A stretch of 64,000 nucleotides of DNA from an uncultured Polaribacter sp. (GTDB lineage Bacteria; Bacteroidota; Bacteroidia; Flavobacteriales; Flavobacteriaceae), in contig CAJQQH010000043.1 of NCBI GenBank assembly GCA_905480405.1, positions 1-64,000 of the forward strand, written 5' to 3'. Of the stretch, positions 1 through 64,000 are shown one piece after another; within the stretch, counting starts at the first letter, position 1; each line of letters starts with the position of its first letter. The notes beneath the pieces were generated by a model. That model did no database searches, was not told the DNA's origin, and worked only from the letters and a program-made list of their open reading frames with translations. The translations under genes and the position numbers were made by a program.

Positions 1-36
1 AAAATGGTCTGAAAAACAAGATAAAATTGAATATTA

Positions 37-71
37 AAAAAAGCTCAAATTAATAATTTGAGCTTTTTTAT
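37..71. terminator. Rho-independent terminator-like hairpin
   Basis: AGCTCAAATT..AATTTGAGCT followed by a T tract. Confidence 0.7.
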
Positions 72-202
72 TACAAAATAAATTGCATTAGCAATGCATA
101 AATCTTATTTATTCTATTCTCTTTTCACTCATTTATCATTCTTAAAGAATGTACTATATTTATACAAATTAAATTCTATAGGTTTAATCTTAAATAAAAA
201 AA

Positions 203-1375
203 ATGAAAAAAATTAGCCGAATAATTATTCTGTTTATACTTGTAACAATTACGTTATATTTTATTGCAACATTGATTGTTCCTAAAATGTTAGATAAAAA
301 ATTTAACGTAGTAACAATCGCTTCTCCTTATCAAATTTCTAACGAAGCTTCTATAATATATAACTCATTAGAATTTATATCAGATCTACATAGTGATGCT
401 TTGTTATGGGACAGAGACCTTTTGGTTAAGAACGATTACGGAATGGTTGATATTCCTAGAATGCTAAATTCTAACATAGCATTACAGGGTTTTACTATAG
501 TTACAAAAGCACCAAAAAACATCAATTTTGATCATAATAAAGATGATTCAGATCAAATTACAATGCCTTATATTTTACAAGGACGTCCAATTCATTCTTG
601 GTTTAATTTATTCGAAAGAGCAATTACACAATGTAAAGCCTTACATCAATTTGAAGAAAAATCTAAAGGAAAGTTTAGAATTATTAAATCATTATCTGGT
701 TTTAATAAATACTTAAAAGATAGAAAAAACAATAAAGAAATTACTGCTGGTTTTCTTGGTATTGAAGGAATGCATGCTTTAAATGGTGAAATTGAAAATA
801 TTGATAAAATGTACGAAGCAGGTGTACGTATGATGGCTCCAGTACATTTTTTTGATAATAAATTAGGAGGTTCTGCTCACGGAGTTTCTAAGAAAGGTTT
901 ATCTGAATTTGGAAAAGAAGTTATCAAAAAAATGGAGCAAAAAAAAATGATAATAGACCTTGCTCATAGTTCTCCTAAAATGATTGATGATATTTTGTCA
1001 ATTGTAAAAGTACCCGTTGTTACTTCACATACTGGTGTTAAAGGAACTTGTAATTCTCCTCGTAACCTTTCTGATGATCATTTAAAAAAAATTGCTAAAT
1101 CTAAAGGCTTAATAGGAATAGGAATGTTTAAAGGAGCAACTTGTGATAATACAATTGCATCAACAGTTAAAGCTATAAAATATTGTATCGATTTAGTAGG
1201 AGCCGATTATGTTGCTCTTGGTTCTGATTTTGACGGTGCAACTGAAACCCATACAGATATTACAGGACTTCCGCTTTATGTTGAAGAAATGATTAAAAAC
1301 TCTATTTCTAAAGAGCAAATAGAAAAAGTTATGGGTGGAAATGTAAAACGTTTTTTATTAAATAACTTAGAATAA
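203..1375 (+). CDS. Membrane dipeptidase (peptidase M19 family)
   Basis: ISDLHSDALLWDRD, GIEGMHAL, DLAHSS, VVTSHTG, ALGSDFDG motifs of the M19/renal dipeptidase family; N-terminal TM segment. Confidence 0.88.
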   Translation: MKKISRIIILFILVTITLYFIATLIVPKMLDKKFNVVTIASPYQISNEASIIYNSLEFISDLHSDALLWDRDLLVKNDYGMVDIPRMLNSNIALQGFTIVTKAPKNINFDHNKDDSDQITMPYILQGRPIHSWFNLFERAITQCKALHQFEEKSKGKFRIIKSLSGFNKYLKDRKNNKEITAGFLGIEGMHALNGEIENIDKMYEAGVRMMAPVHFFDNKLGGSAHGVSKKGLSEFGKEVIKKMEQKKMIIDLAHSSPKMIDDILSIVKVPVVTSHTGVKGTCNSPRNLSDDHLKKIAKSKGLIGIGMFKGATCDNTIASTVKAIKYCIDLVGADYVALGSDFDGATETHTDITGLPLYVEEMIKNSISKEQIEKVMGGNVKRFLLNNLE

Positions 1376-1465
1376 ATAAATTCATTTTTTATAAACAACA
1401 AAAAAATTAGCATTTTAAATACATTAGAATTAGTAGAAAAGTAAAATTATGTTTTTTAACTCATA

Positions 1466-2440
1466 ATGATGAAGGAAAAGAATAAACAAATCAAGATTAT
1501 TGGCTGTGGAGTATCTGGTTTAACTGTTGGAATTATGCTTTTAGAAAAAGGATACAATGTTGAAATAATAACAGAAAAAAATCCTTCTGAAACAACTTCT
1601 GCTAAAGCAGCAGCTATTTGGTTTCCCTATGAAGTAAACCCTAAAGAAAAAGCGAAAGAATGGAGTAAAATCTCATACAATAAGTTTAAAGAATTTTGTA
1701 ACGATAAAACTACAGGCGTAACGATGGTTTCTTTAACAACTTTAATAAAAAAGGAAGAAGATGCTTGGTGGAAAGATGCAATTCCTGAAAATGAAATAAG
1801 AAAAGCTCGATTGGAAGAATTACCTAAGAAATATCCTTTAGGTTATAAAATAAATGTTCCGTTAGCCGAAACACCAATTTACTTAAAGTACTTGTTTAAT
1901 AAATTTAACGAACTAAAGGGTTTAATATCAATAAATAGAATTACAAACATTAATCAATTACAATCAGAAAACAACATTATAATAAACTGTACTGGTATTG
2001 GCTCTAGAGAATTAGTACCCGACAAAGAATTATATCCTATTCTCGGACAAATAGTTAAAGCGTATAAACAAGAAAACATTAATTGTATTGCCACTGATTT
2101 TACATTTGGAAAAAACAACGATAAGTTAGCTTATGTAATTCCAAGAAAAGATTGTATAATTTTAGGAGGAACAGCTATAAAGAATAAAGAAGAACTAACA
2201 CCAGATAATGAATTAACCAAAAGTATTTTATTTAGTTGTAAAGAAATTGAACCTAATTTATCAGAAATAAAAATTAAATCTGTTCTAGTTGGTTTAAGAC
2301 CTGGTAGGTCAGAAATAAGGCTTGAAAGAGAAGGCAAAAACATAATTCATAATTACGGTCATGGAGGCGGTGGATATACTGTTTCCTGGGGATGTGCAAC
2401 TGCTGTTTTAGAGCTTGTAAATCAAATTAATAAAGAATAA
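1466..2440 (+). CDS. FAD-dependent oxidoreductase, D-amino-acid oxidase family
   Basis: N-terminal IIGCGVSGLTVGIMLLEKGY dinucleotide-binding motif; C-terminal VGLRPGRSEIRLE...NYGHGGGGYTVSWGCA typical of DAO. Confidence 0.87.
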   Translation: MMKEKNKQIKIIGCGVSGLTVGIMLLEKGYNVEIITEKNPSETTSAKAAAIWFPYEVNPKEKAKEWSKISYNKFKEFCNDKTTGVTMVSLTTLIKKEEDAWWKDAIPENEIRKARLEELPKKYPLGYKINVPLAETPIYLKYLFNKFNELKGLISINRITNINQLQSENNIIINCTGIGSRELVPDKELYPILGQIVKAYKQENINCIATDFTFGKNNDKLAYVIPRKDCIILGGTAIKNKEELTPDNELTKSILFSCKEIEPNLSEIKIKSVLVGLRPGRSEIRLEREGKNIIHNYGHGGGGYTVSWGCATAVLELVNQINKE

Positions 2441-2463
2441 GAACGGTTTTAAAAAAACTAACT

Positions 2464-3249
2464 TTATAATTTTACTAATTCATGTTCTTTAACAGTAGGA
2501 AACAACTTTTCTGCTTCTGTTAAATCTAAAATCGTGTCTATTTCATACCAAGGTTTATCATCGAAATAAACAGCTTCTAAGGATATACTTTTTTCATCAA
2601 TCATATTTGCAAAAACTGTTTCATAGTAGCAATTTAAGCTACCTTCAGAAATATATTGATTCAATTTTTTAGAAATTTTGCTCCAAGTTAATAAAGAAAA
2701 GCTATAAATGTTTACCGTTTTATAACGTGTATCTGAGTACACCTCTTTTGTACCTTCTTGAAAATGAGTAACTAAATTCTCGTTATTAACAGAAACTGTA
2801 GTTCCGTTAAGCCATTTTTGCATTTTTGCAACAGCCATTTTATCCGCAAATACCATTTTATCTAACAAAGAAGTTTCTAAAACTAAATCGCTCTCAAAAA
2901 GAACAAAGGGTGTCTTTATAATATTACGAGCCAACCAAAGTGAATAAATATTATTTGTAGTTGCATAAATAGGATTATGGACATATTCAATACTTAGACC
3001 ATCTTTTTCAGTACCTAAAAAATCAATTATTGCTTCTTTTTTATAACCAGTAACAACTATAAGATGTTTAAAACCTTGCTCTTTTAAATTGGTAATAAGC
3101 CTATCTAGCATAGACGTTTCATTAACAAGTGTTAAACATTTTGGCGCATCTTTTGTTATTGGAAAAAGACGACTCCCCTTTCCTGCTGCAAGCAATAACG
3201 CTGTTGTAATACGATTATTTTTAAGATAACTTTTCGAAGTAATTGTCAT
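2464..3249 (-). CDS. Sugar-phosphate/phosphocholine-type nucleotidyltransferase
   Basis: ALLLAAGKGSRLFPITKDAPKCLTLVN NTP-transferase motif; LFESDLVLE acidic motif. Confidence 0.8.
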   Translation of the reverse strand: MTITSKSYLKNNRITTALLLAAGKGSRLFPITKDAPKCLTLVNETSMLDRLITNLKEQGFKHLIVVTGYKKEAIIDFLGTEKDGLSIEYVHNPIYATTNNIYSLWLARNIIKTPFVLFESDLVLETSLLDKMVFADKMAVAKMQKWLNGTTVSVNNENLVTHFQEGTKEVYSDTRYKTVNIYSFSLLTWSKISKKLNQYISEGSLNCYYETVFANMIDEKSISLEAVYFDDKPWYEIDTILDLTEAEKLFPTVKEHELVKL

Positions 3250-3440
3250 GCAATATTAATTTAAGAAACGGCTAAAAAAAAACATAAAAGCGTTCTTAAA
3301 GGCTTTTATGCTGATTCAATTTAATTTTAAAATATTTTTCTTATACTATTTTGCAAACGTACCAAGATACTATGGAATTTACTATTAAAATTTAACAATT
3401 TAATATCGTAATTAAATTTTTACAAAAAGACATAAAAAAA

Positions 3441-3478
3441 CCCTCTAATTATTGTTTTAACATCAACAATTAGAGGGA
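3441..3478 (-). terminator. Terminator-like hairpin downstream of lon
   Basis: CCCTCTAATTATTG...CAACAATTAGAGGG inverted repeat, T tract on the minus strand. Confidence 0.7.
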
Positions 3479-3484
3479 TTTATA

Positions 3485-5956
3485 TTATCCTAATTTCTTA
3501 GCATTCTTTACTTTTTGCTTTGTTAAAGCTATTTCTATTACTTCTTTCATTTCTGTAACATAATGAAAAGTTAAGCCTTTTAAATAGCTTTCTTTTATTT
3601 CTAAAATGTCTTTTTCATTTTCTTTACACAAGATAATTTCTTTAATGTTTGCTCTTTTAGCAGCTAATATTTTTTCTTTAATTCCGCCAACAGGTAACAC
3701 TTTTCCACGCAAAGTAATCTCTCCTGTCATAGCTAACTTGTTTTTGATTTTACGTTGCGTAAAAGACGAAACTAAAGAAGTTAACATTGTAATACCAGCA
3801 CTTGGACCATCTTTTGGTGTTGCCCCTTCTGGCACATGAATATGCACATTAAACTTTTCTAAAGTTTCTGGTTTAATACCAAACTCTTCAGCATTCGATT
3901 TTATGTATTGTAATGCAATTGTTGCAGATTCTTTCATAACTGTTCCTAAATTACCCGTTATAGAAAGTGTTCCTTTTCCTTTTGATAAAATAGATTCTAT
4001 AAATAAAATATCGCCACCAACTTGTGTCCAAGCCAAACCAGTTACAACACCTGCAACATCATTGTTTTCGAATTTATCTCTGTTTCTAGGAGTTCCTAAA
4101 ATATCTTCTACTTTTTCAGATGAAATTGCAACATCATATTCCTCTTCTAAAGCAATAGATTTTGCTGCAAAACGTACCACTTTTGCAATTTTCTTTTCTA
4201 AACCACGAACTCCAGATTCTCTTGTATATCCTTCAACAATTTGTTCTAACTGTTTTTTACCTAACTTTAAATGTTTAGTAGATAAACCGTGTTCTTTTAA
4301 TTGTTTTGGTAATAAATGTCTTTTAGCTATTTCTATTTTCTCTTCAATAGTATAACCAGTTACATTTATAATCTCCATTCTATCACGCAAAGCCCAAGGA
4401 ATTTGACCTAAGTTGTTGGCTGTAGCAATAAAAAGTACTTTAGATAAATCGTAACCAACTTCTAAATAATTATCATAAAACTCTTCATTTTGCTCAGGGT
4501 CTAACACCTCTAACATTGCAGAAGATGGATCTCCTTGATGACTCTGACCTAATTTATCAATCTCATCTAATACAAATACTGGGTTTGATGTTCCAGATTT
4601 TTTTAAATTCTGAATTAAACGCCCAGGCATTGCTCCAATATATGTTTTTCTATGCCCTCTAATTTCAGCTTCATCTCGTAAACCACCTAAAGACATACGT
4701 ACATATTTACGACCTAAAGCTTCTGCCACAGATTTACCTAAAGAAGTTTTACCAACTCCTGGAGGGCCATATAAACAGATAATTGGCGATTTCATATCTC
4801 CTCTTAACTTTAAAACGGCTAAATGTTCTATAATTCTTTCCTTTACTTTTTCTAAACCAAAATGATCTCTATCTAATACCTTTGTTGCATGTTTTAAATC
4901 GAATTTATCTTCAGAATAGATTCCCCAAGGTAATTCTAACATCAACTCTAAATAACTTCTTTGAACACCATATTCTGCTGCTTGAGGGTTCATTCGTTTT
5001 AAACGACTTAACTCTTTAGTAAAAGTCTCCCCTACTTCTTTCTTCCATTTTTTAGTCTTCGCTTTTAAACGCATTTCCTCTAACTCTTGGTCATTAGAAA
5101 CACCACCTAATTCTTCTTGAATGGTTTTTAATTGCTGGTTTAAATAATATTCTCTTTGCTGTTGATCTAAATCTTCACGCGTTTTAGACTGAATATCATT
5201 TTTTAATTGTAATTTCTGAAGCTCTTTATTTAAATGCTTTAATGTTAATAATGCACGTTCTTTTAGATTGTCTTTTTCTAAAATAACTTGTTTTTGCATT
5301 ACACTTAAATCCATATTGGAAGCAATAAAATTTACCAAAAAGGAATTCGAATGAATATTTTTTATGGCAAATGAAGCTTCTGAAGGTAACATTGGGTTTT
5401 CTTTTATAACCTCTAAAGCTTGTTCTTTTATAGAATCTATAATAGCATCAAACTCTTTTTCATCTTCTACTTCTCTGTTCTCAATTACTTCTTTAACAGT
5501 TGCTTTTAAATAAGGCTCGTCTTGTATAATTTCATCTATTTCAAAACGCTTTTTTCCTTGAATTATAACTGTTGTATTCCCATCAGGCATTTTTAATACA
5601 CGTAAAATTTGCGCTACAACACCTGTTGTATTAATATCTTTTAAACCAGGATCTTCTTCCTCTTCATTTCTTTGTGCAACAACCCCAATAATTTTATCGC
5701 CTTTATTAGCGTCTTTTATTAATTGAATTGATTTATCTCTACCTGCTGTAATTGGTATTACAACTCCAGGAAATAACACGGTATTTCTTAGCGGAAGAAT
5801 TGGTAATGTTTCTGGTACGCTTTCTTTATTGATGATTTCTTCATCTTCTGGTGTCATTAACGGAATTAATTCAGAGTCTTCATTCATCATATTTTGTAAC
5901 GACAAACTGTCTAACTTTAATATCTTTGTTTTGCTCATGTGCTGTATATCTGTCAT
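3485..5956 (-). CDS. lon: Endopeptidase La (ATP-dependent Lon protease)
   Basis: [20 protein letters not shown]-domain; [29 protein letters not shown] Walker [16 protein letters not shown] catalytic Ser. Confidence 0.97.
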
Positions 5957-6139
5957 TGTGACATTGATTTATTTTAACAAATAAAATCAATATCAATATT
6001 TTAACTTTAAAATTCTGATAATTAACTTATTAAATATAAAACCTTAATTATCCTTTATAATTAAAACAATTGTTGTGCCAAAGGATTTTTTAGTAAGTCT
6101 TATTAAACTTAAATACAATACATATATTGCAACAAAAAA

Positions 6140-6710
6140 ATGAAACAAATAATTCTAATTGCCCTAATTTCTATTATTTTCTCTTGTAAATCTAACAAAA
6201 CAAGTCTTGATCAAAATTCAATTTCAAAAAAGAAAAATATCATTGAAAGATATTAAAGAAAAAAAAGCAATTATTAGACCTAATAATAACAACTATTCAA
6301 TTGCAGGTAATTTCTTATATCATTATTTAAATACGGATAGTAAGTTTAATAAAATAAAAGGAGATTATTATTCTTTAAAACACCCCAAAAACATAGAAGT
6401 TAACATGATTGTAAATTACTCTAAAAAATTTATGAATATAGAAAATTCTATCGTTGCTCAAATTTGGGTTATTACAAAAAATGAAACAGAACTTAAAAAC
6501 CTTAAAATTAAAGTTTATTCAGAAAAAAACGGAATTCTAAATTTTCATTCCAATTTTAATAGAACCAGAAAAAATCCATATTGGGTTGAAAAAATTTTTA
6601 CAAAAAAGCTTGATACTAATACAAACTTTATCAACCTAGTTTCCGATGATAAAATATATGTTGAAGTAAATGGATATAAATATACATTTGTAACTCCTAA
6701 AGTTAATTAA
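6140..6710 (+). pseudogene. Putative lipoprotein gene interrupted by a frameshift near 6220-6250
   Basis: ATG at 6140 encodes MKQIILIALISIIFSCKSNK (lipoprotein signal) but stops at 6256; the rest is open in another frame (6207-6710, only a TTG start). Confidence 0.6.
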
Positions 6711-6714
6711 CTAA

Positions 6715-7662
6715 ATGTCTAAAATCAAAATTCAAACCATAACATATAAAGGATGGCAACATGCTATAGAAATTACAAATTTATATATTAAGATTATTAT
6801 TGTTCCAGAAGTTGGACGAATATTATCATTTAGTTTTATAAACTCAGAAAATATCTTTTACGAGAACAAAACTTTAGAAGGTGTAAAATTTAATAACGGA
6901 ACATATTTTATTAAAGAAGGAAAAATAGCAGCACCCGATATTGGTGGAAATAGGATTTTACCATGCTCTGAAGAATATTTTCATTTAATTTCTGGCTCTA
7001 GATATGTACCAGATCCTTTTATAAATGCTCATTCATATAAGTCTAAAATCTTAAATAATGGAGTTGTTTTAAAAAGCCCTATTAGTTCTTTATTAGGTAT
7101 TGAAATTATAAGAACAATTACTATTGATAAGGAAGGTTGTAAAGTATATATAGCGCAAGAATTGATTAAAAAACAAGCTGCAAAGAATAACACGCTAGAA
7201 AAAATACCTTTAACATTATGGAGTTTATCAAAAATTAAAAACCCTAACAGCAGTTTTACTCAAATAGCAAGAAAAAGTATTTTTAAAGATGGGTATACAA
7301 TTTCTAAATGGCCAGATGCTAAAAACTATGCAGAAGAAAACGCATCATTAGATAACAGTATTGTTACCTTAAAATCTTCTGAAAAACATTCTCAAAAAAT
7401 AGGAACAGATTCTAGAAAATGGGTTGCTAGTGCATATAAAGATAATTTATTTGTAGAAAAATTTAGTTATGATGATGAAGCACCTTATCCTGACAATGGA
7501 ACTTCGGTAACTATTTTTGGAAATCATTTATTTACAGAACTAGAATGCCTTAGTCCAGAAAAAACCTTATTAATAGGAGAAAAAATAACCTATAACTTAA
7601 CTTGGTGTTTATTTAAAAGCGAAGAAAAATCAAATTTAAAAACAGTATTCGACCGTTTTTAA
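6715..7662 (+). CDS. DUF4380-like hypothetical protein
   Basis: Single long ORF; ITNLYIKIIIVPEVGRILSFSF and IGGNRILPCSEEYF resemble DUF4380 / galactose-mutarotase-like proteins. Confidence 0.6.
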   Translation: MSKIKIQTITYKGWQHAIEITNLYIKIIIVPEVGRILSFSFINSENIFYENKTLEGVKFNNGTYFIKEGKIAAPDIGGNRILPCSEEYFHLISGSRYVPDPFINAHSYKSKILNNGVVLKSPISSLLGIEIIRTITIDKEGCKVYIAQELIKKQAAKNNTLEKIPLTLWSLSKIKNPNSSFTQIARKSIFKDGYTISKWPDAKNYAEENASLDNSIVTLKSSEKHSQKIGTDSRKWVASAYKDNLFVEKFSYDDEAPYPDNGTSVTIFGNHLFTELECLSPEKTLLIGEKITYNLTWCLFKSEEKSNLKTVFDRF

Positions 7663-7717
7663 ATTATTCATCTTCTAAAGGATTTATTATTCAATTCTAT
7701 CCTTTATTTTTGCGCAC

Positions 7718-8512
7718 ATGAAAAACATTAAACAAACCACAAAAAAGTTACAGCGTAATGTTGCAGAAGCTATTCAGCAATTTTCTATGATTGAAGATGG
7801 TGATAAAATTATGGTTTGTTTATCAGGAGGAAAAGACAGCTACACATTATTAAATATGATGATGTATTTTAAAAAAGTTGCTCCTATTACTTTTGAAATT
7901 ATTGCAGTTAATCTAGACCAAAAACAACCTGGTTTTCCAGAAGAAATCTTACCAGAATACCTTTCTAACCTAGGTGTAGATTTCAAAATAATAGAAAAAA
8001 ACACCTATAAAGTTGTTATGGATAAAACTCCAGAAGGTAAAACTACTTGTAGCCTTTGCTCTCGTTTAAGAAGAGGAACTTTATATGAAGCTGCTAGAAA
8101 TTTAGGCTGTAACAAGTTAGCTCTTGGCCATCATAGAAACGATATTATAGAAACCTTTTTATTAAACTTTTTCTTTGCAGGTAAACTAGAAACGATGCCT
8201 CCAAAATTTATAAATGATGCAGGAGATTTAATTATTTTAAGACCTTTAGCTTTATGTAAAGAGAGTGATATTGAAATCTATTCTAATGCATTAAACTTCC
8301 CTATTATACCATGTAACTTATGTGGTTCTCAAGAGAACTTACAACGTAAAAAAGTAAAAGAAATGATTACTAATTGGGAAATAGAAAGCCCAAACAGAAG
8401 CTCTGTAATGATGAATGCTTTACAAAATGTTTCTCCTTCTCACTTATTAGATCACTCTTTATATGATTTTACAGCACTAAAAAATAAAGTTTCAGAAAAT
8501 GTTATCTCTTAA
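7718..8512 (+). CDS. ttcA: tRNA 2-thiocytidine biosynthesis protein TtcA
   Basis: CLSGGKDSYTLLNMM PP-loop; CSLCSRLRRGTLYEAA; PCNLCGSQENLQR. Confidence 0.92.
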   Translation: MKNIKQTTKKLQRNVAEAIQQFSMIEDGDKIMVCLSGGKDSYTLLNMMMYFKKVAPITFEIIAVNLDQKQPGFPEEILPEYLSNLGVDFKIIEKNTYKVVMDKTPEGKTTCSLCSRLRRGTLYEAARNLGCNKLALGHHRNDIIETFLLNFFFAGKLETMPPKFINDAGDLIILRPLALCKESDIEIYSNALNFPIIPCNLCGSQENLQRKKVKEMITNWEIESPNRSSVMMNALQNVSPSHLLDHSLYDFTALKNKVSENVIS

Positions 8513-8637
8513 TATTTCTGAGAATTTTACTTATAATTTGGTGATAAAGATTGGCTTAAAATAAAAAGTTTACTTTTATTTTTATATAAACTGTCACATT
8601 TTAAAAACAGTTTTGTCTTTATTATAGAATCGTTTTA

Positions 8638-9204
8638 TTGGAAACTAACCAACCACATATAACCAACCTAATAGATCGCTGTAAAAAGTCGGATAAAAAC
8701 GCACAGCTAGAACTATACAAAGCTTATTACAAAGCTATGTATAATACAGCACACAGAATTCTAAAAGATAGTTATGAAGCAGAAGATATTATGCAAGAAG
8801 CTTTTTTAACTGTTTTTACAAAATTAGACACCTATAAAGGTGAAGTAACTTTTGGTGCTTGGTTAAAACGAATTGTAATAAACAAGAGTTTAACACAATT
8901 AAAGAAAAACAATAGATACGAAGAAGTAAAAATGGAAATTGTACCTAGTAACGAAATAGAAGATGCTGTTGTTGATTATAGGGGATTAAACCCAAAAAGC
9001 GTTCTAAATACTTTACAAAGTTTAAAAGATAATTATAGAGTTGTGCTTACCTTAAATTTAATTGAAGGTTATGATTATGAAGAAATTGCACTAATATTAA
9101 ATTATACAAACGAAAATGTGAGAACCACAGTTTCTAGAGCAAAGAAAAAATTAAAGCAAGCTTTACTTGCAGATAATATACAAGAACAAGCGTATGGAAG
9201 ATAA
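8638..9204 (+). CDS. ECF-type RNA polymerase sigma factor (TTG start)
   Basis: Sigma region 2 (AYYKAMYNTAHRILKDSYEAEDIMQEAFLTVF) and region 4 (LNLIEGYDYEEIALILNYTNENVRTTVSRAKKKLK). Confidence 0.93.
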   Translation: METNQPHITNLIDRCKKSDKNAQLELYKAYYKAMYNTAHRILKDSYEAEDIMQEAFLTVFTKLDTYKGEVTFGAWLKRIVINKSLTQLKKNNRYEEVKMEIVPSNEIEDAVVDYRGLNPKSVLNTLQSLKDNYRVVLTLNLIEGYDYEEIALILNYTNENVRTTVSRAKKKLKQALLADNIQEQAYGR

Positions 9205-9718
9205 ATTACACGACTTTTTCTCTGAAAATAATTTCGATTTTCATGAACCTAATTCAGCACATATAGAGCGTTTTGAACGCAAATTAAATAAAACTGAAAA
9301 AAAAAGCGCATCCTCATGGAAATGGCTTTCTGTAGCAGCATCTGTAGTTTTAGTTTTAGGATTTTGGCTAGGTAGCTCACACCAAAAACAACAACTAGAA
9401 TTAGCCGATATTTCTCCTAAAATGAAAGAAGTACAAAATTATTTTCTTTCTACAATTCATCAAGAATTAAAAACAGTAGAAAAAAATAGAAGTTTAGAAA
9501 CAGAAACCATAATTGAAGAAGCTTTAGATCAATTAGAAGAACTGGAAGACAATTATAAGCTTTTTATAAATGAATTAAATTCTGAAGGTAATGCAAGAAA
9601 AATTATTAATTCTATGATTAGAAATTACCAACAACGTTTAGAAATTTTAGAAAATGTATTGCAACAAATTGATCAAATAAAAAACCCTAACACACTAAAA
9701 AATGAAATCTATATATAA
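9194..9718 (+). CDS. Putative membrane-anchored anti-sigma-like protein
   Basis: Overlaps the sigma factor stop; single TM segment (SVAASVVLVLGFWLG); same position as the paralogous gene at 33468-34031. Confidence 0.6.
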   Translation: MEDKLHDFFSENNFDFHEPNSAHIERFERKLNKTEKKSASSWKWLSVAASVVLVLGFWLGSSHQKQQLELADISPKMKEVQNYFLSTIHQELKTVEKNRSLETETIIEEALDQLEELEDNYKLFINELNSEGNARKIINSMIRNYQQRLEILENVLQQIDQIKNPNTLKNEIYI

Positions 9719-10784
9719 AATTACTTTATTCTTTTTGCTTTTTCCTTTAATTACGACTGCTTATAATAATGACAAAAAGCATGAAAAAGTTAAAAGAATA
9801 AAAAAAGAATACAGCGTAAATGCAAATGCCAAATTATCTGTAGATAATAGATATGGTAATTTAAATATTACAACTTGGGATAAAAACAGTATTGAAATTG
9901 AAGTTACTATTACAGTTAAAGGTGATGATTTAGATAGCGTTAATGATAAATTAGAAAGTATAGATGTAGAGTTTGAAGCTTCTGAAAACTTAGTATATGC
10001 AAAAACTAGGTTTGACAAAGAGCAAAAAAGTTGGTCTTTTTGGAAAAGAAACAACAACTTAAATTTTAAAATTAACTACATAATTAAAATGCCAAAAACT
10101 AATTCTGTAGATTTAGATAATGATTATGGTAATATTACTTTAGGTGATTTATTAGGAAAGGCAAATATTAATTGTGATTATGGAAAAATTTCTGTTGGAG
10201 AATTGGCTGCAAATAACAATGATATTAATTTAGATTATTGTTCTTCGTCAACTATTGCTTATATGAAAAGTGGAGATATAAATGCAGATTATTCTAAAGT
10301 TACAATTGAAGAGTCAGAAGATATAAGAGTAAATATAGATTACACTACTTTAAAAATAGAAAAAGTTGGTAACATTAGTTTTAATGCTGATTATGGATCT
10401 ATAAATATTGATGAAGCTACCAATGTTAAAGGTAACTCAGACTATGTTGGCTTACATTTTGGTACAATTAGAAAGAACTTAAAAATTGACACTGATTATG
10501 GAGCAATTTCTGTAAAAAGATTAGTAAAAGGTTTTGAAAGCGTGGACATAGAAGGCCAATATGCTGGCATTAGAATTGGTGTAGATGAAAATGCGGTTTT
10601 CAACTTTGAGTTAGACCTACAGTTTGCAAGTCTTAAAGGAGATAATAACAAAATGGAGTTCTTCAAAAAAATATCGAAGTCTACTAAAAAATATTACGAA
10701 GGTAAGTTTGGAAAAGGAAACTCGAACTCAAACATAAAAATTAGATCTCAATACGGAGGTGTAACAATCAAAGAAAATAACTAA
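9702..10784 (+). CDS. DUF4097-like adhesin/beta-helix protein
   Basis: Signal peptide; repeating ~20-aa DYGxI strands typical of DUF4097-like right-handed beta-repeats. Confidence 0.7.
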   Translation: MKSIYKITLFFLLFPLITTAYNNDKKHEKVKRIKKEYSVNANAKLSVDNRYGNLNITTWDKNSIEIEVTITVKGDDLDSVNDKLESIDVEFEASENLVYAKTRFDKEQKSWSFWKRNNNLNFKINYIIKMPKTNSVDLDNDYGNITLGDLLGKANINCDYGKISVGELAANNNDINLDYCSSSTIAYMKSGDINADYSKVTIEESEDIRVNIDYTTLKIEKVGNISFNADYGSINIDEATNVKGNSDYVGLHFGTIRKNLKIDTDYGAISVKRLVKGFESVDIEGQYAGIRIGVDENAVFNFELDLQFASLKGDNNKMEFFKKISKSTKKYYEGKFGKGNSNSNIKIRSQYGGVTIKENN

Positions 10785-10807
10785 AAAACTAACTTAAAAA
10801 ATAAACC

Positions 10808-11542
10808 ATGTTTAAAAAAATTATACTTACAACATTTATTTTAACTGTAAGCCTTTCTGTTAATGCACAAGATTGGTGGGGAAAAAGTAAAAAAATTAAA
10901 GGAAATGGTAATGTTGTTACCGTAAACAGAACTACATCTGATTATGATGGTGTTTCTGCAGGTGGTTCTTTTGATGTAATTCTTGTAAAAGGGGAAGAAG
11001 GAAAAATCATTATAGAAGGAGAAGAAAATATCATTCCGCATATAGAAACTGAAGTATCTGGTAGTATTCTAAAAATTAAATTTAGAAAAAACACTAATAT
11101 TAGAACAACAAAAAGACTAACAGTAACTGTAACTTACGAAAGTATAGAAAGTGTTGCTCTTGGTGGATCTGGAAACATTACTTGTGAAAGCACAATAAAA
11201 AGTAACGACTTTACAGTTGCATTAGGTGGCTCTGGAAACATTACTTTATCAGTTGATACAGATGAATTAAGTTCTAAAATTGGTGGATCTGGAAACATAA
11301 ATTTATCAGGAACAGCAAACGAATTAAGTTGTTCGATTGCAGGTTCTGGAAGCATAAAAGCGTATGACTTAAACACGAATACATTAAACGCTACAATTGC
11401 TGGTTCTGGAAATATTAGAACAACAGTAAAAACTAAAATTAAAGCAAAAGTAGTTGGATCTGGAAGTGTTTATTACAAAGGTAATCCAAGTCATGTAGAT
11501 ACTAAATCTGTAGGTTCTGGAGATGTAATTGACAAAAATTAA
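10808..11542 (+). CDS. Head GIN domain-containing protein (DUF2807)
   Basis: Signal peptide; repeated GGSGNI/AGSGSI/VGSGSV motifs with ~20-aa period. Confidence 0.87.
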   Translation: MFKKIILTTFILTVSLSVNAQDWWGKSKKIKGNGNVVTVNRTTSDYDGVSAGGSFDVILVKGEEGKIIIEGEENIIPHIETEVSGSILKIKFRKNTNIRTTKRLTVTVTYESIESVALGGSGNITCESTIKSNDFTVALGGSGNITLSVDTDELSSKIGGSGNINLSGTANELSCSIAGSGSIKAYDLNTNTLNATIAGSGNIRTTVKTKIKAKVVGSGSVYYKGNPSHVDTKSVGSGDVIDKN

Positions 11543-11574
11543 ACAGCTTTTAAAAAATGATAAGTTTATTTCAT

Positions 11575-11617
11575 AAAAAAACCCTAAAAATGAAAATTCA
11601 TTTTTAGGGTTTTTTAT
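11575..11617. terminator. Terminator hairpin (convergent genes)
   Basis: AAAAAACCCTAAAAATGAA..TTCATTTTTAGGGTTTTTT. Confidence 0.8.
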
Positions 11618-11635
11618 TTAAAATTATAACTAATT

Positions 11636-12811
11636 TTAGTAATTTCTAAATTGTTTAGTTTCTTCGAAAACGTGTTCTAATATACGTTGTTCTACAGCAT
11701 CGAAAACCATGTTTCTACGTTGCATAACAACTTCTGCAACCTCATAAACTTTGTTGGTTTTATATTCTGTAAATCCAGATGCTCCACCCCAACTAAAAGA
11801 TGGCACAAAGTTTCTTGGAAATCCACTTCCATAAATATTTGCAGAAACGCCTACTACTGTTCCTGTGTTAAACATCGTATTAATTCCGCATTTAGAATGA
11901 TCTCCCATCATTAAGCCACAAAACTGCAATCCTGTTTTAGCAAAACGACCAGTTTCATAATCCCATAATTTAACTTCTGCATAATTATTTTTTAAATTAG
12001 AGTTATTAGTATCGGCTCCTAAATTACACCATTCTCCTAAAACTGAATTTCCTAAAAAACCATCATGTCCTTTACTAGAATACCCCATTAAAACAGCATT
12101 ATTAACCTCACCTCCTACTTTACAATAAGGTCCCAAAGTTGTAGCTCCGTAAATTTTTGCTCCTAATTTTAAAACTGAATTCTCACACATTGCTAGAGCA
12201 CCTCTAACTACACAACCTTCCATTATTTCTGCATTCTTACCTATATAAATTGGTCCGTTAGTAGCGTTTAAAGTAGCAAAAGTTAATTTTGCACCTTCTT
12301 CTACAAAGATATTCTCTATATTAATACATTGAACTCCCTTAGGAATTGGCTCAGAAGTTCTGCCCTCTGTGATTAAATTAAAATCTTGCTGAATAGCTTG
12401 GTCATTTAATGAAAAAATATCCCAAGTATTTTTTATCTGAATTAATTCTTCTTCAAACTCAATTTGAGTATAATCATCAAAATTTACTTCTTCTTGAGAA
12501 TCTGTAGTAAAAAAAGCAATTACATCTTCACCTTTAAAAATAGCTTCGTTTTTAGATAAGTTTTTAATTTTCTCAATCAAGTTTTCACTAGGGCAAAATG
12601 AAGCGTTAATTAAAATGTTTTCTTCTAACTCAACCATTGGATATTTTTCTTCTAAATATTCTTCGGTAACTGTTGTAGTTGTTAACCCTAAGTGCTTTTC
12701 CCATTTTTCTCTTATGGTTAAAATACCTATTCTAATATCTGCAACTGGTTTTGTATATGTAAAAGGTAATAACGATTGTCTAACATCGCCATCAAATAAG
12801 ATATAGTTCAT
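11636..12811 (-). CDS. GlmU-like putative sugar nucleotidyltransferase with left-handed beta-helix
   Basis: MNYILFDGDVRQSLLPFTYTKPVADIRIGI N-terminus and hexapeptide repeats (GPIYIGKNAEIMEGCVVRGALAMCENSVLKLGAKIYGATTLGPYCKVGGEV). Confidence 0.87.
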   Translation of the reverse strand: MNYILFDGDVRQSLLPFTYTKPVADIRIGILTIREKWEKHLGLTTTTVTEEYLEEKYPMVELEENILINASFCPSENLIEKIKNLSKNEAIFKGEDVIAFFTTDSQEEVNFDDYTQIEFEEELIQIKNTWDIFSLNDQAIQQDFNLITEGRTSEPIPKGVQCINIENIFVEEGAKLTFATLNATNGPIYIGKNAEIMEGCVVRGALAMCENSVLKLGAKIYGATTLGPYCKVGGEVNNAVLMGYSSKGHDGFLGNSVLGEWCNLGADTNNSNLKNNYAEVKLWDYETGRFAKTGLQFCGLMMGDHSKCGINTMFNTGTVVGVSANIYGSGFPRNFVPSFSWGGASGFTEYKTNKVYEVAEVVMQRRNMVFDAVEQRILEHVFEETKQFRNY

Positions 12812-12860
12812 TTTTTTTAGTTTTTGAAGAAATACAAAAATACTTTTTTTACCGCATATA

Positions 12861-12890
12861 AAAAACCGATTGTAAAAAATACAATCGGTT
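12861..12890 (-). terminator. Terminator-like hairpin
   Basis: ACCGATTGTAAAAAATACAATCGGT inverted repeat; T-rich flank on the minus strand. Confidence 0.5.
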
Positions 12891-12916
12891 AGTGCTATTT
12901 AAAATTAAAAATTTGT

Positions 12917-13702
12917 TTATTTTTTTATAAATTTCTGAGTACCTATTTTATCATCAGACAAAACTTTAAGAAGATAAATTCCAGTAGAAAGGTTGTTTAC
13001 ATTTACTTTATTATTAGATGTTGTAACTTTTTGTGTTAATGCTAATCTACCCACATAATCATAAAATTCTACAGTTGCATTATCTGAACCTGAAGGTAAT
13101 TGAATCGTTAATTTATCTGAAGCAGGGTTAGGATACATTTCAAAATCTAAACGTTTAGCTTCTGCAATACCTAATACATTAAAACTAGATGAAGTAGTTG
13201 TAACTACCTGATCGCCTCCGGTACCAGAACCATTACCCGCAAGAGCTGCCACATAAAACTTTACGGCTCCAACATCTGTACTAGGTGCTTTCCAATTAAA
13301 ATTCCATGATTTTTTAGAGTTACCTGTAGAAGTATGTGTTACATGCGTACCTCCGTTTTTTAATTGATTATTTGTACCATCAGCAGTAAAGGTTCCAATC
13401 TTAGAACCATCGCTAACTTTTTCTGCTGTAATTTGAAAACCATGTCTTGAGTTAGATGTACTAGAAACATCTACCTGTAAACCATAAGTTGTACCTAATT
13501 CATAACCAGTTGAAGGTACTTCTGTTTGTAATGCTACTGAAGCGTTAAAATTACCACCAGAATGACATTGAGTACACGTATTATTACTGTCTCCAGGAGA
13601 ACCAGAATAACCACCATCCCTTCCTCCAGAAAGGGACATTAATACTAAAGCAGAAACTGGAATTAATAATAAAAATGATTTAAAAAAGTAGTTTTTTTTC
13701 AT
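12917..13702 (-). CDS. T9SS type A sorting-domain protein with choice-of-anchor V-like domain
   Basis: Signal peptide; SGGRDGGYSGSPGDSNNTCTQCHSGG; C-terminal MYPNPASDKLTIQL...LSTGIYLLKV...TQKFIKK. Confidence 0.87.
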   Translation of the reverse strand: MKKNYFFKSFLLLIPVSALVLMSLSGGRDGGYSGSPGDSNNTCTQCHSGGNFNASVALQTEVPSTGYELGTTYGLQVDVSSTSNSRHGFQITAEKVSDGSKIGTFTADGTNNQLKNGGTHVTHTSTGNSKKSWNFNWKAPSTDVGAVKFYVAALAGNGSGTGGDQVVTTTSSSFNVLGIAEAKRLDFEMYPNPASDKLTIQLPSGSDNATVEFYDYVGRLALTQKVTTSNNKVNVNNLSTGIYLLKVLSDDKIGTQKFIKK

Positions 13703-13946
13703 GTTAGTTGTTTTTTAATTTTATTTATTTTTTTAATTGCGTTCTCACAAAATTTAATGAATTATTAATTTCATAAAAATAATGATTTAGATTTTGAATT
13801 CTATTGTAAATAAAACAAAAACAATACTTTAATACAATAAAATAAAAATAAAAGGGAAAAAACACCTCTAAAAAAGGAATATTTTATGTTGAAAATCTAC
13901 CTTTTAAAAATGATAACTAAAATAAAAAGAGTTGTATTTTTGATTT

Positions 13947-14510
13947 ATGACAGAAATGAAAAAAAAATTTAAACATATTAAAGAATCACAGTTAACAATA
14001 ACTGAATTAATGCTGCCTTCTAACTCTAATTTTAGTGGTAAAATTCATGGAGGCCACATTTTAAACTTAATGGATCAAATTGCATTTGCTTGCGCATCTA
14101 AACATTCTGGAAATTATTGCGTAACAGCTTCTGTAAATAAAGTTGATTTTTTAAACCCTATTGAAGTTGGTGAATTAGTTACCATGAAAGCTTCTATTAA
14201 TTACACAGGAAGAACTTCTATGGTTGTTGGTTTGCGTGTAGAATCTGAAAATATTAGAACTGGTAAATCTAAACATTGTAACTCTTCTTATTTTACAATG
14301 GTTGCCAAAAGCGAAGATGGAAAAAGCACACCTATTCCTGGTCTTATTTTAACTTCTAAAGATGAAATTAGACGTTTTTCTAGAAGTATAAAAAGACAAG
14401 AAGAAGGTAGAAATAGAACTTCTAGATTTAGTAGTAAAGTTTTTAAAATTGAAGAATATTTACATTTATTTGAAACTAGCAATTCTAAAATTGATTTAAA
14501 AGAAAAGTAA
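13947..14510 (+). CDS. Acyl-CoA thioesterase (hotdog fold, YciA/BFIT-like)
   Basis: GKIHGGHILNLMDQIAFACASKHSGNYCVTASVNKVDFLNPIEVGELVTMKASINYTGRTSMVVGLRVE. Confidence 0.9.
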   Translation: MTEMKKKFKHIKESQLTITELMLPSNSNFSGKIHGGHILNLMDQIAFACASKHSGNYCVTASVNKVDFLNPIEVGELVTMKASINYTGRTSMVVGLRVESENIRTGKSKHCNSSYFTMVAKSEDGKSTPIPGLILTSKDEIRRFSRSIKRQEEGRNRTSRFSSKVFKIEEYLHLFETSNSKIDLKEK

Positions 14511-14530
14511 ATCTATTTCAACTATTATTT

Positions 14531-14562
14531 ATTTTCCGTTTTAATTTATAAAAACGGAAAAT
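14531..14562 (+). terminator. Terminator-like hairpin after the thioesterase
   Basis: ATTTTCCGTTTTAATTTATAAAAACGGAAAAT, followed by T-rich sequence. Confidence 0.6.
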
Positions 14563-14665
14563 TCAGCTTTTTTTTTATTGACAGAAAAAATGTTTTGTTT
14601 TTTTACTTATTTTATTGTAGATTAGCTAAGTAAGATTTAAATATTACTACTAAAATCATTCCCCT

Positions 14666-15082
14666 ATGAGTAAAACTATCAATACTTCGAGTGTTAATTG
14701 GCTAGAAGATGCGTTAAAAGAGTATTCTTCAAAAAATGAATTTACATTAATAGACGACAAAAAAATTAAAATAAGAGAACGAGATTTAAAATCTGCTGTA
14801 AACCTTATTAAAGCTTCCAAAGCTAAAGGAGGCAAATCTACAAAGCAAATTACAAAAGCATTAATAAGTCTTGGTTTAAGTAGTGCTGGTATTTATGTAA
14901 TAATATTAGCAATAGCAGATCCAGAACCTACAACTAAATTAAGTTTACTTTTAGTTGGTGGTATTATATTAGCTATTTCTGGTGGTTACGGAACTTTAAG
15001 AGCTTTAAGAATTAAATTTAGAGTTAAAAAGAAAAGTGAAACTGATGGCATTTTTCATGTAAAACCAATAGGTAATTATTAA
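14666..15082 (+). CDS. Hypothetical two-TM protein
   Basis: ORF with two hydrophobic segments (LISLGLSSAGIYVIILAIA; LSLLLVGGIILAISGGYG). Confidence 0.6.
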   Translation: MSKTINTSSVNWLEDALKEYSSKNEFTLIDDKKIKIRERDLKSAVNLIKASKAKGGKSTKQITKALISLGLSSAGIYVIILAIADPEPTTKLSLLLVGGIILAISGGYGTLRALRIKFRVKKKSETDGIFHVKPIGNY

Positions 15083-15110
15083 ATTTATTATAACATAATG
15101 AAACTTCTAT

Positions 15111-15144
15111 TAAAACACCTTTTAAGGGTGTTTTAATTTTTTAC
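15111..15144 (+). terminator. Terminator hairpin
   Basis: TAAAACACCTTTTAAGGGTGTTTTAATTTTTT. Confidence 0.7.
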
Positions 15145-15178
15145 ATAAATATGTAATCGATATAAAAGTAATAAACCT

Positions 15179-15601
15179 TTACCCAACTTTTCTTAAATCT
15201 TCTTTTGCTAAAAAGTATTTAGAAATCTTTTTTGGAGGAGAAATTGTTTGCCAGGAACTATAATCAAACCAAAAAAGCTCTCTATTTATTGTTGTACACA
15301 ATTCTTTATCAATATTATAAAAATGAATAGCAACACACATTTTTTGATTTGTAAACAATATATTTTTAAACTCTAACTCTATGGAAAAAGCTTGCGTAAA
15401 CAACAAAGGTTTGTATTGAATAATTTGATCATTCTTTTTTTGCAAACCTACTTTTAAAGAATTCATTTTAAGCTTTGTATATCCTTTTACAAACAAAAAA
15501 GTTTCTAACAGTTTAGATGAATAATTTAAGTACGCAGCATTTTGCATAACCATAAAATCATTTACATCATTCCCTTTTACTGTATAATTTCGTTGAAACA
15601 T
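15179..15601 (-). CDS. Putative hotdog-fold thioesterase-like protein
   Basis: FQRNYTVKGNDVNDFMVMQNAAYLNYSSKLLETFL resembles YbgC/4HBT-like N-termini. Confidence 0.5.
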   Translation of the reverse strand: MFQRNYTVKGNDVNDFMVMQNAAYLNYSSKLLETFLFVKGYTKLKMNSLKVGLQKKNDQIIQYKPLLFTQAFSIELEFKNILFTNQKMCVAIHFYNIDKELCTTINRELFWFDYSSWQTISPPKKISKYFLAKEDLRKVG

Positions 15602-15665
15602 TTGTTGAGTCTTTTTAATTAAATTTAAAATAAACTAATAAGCGATTATTGCTAAATAATAATTG

Positions 15666-15719
15666 AAAGCAGATTGTTAATTGGTTTGACCATGAATCAA
15701 CAATGTAACAACCTGCTTT
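15666..15719. other. Long intergenic hairpin
   Basis: AAAGCAGATTGTTA ... TAACAACCTGCTTT, 14-nt arms with one mismatch, ~26-nt loop. Confidence 0.65.
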
Positions 15720-15756
15720 AGGTATTTCTTTTTTTTATCTTTCTATAAAATGGATG

Positions 15757-16626
15757 TTAAAAAGTTCTTGAGATGTTAAATCCTAGGTGAATATCACCAC
15801 CAAAGAAATTACCAGTGGTTTCCGCAATAAAACTTTTCTCAATCATTGTTATTGCATTCGATAAAATTAATTGAAATACATGTCCTCCAGTTTCTATATC
15901 TACACCAAAAGCTAAAGAATTTCTTGCGTTAATAGACTTAGACTCATCAAAAGCATAATAATACTCACTATTTAAAGAAACCCTTTTACTTAGTTTTATA
16001 CGACTACCAAAACCAATTGCAAAAATATCATGTGGATCTGCATCTATTTTTACAGTATTTCGATGTATGTAAGTAGGTGTAATTTGATATGAAAATGATT
16101 GACTTACTTTTCTTGCAACTAAAACTTGACCAACATAAGTTAAGCTTTCTGCAAAAGACCTTTTGTTATCAGGATCATAATCTTTAATTGTTTTTACCGC
16201 TAAACTTCCAAAAAGTGAAACAGCAAAAGGAAATGATTTATTTCCATTTTTCTGCTTTAACCAGCTATATTTTAAGAAACTATCATAAACCTTATCAAAA
16301 CTACTTCTACCAAAACCTATAGTTAAGTTGTCGTTTAAACCATATTCAAGAGCAAAACGAATATTAGATTGATCTAAACCAAAAAGCTCATCAAAACCTA
16401 AGTTTACTCTTCCAAATCTATGAGAAATTACAAACTCTAATTCTTTTTCTTTTCTATTTTCTATTGAATGCCCGTTTAAAATTCTTGTCCCTTTAAAAGT
16501 AGATGTAACAATATCTTCTTTTTCAATTTGTGGAGTTTCAGTGTCCAAAACATCTAATAAATCGTCTTGAGAAAATGAATATAAAGAGATTGAAAACAGT
16601 AAAATGGTTAGTAGTCTTTTTTTCAT
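15757..16626 (-). CDS. DUF5777 family beta-barrel protein
   Basis: Signal peptide; TFKGTRILNGHSIENRKEKELEFVISHRFG and C-terminal barrel; paralogous to 20324-21229. Confidence 0.8.
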   Translation of the reverse strand: MKKRLLTILLFSISLYSFSQDDLLDVLDTETPQIEKEDIVTSTFKGTRILNGHSIENRKEKELEFVISHRFGRVNLGFDELFGLDQSNIRFALEYGLNDNLTIGFGRSSFDKVYDSFLKYSWLKQKNGNKSFPFAVSLFGSLAVKTIKDYDPDNKRSFAESLTYVGQVLVARKVSQSFSYQITPTYIHRNTVKIDADPHDIFAIGFGSRIKLSKRVSLNSEYYYAFDESKSINARNSLAFGVDIETGGHVFQLILSNAITMIEKSFIAETTGNFFGGDIHLGFNISRTF

Positions 16627-16630
16627 AATA

Positions 16631-17176
16631 TTATTTCTTATATGGTGTATGATTAAATTTAAAACTTACTTTTATTTTTTTTGCAATGTTTTTTGCTACT
16701 ACTGCAGGAATTTTAATATTAAAGTCGTCTACCTCAATTATAAAATTGCCTTCAACTAAAATATATTCTTTATTTCTAGTAAAATTCGCAACTATTGTTA
16801 GCTCCTTAGTAACCCCATGCATTGTTAAACTTCCTTTTACTTTTACATCTTTTGCTAGATTATCTATAGTATCAAAATTTAAAATATCTCCTTTAAAGGT
16901 TGCTTTAGGATATTTATCAGATTCTACATAGTTTTCATTAAAATGTTCTTGCATTAATGCTTTTTTAAACATAAATGATTTCATTAAAATAGAAATAGCC
17001 ATTTTACCTGAACTTGCATCTATAATACTTAAAACCTGATTATTCTCTGCTGTAATATTTTCCATTGGCGCTTTAGAATAAAATGTAATTGCACCGTTTT
17101 TAGTTAAAAATCTTTCTTGACTTTTGGTTACCGATACAAATAGTATACAGCAAACTAGTGTTATAATATGTTTCAT
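16631..17176 (-). CDS. YceI family protein
   Basis: Signal peptide; GAITFYSKAPMENITAENNQV...ESDKYPKATFKGDI...VKGSLTMHGVTKEL. Confidence 0.88.
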   Translation of the reverse strand: MKHIITLVCCILFVSVTKSQERFLTKNGAITFYSKAPMENITAENNQVLSIIDASSGKMAISILMKSFMFKKALMQEHFNENYVESDKYPKATFKGDILNFDTIDNLAKDVKVKGSLTMHGVTKELTIVANFTRNKEYILVEGNFIIEVDDFNIKIPAVVAKNIAKKIKVSFKFNHTPYKK

Positions 17177-17188
17177 AATTAGTTAATT

Positions 17189-17608
17189 TTATTTATTAAT
17201 AACTTCGCATTTAACAAGAATTACATCCATTAAATAGCCAGTACAAATTCCTTTTACTACTATATCTTGCCCTTTTTGTATTTCTTTTATTTTCTTAGTA
17301 GATTCAATTGACAAATGACATAATACACTTCCAAAATCATCGTTTGTTTCTAAAGAAATAATTCCTTTTTCATTTTCAATTTTAATATCAGAAACAGCTC
17401 CTTTTATTTTAATTATTTTCTCTAAATACTTTGTATTAGCCGTATTCTCATCCGAAGAAAAATCTTTTAAAATTTTATCTGCATTAGTAATAATATCTGC
17501 TGATTTTTCAAAAACATTAACATGTGGTTTATTGTACATTTTATAAGCAACAAAAGCTACAATTAAGCCCAAAATAAGAACAACTATGATTATTTTTTTC
17601 TTGTTCAT
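17189..17608 (-). CDS. OB-fold (tRNA_anti-like) membrane-anchored protein
   Basis: N-terminal TM; KYLEKIIKIKGAVSDIK...GSVLCHL...KGQDIVVKGICTGYLMDVILVKCEV. Confidence 0.72.
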   Translation of the reverse strand: MNKKKIIIVVLILGLIVAFVAYKMYNKPHVNVFEKSADIITNADKILKDFSSDENTANTKYLEKIIKIKGAVSDIKIENEKGIISLETNDDFGSVLCHLSIESTKKIKEIQKGQDIVVKGICTGYLMDVILVKCEVINK

Positions 17609-17619
17609 AATAACCCGTT

Positions 17620-17988
17620 TTAATTATTTAAAGCACCATTGTCTACCCAACATTTAATTGCTGTAATTTCATCGTTAGATAAACTACCACCTTGTGGCAT
17701 TCGTCTACTTTCTACTTCTGATAAAACAGAACTAGCATTAGAACTTACTCCATTATAAGAATCTAAATTTGGAAACTGTCCGCCACTAGAACTATGACAT
17801 TGTGTGCAATTATTATCAATAATAGATTTAACATTTGATGAAAAAGTTATTGATTCGCATGGATCTACAGTTACAGGATCTTCTCCCTCCTCTTCTATTG
17901 GTTGTTCTACATTTGTTAAACAAGAAGTAAAAAGTAAACTTGCTAACATTATTAAATATAGATTTCTAAATTTTAAATTTCTAGTCAT
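17620..17988 (-). CDS. c-type cytochrome-like lipoprotein
   Basis: Lipobox LLFTSC; NCTQCHSSSGG (CxxCH) and MPQGGSLSNDEITAIKCWVDNGA. Confidence 0.83.
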   Translation of the reverse strand: MTRNLKFRNLYLIMLASLLFTSCLTNVEQPIEEEGEDPVTVDPCESITFSSNVKSIIDNNCTQCHSSSGGQFPNLDSYNGVSSNASSVLSEVESRRMPQGGSLSNDEITAIKCWVDNGALNN

Positions 17989-18055
17989 AATAGTGCGTTT
18001 TAAATTTCTTCTGTAAAGTAACTATAATTAAGAGATTTACAAAGCATTAACCTTT

Positions 18056-18104
18056 ATGAAAGGGAAATAAAATTGGTTAAAAAGGAAAAAAAAGGGTTGA
18101 AAAG
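18056..18104 (-). promoter_or_regulatory. Candidate regulator-binding element upstream of the minus-strand operon
   Basis: Sequence and spacing similar to 19255-19303; minus strand reads CTTTTCAACCCTTTTTTTTCCTTTTTAACCAATTTTATTTCCCTTTCAT. Confidence 0.5.
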
Positions 18105-18129
18105 TAACCAACTTTAACAAAAGTAAAAG

Positions 18130-19218
18130 CTATAAGTTTAGCCACTGCTTAAATTCTGCAGCCTTATTTTTACTAATTATTATTTCGTCTGAAGTTTTAG
18201 ATTGCAATAATATTTTTAATTGACTATTACCATATTTAATAATCTTATCAATTGCAGAAATACTAATAATAAACTGTCTATTTGCTCTAAAGAATAAAGT
18301 AGAATTTAAATGCGTAAACATATCATCTAAACTCATATTAGTTGTAGATTTTTTACCATCAAAACAAATAACATACGTAATTGTGTTTTCTGTATACACA
18401 TACGCAATATCTTTAATAGCAATTGGCACTAACTCGTTTCTTATATATGTTAGAATCCTCTTTTTCTCACTTTCTAAAGGTTCTTCTGTAATAACCTTAT
18501 CCAATGATGTTTCTGCAATTTTTTCTTTATAAGAAACCAAATCGGAATTTAGTTTAGATAAATTAACCACTTCTGAAGTTAATGTTGAATTTTTTAACTC
18601 TAATTGTTTTTCATAAGCACTACCAATAATACGTACAGCTACAAAAGACAAAACGATTACTAAAATACCCATGATAGAAAAAATCAAATAGAAATTACCT
18701 TTTAAAGCATCCATTTGGGCTGTAATTCCACTTATATTTACATTAGCAGCAACTATTAAATCCGTTTTTTTAATTGGTGAAATATGAATAATTTCTGATT
18801 GATCTGGATTACTTTTATCCATTAACAAATCGTACAAATCATCTGAATTATTTTTCTCTTTTAAAGAAGAAAGTAAGTTTTCATTAGAATTTACTTGCTG
18901 GCCAACTTTTGTTTTATCTGGATGGCAAACCTCTTTACCACTCCAATTAAAAATACTAATAAACCAAGTGTCTGTATCAGAATTCTCTATAATCTGCTGA
19001 ATATTGGAAACAATTTTATCTTTTTTAATACCCGAAGAAACCTGAAAGTCAATTAGTTTTGCAACTTCATTTGCCTCTCGTTTACTAGATTCTACCTGGA
19101 CTTCTATTAATTGATTAGCACTTACTTTTATAAAGTATTGGCATGCAACTAAAGCAATAATTAAAAAAATTGCTGCTATAGATAAAAATGTTAAAAAGTA
19201 AAGTTTGTCTTTTTTCAT
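18130..19218 (-). CDS. Membrane-anchored sensor with LytTR DNA-binding domain
   Basis: Two TM segments flanking a Cache-like extracytoplasmic region (WFISIFNWSGKEVCHPDKTKVGQQVN); C-terminal LytTR (DIAYVYTENTITYVICFDGKKSTTNMSLDDM...FFRANRQFIISISAIDKII). Confidence 0.83.
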   Translation of the reverse strand: MKKDKLYFLTFLSIAAIFLIIALVACQYFIKVSANQLIEVQVESSKREANEVAKLIDFQVSSGIKKDKIVSNIQQIIENSDTDTWFISIFNWSGKEVCHPDKTKVGQQVNSNENLLSSLKEKNNSDDLYDLLMDKSNPDQSEIIHISPIKKTDLIVAANVNISGITAQMDALKGNFYLIFSIMGILVIVLSFVAVRIIGSAYEKQLELKNSTLTSEVVNLSKLNSDLVSYKEKIAETSLDKVITEEPLESEKKRILTYIRNELVPIAIKDIAYVYTENTITYVICFDGKKSTTNMSLDDMFTHLNSTLFFRANRQFIISISAIDKIIKYGNSQLKILLQSKTSDEIIISKNKAAEFKQWLNL

Positions 19219-19254
19219 AAAAAATAGAAAGGCGAAATATACTACTATTCTTTG

Positions 19255-19303
19255 CTTTTAATCAATATTTTTTTCCTCTTTAAGCTTATTTATTCCTTTT
19301 CAT
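19255..19303 (+). promoter_or_regulatory. Candidate regulator-binding element upstream of the plus-strand operon
   Basis: CTTTTAATCAATATTTTTTTCCTCTTTAAGCTTATTTATTCCTTTTCAT, similar to 18056-18104; TTCCTnTTT repeats about 20 nt apart. Confidence 0.5.
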
Positions 19304-19355
19304 ATAGATTTATAGTTGTAAAAAAGTAAATTTTTATTTTCTTTGAGCAACAAAT

Positions 19356-19793
19356 ATGAAAAGGAAAAACAAACTATTTTTACTGATGCTTTCTCTATTG
19401 CTTTTAGTAAATGGATACTGTTATATTGTTCCAATGTTTAAAGTTTCGAATAAAAATCTAGAGAAAGAAGTTGCAGAACTTGTTTTAAACTCGCAAGATT
19501 TAATTAATTCATATATGCTAAATGAAGAAAAATCTGATAGTTTATATTCTGGAAAAATTATTGAAGTTACAGGTTTTATTAAAAAAATAACCTTTTTAAA
19601 TAATAGAAACACCATAATATTAAATAGTAATAACGAATCTTTTGGAGTAATTTGCGATGTACATGCAAATGAAGTTGAAAAATTAAAAAAACTAAAGGAG
19701 CATCAAAAAATACGCGTTAAAGGAATTTGTAAAGGTTTTTTAAAAGACGTAATTTTACTAAATTGCTCAATTGACTTAATACCGAATGAATAA
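19356..19793 (+). CDS. OB-fold (tRNA_anti-like) protein
   Basis: Signal peptide; YSGKIIEVTGFIKKI...QKIRVKGICKGFLKDVILLNCSI, paralogous to 17189-17608. Confidence 0.7.
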   Translation: MKRKNKLFLLMLSLLLLVNGYCYIVPMFKVSNKNLEKEVAELVLNSQDLINSYMLNEEKSDSLYSGKIIEVTGFIKKITFLNNRNTIILNSNNESFGVICDVHANEVEKLKKLKEHQKIRVKGICKGFLKDVILLNCSIDLIPNE

Positions 19794-20334
19794 ACTACTA
19801 CCTCTCTTTTTTTTATTAATTTCTTTTGCAGATTTTAATGTAAATCAAAATCAATTTATTGCAAGACAAGGTCAAGTTTCTTTTTTTTCCTACACTTCTG
19901 TAGAGAACATTGAAGCTAAAAACAACCAAGTTTTAAGTATTTTAGACATAGAAAAGCAAGAAATTGCAATTAGTATGTTAATGCGTGCATTCGTTTTTAA
20001 AAAAGATTTAATGTACGAACATTTTAACGAAAGTTATATCGAGTCTGACATTTATCCTAAAGCAAATTTTATTGGAAAAATTATAGCTTTTGATGCATCA
20101 ACAAAAGATACACAAACAAAAATTATTCGTGGAAAGCTTTCTATACATGGTATTACAAAAGAAATAGATATTAAAACTACCATAGAAAAAGTAGATGGCA
20201 ATTACATACTATCTGGTAATTTTAATGTTTTAGTAAAAGATTTTGAAATTAAAATCCCACCAATCTTATCAAGTAATATTGCAAAAACCATTTCTATTCA
20301 ATTTAGATTTCAATACCAACCCTATGAAGATTAA
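19786..20334 (+). CDS. YceI family protein
   Basis: QGQVSFFSYTSVENIEAKNNQVLSILD...ESDIYPKANFIGKI...IRGKLSIHGITKEI; overlaps the upstream gene. Confidence 0.87.
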   Translation: MNKLLPLFFLLISFADFNVNQNQFIARQGQVSFFSYTSVENIEAKNNQVLSILDIEKQEIAISMLMRAFVFKKDLMYEHFNESYIESDIYPKANFIGKIIAFDASTKDTQTKIIRGKLSIHGITKEIDIKTTIEKVDGNYILSGNFNVLVKDFEIKIPPILSSNIAKTISIQFRFQYQPYED

Positions 20335-21229
20335 AGTAATATATCAACTGCTAACAATAGCTTTTATGGTTTTAAGCTCTTCTATAAACGCTCAAAATTT
20401 ATTAGATAAATTAGAAAAAGAGTTTCCTAAAGAACCAGTTTATAAAATAGCTACTTTTAAAACAACAAGAATAGGTTTAGGGCATTCTATAGAAACAAGA
20501 AAAAAAGGAGCTCTAGAAATTTCTTTATATAATAGGTATTGGGATATTCCTAACTTTGAAGGACAGCGTTTTTTAGCTGATAAAGTAAGTACTCGTTATG
20601 GTTTAGATTATTCTTTTACAGACAATTTAACATTTGGCTTAGGGTATACTAATCATGATAAAGTTACTGATGGTTTTTTAAAATACAAGCTAATAAAACA
20701 ACGTAAAAACACAAAAAAAGCACCAGTAAGCGTTACACTTGTACAAACGTTATCTCATAGAACTTTAGAAAACACTAACGCTGGTTTATATGATTCTTCA
20801 ACTACATCAAATAATTATGCTTTTGCAAGTCAGGTTTTAGTAGCAAGGAAAATAAATTCTGAATTTTCTTTACAAATTACACCCACTTTTATTCACAGAA
20901 AAGGTAATCCTTTAACAGATGACCCTAACAACCAATTTGCCGTTGGTTTTGGTGGAAGACATAAAATTGGGGGACATGCTTCTATTGTCTCAGAATATTT
21001 TTACGTAGCTAACCCCTTAAAATCAATTGATACTTATAATGCTTTTATGGTAGGTGTAAATTGGGAACTAAGTCATCTATTATTACAATTTCACGTAACT
21101 AATGCTCGAAATTTTGTTGAAGATACGTTTATAACCCAAACAAAAAACAACTTTAATGCTAAAGACGGTAATTTCCACTTTGGTTTTAACGCTACTTTTG
21201 TATTGCACACAAAAAAGAAAAAATTATAA
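20324..21229 (+). CDS. DUF5777 family beta-barrel protein
   Basis: ATFKTTRIGLGHSIETRKKGALEISLYNRYWDI...; likely start at the internal Met (MKIKVIYQLLTIAFMVLSSSINAQ). Confidence 0.8.
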   Translation: MKIKVIYQLLTIAFMVLSSSINAQNLLDKLEKEFPKEPVYKIATFKTTRIGLGHSIETRKKGALEISLYNRYWDIPNFEGQRFLADKVSTRYGLDYSFTDNLTFGLGYTNHDKVTDGFLKYKLIKQRKNTKKAPVSVTLVQTLSHRTLENTNAGLYDSSTTSNNYAFASQVLVARKINSEFSLQITPTFIHRKGNPLTDDPNNQFAVGFGGRHKIGGHASIVSEYFYVANPLKSIDTYNAFMVGVNWELSHLLLQFHVTNARNFVEDTFITQTKNNFNAKDGNFHFGFNATFVLHTKKKKL

Positions 21230-21674
21230 TAATCTATTCATTTTAAAATTGTTTTTTTTTAAAACCTAATTAAATTTTATAATAAAGAATAACTATGTTT
21301 TAGCGATAAAAATTGCTCATTAACACTACAATATCGCAATAGATTATTAGATAGTTTTATACAACTTAATTATGCATTTTTACCTAAATTTGTCACAATA
21401 AGTTATAATTTATCACGAGTTTTAATTTTCAATTTAAAAGAGTTTATTCTCGTTTTTTAAACATCAATAATTATACTTCATGGAAAACAAATGAGTGTTT
21501 TACCAACTATAAAATTACCATTTTATGATTGTTTTAAACTAGATTAGAAGCTTTACAAAAAGGAAAATTAATGCACATAGTAATTGCAAAAAATAAACTT
21601 TCTTATAAATTTATTCCATTCAATTTTGGTTCAAATTTAATAGATTATACTTACCTAAAAGGAAACAAATTTTA

Positions 21675-22169
21675 ATGTTATTTAAAACTATATCTTACCT
21701 AAAATTTTTACTAAAATCAACAAATCAACATGGAGTTCACTCTCCTTTTGTTTATGATTTTGTTACGAAAGGATTATACAAAAAAGAGAATAATTCAACC
21801 TCCTTAAACTCTTATTCTGAGTTTAAAAACTTAAGTAACAAAGAAAAAAAAGTAGTATCAAAAATAATATACTACTTTAAAATCAAAGAAATACAAGTTA
21901 AAAATACTTATTCAATTAAAGATTTAAGTAAAACTCACAAAACACTAATATACAGCAGTATAAACAACAAATACTTAGACAAAATAATCAACCATAAACT
22001 TAAATATTGCATCCTAATTAACGGTATTCATCAGAACAAAAAAGCAGAATTAAAATGGCTAGAAATTATCAAAAATAAAAATGCAACAGTAACAATTGAT
22101 GTGTTTTATTTTGGTATTATTTTTTTTAGAAGCGAACAAGAAAAAGAACATTTTAATATTAGATCTTAA
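21675..22169 (+). CDS. Degenerate SAM-dependent methyltransferase-family protein lacking the SAM-binding core
   Basis: N-terminal YLKFLLKSTNQHGVHSPFVYDFVTKGLY and C-terminal ATVTIDVFYFGIIFFRSEQEKEHFNIRS resemble a flavobacterial methyltransferase family; no GxGxG motif between them. Confidence 0.55.
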   Translation: MLFKTISYLKFLLKSTNQHGVHSPFVYDFVTKGLYKKENNSTSLNSYSEFKNLSNKEKKVVSKIIYYFKIKEIQVKNTYSIKDLSKTHKTLIYSSINNKYLDKIINHKLKYCILINGIHQNKKAELKWLEIIKNKNATVTIDVFYFGIIFFRSEQEKEHFNIRS

Positions 22170-22181
22170 TTAAAAAACCAT

Positions 22182-22376
22182 ATGAATTCAAACAACTACT
22201 TACGGTTAATATTTTGTTTAATTTATCTATCACTTTTATTACTAACAATAAATAAAGCCAAGAGAAAAAACCCTAATCTAAACACTAAAGAGTATCTACA
22301 AAATGAATCTTTATTTATACCAGGGTTTTTACTTTTTATCTACATGGTTGGGAGTGTTGTTTACAACATCATTTAA
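22182..22376 (+). CDS. Small hypothetical membrane protein
   Basis: 64-aa ORF with two hydrophobic segments. Confidence 0.45.
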   Translation: MNSNNYLRLIFCLIYLSLLLLTINKAKRKNPNLNTKEYLQNESLFIPGFLLFIYMVGSVVYNII

Positions 22377-22433
22377 ATAATTAGGATTTAACTTTGTAAC
22401 TTTGCTACTTCACAAACTTTGAAACTCATAAGT

Positions 22434-23009
22434 ATGAAAATATATACTAAAACTGGTGATAAAGGTACCACTGCTTTATTTGGTGGCACAAGAGTAAAAA
22501 AATACAATTTACGCATAGATAGTTACGGAACTGTAGATGAATTAAATTCATACATTGGTTTAATAAAAGATCAAGAAATTAGTGAAGAAATAAAAACTTC
22601 TCTTTTAAAAATTCAAAACGAGTTATTCACTTTAGGAGCCATGTTAGCAACTCCTCCTGAGAAAGAAACCTTAAAAAACGGAAAAGAAAGATTAAACATT
22701 CCTAAGGTAGAAGTAAACTCAATTCAATTTTTAGAAAATGAAATTGATAAAATGGATGCAGAACTTCCACAGATGACTCATTTCATACTTCCTGGAGGGC
22801 ATCAAGCAGTGTCATTTTGTCACATAGCTAGGTGCGTATGCAGACGCGCAGAACGCTTAACTGTAGAACTTAATGATGAAGAAAGTATAAATGATGACAT
22901 TTTAAAATACTTAAACAGACTTTCTGACTACCTTTTTGTGTTGGCACGAAAATTGTCTAAAGACTTAGCAGTAGAAGAAATCAAATGGATTCCTACAAAA
23001 AAACAATAA
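22434..23009 (+). CDS. Cob(I)yrinic acid a,c-diamide adenosyltransferase (PduO type)
   Basis: MKIYTKTGDKGTTALFGGTRVKKYNLRIDSYGTVDELNSYIG; HFILPGGHQAVSFCHIARCVCRRAERL. Confidence 0.95.
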   Translation: MKIYTKTGDKGTTALFGGTRVKKYNLRIDSYGTVDELNSYIGLIKDQEISEEIKTSLLKIQNELFTLGAMLATPPEKETLKNGKERLNIPKVEVNSIQFLENEIDKMDAELPQMTHFILPGGHQAVSFCHIARCVCRRAERLTVELNDEESINDDILKYLNRLSDYLFVLARKLSKDLAVEEIKWIPTKKQ

Positions 23010-23179
23010 GTTCTTTTTTTTATCGATTAGAAGAAAAATTAAATTTCATGAACATTAACTTAAGTTACTGATTTTAAACTTATAATGAAATTTAATATTT
23101 ACTTCACAATAAATTTCTTAAAAAAGACTTGCATAATTCAGCAAAAAAATTATTTTTGCACAAAATTAAACATTAAGAA

Positions 23180-23401
23180 ATGTATTGGACATTAGAATTA
23201 GCATCATATTTAGCAGATGCACCTTGGCCAGCAACCAAAGACGAGTTAATAGATTACGCTATTAGAACTGGATCTCCTTTAGAAGTAGTAGAAAACCTAC
23301 AAGATATAGAAGATGAAGGTGATTCGTACGACTCGATTGTTGAAATTTGGCCAGACTACCCTACCGAAGATGATTATCTTTGGAATGAGGATGAATACTA
23401 A
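23180..23401 (+). CDS. Small acidic DUF2795 family protein
   Basis: YLADAPWPATKDELIDYAIRTGSPLEVVENLQDI. Confidence 0.8.
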   Translation: MYWTLELASYLADAPWPATKDELIDYAIRTGSPLEVVENLQDIEDEGDSYDSIVEIWPDYPTEDDYLWNEDEY

Positions 23402-23420
23402 ATAATAACAATTAAATATA

Positions 23421-23449
23421 AAAAGTCTCTAAAGAGGCTTTTTTTTTGT
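23421..23449 (+). terminator. Terminator hairpin
   Basis: AAAAGTCTCTAAAGAGGCTTTTTTTTTG. Confidence 0.6.
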
Positions 23450-23547
23450 TTTCTCCTAACCAAGAAAACTACTTTTTCAGGTTTTTAAAAACTTGATTTA
23501 CAACGAAATAATACAGCTATTTTATAGCTGATAAAATCATATATATC

Positions 23548-26500
23548 ATGAGTATTTTAAATTCAGTAATTAAACTTTTTGTAGGTGATAAACAGCAGAA
23601 AGATTTAAAAATTTTACAACCAATTGTACAAAACGTTAAAAAGTTTGAAGCAACAATTGCTAAACTTTCTAATGATGAATTAAGAGCTAAAACTATAGAA
23701 TTTAAAGACCTAATAAAAGCCGCTACTAAAGAGCTAGATGATAAAGTTATCACGCTAGAGGAAGAAGCAAAAAATGCTGATATAGACAGACAAGAAGATA
23801 TTTATGCAGAGATAGACACTTTAAAAGATGAAGCTTACAAAATTTCTGAAGCTAGTTTATTAAAAATAATGCCAGAGGCATTTGCTGTAATTAAAGAAAC
23901 TGCAAAACGTTTTGTAGAAAATGAAGAAATAGAAGTTACTGCAACAGCTTTCGACAGAGAGTTATCTGGCGAAAACGAACATATTTCTTTAGAAAACGAT
24001 AAAGCATTTTGGGCTAACTCATGGGACGCAGCTGGTAAACCCGTTACTTGGGACATGATTCATTATGATGTTCAATTAATTGGTGGTTCTGTTTTACACC
24101 AAGGTAAAATTGCTGAAATGATGACAGGAGAAGGAAAAACACTAGTTTCTACCTTACCCGTATACTTAAACGCATTAACCGGTAACGGTGTTCATGTTGT
24201 TACTGTAAATGATTACTTAGCCAAACGTGATAAAGCGTGGATGGCTCCTATTTTTGAGTTCCATGGTTTATCTACAGATTGCATCGATTATCATCAACCA
24301 AACTCAGACGAAAGAAGAAAAGCATACAATGCGGATATCACATACGGTACAAATAACGAATTCGGTTTTGATTATTTACGTGATAATATGGCTAGCTCTA
24401 AAGATGATTTAGTACAAAGAGCTCCAAACTATGCAATTATTGATGAGGTAGATTCTGTTTTAATTGATGATGCAAGAACACCCTTAATTATCTCTGGTCC
24501 TGTACCACAAGGAGACAGACACGAATTTACAGAACTAAAACCCTTAGTTGCTGATATCGTTTCTCTTCAAAAACAACATTTAGTGGGTGTTTTAGCAGAA
24601 GCTAAAAAATTAATTTCAGAAGGAAACACTAAAGACGGTGGTTTCTCTTTACTAAGAGTTTACAGAGGTTTACCTAAAAACAAAGCCTTAATTAAATTTT
24701 TATCGCAAGAAGGTAACAAACAAATTTTACAGAAAACAGAAAATTACTACATGGCAGACAACAACAAGTTGATGCCAGAAATAGATGAAGATTTATGGTT
24801 TGTTGTTGAAGAAAAAAACAATCAAATTGACTTAACCGATAAAGGAATAGCTCATTTATCAGAAAAAACTGATAATGATAGTTTCTTTGTTTTACCAGAT
24901 ATTGGAGTAAAAATTGGTCAAATTGATGTTTCTGATATTCCTGCTGAAGAAAAAGCTTCTCAAAAAGAAGAATTATATAAAGATTTTAGCATAAAAAGTG
25001 AACGCATACATACAATGAATCAACTTTTAAAAGCATATACTGTTTTTGAAAAAGATGTTGAGTATGTTGTTATGGAAAATAAAGTGATGATTGTTGATGA
25101 ACAAACGGGTCGTATTATGGACGGTCGTCGTTATTCTGACGGATTACACCAAGCAATTGAAGCAAAAGAAAATTGTAAGATTGAAGATGCAACGCAAACT
25201 TTTGCTACAGTAACTTTACAAAACTACTTTAGAATGTACCGCAAACTGTCTGGTATGACAGGTACTGCAATAACTGAAGCTGGTGAGTTATGGGAAATTT
25301 ATAAATTAGATGTTGTAGAAATACCTACAAACAAACCAATTCAAAGAGATGATAAAGAAGATTTAGTTTACAAAACTGCTCGTGAAAAATACAATGCAGT
25401 AATAGACGATATTGTAAAACTTGTAGAGCAAAAAAGACCTGTTTTAGTAGGTACAACTTCAGTTGAAATATCAGAATTATTAGGTAGAATGCTACAGATG
25501 CGTAAGATTCCTCATAATATATTAAATGCAAAACTACACAAACGTGAAGCAGATGTTGTTGCAGAGGCAGGAAAACCTGGTATTGTAACTATTGCAACAA
25601 ATATGGCTGGTCGTGGTACCGATATTAAATTATCATCAGAAGTAAAAGATGCTGGTGGTTTAGCGATTATTGGTACAGAAAGACATGATTCTAGACGTGT
25701 AGATAGACAATTAAGAGGGCGTGCAGGAAGACAAGGTGATGTTGGGTCAACTCAATTTTACGTGGCTTTAGACGACAACTTAATGCGTTTATTTGGTTCT
25801 GACAGAATTGCGAAAATGATGGATAGAATGGGGTTAAAAGAAGGTGAAGTAATTCAGCATTCTATGATTACCAAATCTATTGAAAGAGCACAAAAGAAAG
25901 TAGAAGAAAATAACTTTGGTATTCGTAAACGTTTATTAGAGTATGATGATATTATGAACTCTCAGCGTGAGTTTGTTTACAAAAGAAGACGTAACGCTTT
26001 AGACGGAAAACGTTTACAAGTAGATATCGCAAACATGATTTATGACACTTGTGAATCTATCATCAACAGCAACAAACCAGCAAAAGATTTTCAGAATTTT
26101 GAATTTGAATTAATCAAGTTCTCTTCTATGACTTCTCCTTTTTCTGAACAAGAATTTGATAAATTATCAGAAAAAGAATTAGCAGATAAATTATACGACA
26201 TTGTTACTGAACATTATAAAGCTAAAATTGAAAGAAATGCTGTTTTAGCGTTTCCAGTAATTAAAGATGTTTTTGAAAACGAAGGTGATAGATATGAAAG
26301 AATTGTAGTTCCTTTTACAGACGGTATTAAATCTTTACAAGTTGTTACCAACTTAAAGGAAGCTTATGAAAGTGATGGAAAGAGCTTAATTACAGATTTT
26401 GAAAAGAATATTACTTTAGCTATTATTGATGAAAACTGGAAAGATCATTTACGTAAAATGGATGAGCTAAAACAATCTGTTCAAAATGCATCTTACGAGC

Positions 26501-26886
26501 AAAAAGACCCTTTATTAATTTATAAATTCGAAGCTTTTGAGTTATTTAAGAAAACAGTTGACGAAATTAATAAAGAAGTACTTTCATTCTTATTTAAAGG
26601 AGAATTACCTGCACAAGATAGAAATCAAATATCTGAGGCTAGAAATGAGAAAAGAGAACGATTAAACACAAGTAAAGCAGATGTTCAGAATTCTACTGAA
26701 CAAGCAATACAAAACTCTCGTCAAGACCAATCTGAACCAGTTGAAACAATTGTAAGAGATCAGCCAAAAATTGGTAGAAACGAACGCGTTACTATTAAAA
26801 ATGTAATGAGTGGAGAAGAAAAAGAAGTTAAGTTTAAACAAGCTATTCCTTTAATAGAAAAAGGAGAATGGGTTTTAGTTAATTAA
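23548..26886 (+). CDS. secA: Preprotein translocase subunit SecA
   Basis: [58 protein letters not shown]. Confidence 0.97.
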
Positions 26887-26889
26887 AAA

Positions 26890-27102
26890 ATGAATAATAT
26901 TTTTTTAGTCCCTTCTAAAAAGACTTTCATAATTACTATAATTACATGGGTTATTAGTATCTCTATATTAGTTTTAGCAAGTACTAATCTTCTCTCTGAA
27001 TCTTTATTTCAAAGAAAACATTTAGTAGTTAATTGCTTAATTTTTAGCTCTATACTAAGCATTAGAATTGTTATAAGAAATTACCTGAAAAGCAGAAAAT
27101 AA
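26890..27102 (+). CDS. Small hypothetical membrane protein
   Basis: 70-aa ORF with hydrophobic segments immediately downstream of secA. Confidence 0.4.
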   Translation: MNNIFLVPSKKTFIITIITWVISISILVLASTNLLSESLFQRKHLVVNCLIFSSILSIRIVIRNYLKSRK

Positions 27103-27108
27103 AGTAAT

Positions 27109-27145
27109 AAAAAACCGTTTAGAACAAGTTCTAAACGGTTTTTTA
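27109..27145. terminator. Bidirectional terminator hairpin
   Basis: AAAACCGTTTAGAACAAGTTCTAAACGGTTTT. Confidence 0.8.
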
Positions 27146-27169
27146 TTTATCAAATATATCAAAAAATCA

Positions 27170-27985
27170 TCAACTCCAGAATTTCCTCTGTTTGTTTAAT
27201 GCTGATTCCTCTTTTTTAAGGTTTTCTATTTCCTTTACAGACATAACCTTTAAAAAAGAAGGATGTTGTTCAATTGCAAATTCAATTTTAGTAATGATAT
27301 CTGCTATTTCTTCATTTTCATAATCTATATCTAACGGCTCTTTTATAACCATAGATTGTAATACATTTCTTTTTTTAATACTTAAACCTTTTTTATCAAA
27401 AGAACGTCTAAAGCCATCAATAACAATTGGTACAACAACAGGCTTAAAAGTTTTAATAATATGAGCTGTTCCTCTTCTAATAGGCTTAAAAGGCGTAGTT
27501 GTTCCTTGCGGAAACGTAATAACCCAACCATCATCTATAGCTTTACCAATATTAGAAATATCAGAATTTTTAACTTGTCTTTTTACATCTTTACCAGCAC
27601 TTCTCCAAGTTCTATCAATAGAAACTGAACCAGCATAAGCAAATATTTTAGGCAAAATACCAGATTTCATAGTCTCACCTGCAGCAACAAAATAGATATT
27701 TAATTTTGGATGCCAAATATATCCTACATTTTTAAGCGTATCATCTCTCCCTTTTAAAGCTGCATTAAAAACATGAAACATTGCAGCAACGTCTGCAAAG
27801 TAAGTTTGATGATTTGAAATAAATAAAACACCACTATCTGGTAAATTTCTTAAAATTTCTGAACCTTCAATCTGTAAACTATTAAATTTGCGATATCTAC
27901 CGTGAGAAACTAGACCGAATATTCGTATAATTATCTTTTTTAAAAATAATATATGACCAAAAGGATTCCTTTTAAATAAAGACAT
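27170..27985 (-). CDS. 1-acyl-sn-glycerol-3-phosphate acyltransferase-like protein
   Basis: LFISNHQTYFADV (HX4D-like NHQTYFAD), FPQGTTTPFKPIRRGTAHI. Confidence 0.87.
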   Translation of the reverse strand: MSLFKRNPFGHILFLKKIIIRIFGLVSHGRYRKFNSLQIEGSEILRNLPDSGVLFISNHQTYFADVAAMFHVFNAALKGRDDTLKNVGYIWHPKLNIYFVAAGETMKSGILPKIFAYAGSVSIDRTWRSAGKDVKRQVKNSDISNIGKAIDDGWVITFPQGTTTPFKPIRRGTAHIIKTFKPVVVPIVIDGFRRSFDKKGLSIKKRNVLQSMVIKEPLDIDYENEEIADIITKIEFAIEQHPSFLKVMSVKEIENLKKEESALNKQRKFWS

Positions 27986-28043
27986 TAATACTAATTTTTT
28001 TCTTGGTTTATGTAACAAAATTACAAAACAATTTAAGAACTTA

Positions 28044-28670
28044 CTACTTTAGAAGTTCTTTAATTTCTGAAAGCATCATTCCTGTTGCACCCCAAACAAT
28101 ATGATTGTTAATTTTAAAACACGGAACATCTACTTTTTTCATGTAAGAAGTACTTAAACTTACAGATGTGATATTATTTTCATCTAACAAATCACTTACT
28201 AAAACCTCTATTTCAGAATCAACTTCATAATTTAAAATTAGCTTCGGTTTCTTTTCCATAAAACCTAAAAAAGGAGTTGCTAAAAAATTACTTGGCGGAA
28301 TATAAACATCTGTTAACTCTCTAATAATTTCTATTGATGAAGAAAAAACACCTATCTCTTCTTCGGTTTCTCTTAAAGCAGTTTCTTGTAAATTTAAATC
28401 TGATTCTTCAATTTTTCCTCCTGGAAAACTTATTTGTGCAGAATGTGCTCCTTTATAACTTGCTCTCTTAGTTAATAAAAAACAGGTTTCATTTTCTTTA
28501 TTAGGATAAAATAATGCTAAAACAGCAGCTTTTTTAGGATTATTTGCAGCTATTTTATCTTGATCATATTTTAACCGAAGTTTTGGAGCCATTTTAAATT
28601 GAGCCTCTAAACCTCCAAGTTTATCATTTTTAAAAGAGTCAATTCTATTTGTAAAGTCTTTAAAATCCAT
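28044..28670 (-). CDS. NUDIX hydrolase, CoA pyrophosphatase-like
   Basis: ISFPGGKIEESDLNLQETALRETEEEIG Nudix box. Confidence 0.9.
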   Translation of the reverse strand: MDFKDFTNRIDSFKNDKLGGLEAQFKMAPKLRLKYDQDKIAANNPKKAAVLALFYPNKENETCFLLTKRASYKGAHSAQISFPGGKIEESDLNLQETALRETEEEIGVFSSSIEIIRELTDVYIPPSNFLATPFLGFMEKKPKLILNYEVDSEIEVLVSDLLDENNITSVSLSTSYMKKVDVPCFKINNHIVWGATGMMLSEIKELLK

Positions 28671-28764
28671 TTTGAATAGTTACTTTTAACAAACTTATCA
28701 TTTTCTAGTACAAATAAATATTTTTTGGCAAGAATTTTGATTTATATGAAACAAATAAAATAAT

Positions 28765-29046
28765 ATGAATAAAAAATACAAGAAACTAATAGCTAGTATT
28801 ATCTTGGATGTAATAGGTTTTTTTACAATTATTCCTTTAGATATTGTTTGGGCTCCTATTTCTGGTTATTTAATGACTAAAATGTACAAAGGAAATAAAG
28901 GTAAAATTGCAGGTATTGTGAGTTTCTTAGAAGAAATTATTCCTTTTGCAGATATAATTCCAACATTTACTATTATGTGGTTATACACATACGTATTCGA
29001 TAAAGAAAAAAACTCTAAAGATGATGAAATAGTTATTGAAGCTTAG
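28765..29046 (+). CDS. Hypothetical membrane protein
   Basis: 93-aa ORF with hydrophobic segments. Confidence 0.5.
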   Translation: MNKKYKKLIASIILDVIGFFTIIPLDIVWAPISGYLMTKMYKGNKGKIAGIVSFLEEIIPFADIIPTFTIMWLYTYVFDKEKNSKDDEIVIEA

Positions 29047-29354
29047 TTTTCGTCTTTAAACAAAAACCCCAAACCTAACCTGCCTAAAAACTTTTTTTCA
29101 AAAGCCCAGAAGAACTTAAACTGCCCAAATAACCAGCCTACAATTGGTAATGTAAGTTGATAAATTGGAAATATTAATAGTATTCTTAAAGGCCAATAAA
29201 TCCAAGCAGAAATAGTTGCTGGGGATAGTCCTAAAAAACTAGTTATAGGTTTTGCTACCCAAGCAGCAAAAGAACCATTAATTGCAAAGACAATAAAGAT
29301 TGCAACCACAGACCAATTATTATCTATATTCCAACGTTTTTTTAATTTTTCCAT
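29043..29354 (-). CDS. DUF6787-like membrane protein
   Basis: KKRWNIDNNWSVVAIFIVFAINGSFAAWVAKPIT; adjacent to lgt. Confidence 0.6.
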   Translation of the reverse strand: MEKLKKRWNIDNNWSVVAIFIVFAINGSFAAWVAKPITSFLGLSPATISAWIYWPLRILLIFPIYQLTLPIVGWLFGQFKFFWAFEKKFLGRLGLGFLFKDEN

Positions 29355-29361
29355 GGTAATT

Positions 29362-30189
29362 TTAAGCCTTTTTTGTTTTTCTAAACATTAAATACAATCC
29401 TATTAAAACTAAGGGAATACTTAAAATTTGACCAGTATTTAAAGAGTTTAACACCCAATCTTCTCTCCCTTCTACTTGTGCTTCTTTTAAAAACTCTATA
29501 AAAAACCTTAAAGACCACAAAACAGCCATAAATAAACCAAACAAGAATCCTTCTTGTTGTTTTTTCTCTGTTTTCCAATATAAATACCACATAACAAAAA
29601 ATAGTGCTAGATAGCTAAAAGCTTCATATAATTGTGTCGGATGTCTTGCTGTTGTTTCTCCTGCAGCTTTAAAAATTACTCCAAAGTTTGAACCTGTTTC
29701 TTTTCCATAAATCTCAGAATTAAAAAAGTTTCCGGTTCTAATAAAGAAACCTGCCAAAGCAACCATAATTCCCAATCTATCTAAAATAAACAACCAAGAC
29801 TTTTTTAAATGCTTCTTAGCATAAAAGTACATCGTTAAAATAATACCAATTGCAGCTCCATGACTTGCAAAACCGGTAAAACCTGTAAATTTCCATGTAC
29901 CATTAACTTGCTTAAATGGTAGTATAATTTCTAATAAATGATTCTGATAATAATCCCAACTATAAAAGAATACATCTCCTAAACGCATACCAACTAGCAT
30001 TGATATAAACGTATACATAAATAATGTATCTAATTTTTCGACAGGAATTTCGTCTTTAATATAAATTTTCTTCATTAAATGTAACCCTAACAAAAAGGCA
30101 GCTACAAACATTAAACTATACCAACGAACTACAAAAAAACCTAAATCAATACCTAATGAAGGATCCCAATCTACTGATAAAAAACTCAT
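29362..30189 (-). CDS. lgt: Prolipoprotein diacylglyceryl transferase
   Basis: RWYSLMFVAAFLLG; GFASHGAAIGI; RTGNFFNSEIYG; RHPTQLYEA. Confidence 0.95.
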   Translation of the reverse strand: MSFLSVDWDPSLGIDLGFFVVRWYSLMFVAAFLLGLHLMKKIYIKDEIPVEKLDTLFMYTFISMLVGMRLGDVFFYSWDYYQNHLLEIILPFKQVNGTWKFTGFTGFASHGAAIGIILTMYFYAKKHLKKSWLFILDRLGIMVALAGFFIRTGNFFNSEIYGKETGSNFGVIFKAAGETTARHPTQLYEAFSYLALFFVMWYLYWKTEKKQQEGFLFGLFMAVLWSLRFFIEFLKEAQVEGREDWVLNSLNTGQILSIPLVLIGLYLMFRKTKKA

Positions 30190-30270
30190 ATTTCTTTCTT
30201 AAAAAATTAAAAGATTAAATTATTAAAAAACTCTTTTTTGAAGCTTTTAATTCTTCAACTTTAAATATTA

Positions 30271-30504
30271 TTACTCTTTTTTTTCCGGAACAGGATCATA
30301 ACCCGTTCCTCCCCAAGGATGGCAACTAAATATTCTTTTAATTGCTAACCAGCCTCCAGTAAACAAACCATGCTTTTGTAAAGCCTCAACAGTGTAATGA
30401 GAACAGGTTGGAGAATACCTACAAGTAGCTGGCGTATATGGTGAAATTGCTGTTTGATAAAAACGAACAAGCAATATAAATGGATATGATAGTATTTTTT
30501 TCAA
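30271..30504 (-). CDS. yidD: Membrane protein insertion efficiency factor YidD
   Basis: [35 protein letters not shown]...[13 protein letters not shown]. Confidence 0.95.
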
Positions 30505-30505
30505 A

Positions 30506-31984
30506 TTATTTTATTGAAAAACTAGTACCATCCTTACCATCTTTTAACTGAATTCCTAACGCAATTAGTTCATCTCTTATTTGATCTGACAAAGCCCAGT
30601 CTTTATTTTCTCTTGCTTCTTTTCTTAACTTAATCAACAACTCTACTACTCCATTTATTTTTTCTGAATTGTCTTGAGAGTTTTCATTCATCAACCCTAA
30701 AACATCAAAAACAAATCCATTTAAAGTAGATTTAAGCTCTGTTAAATCTTCTGTTGTTAAACTTGCTTTTTGTTCTTTAATTTGATTGATAACTTTAACT
30801 GCTTCAAACAAATGAGATATTAAAATAGGTGTATTTAAATCATCGTTCATAGCAGCATAACAAGATTTTTTCCAATCTTTAACATCAAAAGTAGATGTTT
30901 TGCTAGCTTCAATTTTTTCTAAAAAGTTTACAGCTTCCATTAATTTAGCATGCCCTTTTTCTGAAGCTTCTAAGGCATCACCAGAAAAATCTAAAATACT
31001 TCTATAATTTGCTTGCATGTTAAAGAAACGAACTACACTTGCAGAAAAAGGTTTTGGTAAAATATTATTTTCTCCGGATAAAATTTCATTTGGTAAAATA
31101 AAGTTTCCTGTAGATTTTGCCATTCTCTGACCATTTAAAGAAAGCATATTAGTATGCATCCAATAATTTACAGGTTTTACACCACTACATGTTTTAGATT
31201 GTGCTATTTCACATTCGTGATGTGGAAATTTTAAATCCATACCGCCACCATGAATATCAAAACTTTCTCCTAAATATTTAGTACTCATAACAGAACATTC
31301 TAAATGCCAACCAGGAAAACCATCACTCCAAGGAGATGGCCAACGCATAATATGCTTTTCATCAGCTTTTTTCCAAAGTGCAAAGTCTTGCGGATTTTTC
31401 TTATCCGATTGCCCATCTAAAGTTCTTGTGTTACTTAATAAATCTTCTACTTTTCGGCCCGAAAGAATCCCGTAATTTTCATTTTTATTATACTCATGTA
31501 CATCAAAATAAACAGATCCATTTACTTCATAAGCAAAACCTTTATCCATGATTTCCTTAATCATTTCTATCTGCTCAACAATATGACCAGTTGCAGTTGG
31601 CTCTATACTTGGTGGTAAAAAATTGTAGTTTTTTAAAACATCATGAAAATCTACAGTATAACGCTGCACTACTTCCATAGGTTCAATTTGTTCTAAACGT
31701 GCTTTTCTAGCAATTTTATCTTCACCTTCATCTGCATCGTTTTCTAAATGACCTGCATCGGTAATATTACGCACATAACGTACTTTATAACCTAGATGTA
31801 GTAAATATCTATATACAACATCAAAAAACATAAAAGTTCTTACGTTCCCTAAATGTGCGTTACTATAAACCGTTGGTCCGCAAACGTACATACCTACGTA
31901 TCCGTCTGTTATGGGTTTAAAATCCTCTTTTGTTTTACTTAGAGAATTGTATATTTTAAGTTGATTTTCTTTGTAGAGTTCCAT
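30506..31984 (-). CDS. cysS: Cysteine--tRNA ligase
   Basis: [49 protein letters not shown]. Confidence 0.97.
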
Positions 31985-32086
31985 TAAATAAGTGACAATT
32001 TACAATCGATAAATATAGGCACTTTCAAATGAATGACGAAATGGAATTTGTTAGAAGTTTGGTAAATTTAAAAGTAGTTTTACGAT

Positions 32087-33487
32087 CTATAAGTTTTCTT
32101 TAATAATTTTTAGTTTACTATGTTTTCCTTCGATATTAATTGTATTATTATTATTTGATGCATTAATAAAACCATTAAATATTGTAGCCTTCTTGTTATT
32201 TATATGTTTATTAGAAACCTCAAGACTTGTAGCCGAAAAATTAAGTTTACTTTTTAAGTTAGATACATTTAATTCAGCTTCAGAATTATCTAGCATCAAA
32301 GTAAAAGTTTGGTAGTTAGAAATTACATTCTGAATAATCAACTCACCAAATCTATCAGATATCTCTACATTTTGATTTACCTTAACAATATTTACTCCAG
32401 AAGAATTATTAGACAATTTAGTATTTGTAATCGATGCTATTTTAGCATCGATTACATTATTTAAAAATAAATTACTTTTACTTAGATTATTAATTGAAAC
32501 CGGAGAATAATTAATAGTTAACTTACCTCCATTTAAACTGTTTGCATTAAAAGTTCCATAATTAACATTACCAGATGCCACTGTATTTGGTAACTTAACC
32601 TTACAATGACGTGTATTTAAGTCGAATGTTGCATTACTTGGGACTTTGATTTCTAATCTCTTTTTAATTTTAACTTTCTTACCATCAATTATTAAATTGT
32701 TAGAATCTGAAGAAAAACTTAACTTTAATTTATGTAGTTCTTCTTTCGCTTTTAAAAGTTCTTCTCTAATTTTTTCTTTATCAACTTTCTTTATTTCTAA
32801 TTTAGCTTTCAATAATTCTTTTTTCATTTGTTTTTTAGACTCAGCAAACTCTTTTTTCATTTTTGCTTTATCAATAGTCATTCTTTTTTTTAATTCTTTA
32901 TATTTTTTAGTTTTCTTAAATGCTTCCCAATCCTTTTTAGAATTAATATTCACATTCGTATCTCCATCATTCCATTGAAATGAGTAATTACCATCTTTTC
33001 CAACTATTTCATCTAAATCATCCATCCCTTCTAAAATACCATTTAAATCAAAATCGAAATCAAAATTCATTTCTGGTAAAACAATTGCATCAATAGTTGG
33101 AAAAATAATAGAATCTAGTTCTGGTATTTGAATATCCATATTATTAAAAACTAAAAAATCATTTTTAAATAGAGATGAACTATTTCCTTTAGAAGTTATT
33201 TGTACTTTATTCTTATTTCCTAAAGCTTCAAAATTCCAGTTTTTAAAATACTTTTCAGCTTCTTCCTTAGAAACTCCCTCAACTTCTATAAAAGCCGTTA
33301 TTGCTACTTCATTTTTATTCCAAGTTGTAACATTAATATCTGTATTAGATGCATTAATAGCAACTTCTACATTTTTATTTACTTTAAAATTTTCTGTATA
33401 TTTTTTATCAAATTTTTGTCCATACGTTGTACCTAAAATACAGATGGCAAAAATTGAGAAAATAGATTTATATAATTTGAGTTTCAT
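32087..33487 (-). CDS. Adhesin-like beta-repeat protein (DUF4097-like)
   Basis: Signal peptide, N-terminal NVEVAINASNTDINVTTWNKNEVAITAFIEVEG as in 9702-10784; central Lys/Glu coiled-coil; C-terminal beta repeats. Confidence 0.6.
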   Translation of the reverse strand: MKLKLYKSIFSIFAICILGTTYGQKFDKKYTENFKVNKNVEVAINASNTDINVTTWNKNEVAITAFIEVEGVSKEEAEKYFKNWNFEALGNKNKVQITSKGNSSSLFKNDFLVFNNMDIQIPELDSIIFPTIDAIVLPEMNFDFDFDLNGILEGMDDLDEIVGKDGNYSFQWNDGDTNVNINSKKDWEAFKKTKKYKELKKRMTIDKAKMKKEFAESKKQMKKELLKAKLEIKKVDKEKIREELLKAKEELHKLKLSFSSDSNNLIIDGKKVKIKKRLEIKVPSNATFDLNTRHCKVKLPNTVASGNVNYGTFNANSLNGGKLTINYSPVSINNLSKSNLFLNNVIDAKIASITNTKLSNNSSGVNIVKVNQNVEISDRFGELIIQNVISNYQTFTLMLDNSEAELNVSNLKSKLNFSATSLEVSNKHINNKKATIFNGFINASNNNNTINIEGKHSKLKIIKENL

Positions 33488-34031
33488 TTTGTTTTGTTTT
33501 TAAATTTTTAAGTTCTTTTAACTGTTTTTTCAACCGTTGCAACAGTTGTAAACGTAATTGTAAATTACGTATCAATGCATCTATAGTAACATCATTAACT
33601 CCATTTGTATTGAGCTCTTTTGTTAATGATTTATATTCTTTTGTTAATTCGGCAATCTTTAATAAATAACCATCTACAATATCTTTGTGTTTATCAGATA
33701 AATCTAATTCACTAATTTCTAGATTAATACTATTTGTATAATAAGTTTCTATGGTATTAAATTCTGGTGATATATTTCCTAAAGTTATCTCTTTGCTCTT
33801 TTTTATTGACGGAACTTCGCCTAATATTTTTGAAGGATAAAATTTAATACCTAAACTAACTAACAACAATATTGATGCTGCAATAGACAGCCATTTAAAA
33901 TTTTTCTTTTGAGATTTTTGTTGATGTAACTCTGACTGTAATAATGCTTCAAACTTAGTTGCATGATTTGTAGATAATTCAACATTTTTATCTTTGTATT
34001 CTTTTAATTTCTCTCTAATATCCTTCTGCAT
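33468..34031 (-). CDS. Putative membrane-anchored anti-sigma-like protein
   Basis: Single TM (FKWLSIAASILLLVSLGIKF); NISPEFNTIETYYTNSI; resembles 9194-9718. Confidence 0.6.
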   Translation of the reverse strand: MQKDIREKLKEYKDKNVELSTNHATKFEALLQSELHQQKSQKKNFKWLSIAASILLLVSLGIKFYPSKILGEVPSIKKSKEITLGNISPEFNTIETYYTNSINLEISELDLSDKHKDIVDGYLLKIAELTKEYKSLTKELNTNGVNDVTIDALIRNLQLRLQLLQRLKKQLKELKNLKTKQNETQII

Positions 34032-34572
34032 AACTCGTGTTTTTTAACCGTTCTTTCAATACTTTTTTACCTCTTAACAAATGTGTTCGAGATGTATTTG
34101 TGGTAATATTCAAAATTTCTGATATTTCTTGATGATCATACCCTTCTAACAAATACATTGTTAACACCAACCTATACTTTTCTTTTAATTTATTTATTTC
34201 TTCTAAAATTAAATCGACTGAAGTATCACTTTCAACTTTCCATTCATCTTCTTCTGTATTTGCAATTACTTCTTCATTTATAGAAACCAATTCTAATTTA
34301 TTTTTCTTTAATTGATCTATACTTTGGTTAATAACAATTCTTTTTAACCAAGCTCCAAAAGCAACTTCATTTTTATAATTTTTAATATTTTTAAACGCTT
34401 TAATAAAAGCATCTTGCATAACATCCTCTGCTATAAAGGTATCTTTAACATACCTAAATGCGACTAAAAACATAGCTTTACAATACAAATTATACAATTG
34501 CATTTGTGCTTTTGCATTGTTGTTTTTGCATTGATCAATGATAGGTTGATGTAGTTGTTTGGTTGATTTCAT
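34015..34572 (-). CDS. ECF-type RNA polymerase sigma factor
   Basis: YNLYCKAMFLVAFRYVKDTFIAEDVMQDAFIKAFKN; LTMYLLEGYDHQEISEILNITTNTSRTHLLRGKKVLKE. Confidence 0.93.
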   Translation of the reverse strand: MKSTKQLHQPIIDQCKNNNAKAQMQLYNLYCKAMFLVAFRYVKDTFIAEDVMQDAFIKAFKNIKNYKNEVAFGAWLKRIVINQSIDQLKKNKLELVSINEEVIANTEEDEWKVESDTSVDLILEEINKLKEKYRLVLTMYLLEGYDHQEISEILNITTNTSRTHLLRGKKVLKERLKNTSYAEGY

Positions 34573-34664
34573 TGAAACTTTCTTACTCTAAAGACGATAC
34601 ATTTTTTGCTGTGTTGCAAAATTTATAAATTAATTATCTTTAAATTTACATATTAACTTTTACA

Positions 34665-35732
34665 ATGGATAAAAAATCGTCTGCATTACATGAAAAAGAA
34701 GGAGTCTCTAAACCAGAAACAACCAACAAAACTAGTGCAGAAAAAATAAAATTTAATAGAGCTAAACAAAATTCTGTCAACGATTTTGTTACAAATATAT
34801 TAGATGGTAATATTACTTTTTTAAGTAGAGCAATTACATTAGTTGAAAGCACAAATGTAAAACATCAGCAAAAAGCAAATGAAATCTTAGATCGCTGCTT
34901 ACCCTATGCTAATAATTCTGTAAGAATTGGTATTACAGGAGTTCCTGGTGTTGGGAAAAGTACATTTATAGAATCTTTTGGAAAACACCTAACTTCTAAA
35001 GGTAAAAAAGTTGCTGTCTTAGCTGTTGACCCAAGTAGCTCTATAAACAAAGGTTCTATTTTAGGTGATAAAACTAGAATGGAAGAATTAGTTACTGATA
35101 AAAATGCTTTTATTAGACCTTCCCCTTCAGGTACTTCTTTAGGTGGTGTTGCGCAAAAAACACGTGAATCTATTATACTTTGTGAAGCAGCAGGTTTTGA
35201 GGTTATTATAATTGAAACTGTTGGTGTTGGTCAATCTGAAACTGTTGTACACTCTATGGTAGATTTCTTTTTGTTATTAAAACTTGCTGGAGCTGGTGAT
35301 GAATTGCAAGGTATTAAACGAGGAATTATAGAAATGGCAGATGCAATAGTAATTAACAAAGCTGATGGTGATAACGAGAAAAATGCTAAAATTGCCAAAG
35401 TTGAATTTAACAGAGCCTTACATTTATACCCTTTAAAAGAAAGTAAATGGCAACCAAAAGTTTTAACTGCAAGTGCTTTGCTTAATTTAGGAATTGAGAA
35501 AATTGATACAATGATTTCTGAATACATTTCTCTAACCAAAGGAAACAAATACTTCAACAACAAAAGAAACGAACAAAATAAATATTGGCTTTTATCAACT
35601 ATAGAACAACAATTAAAAGACAACTTTTACAACAATCCAAAAGTTAAAAACTCTTTAACCAAAGAAATTACAAATTTAGAAAACGGAAAAACAACTCCTT
35701 TTAATGCTGCTAAACGTTTGTTAGACTTGTAA
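34665..35732 (+). CDS. meaB: Methylmalonyl-CoA mutase-associated GTPase MeaB
   Basis: RIGITGVPGVGKSTFIESFG; VLAVDPSSSINKGSILGDKTRMEEL; ETVGVGQSE. Confidence 0.95.
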   Translation: MDKKSSALHEKEGVSKPETTNKTSAEKIKFNRAKQNSVNDFVTNILDGNITFLSRAITLVESTNVKHQQKANEILDRCLPYANNSVRIGITGVPGVGKSTFIESFGKHLTSKGKKVAVLAVDPSSSINKGSILGDKTRMEELVTDKNAFIRPSPSGTSLGGVAQKTRESIILCEAAGFEVIIIETVGVGQSETVVHSMVDFFLLLKLAGAGDELQGIKRGIIEMADAIVINKADGDNEKNAKIAKVEFNRALHLYPLKESKWQPKVLTASALLNLGIEKIDTMISEYISLTKGNKYFNNKRNEQNKYWLLSTIEQQLKDNFYNNPKVKNSLTKEITNLENGKTTPFNAAKRLLDL

Positions 35733-35857
35733 TTTAACTTATTTTTAAACTTATAATAATGTATATTTAATAAAAATGCCTGTTACAATAAAGCAACAGA
35801 CATTTCATCCAACTAAAACTAACTAAACTATTTTTCCAATTTCTTTTTCATAATATT

Positions 35858-38086
35858 TTAGAAATTATAAGTTATTGTTGCTTTCGCAAAAAATGGTGTT
35901 CCAGGTGTAAAATGTATTTCTTCAACTGAATTTACTTCATTTTGTAATCTACTTTCCGTTGCAAATTGAGTTTCGTTCCAAGCAACATCAAATAAGTTTT
36001 CTACAGAAACTCCAAAAGTGATGTCTTCCATTTTATAATTAATATTTAAATCACTTACAAAATAACCTTTTGCAGTTATCGAATTATCTTCGTTTGCAGC
36101 TCTATCTGCTAAATACCTGTATCTAAACCCACCTGAAAAATTTCCTAAACCAGTAAAAGTTAAACCACCAGACATTGTAAAATTTGGTGCTAATGGAATA
36201 TAATCTTCACCAGAAACCGCTTCTAAACTTCTTGCTTTTGTAATTGTAGCATCTGTATCAAAATATATGTGATCTGTAATTTGATAACGAGCCCCAAAAT
36301 CAAATCCAAAACGTTCAGATTTTCCTGAAGGTTCTACAACACCTGCATCACCAACATACACAAATTCTTCTTCAGAAAGCAAATACCAAACAGCAGTATT
36401 TAATACTAAATTTTTAGCTGGTTTCCAGATATTTCCAAAATCTAAACCATAAGCTCTTGGTAAAACTTTATCAGCATTTTGTTGTAAAACAACTCTTGCA
36501 TCATTAGAATGAAACCCAATTCCAGATTTTAAAAACCATTGTAAATTATCATTTTGAGAATATAAAAAATTTAACTTCGGATTTACAATTGCTTTTGTTT
36601 TACTCAATGTTTTGTAAGCTGTACTTACATTATCATTATATAAAAATTTAAAATAATCTAAACGAATTGCTGGTGAAATTTTAAATTTACCAATCTCAAA
36701 TTCAGAATTAAAAAAAGCATACATATTTGTTTGTTGTACATCTCCAAACTGAATTCTATTTAACAACTCTCTCCTATTTTTTGTATGAGACAATTCGTTA
36801 TCTTTTATATTATCAAAACGTAATCCTACACCTTTTGTAAACTTAGCTTCAACATTACCATACTCTTTATCTGTGATAATTTTTACATTCATACCATAGA
36901 TATTTCTATCTTCAAATTGCTTAATTTGGTCACCATTTATAGCATCCTCTAAGAAAAAGGTAAAATTAGAATACAACTCAAAATCATATTTAGAATAAAA
37001 AGTGTTTGCTATAAAAACAGCATCATTTTCAAGTGTTTTTTGTAATTTAATATTAATATTAGATCTAGAAGTAAATCCTCCTTCTGTATCATCTATTGCT
37101 CCAAATCGTGTTAAATTTCCATTAGCAACTTCCCTTTCCGGAATTTGACCAGAAGCATCCCAACTACTTGTAAAATGAGATGCAGAAATAGTTAACTTAT
37201 CTTTTCCGTTTAAAAAGGTATTGTATTTTGCAAATAAATTTAATCTATTAAAATTCTGAGGCGACTCAAAAGGACCATCTGTTTCTATATATTCTATAGC
37301 AACATAAGCATCGTCTTTTTTAGAATTTTCTAATAAATTAAACAGACCAACTGTTCTTAGTGAGTTAAAATCTCCATAACCAATAGAAACAAGATTCTTA
37401 TTAATAGCTGTTTTCGTAGAAAAATTCACATAACCTGCTGTGTTAAAATCACCTTGATTAGCATAATAAGGTCCTTTACCAAAATCGATATTTTTAATGG
37501 TTTCCGGAATTACAAAATGTAAATCTGAATAGCCTTGACCATGTGCATGAGAAACCATATTAATTGGCATTCCATCTACAGAAAGCGTAATATCTGTTCC
37601 GTGATCTATATCAAAACCTCTTAAAAAAATTTGTTCTGCTTTTCCTCCTCCAGCATGTTGTCCTATAAACAAACCTGGTACTTTTCTTAAAATTTCTTGA
37701 GAATTATTAACCGGATTTAAATCTAAATCTACTCTAGCAATAGTCTGTAAAGCATTAATTTCTTTACGTAAAACCAATTCTTCTAATTGAAAAACTTTTG
37801 TTTTTAAAGTGATTGTTATCCCATTTTGTAAATGCTGTTGCGTAACTTTTATAATTTTCTTTTCAAAACCTAAAATACTTACTTGTATTGTATTATTTAC
37901 TGCTGTTTTTTCTATTATAAACCCACCGTTTTCATTGGTATGCGTATGTGTATTTGATGCTTTATTTACAACATACACATTTTCTAAAGGGTCATTAAAC
38001 TGGTCTATTATTCTTCCTTTTAAATCTTGAGAAAATCCTTTAATACAAAATGCAAAAACAAGAAAAAATATGATTTTATGATTCAT
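35858..38086 (-). CDS. TonB-dependent receptor with carboxypeptidase-like N-domain
   Basis: LKGRIIDQFNDPLENVYVVN; plug domain (QTIARVDLDLNPVNNSQEILRKVPGLFIGQHAGGGKAEQIFLRGF); C-terminal aromatic residue. Confidence 0.92.
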   Translation of the reverse strand: MNHKIIFFLVFAFCIKGFSQDLKGRIIDQFNDPLENVYVVNKASNTHTHTNENGGFIIEKTAVNNTIQVSILGFEKKIIKVTQQHLQNGITITLKTKVFQLEELVLRKEINALQTIARVDLDLNPVNNSQEILRKVPGLFIGQHAGGGKAEQIFLRGFDIDHGTDITLSVDGMPINMVSHAHGQGYSDLHFVIPETIKNIDFGKGPYYANQGDFNTAGYVNFSTKTAINKNLVSIGYGDFNSLRTVGLFNLLENSKKDDAYVAIEYIETDGPFESPQNFNRLNLFAKYNTFLNGKDKLTISASHFTSSWDASGQIPEREVANGNLTRFGAIDDTEGGFTSRSNINIKLQKTLENDAVFIANTFYSKYDFELYSNFTFFLEDAINGDQIKQFEDRNIYGMNVKIITDKEYGNVEAKFTKGVGLRFDNIKDNELSHTKNRRELLNRIQFGDVQQTNMYAFFNSEFEIGKFKISPAIRLDYFKFLYNDNVSTAYKTLSKTKAIVNPKLNFLYSQNDNLQWFLKSGIGFHSNDARVVLQQNADKVLPRAYGLDFGNIWKPAKNLVLNTAVWYLLSEEEFVYVGDAGVVEPSGKSERFGFDFGARYQITDHIYFDTDATITKARSLEAVSGEDYIPLAPNFTMSGGLTFTGLGNFSGGFRYRYLADRAANEDNSITAKGYFVSDLNINYKMEDITFGVSVENLFDVAWNETQFATESRLQNEVNSVEEIHFTPGTPFFAKATITYNF

Positions 38087-38107
38087 TTTATTATTTTTTT
38101 TGCAAAT

Positions 38108-39403
38108 TTATATATTTTTGATTTCCTTTTCTGTTAAAGGACCTAATTCATATATAGCATTTAACAATTCTTTCTTTATTTCTTTTGCTTTAATAGTATT
38201 TCCATTCGCTTTTAAAATATTTGCGGAATGAAATAAAGCTTCTGGTTCAAAAGTTTTACCAATTACATGGTTTTTAGAAATTTCAAGAGCTTTTGTTGTT
38301 TTACCATTTTTATAATAAGCCCATGCTAATAAATCATAAGATTGTACTGTTGGTCTTGCTTTTACTTCTTCTTTAGCAATTTCTAATGCTTTTTGTTTTT
38401 GTAAGTTATCATCAGCAAATAATAAAACGTTGTATTTTGCATACATTGCTCCGTATTTGTGGTTTGCAACTTTAATTAAATATTTTTTAGTTTGATTTTC
38501 TTTTTCTGCAATATTCCCCACGTATTCTGCTATTTCTGCTCTCAATAAATGATAATCTGGAGCTGAATTTTCAGAAACTACCGTTTCTAAAATTCTTAAA
38601 GCTTCATTAGGATTACGTTCATAAGAATAAACGATCCAAGCAATTCCTTTTTTTGCATAACTATTATTCGGATTTATTTTTAAAGCATTTAAATAAGCTT
38701 TGTAAGAATCTTTAATTCTGCCTGCATGACCATAATAATCTGCTAAATTTGTATAATTCCATTGGATTAAATTTTGGTTTTTAGAAAATTTTGCAATTTT
38801 TAAAGCTTCCTCTAAATATTTAATAGCATTGTCTAAATTACCTATATGATCGTTGTATTTAGAAAGTCTAATTAAATAATCAAAATCTTTAAAGTTTTTT
38901 ACTTTAGATAAATAACTTTCTACTTTTTTTAGGTTTCCAAGTTCTAAATACACATCAATTAACATATAATGAGTTTGTAATAAACTTTCTCCATTATACT
39001 CCGCTTTTGTTAGTAGCTCTAAAGCTTCCTTAAAACGATGTTGAGATATATAATTTTTAGATAAACTTCTTAAATAACCTACGTTATTAAAATTTGTTTT
39101 TTTATTTGCTAAAAGTAAATTCTCTTCAGCATTTTTTAGTTGATTGATATCTCCTGTTAATTGAAAAACTTGAGAATTTGCACTTGCTAATTTTGAGTTG
39201 TAAGGATATTGATTAGGTGTTTTGTCTAATTTATTTTTCCAGAAATTTAACTCCTTATTTGCCTTTTTTAAAGATGCATTTTCATCAATATTTAAATAAA
39301 CTTGGTAATCTCTTGAATTTGTTATTTGTTTAGTTCTGTTTTTATTGCAACTTATTGCGATAGAAAAAGTTACAAACAATAAAATTAGTTGGATATTTTT
39401 CAT
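38108..39403 (-). CDS. Tetratricopeptide repeat lipoprotein
   Basis: Lipoprotein signal (FSIAISCNKN); several TPR-like units. Confidence 0.8.
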   Translation of the reverse strand: MKNIQLILLFVTFSIAISCNKNRTKQITNSRDYQVYLNIDENASLKKANKELNFWKNKLDKTPNQYPYNSKLASANSQVFQLTGDINQLKNAEENLLLANKKTNFNNVGYLRSLSKNYISQHRFKEALELLTKAEYNGESLLQTHYMLIDVYLELGNLKKVESYLSKVKNFKDFDYLIRLSKYNDHIGNLDNAIKYLEEALKIAKFSKNQNLIQWNYTNLADYYGHAGRIKDSYKAYLNALKINPNNSYAKKGIAWIVYSYERNPNEALRILETVVSENSAPDYHLLRAEIAEYVGNIAEKENQTKKYLIKVANHKYGAMYAKYNVLLFADDNLQKQKALEIAKEEVKARPTVQSYDLLAWAYYKNGKTTKALEISKNHVIGKTFEPEALFHSANILKANGNTIKAKEIKKELLNAIYELGPLTEKEIKNI

Positions 39404-39480
39404 AATTTGTAGTTTTAGGTTTTAATAAACTGGCGTAATTTGTAATACACCAGTTTATGAGTAAGTAAGTTTTATTTATT

Positions 39481-40041
39481 TTACCAAGCAGAAGCTAAGT
39501 AAGGAAAAGAGGTTAAAAACTCTTTATCATTTGCATCTACATTATCATTTGATAAGTTTGGATTTTCTGTAAAATCTTCACCACCAAAAATTAATAATAA
39601 TTCTACAGTAATCACATCATCAGCTAAAGCTCTACCAGTTAAAACGTTTGTACCATCATAAAAAGTTGTTGTACCATCTAAAGAAACGTTTAAAACATCA
39701 GTTGCTAATAAACCAGTAAAAGTAGCGGCGTCTAAACCTAATGCATTTTTGTCGCCAGCATTTGCATACGCAGGACTTAAAGCTTTTAAATTTGCCTCAA
39801 ACATTGGCTGAAAAGAACCACCTTGTTGAGAAGGTATCGTTGTATTAAAAGAATCTTTGCTAGAAGAAGATACGAAAACTGTATTAACAGCTGGTCTACC
39901 CATTTGATCTTTTACTTTATACACACCAGCAAATTCAGATTCTATTACGGTAATCATCGTTTCATCATCATTATTAGAACAGCTCATTAAAAAAAGTGAT
40001 AGTGTTAAAACTGTAAAGTATTTTATATTTTTAAAATTCAT
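39481..40041 (-). CDS. DUF4331-like lipoprotein (C-terminal half)
   Basis: Lipobox FLMSCSNN; QMGRPAVNTVFVSSSSKDSFN; LTGRALADDVITVELLLIFGG. Confidence 0.65.
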   Translation of the reverse strand: MNFKNIKYFTVLTLSLFLMSCSNNDDETMITVIESEFAGVYKVKDQMGRPAVNTVFVSSSSKDSFNTTIPSQQGGSFQPMFEANLKALSPAYANAGDKNALGLDAATFTGLLATDVLNVSLDGTTTFYDGTNVLTGRALADDVITVELLLIFGGEDFTENPNLSNDNVDANDKEFLTSFPYLASAW

Positions 40042-40068
40042 AATATTGTTTTTAAGTTGTTTTATTAA

Positions 40069-40719
40069 TTATTGTTTTGCTTTTGCTTCTACCCAAGTAT
40101 TAACTGTACCAGAACCACCAATTGTACTTTTTGGAACTTCAACTACTATAGAAAGTACATTAGATCCTGCAAACGTATCTGAACCTGGATTGTTAAAACC
40201 TGGTGCATTACCTGCTAAAATTTCTCCATATCTAGCAAAATCCATAAAGAAAGGGTCATCTCTAGGACCTGCAAAGAATTTCATATTATTGCTATTACCA
40301 ATAATTGCATCTGCTCCATAAGATGAAATTGATACTTCAGATTTTATTGCCATTTCATCAATTTTACTATCGATACCTGTTGTGTTTGGCGCATAAGGAC
40401 CAAAGAAATACATTACTCCGTTTCTAGGTATTGCTTGTATAACATAATCCTCTACATAATCATTATTGGTATCAATATTAAATTCTACCATTACGTTTTC
40501 ATCAAAGGTTGCATCGGCAGTTGCAGACGGACTTAATAAACCTTGAATGTTTGCTACGAAAACTAAATTGCTTGTGTCTTCTCCTTGAAATGCATAGAAA
40601 TCTGTAATATCTGCACTTGTACCGCTTGTTGCAGGAGCATCTATATGATCTGCTGCAATTGTAATTAAACCAATTATCGATAAGAAAATGGTTGCTACTA
40701 AAATTTTACTTTTTTTCAT
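40069..40719 (-). CDS. DUF4331 family protein (N-terminal half)
   Basis: ADHIDAPATSGTSADITDFYAFQGED; AGPRDDPFFMDFARYGEIL; DTFAGSNVLSIVVEVPKS; start at internal Met with signal peptide. Confidence 0.8.
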   Translation of the reverse strand: MKKSKILVATIFLSIIGLITIAADHIDAPATSGTSADITDFYAFQGEDTSNLVFVANIQGLLSPSATADATFDENVMVEFNIDTNNDYVEDYVIQAIPRNGVMYFFGPYAPNTTGIDSKIDEMAIKSEVSISSYGADAIIGNSNNMKFFAGPRDDPFFMDFARYGEILAGNAPGFNNPGSDTFAGSNVLSIVVEVPKSTIGGSGTVNTWVEAKAKQ

Positions 40720-40911
40720 TGTGTGAGTTTTTAAGTTAATATTTAATTGAATCTCACTCATACTTACGAGAAGAATTGAAGTACGGTTTTAAAAAAGTTC
40801 ATTTTTTTTTAATAAATTTTACAAATCCTTATAAACAAAGAGAAAAATGAAGTAAAAAAAATATAAATCCAGTAAATATTTGTACTATTGTAAAAGAAAT
40901 TTTAACAAAAA

Positions 40912-41742
40912 TTGGAAGATTCTAATAAAAATACTGGCTGGAAACATCGCCTTCATGAAATTATTTATGAAGCAGATACTAGTGAAGGAAAACTTTTTGA
41001 TGTTATATTATTAGTAGCTATTATTGCTAGTATTATTCTTGTTATGCTAGAAAGTGTAGAGAGTTTTGATGCTAAATATCATAATTTTCTAAATATTTCT
41101 GAATGGATAATAACCATCCTTTTTTCTATCGAGTACATTACAAGAATAATTACTATAAAAAAACCTTTTAAATATATTTTTAGTTTTTTTGGTATCATAG
41201 ATTTACTTTCTACCATACCAAAATACTTATCTTTTATAATAGTAGGTTCGCATAGTTTAGCTGCTTTAAGAGCTTTAAGGTTATTAAGAGTTTTTAGAAT
41301 TTTAAAGTTAGCTAGATATATTGGTGCCTCTAATAAGTTATTAGTTGCATTAAGAGCTAGTAGAGCTAAAATTTTAGTCTTTCTTTTTTTTGTAATAATC
41401 TTATCTGTTATTCTAGGTACAGTTATGTACATGGTAGAAGGTGAAGAAAACGGATTTACAAGTATACCTAGAAGTGTTTATTGGGCAATTGTTACTTTAA
41501 CTACTGTTGGTTATGGTGATATTGCACCACACACACCATTAGGTCAATTTATTGCAAGTATTATTATGATTTTGGGTTATGGTATAATTGCAATACCAAC
41601 AGGAATTGTTACTTCTGAAATGACAAAATCTGAAAAAAATAGTATAGAAACAAACACACAATCTTGCCCAAGTTGTTTAAAAAATAACCATAAAGAAAAC
41701 GCTGATTTTTGTTATAATTGTGGCACTCAGTTAAATCCATGA
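40912..41742 (+). CDS. Voltage-gated potassium channel-like ion transporter with C-terminal zinc ribbon (TTG start)
   Basis: S4-like ALRALRLLRVFRILKLARYI; selectivity filter TLTTVGYGD; C-terminal CPSCLKNNHKENADFCYNCG. Confidence 0.9.
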   Translation: MEDSNKNTGWKHRLHEIIYEADTSEGKLFDVILLVAIIASIILVMLESVESFDAKYHNFLNISEWIITILFSIEYITRIITIKKPFKYIFSFFGIIDLLSTIPKYLSFIIVGSHSLAALRALRLLRVFRILKLARYIGASNKLLVALRASRAKILVFLFFVIILSVILGTVMYMVEGEENGFTSIPRSVYWAIVTLTTVGYGDIAPHTPLGQFIASIIMILGYGIIAIPTGIVTSEMTKSEKNSIETNTQSCPSCLKNNHKENADFCYNCGTQLNP

Positions 41743-42662
41743 TAAAAAACACTAAAAACACTTTAATTACCATTGTTGGACCAACTGCAATAGGTAAAAC
41801 AGCATTAAGTATCTTGTTAGCAAATCATTTTAAAAGTGATATTATTTCTTGTGATTCTAGACAATTTTACAAAGAAATGACCATTGGAACTGCAGTTCCT
41901 GAAAAAGAAGAATTAGCTGCTGCAAAACATCACTTTATACAAAACAGAAGTATTTTTGAAGATTATAATGTAGGTTCTTTTGAAAGAGATACTCTTAAAA
42001 AATTAGATAATCTGTTTACAGAAAATCCGATTCAAATTATGGTTGGTGGTAGTGGCTTATATGTAGATGCTGTGCTTAATGGTTTAGACTATTTCCCAGA
42101 AGTTGACCCCAAAATTAGAGAAAAACTTACTGCAGAATTAAACGAAAAAGGTATTGAAATTTTACAAGAAAAATTAAAAGAACTAGATATTGAAACTTAT
42201 AATACGATTGCTTTAGACAATCCGCACAGAATTATGAGAGCTTTAGAAGTTTGTATTGGATCTAATACACCCTACTCTACCTTTAAAAACAAACCAAAAG
42301 CTCCTAGAAACTTTAATGTTATTAAAATTGGTTTAAATGCCGATAGAGAAATAATTTACAATAGAATAAACCAAAGAGTAGATATAATGCTTGAAAATGG
42401 TTTATTAGAAGAGGCAAAAAACCTTTACGTTAATAAAAATTTAAATGCCTTACAAACCGTTGGTTACAGAGAGTTATTTTCCTTTTTTGATGGCAATTTT
42501 ACTAAAGAATTTGCTATTTCTGAAATTAAAAAGAATACAAGACGTTTTGCAAAAAGACAATTAACTTGGTTTAGAAAAGATGAAAGCACATTATGGTTTG
42601 ATTATCAAACTAATAAGAATAAAATTATAGCTAATATTTATGAAAAAATTAATACTTTTTAA
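41739..42662 (+). CDS. miaA: tRNA dimethylallyltransferase
   Basis: TIVGPTAIGKTALSILLA; SCDSRQFYKEMTIGTAVP; VGGSGLYVDAVLNGLD; ATGA overlap with the channel gene. Confidence 0.95.
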   Translation: MIKNTKNTLITIVGPTAIGKTALSILLANHFKSDIISCDSRQFYKEMTIGTAVPEKEELAAAKHHFIQNRSIFEDYNVGSFERDTLKKLDNLFTENPIQIMVGGSGLYVDAVLNGLDYFPEVDPKIREKLTAELNEKGIEILQEKLKELDIETYNTIALDNPHRIMRALEVCIGSNTPYSTFKNKPKAPRNFNVIKIGLNADREIIYNRINQRVDIMLENGLLEEAKNLYVNKNLNALQTVGYRELFSFFDGNFTKEFAISEIKKNTRRFAKRQLTWFRKDESTLWFDYQTNKNKIIANIYEKINTF

Positions 42663-42722
42663 TTGCTCTAAATTTTTGTAATTCATTAGCTTTTATATCT
42701 TTGCCTTTCTAAAATAACAAAC

Positions 42723-43241
42723 ATGAAATCAAAAATTACAATTCTTTTTATAATCTTTATTAGTACAATTTCTTTAGCGCAAACAAAAGTTGGTACTATT
42801 AATAGTGATTATCTTATAGCTTTAATGCCAGAGAATAAAATAGTGGCAGAAAGATCGCAAGCTTATGGTGCTAAATTAGATTCACTTTTTTCTATAAAAT
42901 TAAACGAATATGATTCTAAATTAAAAAATTATCAAGAAAAACAAAAAGAATTAACCGAAGAAAATAGAAATGTTTTAATTGCTGAATTAACTAAACTAGA
43001 TTCAGATGTAAAACGTTACCAACAAAACGGTAATAAATTAATGGAATTAAAGCAAGACGAATTAATGCGTCCTTTATATAAGAAACTAATGGGGGTAATT
43101 AATCAAATTGCAAAACAAGATGGTTATACACAAATATTAAAAACTTCTGGAAATCAATTTGTTTTTATTGATGAAAATTTTGACATTACTAAACAAGTAA
43201 TGCAAAAACTAGGATTAAAAGCTCCAGAAGTAAAAAAATAA
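42723..43241 (+). CDS. OmpH/Skp family outer membrane chaperone
   Basis: Signal peptide; KVGTINSDYLIALMPE; coiled-coil middle; VMQKLGLKAP C-terminus. Confidence 0.85.
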   Translation: MKSKITILFIIFISTISLAQTKVGTINSDYLIALMPENKIVAERSQAYGAKLDSLFSIKLNEYDSKLKNYQEKQKELTEENRNVLIAELTKLDSDVKRYQQNGNKLMELKQDELMRPLYKKLMGVINQIAKQDGYTQILKTSGNQFVFIDENFDITKQVMQKLGLKAPEVKK

Positions 43242-43261
43242 ATACGACCAATTTTATCATA

Positions 43262-43295
43262 AAAAAAGACCTCGCTAAATGCGAGGTCTTCTTTA
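43262..43295. terminator. Terminator hairpin
   Basis: AAGACCTCGCTAAATGCGAGGTCTT. Confidence 0.8.
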
Positions 43296-43332
43296 TTAAA
43301 TGATATCTATTTTTATAAATAAGTAATACAAT

Positions 43333-43557
43333 TTATTCTAAATCTTTCATTTCTGCATCGTAAAACTCACCAGCTTTATCCATTAAAACCGCTAATTCAG
43401 TTGCAATATCTTCTTCACTTTCTCCTGTTAAATCTTCAAACCATTCTATTTCATCATCTTTTAAATTGATGATAAAACGCGGAAATTCTGTATGCAATAC
43501 AAAAATATCTTCTGGGTAATTGCTATTATCTGCTAGTAAAAATTTAGGTAATTCCAT
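43333..43557 (-). CDS. Small acidic hypothetical protein
   Basis: 74-aa ORF MELPKFLLADNSNYPEDIFVLHTEFPRFIIN. Confidence 0.65.
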   Translation of the reverse strand: MELPKFLLADNSNYPEDIFVLHTEFPRFIINLKDDEIEWFEDLTGESEEDIATELAVLMDKAGEFYDAEMKDLE

Positions 43558-43656
43558 TTTGTTTGTTTTTTATTTGTTACAAATTCACAAATATTATTTT
43601 TATGAAATTGAGATTTATGTTTTTTATTAAAAAGCTAAAATTACTTATAATAATAT

Positions 43657-45057
43657 TTAATTGATTAATTCTGGACTATTATCTTCTTTATCTTGTATCA
43701 ATTTTAAAGTTAACGAATTAAATCTGATAAATAATAAGATTGATGCTGTTGTTAAACCTGCTAACAGACCTAACCAAATACCAAAACTACCATACATATC
43801 TTCTTTTCCTAAAAAATAAGAAACAGGAAAACCAACAACCCAATAAGAAATAAAGGTTAATATTGTTGGTATTTTAACATCTTGCAAACCTCGTAATGCA
43901 CCTAGCACAACAACTTGAATGCTATCTGATATTTGAAAAAATGCAGCGGCAATTAGTAATTTTGAAGCAATAGAAAGTACTTCCATATTATCTACATAAT
44001 TAACTTTATCACTTAGATCTACATAAATGGTTGGCATTACTTTATGAAAAATAAAGAATAATATTGCGAAAATTACGGCTAAAATCAGTCCTAAAAAAAA
44101 GATTGAAAAAGCTATACGTCTTAATTCTTTAAAATTTTGTAATCCTTTTTGATTTCCTACTCTAATCATAGAAGCAACACTTAAACCCATTGCAACCATA
44201 AATGTCATAGAAGATAAATTTAAAGCTATTTGATTTGCCGCTTGCGGATTTTTACCCAGCAAACCACTCAACCAAATTGCAGAAGTAAAAATAGCTACTT
44301 CAAAAAACATTTGCATTGCGCTTAATGAACCAATATTAATTATTTTTTTTATCATTAAAATATCAAGTACAAAAAACTTTATATTTTTTACAATCTGTGC
44401 TGATCGCTTTTTATAACGTAATAAGACTGCTAAATAAATAACCATAATTACTCTAGAAATAAGCGTACCATATGCAGCTCCAACAATACCCATTTCAGGA
44501 AATCCAAATTTTCCAAAAATTAAAACATAGTTTAAAACTACATTTACAATATTAGCAATTAACGTAGCATACATTGGGTACTTAGTCATAGACATACCAT
44601 CACTAAATTGCTTTATTGCTTGAAAAATAACCAACGGAATTAAAGAAAAGGCAACTAAATCTAAATATGGTATTGCCAATGCCACAACTTCTTCTGGTTG
44701 TTGCATTAAGTACATTAATGGTTTAGAAAAAAACACCAATAGAAATAATAAAATTCCTAAAGTAGTGCATAAAAATAAACCATGTTTATAAGTAGACCTA
44801 GCTTTTTCTAAATTGTTAGATGAGTCTGCTTCTGCTATTAAGGGAGTTATTGCTGTAGAGAAACCAATACCGATAGACATTGCAATAAACATAAAACTAT
44901 TTCCCAAAGAAACAGCGGCTAATTCTGCTGTACCAATTTGCCCCACCATAATATTATCTACAAAAGAAACAAAAGTATGCCCTAACATACCTAACATTAC
45001 AGGTGCAGCAAGTTTCCAATTATATTTAAATTCAGAAGTGTATTGAGTAATGTTCAC
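43657..45057 (-). CDS. MATE family efflux transporter
   Basis: APVMLGMLGHTFVSFVDNIMVGQIGTAELAAVSLGNS; 12 TM pattern. Confidence 0.93.
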   Translation of the reverse strand: MNITQYTSEFKYNWKLAAPVMLGMLGHTFVSFVDNIMVGQIGTAELAAVSLGNSFMFIAMSIGIGFSTAITPLIAEADSSNNLEKARSTYKHGLFLCTTLGILLFLLVFFSKPLMYLMQQPEEVVALAIPYLDLVAFSLIPLVIFQAIKQFSDGMSMTKYPMYATLIANIVNVVLNYVLIFGKFGFPEMGIVGAAYGTLISRVIMVIYLAVLLRYKKRSAQIVKNIKFFVLDILMIKKIINIGSLSAMQMFFEVAIFTSAIWLSGLLGKNPQAANQIALNLSSMTFMVAMGLSVASMIRVGNQKGLQNFKELRRIAFSIFFLGLILAVIFAILFFIFHKVMPTIYVDLSDKVNYVDNMEVLSIASKLLIAAAFFQISDSIQVVVLGALRGLQDVKIPTILTFISYWVVGFPVSYFLGKEDMYGSFGIWLGLLAGLTTASILLFIRFNSLTLKLIQDKEDNSPELIN

Positions 45058-45366
45058 TATATGTTTGAGTTTTCTGGAAGCAAAAATACAAATTTGAGAA
45101 CCTAATAATTATTATTTTCATTATAAAAAGCAAGTAAATTTCATTTATCAATAAATACTAAAAACCTTTTGATTCCTTAAATAAGAAAATCTTACTTATA
45201 ACTTTTTTAAAATCTTTTTTACTTATTAAGAAATATTAGATCTAAGTGAAATAAATAGAGCTATAGCTTGTAATTATTTTGTTAACAATCAATCTTAAAA
45301 ACTACTTATTTATATAAAAAGTTTTTCTTTTTTGTCTTATTTTTGATAAATTAAAAAAATATAAAA

Positions 45367-45864
45367 ATGGCAGAAATTACATTAAAAGGAAATGCAATTA
45401 ATACAATTGGAAACTTACCTAATATAGGAGATAAAGCAATAGATTTTAAACTTACAGCTGTAGACTTGTCTCAAAAAAGTTTATCAGATTTTTCTGGTAA
45501 AAAAATTATTTTAAACATTTTTCCTAGTGTAGATACTGGTACTTGTGCAACATCTGTTAGAGAGTTTAATAAAAAAGCGTCTGAATTAGAAAATACAGTA
45601 GTTTTATGTGTTTCTAAAGATTTACCTTTTGCTCAAGCTCGTTTTTGTGGTGCAGAAGGAATTGAAAATGTTGTTATGCTTTCTGATTTTGCAACTGGTA
45701 AATTCGGACAAGATTATCAATTAGAAATTGCAAACGGACCACTTGCCCACTTACATTCTAGAGCAATTGTTATAATTGATGAAAACGGATCTGTTGTTTA
45801 TACTGAGCAAGTGTCTGAAATAGTAGATGAACCAAGTTATGAAACTGCATTAAAAGCAATATAA
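45367..45864 (+). CDS. tpx: Thiol peroxidase
   Basis: ILNIFPSVDTGTCATSVREFNKKA; DLPFAQARFCGAEGIENV. Confidence 0.96.
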   Translation: MAEITLKGNAINTIGNLPNIGDKAIDFKLTAVDLSQKSLSDFSGKKIILNIFPSVDTGTCATSVREFNKKASELENTVVLCVSKDLPFAQARFCGAEGIENVVMLSDFATGKFGQDYQLEIANGPLAHLHSRAIVIIDENGSVVYTEQVSEIVDEPSYETALKAI

Positions 45865-45865
45865 C

Positions 45866-46246
45866 ATGAAGAATCCTAAAGATGGTTTTTTAAAAGGAAG
45901 AGTTAAAAGCGTAAAATTTGCATTAAAAGGTATGTGGATTTTAATAACTACAGAAGATAGTATTAAAGCGCAGTTATTTTTTGCTTTTATTGCCACAATT
46001 TTAGGATTTTATTTTAATATTTCTGGAACAGAATGGGCTATTCAGGTATTAGCAATTGGGTTAGTTTTGGTCGCAGAAGCTGCAAATACAGCTATTGAAG
46101 AAGTAGCAGATTTTATTCACCCAGAGTATCATGAAAAAATTGGACTAATTAAAGATATAGCAGCTGGTGCACCTAGTTTTGCTGCTTTTATATCTTTAAT
46201 TATTGTAGGTATTATCTATGTTCCTAAAATTATGTTATTGTTTTAA
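45866..46246 (+). CDS. dgkA: Diacylglycerol kinase family protein
   Basis: ALKGMWILITTEDSIKAQ; LVLVAEAANTAIEEVADFI; IKDIAAGAPSFAA. Confidence 0.9.
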   Translation: MKNPKDGFLKGRVKSVKFALKGMWILITTEDSIKAQLFFAFIATILGFYFNISGTEWAIQVLAIGLVLVAEAANTAIEEVADFIHPEYHEKIGLIKDIAAGAPSFAAFISLIIVGIIYVPKIMLLF

Positions 46247-46285
46247 CTGATATAATTTCACATCACTAAAGTATTTTTAAGTTTA

Positions 46286-48763
46286 ATGGCAAAGAAAACA
46301 ATTATCAAAAAAGCAGCAGTTAAAAATGAAGATAAAACAAGTATTTTGTCTTTATTAAAGACTAGACAAGCTAAAACTATATTTGCAACATTTTTAATGT
46401 TGTTTTCTGTGTTTTTATGCATTGCTTTTATTTCGTTTTTCTTTAATTGGCAAGAAGATCAAAGTACACTTAATTATTTAACCGATAAAACAGTAAAAAG
46501 TAAAAATCTTTTAGGTAAAATTGGAGCAAATATTAGTCACTTCTTTATATACCAAGGTTTTGGTTTAGCTGCATTTATTATTTCTATTCAAGTTTTTTTA
46601 ACTGGGTTTTACATTTTAATACAAAAGAAGTTTTCAAAAATTATTCTTTCTTGGAATTGGGGATTAATAATAATGTTATGGGTTTCTGTTGTTTTTGGAT
46701 TTCTACAAAAAGAGTATGCTCTTTTATCTGGTATAATCGGTTTTGAAATAAATAACTATTTACAAACATTTATAGGTAAAACAGGTTTAACAATCGTTTT
46801 AATTTTCTTACTTATTACCTATTTAGTTATACGTTATAAAGTAACTTTTGACGCTTTCATTGAAAAAATGAAACAAAAAAGACTAGTGAGAGAAGCGCGT
46901 AGAAAAGAGTTAGAAAACGATGAATTGTTAAATGAAACTGCTGTAGAAAATGTAGAAATTAAAGAAAAAGAAGAAGCAGTTTCCGAAACGATTAATTTAG
47001 ACAAAAAAGTAAAATCTGCAGTAGAATTATCTTTAGAGAATTTACAACCTACTATTTCTAAACATTCTAATGTTACAGATAAAAAAGAAGAAATTTCTTT
47101 AGAAATAACACAAGAACCCAAACCAGAATTAAAGGTTGAACAACCAATGGAAGTTACCGTTAATGCTCCTGAAGAAGTAGAAATTGACGTTGAAGAAATT
47201 GAAGAAGAAGAACATTCTAAAGAAAACTTATCAGATAAAATTTTGAAAGATTTTGGAGAGTTCGATCCTACTTTAGAGTTATCAAACTTTAAATTTCCTA
47301 CTTTTAACTTATTAAAACAATATAACGAAAGTATTTCTATTGATCCTGAAGAATTAGAAGCTAATAAGAATAGAATTGTAGAAACCCTTAAGAATTATAA
47401 AATTGGTATTGCAGAGATTAAAGCAACGGTTGGTCCTACAATTACATTATATGAAATTGTACCAGAAGCTGGAATACGAATTTCTAAAATTAAAAACTTA
47501 GAAGACGATATTGCATTGTCATTATCTGCTTTAGGTATTAGAATTATTGCTCCAATACCAGGAAAAGGCACAATTGGTATAGAAGTACCAAACCAAAAAT
47601 CTACCATAGTTTCTATGCATTCTGTTATTTCATCTAAGAAATTTCAAGAATCTCAAATGGAATTACCTATTGCTTTAGGAAAAACAATTTCTAATGAAAC
47701 TTTTGTAGTAGATTTAGCAAAAATGCCTCACTTATTAATGGCAGGTGCAACAGGACAAGGAAAATCTGTTGGTTTAAATGCTGTTTTAACATCACTTTTA
47801 TACAAAAAACATCCTGCTGAAGTAAAATTTATTTTAGTAGATCCTAAAAAAGTAGAATTAACTTTATTTAATAAAATTGAACGTCATTATTTAGCAAAAT
47901 TACCAGATGTAGAAGAAGCAATTATTACCGATACAACCAAAGTTGTACATACCCTTAATTCGCTTTGTATAGAAATGGACAATCGCTACGATTTGTTAAA
48001 GGCTGCAATGGTTCGAAATATTAAAGAATACAACGCTAAGTTTAAAAAGCGTAAATTAAACCCTAATGAGGGTCATCAATTTTTACCTTACATTGTTTTG
48101 GTTATAGATGAATTTGCAGATTTAATTATGACTGCTGGTAAAGAAGTAGAAACTCCTATTGCACGTTTAGCTCAGTTAGCTAGAGCTATTGGAATTCACT
48201 TAATTGTAGCAACACAAAGACCTTCTGTAAATGTAATTACAGGTATTATTAAAGCCAATTTTCCTGCTAGAATAGCATTTAGAGTAACTTCTAAGATAGA
48301 TTCTAGAACTATTTTAGATGCTGGTGGCGCAGATCAATTAATTGGTCGCGGAGATTTACTATACACTGCTGGTAACAATCTAAACAGAATACAATGTGCT
48401 TTTGTAGATACGCCAGAAGTAGAAAAAATTACAGATTTTATTGGCTCTCAAAAAGCATATGCAGAAGCATATTTATTACCAGAATATGTAGATGATGAAA
48501 GTGGCACGAGTGTTGATATAGATATTGCAGATAGAGATAAACTCTTTAGAGATGCAGCAGAAATTATTGTTACAGCACAACAAGGTTCTGCTTCTTTATT
48601 ACAGCGTAAATTAAAATTAGGTTACAATAGAGCTGGTAGGTTAATAGATCAATTAGAAGCTGCAGGAATTGTTGGCGGCTTTGAAGGTAGTAAAGCTAGA
48701 CAAGTTTTAGTACCAGATTTTGTAGCTTTAGATCAGTTATTAGAAAACGAAAAGAACCTATAA
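46286..48763 (+). CDS. ftsK: DNA translocase FtsK
   Basis: N-terminal TMs; MPHLLMAGATGQGKSVGLNAVL; ARAIGIHLIVATQRPSVNVITG; C-terminal gamma domain. Confidence 0.95.
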   Translation: MAKKTIIKKAAVKNEDKTSILSLLKTRQAKTIFATFLMLFSVFLCIAFISFFFNWQEDQSTLNYLTDKTVKSKNLLGKIGANISHFFIYQGFGLAAFIISIQVFLTGFYILIQKKFSKIILSWNWGLIIMLWVSVVFGFLQKEYALLSGIIGFEINNYLQTFIGKTGLTIVLIFLLITYLVIRYKVTFDAFIEKMKQKRLVREARRKELENDELLNETAVENVEIKEKEEAVSETINLDKKVKSAVELSLENLQPTISKHSNVTDKKEEISLEITQEPKPELKVEQPMEVTVNAPEEVEIDVEEIEEEEHSKENLSDKILKDFGEFDPTLELSNFKFPTFNLLKQYNESISIDPEELEANKNRIVETLKNYKIGIAEIKATVGPTITLYEIVPEAGIRISKIKNLEDDIALSLSALGIRIIAPIPGKGTIGIEVPNQKSTIVSMHSVISSKKFQESQMELPIALGKTISNETFVVDLAKMPHLLMAGATGQGKSVGLNAVLTSLLYKKHPAEVKFILVDPKKVELTLFNKIERHYLAKLPDVEEAIITDTTKVVHTLNSLCIEMDNRYDLLKAAMVRNIKEYNAKFKKRKLNPNEGHQFLPYIVLVIDEFADLIMTAGKEVETPIARLAQLARAIGIHLIVATQRPSVNVITGIIKANFPARIAFRVTSKIDSRTILDAGGADQLIGRGDLLYTAGNNLNRIQCAFVDTPEVEKITDFIGSQKAYAEAYLLPEYVDDESGTSVDIDIADRDKLFRDAAEIIVTAQQGSASLLQRKLKLGYNRAGRLIDQLEAAGIVGGFEGSKARQVLVPDFVALDQLLENEKNL

Positions 48764-48800
48764 AATTTTAATAAAAATATAGGCGATAAGAATTAAAATT

Positions 48801-49457
48801 ATGAAGAAAATATCAATATTATTTTTAAGTTTATGTATATCAGCAATTACATATTCTCAAAATTCAAAAGAAGCAAAATCATTATTAGATGAAGTTTCTG
48901 TAAAAATGGGGGCTTATAAAAATATGACTATTGGTTTTAGTCAAACTTTAAGTAATGAAGATGCCGGAATTAAAGAAGGTGACGAACCACCAATTAGAGG
49001 AGAAATTAATTTACAAGGAGAAAAGTACAGCCTAAATTATTTAGGAAATAAATTTATATATGATGGTAAAAAACTCTACGTTATTAACAACGATGAGAAA
49101 GAAATTTCTATTACCGAAGGAGATTTAGAAGGTGATGATGGTTTTATTTATCCATCTAAATTATTAACTTTTTACAAAGAAGGTTACAATTTTGAAATGG
49201 GAAAATTAAAGAATATAAAGGGAAGAAAAATTCAATTTGTAACTTTAAACCCTATCGATAGTAATTCTGATATCATAAAAGTTGAATTAGGTATTGATGC
49301 TAAAACAAAACACATTTATAAGTTGATCCAAACAGGATCTAATACCTCTAAAACAACTTTTACAATCTCTAAATTTAAGAGTAACCAACCATTATCAGAA
49401 AACTTTTTTAAATTTGATAAACAAAAGTATTTAAGTCAGAATTTTACTATCGATTAA
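48801..49457 (+). CDS. LolA-like outer membrane lipoprotein carrier protein
   Basis: Signal peptide; AKSLLDEVSVKMGAYKNMTIGFSQTL; KLYVINNDEKEISI. Confidence 0.88.
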   Translation: MKKISILFLSLCISAITYSQNSKEAKSLLDEVSVKMGAYKNMTIGFSQTLSNEDAGIKEGDEPPIRGEINLQGEKYSLNYLGNKFIYDGKKLYVINNDEKEISITEGDLEGDDGFIYPSKLLTFYKEGYNFEMGKLKNIKGRKIQFVTLNPIDSNSDIIKVELGIDAKTKHIYKLIQTGSNTSKTTFTISKFKSNQPLSENFFKFDKQKYLSQNFTID

Positions 49458-49518
49458 ATCTTTCAATTAACAGAAAATTAGTAGCATCTTAATAATTAAG
49501 ATGCTATTTTTGCTTTTC

Positions 49519-50952
49519 ATGAAAATTTTAGATAAATACATCTTAAAAAGTTTTTTTAGACCATTTATTGCTACATTTCTTATTGTCCTTTTTGTATTAG
49601 TAATGCAAACATTATGGCAAGTTTTTGAAAGTATAGCAGGAAAAGGAATAAGCTTAATCTTTATACTAAAATTTTTATACTACACCACTTTAATGATTAT
49701 ACCACAAGCACTACCAATTGGTGTTTTGTTATCATCAATTATGGCTTTAGGAGATTTAGGCGAAAACTATGAATTTGCAGCCGCAAAATCTGCAGGAATT
49801 TCTTTACAACGTTTAATAAGACCAATAGGTATTTTAGCTATATTTTTAAGTATTCTTAACTTTCTATTCTTAAACAATGTATATCCTTATGCTGTTTATG
49901 AACAGATTAATTTAAAAAGAAACATTAAAAACAAACAGCCAGCAATGGCATTAATACCAGGTAGCTTTAATGCTGATTTACCAGGTTATCAAATAAAATT
50001 TGATGAAAAATACGGAGAAGATAAAAACCTGTTAAGAAATGTTTTAATTTACGATTTAACAAGCCAAAGAGGAAATCAAAAAGTAATAACTGCAGAAAGA
50101 GGAAAAATAGTTTCTGAAGAAGGAAGTAGATATATGACCTTTATTTTATATGATGGAAACTATTATGAAGAGCATGTAAAATCTGCTAAAACTACTGCTA
50201 AAAGAAAAAAAATGGGCGCCTCTAACGCTACTTTTAAAGAATATGAATTTAATATTGATGTTGGAGATGCTTCTATTGATACTACAATGAGCAAAGGATA
50301 CCCAATGATGTATCGATTAAAAGAAATAAAAGATACAATACCAAAACTAAAAAACAATTATTATGAGTCTTTAAGATTACGTTCTAAAAATATTTATATT
50401 AGTACAAAAGCCGAAGCTTTATATAAATACCCAGACTCTTTAAAAGCAAAAAATATTGATAGTATTACCTTAGATAATTTTAAATTAGCTGATAAAATTT
50501 CTATACTTAACTCTGCAATTAGTAAAACAGGAAGAGTTGTAAATACACTTAAAAACAACAACCTTAATATTAAATGGAGACGAAAAATGCTTAACTTCTA
50601 TGATACTGAATATTACAATAGAATAGCATTTTCATTATCTTGTATAATTCTCTTTTTTATTGGAGCACCATTAGGTTCAATCATTAGAAAGGGTGGCTTT
50701 GGTTTACCAATGATATTAGCAATTGCAATTTATGTTATGTATTTCTTTGCAAATACATTTGGTAAAAATTTAGCAGAAGAAAGTTCAATTACTGCTTTTC
50801 TAGGATCTTGGATTTCTGCAATAATTATGATTCCTATCGCAATTTTATTAACTAGAAGAGCTACAAAAGACAAAGGGTTATTTAATATCAATTCTTTTTT
50901 ACACCCAATTACCAATTTTTTCAAAAAAATAATACCTAAAAAAGGTACGTAA
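49519..50952 (+). CDS. LptF/LptG family permease
   Basis: MKILDKYILKSFFRPFIATFLIVLFVLVMQTLW; FFIGAPLGSIIRKGGFGLPMI. Confidence 0.92.
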   Translation: MKILDKYILKSFFRPFIATFLIVLFVLVMQTLWQVFESIAGKGISLIFILKFLYYTTLMIIPQALPIGVLLSSIMALGDLGENYEFAAAKSAGISLQRLIRPIGILAIFLSILNFLFLNNVYPYAVYEQINLKRNIKNKQPAMALIPGSFNADLPGYQIKFDEKYGEDKNLLRNVLIYDLTSQRGNQKVITAERGKIVSEEGSRYMTFILYDGNYYEEHVKSAKTTAKRKKMGASNATFKEYEFNIDVGDASIDTTMSKGYPMMYRLKEIKDTIPKLKNNYYESLRLRSKNIYISTKAEALYKYPDSLKAKNIDSITLDNFKLADKISILNSAISKTGRVVNTLKNNNLNIKWRRKMLNFYDTEYYNRIAFSLSCIILFFIGAPLGSIIRKGGFGLPMILAIAIYVMYFFANTFGKNLAEESSITAFLGSWISAIIMIPIAILLTRRATKDKGLFNINSFLHPITNFFKKIIPKKGT

Positions 50953-50955
50953 ATT

Positions 50956-52098
50956 ATGACTGAAACTTCTCAAAAAAGGACTCAATTACATACTATAGAA
51001 GAGGCAATTAACGATATTAGAAACGGTAAAGTTATTATTGTTGTTGATGATGAAAATCGTGAAAATGAAGGTGACTTTTTAGCTGCTGCTGAAAAAACTA
51101 CGCCAGAAATGATCAATTTTATGGCAACTCACGGACGTGGATTAATATGTGCACCTCTTACAGAAAATCGTTGTAAAGAACTAGAATTAAACATGATGGT
51201 TAATAACAACACAGATCCTATGGAAACTGGCTTTACAGTATCTGTAGATTTGCGTGGTAAAGGTGTAACAACTGGTATTTCTGCATCAGACAGATCTTTA
51301 ACAATACAGGCATTAGTAGATGAAGAAACAAAACCGTTTGATTTAGCAAGACCTGGTCATATATTTCCTTTAAGAGCAAAAGAAGGTGGTGTTTTACGAA
51401 GAACTGGTCATACAGAAGCTGCCATTGATTTTGCACGTTTAGCAGGTTTAAAACCTGCAGGTGTTATTGTAGAAATCATGAATGAAGATGGATCAATGGC
51501 ACGTTTACCACAACTGTTAAAAGTGGCTGAAAAATTTGATATTAAAATTGTTTCTATTGAAGATTTAGTTGCTTATAGAATGGAGCATGATTCTTTAATT
51601 GAAAAGAAAGACGATTTTGAAATAGAAACTCGTTTTGGAAAATTTAGATTAAGAGCGTATCAACAAACTACTAATGATCAAGTACATATTGCATTAACAA
51701 AAGGTTCTTGGACAAATGAAGAAGGTGTTTTAACAAGAATAAATTCTACATTAGTTAACAATGATATTTTGGGTACTTTAACCAATAATGTTGATAAGAA
51801 ATTAGACAAAATGTTTCAGGTTATTAATGATGAAGGAAAAGGTGCTATTTTATTTATCAATCAACAAAATCAATCTAAAAACTTATTAAGTAGATTATCC
51901 ATTTTAAAAGAAAGTCAGAAAAAAGGTGAGCTTAAAGCCCCAGCAATTGCAATGGATCAAAGAGATTTTGGAATTGGAGCACAAATTTTACATGACTTAA
52001 ACATTAGTAAATTAAAACTAGTAACCAACACACAACAAACTAAAAGAGTTGGTATGATTGGTTATGGTTTAGAAATTGTTGATTATGTAACTTACTAA
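50956..52098 (+). CDS. ribB: 3,4-dihydroxy-2-butanone-4-phosphate synthase with degenerate GTP cyclohydrolase II domain
   Basis: IVVDDENRENEGDFLAAAE; HGRGLICAPLT; RRTGHTEAAIDFARLAGL; C-terminal RibA-like domain without zinc-binding cysteines. Confidence 0.93.
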   Translation: MTETSQKRTQLHTIEEAINDIRNGKVIIVVDDENRENEGDFLAAAEKTTPEMINFMATHGRGLICAPLTENRCKELELNMMVNNNTDPMETGFTVSVDLRGKGVTTGISASDRSLTIQALVDEETKPFDLARPGHIFPLRAKEGGVLRRTGHTEAAIDFARLAGLKPAGVIVEIMNEDGSMARLPQLLKVAEKFDIKIVSIEDLVAYRMEHDSLIEKKDDFEIETRFGKFRLRAYQQTTNDQVHIALTKGSWTNEEGVLTRINSTLVNNDILGTLTNNVDKKLDKMFQVINDEGKGAILFINQQNQSKNLLSRLSILKESQKKGELKAPAIAMDQRDFGIGAQILHDLNISKLKLVTNTQQTKRVGMIGYGLEIVDYVTY

Positions 52099-52157
52099 AT
52101 GTAAAACTTAATAATTATAAAAATCTGTTACAACCAATCGCTTAAATAAAGTTAAAG

Positions 52158-52892
52158 ATGAAATTAAGTAATAAAGTAGTTATAGTAACTGGTTCATCAA
52201 AAGGAATTGGAAGAGAAATTGCATTACTTTTAGCTGAAAATAATGCGAAAGTAATTGTAAATTATTCTAGAAGTGAAACAGAGGCTAACGAAACTGTAAA
52301 TACCATTATTAATAAAGGTGGACAAGCTATAGCCATAAAAGCAGATGTTAGTAAAAGGAAAGAAGTAACTTATTTATTTGACAAAACAATTGAAGTTTAT
52401 GGCAAAATAGATGTATTGATAAACAATGCTGGAGTTATGAATTCTAAGAAACTAAAAGACATTACAGAAGATGATTTTGATAATCACTTTAATGTAAACG
52501 TTAAAGGGTTATATAATACTTTGCAAGAAGCAGAAAGTAAACTGGCTGACAATGGTAATATCATAAATATATCTTCTAGTACTGTAAAATTAATGTTACC
52601 AACTTATGCCATTTATTCTGCAACAAAAGCTGCTGTAGAACAAATAACACGTGTTTTTTCTAAAGAAGTTGGTAGAGGTATTTCTGTAAATGCTCTTGCA
52701 CCTGGGCCAACAGAAACCGAATTATTTTTAAATGGAAAAACACCAGAATTTATAGCTAATTTAAGTGCAATGAATGCTTTTAACAGATTGGCAAAACCTA
52801 TTGATATAGCTAGAGTTGCTTTGTTTTTAGCTAGTGATGAATCTAAATGGATTTCTGGACAAGTTATTGGTGCAAATGGAGCTATGGTTTAA
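52158..52892 (+). CDS. SDR family oxidoreductase
   Basis: VVIVTGSSKGIGREIALLLA; LINNAGVMN; YSATKAAVEQITR. Confidence 0.93.
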   Translation: MKLSNKVVIVTGSSKGIGREIALLLAENNAKVIVNYSRSETEANETVNTIINKGGQAIAIKADVSKRKEVTYLFDKTIEVYGKIDVLINNAGVMNSKKLKDITEDDFDNHFNVNVKGLYNTLQEAESKLADNGNIINISSSTVKLMLPTYAIYSATKAAVEQITRVFSKEVGRGISVNALAPGPTETELFLNGKTPEFIANLSAMNAFNRLAKPIDIARVALFLASDESKWISGQVIGANGAMV

Positions 52893-52900
52893 ATCTAAAA

Positions 52901-53602
52901 TTAAACCAAAACCCCTCTCCCACTTTCTATTTCAACAGGATTTTCATTTTGCTGAAACAACCTTGCTGTATGGTTTCCTTTTAAGGTAATTGTATCACCT
53001 AAAACTTCTAACCAACTGCCTTCTCGTAAACCTAAAACAGCAATTTTATTAAAAACGTGAAACTCTTTTATTCTAGTTTCTCTAGTTTCGCCCATATGTT
53101 TTGTACCTATTATTGGATCTAAATAATGTGCATTAATATTAAAAGGAATCATTCCTAAAGTGATAAAACTTGGTGGATACACAATTGGCATATCATTGGT
53201 ATTCTTCATATTAACACCACAAATATTGCTTCCTGCACTTGTTCCTAAATATGGAGTTCCGTTTTCTAAAACTTGTTTTAAATCAGTAATTATATCATTT
53301 TTATATAATTGATTTACCAACTCAAAAGTATTTCCTCCTCCAGTAAAAATAGCGTCAGCATTTTGTATGGCTTCTTTTGGATTTTTAAATTGATGAATTC
53401 CTTTTACATCAATATTAATTTTAACAAAAGCTTTTTGTGCAATTTTGGTATAATCATCATAAGAAATTCCGCTAGGTCTAGCATACGGAATAAAAAGAAT
53501 CGTTTTTACATTCGTAAAAATATTAGATAATGTGGGTAATAAATATTCTAAATATCCACTTCCATGAATTGTAGACGTACTAGCAATAATCATTTTCTTC
53601 AT
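52901..53602 (-). CDS. pepE: Dipeptidase PepE-like (peptidase S51)
   Basis: IPYARPSGISYDDY; IFTGGGNTFELVNQLY; YLGTSAGSNICG; NAHYLDP. Confidence 0.9.
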   Translation of the reverse strand: MKKMIIASTSTIHGSGYLEYLLPTLSNIFTNVKTILFIPYARPSGISYDDYTKIAQKAFVKINIDVKGIHQFKNPKEAIQNADAIFTGGGNTFELVNQLYKNDIITDLKQVLENGTPYLGTSAGSNICGVNMKNTNDMPIVYPPSFITLGMIPFNINAHYLDPIIGTKHMGETRETRIKEFHVFNKIAVLGLREGSWLEVLGDTITLKGNHTARLFQQNENPVEIESGRGVLV

Positions 53603-53741
53603 AATTCAAAAATAAATATTTTTTTTTTAGAATTCATGGTTCTTAAAAGTATCATAAAATTGATATCAAATCTTTCGTTTAACAAAACTTTACAATAGTG
53701 TTAATAGATTTTTAAGAGCTATTACTATTTTCTTTGCTAAC

Positions 53742-54515
53742 ATGAAAAAACAACTACAACTAATCCTTTTACTTTTTATATCTGTTACATATGCGCAGAC
53801 AGAAAACAAAATTATAGATGGTAAATTAATATTTGATAATTCTCCAGTATCAGACGTACATGTTGTAAATAAAAACACAAATAAAGGAACAACTACCAAT
53901 GATAATGGTTGGTTTGAAATACCCGTTTCTATTGGAGATAGCTTACACTTTACACATGTTAATCTAGAAAAAAAAATTATACAAATTACCAGACAAATGT
54001 TTAAAGAAAATAATATTAAAATAGAGCTACAAGAAAAAACTTATGCTCTAGATGAAATTGTAATTGGCCAACCAAGAAATATTTTCTATGTAGATCCAGA
54101 ACTAATGCCACCTCCAGTAGTAAATGCTAGTACTTTAAAATTACCTTACGTAAACACCACCGTTAAACAAAATAACTCAATTGTAAAATTTAGATCTGGT
54201 GGTGTTATTAGTGTTGATAATTTAATAAATTCTTTAAACGGAAATAACAAACGTAAAAAAGCATTAAAAAAAGCAAAACAAGAGGATACTGTGCTTTCTA
54301 AAATTAGAAAACATTTTACAGATGATTTTTTTATAACTGATTTAAAAATAAAGAAAGAAAACATTAACCCGTTTTTAAACTATTGTTTTAGAAAAAACAT
54401 TGTTATGTACTATAATAAAAAAGAGAGTTTAAAATTAATTAGAGTTTTAATGGACGAGAGTAAAACATTTGAACAAAAAATTAAGAATGATAGCATTTTA
54501 CTTTCTAAAAAGTAA
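53742..54515 (+). CDS. Carboxypeptidase-like regulatory domain protein
   Basis: IIDGKLIFDNSPVSDVHVVNKNTNKGTTTNDNGWFEIPVSIGDSLHFTHV. Confidence 0.8.
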   Translation: MKKQLQLILLLFISVTYAQTENKIIDGKLIFDNSPVSDVHVVNKNTNKGTTTNDNGWFEIPVSIGDSLHFTHVNLEKKIIQITRQMFKENNIKIELQEKTYALDEIVIGQPRNIFYVDPELMPPPVVNASTLKLPYVNTTVKQNNSIVKFRSGGVISVDNLINSLNGNNKRKKALKKAKQEDTVLSKIRKHFTDDFFITDLKIKKENINPFLNYCFRKNIVMYYNKKESLKLIRVLMDESKTFEQKIKNDSILLSKK

Positions 54516-54594
54516 CTTTTAACAGAAGTTTAGAATAGTTTTAGTAAAATTTAAGAGATAAAATCTTTAATTTGTCTGAAGTTAAAAAAAACAT

Positions 54595-55404
54595 ATGGTA
54601 AAAAAACTACTTATTATTTCCCTTTTTTTTATCAGTATTACAAACAGTTTTTCTCAAGAAAAGAACAAAATCATTTTTGGTACCGTTTTAGATTCTTTAG
54701 GAATTGTAAAAAATGCAAACATTATTAATCTTAACACAAAGCAAGGTACTTTTTCTAGTGACTTAGGTTTGTATAGAATATTTGTTTCAGAAGGCGACTC
54801 TATTAGTATTTCTTCCATTCAACATATTTCTAAAACTATTATTATTACAAAAAAAATTATTAACCTTAAAAAAAGGGATGTTCTCCTAAAATTGAATGTA
54901 TATGAATTAGAAGCATTCGAATTAAAAAGACATAATTTACTGGGTAGTTTAACAGCAGATACTAAATCTGTACCTGTCGATAAAAAAGCAAAAACGTTAA
55001 GAGGTATTTTAGATTTTTCTATGATAGATTTTTCTAAAATTGACCCAACAATTGATGCTAATATAAAAGCAAAACCACCACTTAATGATGTAGATCCAGC
55101 TAGTAAATTTGCAGGAGTTGGTGGCGCTGTAGGCACAATACCATTTAAACACTCAGAGCGCCTTTGGGCATTAAGAAGAGATTTAGCGCATAAAAAAGCT
55201 TTCCCATATAAAATACTGTCAGAACTAGGTGAAAAATTCTTTTTCGACGCACTTAAAATTCCATTAGACAAGTATTTTCATTTTCTTGATTACTGTAATC
55301 CTTTAGGTATTGAGAATTTACATAAAAAAGGAAATTTATTAGAGATTATTAAAATTTTAAGAAGGGAAAGTATCTCTTACCTAAAAATAATAAAAAATGA
55401 GTAA
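54595..55404 (+). CDS. Carboxypeptidase-like regulatory domain protein (paralogue of preceding gene)
   Basis: IIFGTVLDSLGIVKNANIINLNTKQGTFSSDLGLYRIFVSEGDSISISSIQ. Confidence 0.75.
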   Translation: MVKKLLIISLFFISITNSFSQEKNKIIFGTVLDSLGIVKNANIINLNTKQGTFSSDLGLYRIFVSEGDSISISSIQHISKTIIITKKIINLKKRDVLLKLNVYELEAFELKRHNLLGSLTADTKSVPVDKKAKTLRGILDFSMIDFSKIDPTIDANIKAKPPLNDVDPASKFAGVGGAVGTIPFKHSERLWALRRDLAHKKAFPYKILSELGEKFFFDALKIPLDKYFHFLDYCNPLGIENLHKKGNLLEIIKILRRESISYLKIIKNE

Positions 55405-55435
55405 TTTGGCTCAATAATTTGATTTTTGCAATTTC

Positions 55436-55933
55436 ATGAAACTTAAACAAACATTTATACTTTTATTTATTATCCCTTTATTGTCTTTTTCTGTGCACAA
55501 ATATTATTTGAGTCTAACACAAATAAATTATAAAAGCGAATCTAAATCGATTCAAATTATAATCAATGTTTTTATGGATGATATCGAAACAGCTTTAAAT
55601 AAAGATTATAACATAGATTTACAATTAACTACTAAAGAAGAAATAAAAGACAACGATGTCTATTTTAAAAAATACTTAAAGGAAAAATTGGCTTTTAAAA
55701 TTGATGGTGTCGCTAAAGATTTTTTATACATTGGTAAAGAATATGATGGAGATTTAGTCTATTTTTATCTTGAAATAGAAAAGGTAAATAAAGTAACAAA
55801 CATAGAGGTTAGCAATACAATACTTATAAAACATTTTCCGAAACAGCAAAACTTAATAAAATCTAAAATTGGTAAAAAACACAAAAGCCTTTTGCTTACC
55901 AAAGAAGAAAGTTCTGGAAAATTACAATATTAA
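55436..55933 (+). CDS. DUF6702-like protein
   Basis: HKYYLSLTQINYKSESKSIQIIINVFMDDIETALNKDYNIDLQL; directly upstream of M1 peptidase genes. Confidence 0.7.
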   Translation: MKLKQTFILLFIIPLLSFSVHKYYLSLTQINYKSESKSIQIIINVFMDDIETALNKDYNIDLQLTTKEEIKDNDVYFKKYLKEKLAFKIDGVAKDFLYIGKEYDGDLVYFYLEIEKVNKVTNIEVSNTILIKHFPKQQNLIKSKIGKKHKSLLLTKEESSGKLQY

Positions 55934-55963
55934 TAATCAGTAAATTCAAACAACTAAACACTT

Positions 55964-58072
55964 ATGAAAAAACTAGGAATCTTACTTTTCTCTCTAGTTT
56001 TTGTTGCAAATTCATTTGCACAAAAAACAAAACAAGGGCACAAAAACGAAAACAAGTTTAGACAACTAAAACAAGAATTACCTACTCCAAACTTAGAAAG
56101 AACTGCTTCTGGAGCACCAGGTAAAGAGTATACGCAGCAAAAAGTAGATTATGTAATGGACATCATTCTAAATGATGAAAAAACAAAAATTACTGGTTCA
56201 GAAACGATTACTTATCATAATAATTCTAAAGATGATTTAGCATATTTATGGGTTCAATTAGATCAGAACATGAGAGCTGCAGACTCTAAAACACCAGATA
56301 TTAGCTCTGGTAAAATTCCAAAAAAATTAAGTAAAGGAAGGTTTGATAGAAGTTTTCCAACAACTGCTTTTGATGGAGGATTTAAAATTACAAGTGTAAC
56401 AAATACAAAAGGTAATAAATTATCGCATACCATAAACCAAACTATGATGCGTATTAATTTACCACAACCCTTAGTTTCTGGTGCAACCTTTAAATTTAAT
56501 ATTTCTTGGTGGTATAATATTAACAATCATAGAACACAAGGTGGTAGATCTGGTTACGAGCATTTTACAGAAAACGGAAATAATAATTATGTAATTGCAC
56601 AATTCTATCCAAGAATGTGTGTATACGATAATGTAGAAGGTTGGCAAAACGACCAATTTTGGGGAAGAAGTGAGTTTGCCTTAGAATTTGGAGATTTTAC
56701 AGTAAACATTACAGTGCCTGAAGACCATATGTTAGGAGCAACTGGAATTTTACAAAACAGAAACGATGTTTTTTCTAAAAAAGAACTGAAAAGATTTGAG
56801 AAAGCAAGAAAAACTTTTGATAATCCTGTAATCATTAGAACCCAAAAAGAAGCAGAAAAAATTGAAAAAACAAAAGCTTCTGGTACTAAAACATGGAAAT
56901 TCTTTGCAGAAAACGTACGCGATTACGCATTTGCAACCTCAAGAAAATTTATTTTTGATGCTATGGCTGTTAATATTAACGGAAAAACTGTAATGGCAGA
57001 ATCGTTATATTCTAAAGAAGCAAACCCGTTGTATGGAGATCATTCTACAAGAGCAGTTGCACAAACATTAAAAACATACTCTAAATATACTTTTGATTAC
57101 CCATATCATAAAGCTATTTCTGTTGATGGACAAATGGGTATGGAATACCCACAGATTTGCTTTAATCCTGGAAGACCAAATGCAGACGGTACTTATTCTG
57201 ATAGAATAAAATACAGAATGATAAAAGTTACAATTCATGAAGTTGGGCATAACTTTTTTCCTATGATTGTTAATTCTGATGAAAGACAATGGACTTGGAT
57301 GGATGAAGGTTTAAATTCTTATATGGAAATGTTAGCCGAGTTAGATTACGATAAAGATTTCCCTATTACAAGAGGTTATCCTAAAAACATAGTACGCTAT
57401 ATGTCTGGTGATCAATCTAGAATTGCACCAATAATGTCTAAAGGGGATAATGTTTATAGTTTTGGAAATAACGCTTATGGCAAACCAGCAACTGCATTAT
57501 GGATTTTAAGAGAAACCATTATGGGTAAAGAATTATTTGACCATGCTTTTAAAACATATTCTCAACGATGGATGTTTAAACACCCTTCTCCTGCAGACTT
57601 TTTTAGAACAATGGAAGATGCATCTGGTTTAGATTTAGATTGGTTTTGGAGAGGTTGGTTTTATACAACTGACGTTACAGATATTGGAATTAAAGGTGTA
57701 AAAAAGTATACTACTAAAACTGTAGATAATTCAGTAGAATTTATCGAAGATACTTCTAAAGGTTTAGGTTTTTCAAAAAAAGAAAAAAAATATCACTACG
57801 AAATTACTTATAATAAACCAGGAGGATTGGTAATGCCTATTATTGTGGAATTTACTTATAAAGATGGCTCTAAAGAGAAAAAAACATACCCAGCACAAAT
57901 TTGGAGATATAATGATAATGAAGTTACCAAGGTATTTTCTTCATCAAAACAAATAGAAAGTATTATTATAGATCCAGATTTAGAAACTGCAGATGTAGAC
58001 ACTTCTAATAATAGTTTTCCTAGAGAAAAAGCTAATAAATTTGATAAATTCAAAAAGAAAATAAAAGGTTAA
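55964..58072 (+). CDS. M1 family metallopeptidase
   Basis: HEVGHNFFPMIVNSDERQWTWMDEGLNSY (HExxH plus downstream Glu); signal peptide. Confidence 0.93.
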   Translation: MKKLGILLFSLVFVANSFAQKTKQGHKNENKFRQLKQELPTPNLERTASGAPGKEYTQQKVDYVMDIILNDEKTKITGSETITYHNNSKDDLAYLWVQLDQNMRAADSKTPDISSGKIPKKLSKGRFDRSFPTTAFDGGFKITSVTNTKGNKLSHTINQTMMRINLPQPLVSGATFKFNISWWYNINNHRTQGGRSGYEHFTENGNNNYVIAQFYPRMCVYDNVEGWQNDQFWGRSEFALEFGDFTVNITVPEDHMLGATGILQNRNDVFSKKELKRFEKARKTFDNPVIIRTQKEAEKIEKTKASGTKTWKFFAENVRDYAFATSRKFIFDAMAVNINGKTVMAESLYSKEANPLYGDHSTRAVAQTLKTYSKYTFDYPYHKAISVDGQMGMEYPQICFNPGRPNADGTYSDRIKYRMIKVTIHEVGHNFFPMIVNSDERQWTWMDEGLNSYMEMLAELDYDKDFPITRGYPKNIVRYMSGDQSRIAPIMSKGDNVYSFGNNAYGKPATALWILRETIMGKELFDHAFKTYSQRWMFKHPSPADFFRTMEDASGLDLDWFWRGWFYTTDVTDIGIKGVKKYTTKTVDNSVEFIEDTSKGLGFSKKEKKYHYEITYNKPGGLVMPIIVEFTYKDGSKEKKTYPAQIWRYNDNEVTKVFSSSKQIESIIIDPDLETADVDTSNNSFPREKANKFDKFKKKIKG

Positions 58073-58094
58073 ACTCTACTTATTACAAAGAATA

Positions 58095-58128
58095 AAAAAG
58101 CAACATTTAACGATGTTGCTTTTTTTTT
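58095..58128 (+). terminator. Terminator hairpin
   Basis: AAAAAGCAACATTTAACGATGTTGCTTTTTTTTT. Confidence 0.8.
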
Positions 58129-58238
58129 AAAAGGGTTTAGGCGTAGAAATGATAAAGGTTTGTTAAACTTTTAACATTCTTTAACATATTAACTTACTTA
58201 TTATTAATTTAGACCTCGTTTAATTCAAATCAAATCAA

Positions 58239-60467
58239 ATGAAAAAAATCAGTTTACTAATGTTTTCTTTATTTTTTGTAGCAACTACTGCGTTTGCTCA
58301 AGAAAAGAAAAAAGAAGAAATGAAAGAGGAGAAAAAAGAATCTCCAAAGGGACACATTGATCAAAACAAATTCAGACAAATGAAAGATGTTTTGGCAACT
58401 CCAAATGAGCAACACACTGCTTCTGGGGCACCTGGTTATAAATATACTCAACAAAAAGTTGACTATATAATGAACATTCGTTTAGAAGAAAGTACAAATA
58501 CAATTTATGGTGATGAAAAAATTACTTATCACAACAATTCTCAAGACAACTTAGAGTACTTATGGGTTCAATTAGACCAAAACATGAGAGCTGATGATTC
58601 TAAAACACCTTTAGCAACTTCTACAGGAGCTTCTGCATTTCTTACACCAGATAAGTTTCAAAGTACTTATATGAAAGAAGGAAAAGGTTTTGGTTTTAAT
58701 ATTGAAAAGGTAGAAAGCAATGGTAAACCATTATCTAACTTTATCAACAGAACAATGATGAGAGTTAATTTACCAACTGCTCTTGCTCCTGGTGAAATTT
58801 TTAAATTTAGAATTAAATGGAATTACAAAATTAACAACTCTGTAAAAGACGGAGGACGTTCTGGTTTTGAAGACTTTCCTGATGGAAACAATAACTATAC
58901 AATTGCTCAATTTTTTCCAAGATTAGCTGTTTATAATAATGTTGAAGGATGGCAAAACATGCAATTCTGGGGTCGTTCTGAATGGGCTTTAGAATTTGGA
59001 GATTACGAAGTTAACTTAACCGTACCTGCAGATCATATTGTAGATGCGACTGGAGAGTTACAAAACGAAAAAGACGTGTTAACTAAAACACAACGTAAAC
59101 GTTTTGAAAAGGCAAGAAAAACATTTGATAACCCAGTAATGATTGTAACACAAGCTGAAGCTGAAAAAGCTGAAAAAGGACGTGCTACAAATACTAAAAT
59201 CTGGAAATTTAAAGCTAAAAATGTAAGAGATTTTGCTTGGGCTTCTTCAAGAAAATATATTTGGGATGCAATGGCTGTTAACATTAATGGTAAAACTAGA
59301 ATGGCAGTTTCTTTATATCCTAAAGAAGGGAACCCATTATGGGAAGAGCATTCTACAAGAGTAGTTGCAAATACTTTAGAAGAATATTCTAAATTAACTT
59401 TCGATTACCCTTATTCTAAAGCAATTTCTGTACACGCAAAGAACCAAGGAATGGAATACCCAATGATTTGTTTTAACTATGGTAGACCAAAAGCTGATGG
59501 TACTTATTCTGACAGAGTAAAGCATGGTATGATTGGTGTTATTACACATGAAGTTGGACATAACTTTTTTCCAATGATTGTAAACTCTGATGAAAGACAA
59601 TGGACTTGGATGGATGAAGGTTTAAATTCATTTGTAGAGATTTTAGCAGAATTAGATTACGACCCTAATTTTGATACAGGAAACTTACCTAAAAACATTG
59701 TACGTTATATGGGTGGAGATCAAAGTAACATCTCTCCTATTATGTCGCAAGGTGATTACGTTAAACAATTCGGACCAAATGCATATACAAAACCAGCTGC
59801 TGGTTTATACATGTTACGCCAAACAATAATGGGACCTGAATTATTTGACCACGCATTTAGAACATACTCTAAAAGATGGATGTTTAAACATCCAACTCCT
59901 GCAGATTTCTTTAGAACAATGGAAGATGCTTCTGGGATGGATTTAGACTGGTTCTGGAGAGGATGGTTTTACACAACTGATGTTACTGATATTGGTATTA
60001 AAAAAGTAAAATCTTTATATTTAACAGACAAACCAAGTCAAAGAATACAAGATATTATTAAAACAAATCCTAGAGCAAAAGCTTATTTTGAAGGCTTAGG
60101 AGATCTTGTTTATATTACAGATAAAAAAGAAGATGCTAACTCAAAAGCTTTAGATAACCATATTACAGGTAAAGAAATTCCTTCTTTTATCTATTCTGTA
60201 GAATTTGAAAAACCAGGAGGTTTAGTAATGCCATTAATTGTTGAATTAACATATGCTGATGGTACAACTGAAAGACAAACTTTCCCTGCTCAAATTTGGA
60301 TGAAAAACGATACTTCTGCAAAAAGAGTATTTGCTTCAACTCAAGAAATTAAGAGTATAAAGATTGATCCAGATTTAGAAACTGCTGATGTAGATACTTC
60401 TAACAATAGTTGGCCAAAGAAAGAAGCTGATAAATTTGATAAATTCAAAAATAAAGTAAAAGGATAA
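58239..60467 (+). CDS. M1 family metallopeptidase (tandem paralogue)
   Basis: HEVGHNFFPMIVNSDERQWTWMDEGLNSF; shared C-terminus IKIDPDLETADVDTSNNSWP...ADKFDKFK. Confidence 0.93.
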   Translation: MKKISLLMFSLFFVATTAFAQEKKKEEMKEEKKESPKGHIDQNKFRQMKDVLATPNEQHTASGAPGYKYTQQKVDYIMNIRLEESTNTIYGDEKITYHNNSQDNLEYLWVQLDQNMRADDSKTPLATSTGASAFLTPDKFQSTYMKEGKGFGFNIEKVESNGKPLSNFINRTMMRVNLPTALAPGEIFKFRIKWNYKINNSVKDGGRSGFEDFPDGNNNYTIAQFFPRLAVYNNVEGWQNMQFWGRSEWALEFGDYEVNLTVPADHIVDATGELQNEKDVLTKTQRKRFEKARKTFDNPVMIVTQAEAEKAEKGRATNTKIWKFKAKNVRDFAWASSRKYIWDAMAVNINGKTRMAVSLYPKEGNPLWEEHSTRVVANTLEEYSKLTFDYPYSKAISVHAKNQGMEYPMICFNYGRPKADGTYSDRVKHGMIGVITHEVGHNFFPMIVNSDERQWTWMDEGLNSFVEILAELDYDPNFDTGNLPKNIVRYMGGDQSNISPIMSQGDYVKQFGPNAYTKPAAGLYMLRQTIMGPELFDHAFRTYSKRWMFKHPTPADFFRTMEDASGMDLDWFWRGWFYTTDVTDIGIKKVKSLYLTDKPSQRIQDIIKTNPRAKAYFEGLGDLVYITDKKEDANSKALDNHITGKEIPSFIYSVEFEKPGGLVMPLIVELTYADGTTERQTFPAQIWMKNDTSAKRVFASTQEIKSIKIDPDLETADVDTSNNSWPKKEADKFDKFKNKVKG

Positions 60468-60484
60468 ACCTCTTACTTTTAAGA

Positions 60485-60527
60485 AGTAAAAAATCCGTTT
60501 AGAAAATTTCTAAACGGATTTTTTTTA
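60485..60527. terminator. Bidirectional terminator hairpin
   Basis: AAAAATCCGTTTAGAAAATTTCTAAACGGATTTTT. Confidence 0.8.
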
Positions 60528-60576
60528 TGCTTCAAAAATTATCAGGAAAAATTTATAACATCAATTAACTTAATGA

Positions 60577-63500
60577 TTATTTTTTTATAAACTTGGTCGT
60601 AAAAGAAAAATTATTAGAAGATATCTTTATCAAATACAATCCACTTGAAAGATCTTCTACATTCATTTTTTCTAAATTTTGGTAAAATTCTAATACCTTT
60701 TCACCAATAACAGAAAAAACCTCTACCTTAGTTATAGTTTTAATTGAAGAATCTAAAGTCAAAAAATTATGAACAGGATTAGGATACAACTTCACAGTTG
60801 GTCCTAAAACATTATCTTTAACACTTAATACACAAGCATCTCCAACTGTATAACTAAAATATTTAGTTACAGCCAACCCTCCTGCAAAAGCAAATTTACA
60901 AGCATAATTAATTGTTTCCCCGTTTGTAAATCCACTTAATGTTTTTGTAAATTTTTTACCTCCAACATTATCCATTTGAGTTTCTCCAAAAGGTGTTTGT
61001 TTCCATAAAAAAGCAATAACTCCTGTTTTTTCTGCATCTAATAACTCAAAAGTAAATTTCACATCATTACCTATTGTTTCAAAATTATAGTCATAGCCAT
61101 CAGAAAATGATCCTTGTTGTGCATCTCCACTTGAACCAGAACATGCTGTGTTTTCATTTTTTGAGGTAGATACTTGCAATACTATTGGATTGTTAACAGA
61201 TTCATTACCAAGTAAATCTTTTGCTGTAACATTAAAGGTATAATCTGTTTCGGCTTGTAAATTACTTATAATTAAAGATTTTTGTACTCCAGAATCTCCA
61301 TTTATAGTTCCAGAAATTGAGCCAGAATTAGCAGTATAAACAATTGTACCAGAATCATCAGTTGCATTTACTAAAATTTCTATAGATCTAGAAGTTATAC
61401 TACCTATTGTAGCTGTAAAGTTTTCTGGAGCAGTTGTATCTACAACACCTGCACAATCATCGCCAACTGTATATGAAAAATATTTTGTAACTGCTAAACC
61501 TCCAGAAAAAGCAAATTTACAAGCATAGCTAATGGTCTGACCAGCAGTAAAACCCCCTAAAGTTTTAGAAAATGTTTTTCCAGAAATATGATCCATTTGA
61601 GTTTCTTCAAAAGGAGATTGTTTCCATAAATAAGCTACGATACCTTCTTTATCTTCATCTAGTAATTCAAATTTAATAGTTACGTTAGATCCTACTGTTT
61701 CAAAAGTAACCTTATAACCCGTTGAAAAACCTCCTTGCTGTGCAACAGTAGATGCCTCAGTACAAGATTTAACTTCAGAAACTGTAATATTTACAACTTC
61801 TGATGTAGTTTTTGCTCCATTATTATCTGTAGCAACAGCAGTTATTGAATGATTACCAACACTTGCTCCTTGCCAAACGAAACTAAAAGAATCTGTTGTA
61901 TCCTCTCCTATTTTTGTTGTTCCATCAAAAAATTCTACCATAGAAACAGTACCATCTAAATCGCTTGAGATCGTTGTTATTGCAATGTCTTCATCTTCAC
62001 TAAAAGAGGCTCCATTACCTGGAGAAGTAATAGATACTGATGGACTTAAATTACCTGTTGCAGATACAATTACCAATACTTCATCAGTATCAGAATAAGT
62101 ACCATCATTAACAGTTAATTTGCATTTGTAAACACCCTCAACTAAATTAGAAATATTTGGTGATACTGTTGTTTGATTATCAAAGTTGATAACAGATGGA
62201 CCATAAATTTGTTCCCAATTATAAGTTATGTTTTGACCTTCTGGATCATTACTACCAGAACCATTTAAAGTTGCAGTAGAAATAGGGCTAATTATTGAAA
62301 CATTATTTCCAGCATCAGCAATTGGTGCTACATAACCCAAAGCCTCTTTATAAGCAAAAGTCAGTTTACCTAAATTAAATTCTCCATTTTCTATAAAAAG
62401 TCTTAATACGTTTTCTCCTTTTGTTAATTCAATATCAGAAACTGTTTTAGTATTCCATGATTCCCAACCACCAGAATTCGAAACCGTTATATTAGAACTT
62501 ACTTTTTCGCCTTCAATTTCAAAATAAAAAGGTCCACCTCCACTTGAATTTCCAGAAGCGTACCTAAAACTTAAATTGTAAATTCCAGCAGTTTCCACAT
62601 CAATAGAATATTCCATCCATTCTCCAGCAGCAAGCCAACCTACTATTTTTCCTTCAGAATTATTAGATTCTGAATCTACATATTCATCTGTTCTATAATC
62701 TCCAGCATTATTTAATGATAAATCTAAATAAGATATGTTTTGCCCTTTACCACCTTCAAATTTATCATAATTACCAGGTTCGATAACACCAGGTATTTGA
62801 AACGCAGTTCCTAAATAAGGTACTTGTTCACCAACTATAACATTTACACTATTAGTTACATTAAAATTATCATTCAAATAGACTTTAGAGAAAAAACCAT
62901 GCACACCTAAAGAAAGGTTTTCTGCTTTCATATTGTAAGGTGCAGTTGTGTCTGTACCTAATAAGGTAGATCCATCAAAGAATTCTACTTTTGTAATTCC
63001 TGAACCAGAAACTGTTGTTGATAAGTTTACACTACCATTTGGATAAGCTTGTAAGAAATCAGAAGAAATTACTCCAGAAACATCAGTATCTCTATTAGTA
63101 GCCATTTTATTAGCTGGTACAGTTAATTGAAATCCATCAGAAAAAGTAACAGTAATTTGTGAATTTGAGTAATTATGAGCTACATAAGTCGTTTGTCCGT
63201 TTTGTTTAAAAACCGCAGCTATAGGATAATTAGCAGTTATTGAGGCATCTATAATACCAATAGCATTAGCAGAATGTAACCAATGATAAGTTTGTGCATC
63301 AGAAATACCAAACTTTAAATTTCTTTCTGGATATGCATTATATAAATTAACTGCCTCTTGTGGATTTGTCATAGACAAGTATTTCCAATAGGTATCATGC
63401 CATAAATTATCATTATCCTCTTTACTTAAAACTCCTGTATTAGCAGTAATTTCATTCCAAAGTTTTTTTGAATATTCTTGATTATGTCCTAAATAAAAAG

Positions 63501-64000
63501 AACCACCATGAATAGGATACATTTCTATTCCATAAGAAGCTGCAATATCTGAAGTCCAAAAAGTACCATTATCAGAAGAGTTACCCCAAACTCTAGAAAC
63601 TACACTATATTGTTGATTTGCTGGAAAATTACGTTCATATATATCAAACCAATATTCCTCTACAGCTGTTTGTTCTGTAGTGTAAATATAAATTCCTAAA
63701 TCTCTAATTTGATCGTTATTTGTAATGGTTCCCCAATGGATTAAAGAAGATGCAAATTGCATACTTTCTGAAGTTGATTCTTGGTCATTTCCTTGTGGAA
63801 AAGTTGCAAACCCATTTGCCCAACTATGACCTGCATAAGGACTAAAGTTTCTTAAAAAAGGAAATTTTGTATCGTTCCTATCTGTAGAAGCTGCGTCTCT
63901 AATTAATATATTTATCATTTCACCCCATTTTGTAGACCAACCAGGTTCAAACTGTTCCATAAAAGAAGCTGCATGAATAAAGTATCCCCAGTGAAAGTGA
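60577..64000 (-). CDS. GH81-like endo-1,3-beta-glucanase, multidomain with T9SS C-terminal domain (5' end outside window)
   Basis: Frame open to the window edge upstream of the listed Met (HFHWGYFIHAASFMEQF); FPFLRNFSPYAGHSWANGFATFPQGNDQESTSESMQF; CBM6-like, PKD, Ig-like and FN3-like domains; YPNPVHNFLTLD...LYLIKI C-terminus. Confidence 0.88.
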   Translation of the reverse strand, partial: HFHWGYFIHAASFMEQFEPGWSTKWGEMINILIRDAASTDRNDTKFPFLRNFSPYAGHSWANGFATFPQGNDQESTSESMQFASSLIHWGTITNNDQIRDLGIYIYTTEQTAVEEYWFDIYERNFPANQQYSVVSRVWGNSSDNGTFWTSDIAASYGIEMYPIHGGSFYLGHNQEYSKKLWNEITANTGVLSKEDNDNLWHDTYWKYLSMTNPQEAVNLYNAYPERNLKFGISDAQTYHWLHSANAIGIIDASITANYPIAAVFKQNGQTTYVAHNYSNSQITVTFSDGFQLTVPANKMATNRDTDVSGVISSDFLQAYPNGSVNLSTTVSGSGITKVEFFDGSTLLGTDTTAPYNMKAENLSLGVHGFFSKVYLNDNFNVTNSVNVIVGEQVPYLGTAFQIPGVIEPGNYDKFEGGKGQNISYLDLSLNNAGDYRTDEYVDSESNNSEGKIVGWLAAGEWMEYSIDVETAGIYNLSFRYASGNSSGGGPFYFEIEGEKVSSNITVSNSGGWESWNTKTVSDIELTKGENVLRLFIENGEFNLGKLTFAYKEALGYVAPIADAGNNVSIISPISTATLNGSGSNDPEGQNITYNWEQIYGPSVINFDNQTTVSPNISNLVEGVYKCKLTVNDGTYSDTDEVLVIVSATGNLSPSVSITSPGNGASFSEDEDIAITTISSDLDGTVSMVEFFDGTTKIGEDTTDSFSFVWQGASVGNHSITAVATDNNGAKTTSEVVNITVSEVKSCTEASTVAQQGGFSTGYKVTFETVGSNVTIKFELLDEDKEGIVAYLWKQSPFEETQMDHISGKTFSKTLGGFTAGQTISYACKFAFSGGLAVTKYFSYTVGDDCAGVVDTTAPENFTATIGSITSRSIEILVNATDDSGTIVYTANSGSISGTINGDSGVQKSLIISNLQAETDYTFNVTAKDLLGNESVNNPIVLQVSTSKNENTACSGSSGDAQQGSFSDGYDYNFETIGNDVKFTFELLDAEKTGVIAFLWKQTPFGETQMDNVGGKKFTKTLSGFTNGETINYACKFAFAGGLAVTKYFSYTVGDACVLSVKDNVLGPTVKLYPNPVHNFLTLDSSIKTITKVEVFSVIGEKVLEFYQNLEKMNVEDLSSGLYLIKISSNNFSFTTKFIKK

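Follow-up and report, generated by a model that had tools for sequence, protein, structure and literature searches.

Gene organization of the locus

The window analysed here, a 64,000-nucleotide stretch of a Polaribacter-like Flavobacteriaceae genome, carries two OB-YceI-DUF5777 operons, A and B, placed in mirror image around the gene of a membrane-bound LytTR sensor (Table 1). All eight genes of the initial annotation are present where it had placed them when the window is re-examined, and the mirrored paralogous operons that it described are borne out by the Pfam matches and by the identities between paralogues. In pairwise comparisons of copies A and B, the DUF5777 proteins are 38% identical (E=3e-60), the YceI proteins 44% (E=1e-53) and the OB proteins 29% (E=4e-19), similarities that far exceed chance. 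A genome-wide search finds two DUF5777 genes, both at this locus. The sensor is flanked by the OB/cytochrome operons, the cytochrome lipoprotein being the extra gene of copy A relative to copy B. The DUF5777 gene of copy B most likely starts at the ATG listed rather than at an upstream TTG.

Table 1. Genes, operators and promoter boxes of the locus (positions in the window)
Feature	Position	Strand	Evidence or remark
Third operator, TTCCTTTTTTAGAGGTGTTTTTTCCCTTTT	13850..13879	-	upstream of choice-of-anchor V gene
T9SS-sorted surface protein, choice-of-anchor V/Reeler-like, CTQCH haem motif; predicted third regulon member	12917..13702	-	NCBIfam NF041895 E=4.7e-32; Pfam Reeler E=7.4e-10; Por_Secre_tail
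Operon A DUF5777 outer-membrane beta-barrel, 289 aa	15757..16626	-	Pfam PF19089 E=4.8e-94
Operon A YceI-family periplasmic protein	16631..17176	-	Pfam PF04264 E=5.9e-18
Operon A membrane-anchored OB-fold protein (tRNA_anti-like)	17189..17608	-	Pfam PF12869 E=5.4e-28
Operon A monohaem c-type cytochrome-like lipoprotein	17620..17988	-	CTQCH, Met ligand, lipobox Cys; weak Cytochrome_CBB3 match
-7-like promoter box, core CTTTAC, operon A	18013..18018	-	46 bp from second CC of operator A
Operator A, direct repeat TTCCTTTTTAACCAATTTTATTTCCCTTTC	18058..18087	-	half-site spacing 21 bp; 97 bp from CC1 to cytochrome start codon
Transmembrane one-component regulator: TM - PDC/Cache-like periplasmic domain - TM - coil - LytTR	18130..19218	-	Pfam PF04397 E=4.6e-19; model and fold search
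Operator B, TTCCTCTTTAAGCTTATTTATTCCTTTTC	19273..19301	+	half-site spacing 20 bp; 81 bp from CC1 to OB start codon
-7-like promoter box, core CTTTGA, operon B	19341..19346	+	46 bp from second CC of operator B
Operon B OB-fold protein	19356..19793	+	Pfam PF12869 E=8.8e-27
Operon B YceI-family protein	19786..20334	+	Pfam PF04264 E=4.5e-12
Operon B DUF5777 outer-membrane barrel	20324..21229	+	Pfam PF19089 E=1.2e-71

Envelope proteins of the module

Both DUF5777 copies are assigned to the outer-membrane barrels by their PF19089 matches. The structural model is a barrel of about 12 predicted strands that resembles NanC, OmpG and FapF (TM about 0.5). Both YceI copies score above the PF04264 cut-off for the lipocalin-like domain, and the one in operon A also matches the YceI structure 5ixg in the PDB (E=4.5e-5). 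By family membership, these proteins would bind a polyisoprenoid, a quinone or another lipid. In alignment, the operon A OB protein shows an invariant pair of cysteines and a KGxC motif.

The CxxCH lipoprotein said to head copy A has the features of a c-type cytochrome: C61xxCH65 (CTQCH), the putative axial ligand in M97-P98 and the lipobox residue C23 are invariant in 12 orthologues. Its match to the Pfam cytochrome_CBB3-like model is weak and below the cut-off (E=8e-4).

The sensor

In the sensor, two hydrophobic helices flank a periplasmic domain, as indicated by alignment and modelling, and a LytTR DNA-binding domain is recognised by Pfam as well as by fold (3d6w, TMt 0.90; AgrA, TMt 0.77). 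With membrane segments and a DNA-binding domain in a single polypeptide, it belongs to the transmembrane transcription regulators (TTR). It is not a LytTR Regulatory System (LRS) of the S. mutans type, the regulator itself being membrane-bound and the locus having no separate membrane inhibitor. The description of the periplasmic part as Cache-like finds support in the predicted fold, which has weak similarity to the PDC domains of DcuS and CitA (prob 0.97 and 0.90; TMt 0.46 and 0.51); a Pfam search returns no Cache match.

Operators and promoters

Operons A and B and the choice-of-anchor V gene are each preceded by a direct repeat of two TTCCYTTTYA-type half-sites, 20-21 bp apart. The site is previously undescribed, and the choice-of-anchor V gene is an unreported, predicted third target. 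Operator A is conserved in orthologues, and the operator also precedes orthologues of the choice-of-anchor V gene, even unlinked ones. This gene is also found within DUF5777 clusters in other genomes. Neither the third gene nor the operator figured in the initial annotation.

A matrix that had been trained on A promoters alone recovered operator B, with a score of 32.3 bits against a shuffle maximum of 16.4. With this matrix, the B promoters rank as first or second site in most 16-kb loci, above shuffles, and in the same orientation relative to transcription as the A sites. The promoter geometry is also shared; A and B promoters, wherever a -7-like box is recognisable in them, have it at a distance of 44-46 bp from the second CC.

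The genome-wide counts come from searches with a variable-gap pattern, preferred to a sequence-only covariance model because the alignment ran ungapped across the 20- and 21-bp spacings. The pattern has four matches in the 3.35-Mb genome, three of them at the locus, and the reversed control has one. Non-local matches inside genes were counted as chance. In the window, the three matches compare with 0.00 in shuffles.

This arrangement agrees with that of known LytTR targets, which are direct repeats about 21 bp apart (9-bp repeats with a 12-bp spacer; PMC6193735) just upstream of the promoter. In the membrane-LytTR promoters of B. thetaiotaomicron, the second CC lies 47 bp from CTTTG, as counted here from the printed element (PMC6193735). 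The membrane-coupled LytTR activator proposed here has counterparts in HdrRM/BrsRM and the LRS-like operons of B. thetaiotaomicron (PMC6193735, PMC10269533). The present system differs from them in its half-site, in lacking a separate membrane inhibitor, in a regulator that carries its own PDC/Cache-like sensory domain, and in its targets, which are envelope redox-type operons.

Sensor, operator and DUF5777 across genomes

The operator tracks the sensor. In sensor-bearing genomes, 24 of 26 DUF5777 operons carry the site (score at least 13.8), whereas none of the 24 operons in sensor-less genomes does (all scores 3.3 or lower). Within the genus this association has p=5e-6, or 9e-5 when the training operons are left out. 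Unlinked DUF5777 operons of sensor-bearing genomes also carry the site (L060, for example, scores 30.6), while orthologues of such operons in sensor-less genomes lack it (L061, score -6.6). Exceptions are an extra DUF5777 operon in a sensor-bearing genome (L059), where no site was found, and two distant loci (L182, L183), where no strong one was. Just five phylogenetically independent pairs contrast sensor and operator; all the informative ones are concordant (sign test, p=0.125).

The initial annotation held that the single-system interpretation would fail if homologous clusters rarely carried the LytTR gene. In an order-wide sample they do so rarely, the sensor being present in 5 of 127 DUF5777-bearing genomes, yet where it occurs it almost always lies beside the cluster: in all 66 intact named loci, a DUF5777 gene lies no more than 5 kb from it. 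In 66 of 76 loci, the best site falls less than 350 bp upstream of a core gene (5.8% expected). The most distant sensor homologue (G197) adjoins a haem-motif protein, with no DUF5777 there. The sensor is thus lineage-specific, added to a module of wider distribution. Since it is confined to few DUF5777 genomes, the redox module is both older and more widespread than its regulator, and able to work without it.

YceI is paired with a haem protein in the modules of most genomes, as judged by eye in the order-wide sample. DUF5777 adjoins cytochrome c, 4Fe-4S and NrfD-type genes at one locus (L065) and two haem proteins at another (L219). A 416-aa cytochrome-DUF5777 fusion in the latter was rejected; the record is rich in ambiguous bases and a signal peptide sits in mid-frame, so that the frame is probably two genes. 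Downstream of sites lie genes for DOMON, CHRD/Cu-oxidase and Lipoprotein_15 proteins; together with the invariant CxxCH/Met of the lipoprotein and the Reeler-like CTQCH protein, they give the module a redox theme. The predicted regulon members also include cupredoxin-like proteins. Other predicted regulon members are not evidently redox proteins (collagen-like and lipocalin-like lipoproteins, a TonB-C-like protein).

A predicted regulon and its proposed function

The prediction from sequence that operon A, operon B and the choice-of-anchor V gene form one regulon under the sensor is strongly supported. The two operons are almost certainly one signal-responsive envelope system, as originally proposed, because the same site and promoter geometry precede both, the site tracks the sensor, and sensor and cluster are almost obligatorily linked. 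The accompanying idea of two differently tuned outputs did not hold up to the same extent; A sites score above B sites (33-40 versus 14-32), which is compatible with different affinities and goes no further.

We consider it likely that a one-component transmembrane LytTR activator switches an envelope redox or lipid-carrier relay. The sensor, a single protein crossing the inner membrane twice, would detect a periplasmic signal through its PDC/Cache-like domain. The LytTR domain, on the cytoplasmic side and probably dimeric, would bind the direct repeat just upstream of the Bacteroidota-type promoters, and we infer that it activates rather than represses. It would thus turn on jointly operon A, operon B and the haem-motif T9SS surface protein, whose products may constitute the relay. 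YceI would carry a quinone/isoprenoid or lipid, the monohaem lipoprotein would hand on electrons, and the DUF5777 barrel would open a way to the outer membrane or through it, in the direction of surface haem/copper proteins. Oxidised lipids might then be quenched, or electrons delivered to a surface acceptor. A redox, quinone or lipid-carrier role would fit the families and the regulon members, and the system probably moves electrons or quenches radicals at the cell surface. The redox reading is supported by YceI with a haem protein being a documented pairing (PMC9113575, PMC8981238).

Two narrower versions of the relay can be considered. The first assumes that a quinone-type carrier passes electrons via the monohaem cytochrome and the barrel to extracellular acceptors or enzymes, which is analogous in idea to Cbp2D or to porin-cytochrome conduits. 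Cbp2D has a YceI-like UQ-8 domain and two cytochrome c domains (PMC8981238); the electron-transfer proteins Cbp2D/Cbp2E are fused, secreted and equipped with a carbohydrate-binding module, whereas the proteins described here are separate, reside in the envelope and include an outer-membrane barrel. The DUF5777 neighbourhoods of L065 and L219 and the DOMON and cupredoxin-like proteins favour this version. However, each lipoprotein has one haem only, one haem within or beside a barrel of roughly 12 strands is not known to span the outer membrane, and the locus has no LPMO. We regard it as a tentative possibility.

The second version, which we hold to be doubtful, is that YceI and the cytochrome quench lipid peroxyl radicals in the envelope, with the sensor detecting oxidative or membrane damage. 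In Burkholderia, the YceI-type lipocalin BcnA and the cytochrome b561 LcoA, genetically coupled, protect membranes from lipid peroxidation (PMC9113575), and YceI mostly accompanies a haem protein here too. However, the haem partner is a c-type lipoprotein, and neither a cytochrome b561 gene nor a partner aldehyde reductase is found at the locus; the OB protein, the outer-membrane barrel and LytTR control are also additional to BcnA-LcoA, and the barrel and the T9SS surface proteins would be left unexplained.

MtrAB porin-cytochrome conduits and Cyc2, a fused monohaem cytochrome-porin, are systems in which a haem protein and an outer-membrane barrel are encoded together. The likeness is one of gene pairing, the present locus having a barrel of about 12 strands, a single separate monohaem lipoprotein and a putative function. 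It is conceivable, if unlikely, that DUF5777, the monohaem lipoprotein and YceI make up a new minimal outer-membrane electron conduit of Bacteroidota, with two specialised versions under one LytTR switch in some flavobacteria. Such a conduit would consist of one haem, one small barrel and one quinone/isoprenoid carrier.

The shared site could in principle be a general T-rich promoter element, or the target of another regulator, with the sensor as a hitch-hiking neighbour. The site is T-rich and the region has 71-75% A+T, but this is very improbable given just four matches genome-wide, homologous promoters of sensor-less genomes that lack the site, unlinked operons that have it only where the sensor exists, and a 20-21 bp half-site spacing typical of LytTR direct repeats (PMC6193735). 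That the mirror arrangement is a recent, functionally meaningless accident of inverted duplication is already disfavoured and scarcely credible: A and B are paralogues and some sensor-bearing relatives lack copy A beside the sensor, but the mirror is maintained in 9 genomes of the genus and in Aquimarina, A and B fall into two distinct, old clades, the stem of B being long, operators are retained at both, and another Flavobacteriaceae group has the twin modules in tandem, each preceded by a site in several of the genomes.

Biological meaning

Literature searches on DUF5777, on YceI together with LytTR, on YceI family proteins in Bacteroidetes operons and on flavobacterial LytTR regulons found nothing; RNA-seq of Riemerella under iron limitation, in which one YceI gene changed, is too indirect to use. 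With a DNA site predicted for them, the DUF5777, OB-fold tRNA_anti-like envelope and choice-of-anchor V surface proteins can now be placed in one defined regulon, and the joint function of these anonymous families becomes testable by deletion of a single gene. The system also illustrates how a sensor can come or go jointly with its operator over a module that was there before, and how one switch can serve paired paralogous modules in two different layouts, mirror in Polaribacter and Aquimarina and tandem in the other Flavobacteriaceae group.

The sensor and the two paralogous operons

The eight genes placed in this region by the initial annotation are all confirmed by the gene calls, and the family names proposed there hold: DUF5777 (PF19089), YceI (PF04264), OB-fold (PF12869, tRNA_anti-like) and LytTR (PF04397). 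Operons A and B, read there as duplicates, are true paralogues (38 % identity for DUF5777, 44 % for YceI and 29 % for OB; E-values 1e-19 to 1e-60) and carry the only two DUF5777 genes of the whole genome. DUF5777 is predicted to form an outer-membrane barrel; the operon B copy should start at ATG 20324. In the cytochrome-like lipoprotein of operon A, the lipobox Cys, CxxCH and Met-Pro are invariant among 12 orthologues, as would fit a His/Met monohaem cytochrome.

In an alignment and a structure model (mean pLDDT 77), the 362-aa sensor has a periplasmic alpha/beta domain between two TM helices, followed by a coil and the LytTR domain. Fold searches match the LytTR domain to 3d6w (TMt 0.90) and to AgrA and ComE structures and, weakly, the periplasmic domain to the PDC domains of DcuS and CitA. 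Since no Pfam Cache model matched the sensor, "PDC/Cache-like" is a fold-level statement. Membrane LytTR regulators are already known (PMC10269533, PMC6193735). Elsewhere in the window, two separate clusters (8737-11542, plus strand; 32087-34572, minus strand) look, on annotation by eye only, like a sigma factor, a short anti-sigma-like membrane protein and a DUF4097-like adhesin-type protein.

A common operator

Operons A and B have a common operator and a common promoter geometry; they are linked to the sensor, with which the operator co-occurs. In aligned intergenic regions of orthologous loci, the same direct repeat, equally oriented to transcription, precedes both operons. Its halves are TTTTTTCCTTTTTA and TTTTTTCCYTTTYA, spaced 20-21 bp in most sites, and the first CC lies upstream of the first gene's start codon, by 49-99 bp in A and by 76-97 bp in most B sites. 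Where recognisable, a -7-like box (TTACTTT[AG]/TTTCTTTG) is separated from the second CC by 44-46 bp in the promoters of both operons, compared with 47 bp, as counted here from the print, in the membrane-LytTR element of B. thetaiotaomicron, printed as ACCGGAAATCA, 11 bp, TGTA-19-TATCTTTG (PMC6193735). A matrix trained on A promoters only scores the window's B promoter at 32.3 (shuffle maximum 16.4) and, in most 16-kb loci, has the A and B sites among its top two hits; against 200 shuffles each, 9 of 11 B promoters beat all and the remaining two reach p=0.010-0.015.

In 13 sensor-bearing genomes, the site lies upstream of 24 out of 26 DUF5777 operons, with scores >=13.8; of the two exceptions, one (L043) has an unannotated OB start and a site of 19.2 further upstream. 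In contrast, genomes scored as sensor-less, among which we conservatively placed G053 with its distant sensor (32-35 %), have it before 0 of 24, all scores being <=3.3. The difference is significant within the genus (Mann-Whitney, p=5e-6; 9e-5 without the training operons), the kinship of genomes being only partly removed. Two sister operons score 30.6 in a genome with the sensor (L060) and -6.6 in one without (L061). Just five sensor contrasts on the tree are independent; the site changes with the sensor in 3-4 of them and against it in 0 (sign test p=0.125).

Members of the predicted, very small regulon

A variable-gap pattern derived from the sites of operons A and B (TTCCYNTTYN{10,13}TTCCYNYTY) has four matches in the 3.35 Mb genome and one in the reversed control; three of the four fall in the window, shuffled windows having 0. 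Because of the pattern's origin, only the third site is an independent prediction.

Predicted operators in the window and the gene behind the third
Feature	Position	Description
Operator A	18058-18087	variable-gap pattern match
Operator B	19273-19301	variable-gap pattern match
Third operator	13850-13879	variable-gap pattern match, before gene 12917-13702
Gene	12917-13702	T9SS-sorted choice-of-anchor V/Reeler-like protein with CTQCH

Choice-of-anchor V orthologues in other sensor-bearing genomes carry the site even where the sensor is hundreds of kilobases away (L116, L119); in sensor-less genomes the gene often lies within the DUF5777 cluster. In relatives, intergenic sites also precede genes for secreted DOMON-T9SS, CHRD (with a Cu-oxidase-like match), Lipoprotein_15 and TonB-C-like proteins and for lipocalin-like and collagen-like lipoproteins. 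At locus L122 (G034, 3439-4747), the operator stands before an ankyrin-repeat protein gene, followed by a DOMON-domain T9SS protein. Reeler and DOMON domains are paired in eukaryotic ferric reductases, of which the Reeler-like gene and this DOMON protein are reminiscent.

Linkage and evolution

The co-occurrence of such clusters with the LytTR gene, raised in the initial annotation, stands when viewed from the sensor: among 80 named genome loci collected with its N-terminal part, DUF5777 lies <=5 kb away in all 66 with sufficient flank. It is rare when viewed from the cluster: an even order-wide sample has DUF5777 in 127 of 198 genomes but the sensor in only 5, four adjoining DUF5777 and the fifth a haem-motif protein. 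With the A-trained matrix, the best site of a locus falls <350 bp upstream of a core gene in all 19 Polaribacter loci, in 21 of 24 from Tenacibaculum/Aquimarina and in 26 of the 33 others, where 5.8 % would be expected.

The mirror layout A-sensor-B occurs in Polaribacter and Aquimarina, and Tenacibaculum has the sensor and B only. In Maribacter, Sinomicrobium, Eudoraea and others, the sensor diverges from a single lp15-cyt-OB-YceI-DUF5777 operon; in another Flavobacteriaceae group it diverges from two tandem modules (e.g. L184-L186, L188, L189, L193, L197, L198), both preceded by sites in several loci. At four loci of the Tenacibaculum group (L160, L161, L166, L217), two more YceI genes stand next to each other a short distance of a few genes away, on the sensor's other side. 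A and B form separate, fully supported groups in the DUF5777 and YceI trees, the B stem, next to A, being very long (1.49 and 1.15, respectively). B would be an old, fast-diverged duplicate, now in the ancestral divergent position. Counted by eye in another 20 loci without the sensor, DUF5777 has YceI nearby in 19, a cytochrome-like protein in 16 and choice-of-anchor V in 7. Given these loci and the order-wide rarity of the sensor, the module came first and the sensor was added to it.

Proposed mechanism and redox role

The LytTR domain of the sensor would bind the predicted operator and, since this lies directly upstream of the core promoter, would activate the target operons. Our literature search found no mention of DUF5777, and YceI, LytTR and Bacteroid- were never found together in one paper. 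Pairs of YceI and haem proteins are already known, BcnA/LcoA (PMC9113575) and Cbp2D (PMC8981238) being precedents.

In some genomes, the neighbours of DUF5777 include cytochrome c, ferredoxin-type and NrfD-type genes. Divergent DUF5777 genes occur together with cytochrome c genes at L065 (G005, 5791-10916), L072 and L081, probably as a respiratory-type operon; L065 adds genes for a 4Fe-4S ferredoxin-type and an NrfD-like membrane protein. At L054 (G053, 2780-5079), three haem-motif lipoproteins follow one another beside the distant sensor; one of them, a Lipoprotein_15 repeat protein, bears a CxxCH at its C terminus, and another carries two haem-type motifs. Cytochrome-profile matches at L231, L239 and L242 do not have a plain CxxCH motif; they may have lost haem or altered the motif.

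A redox role, in which the module could serve either lipid protection or electron export, is suggested by its cytochrome, by the YceI family and by the haem and copper proteins of the predicted regulon.
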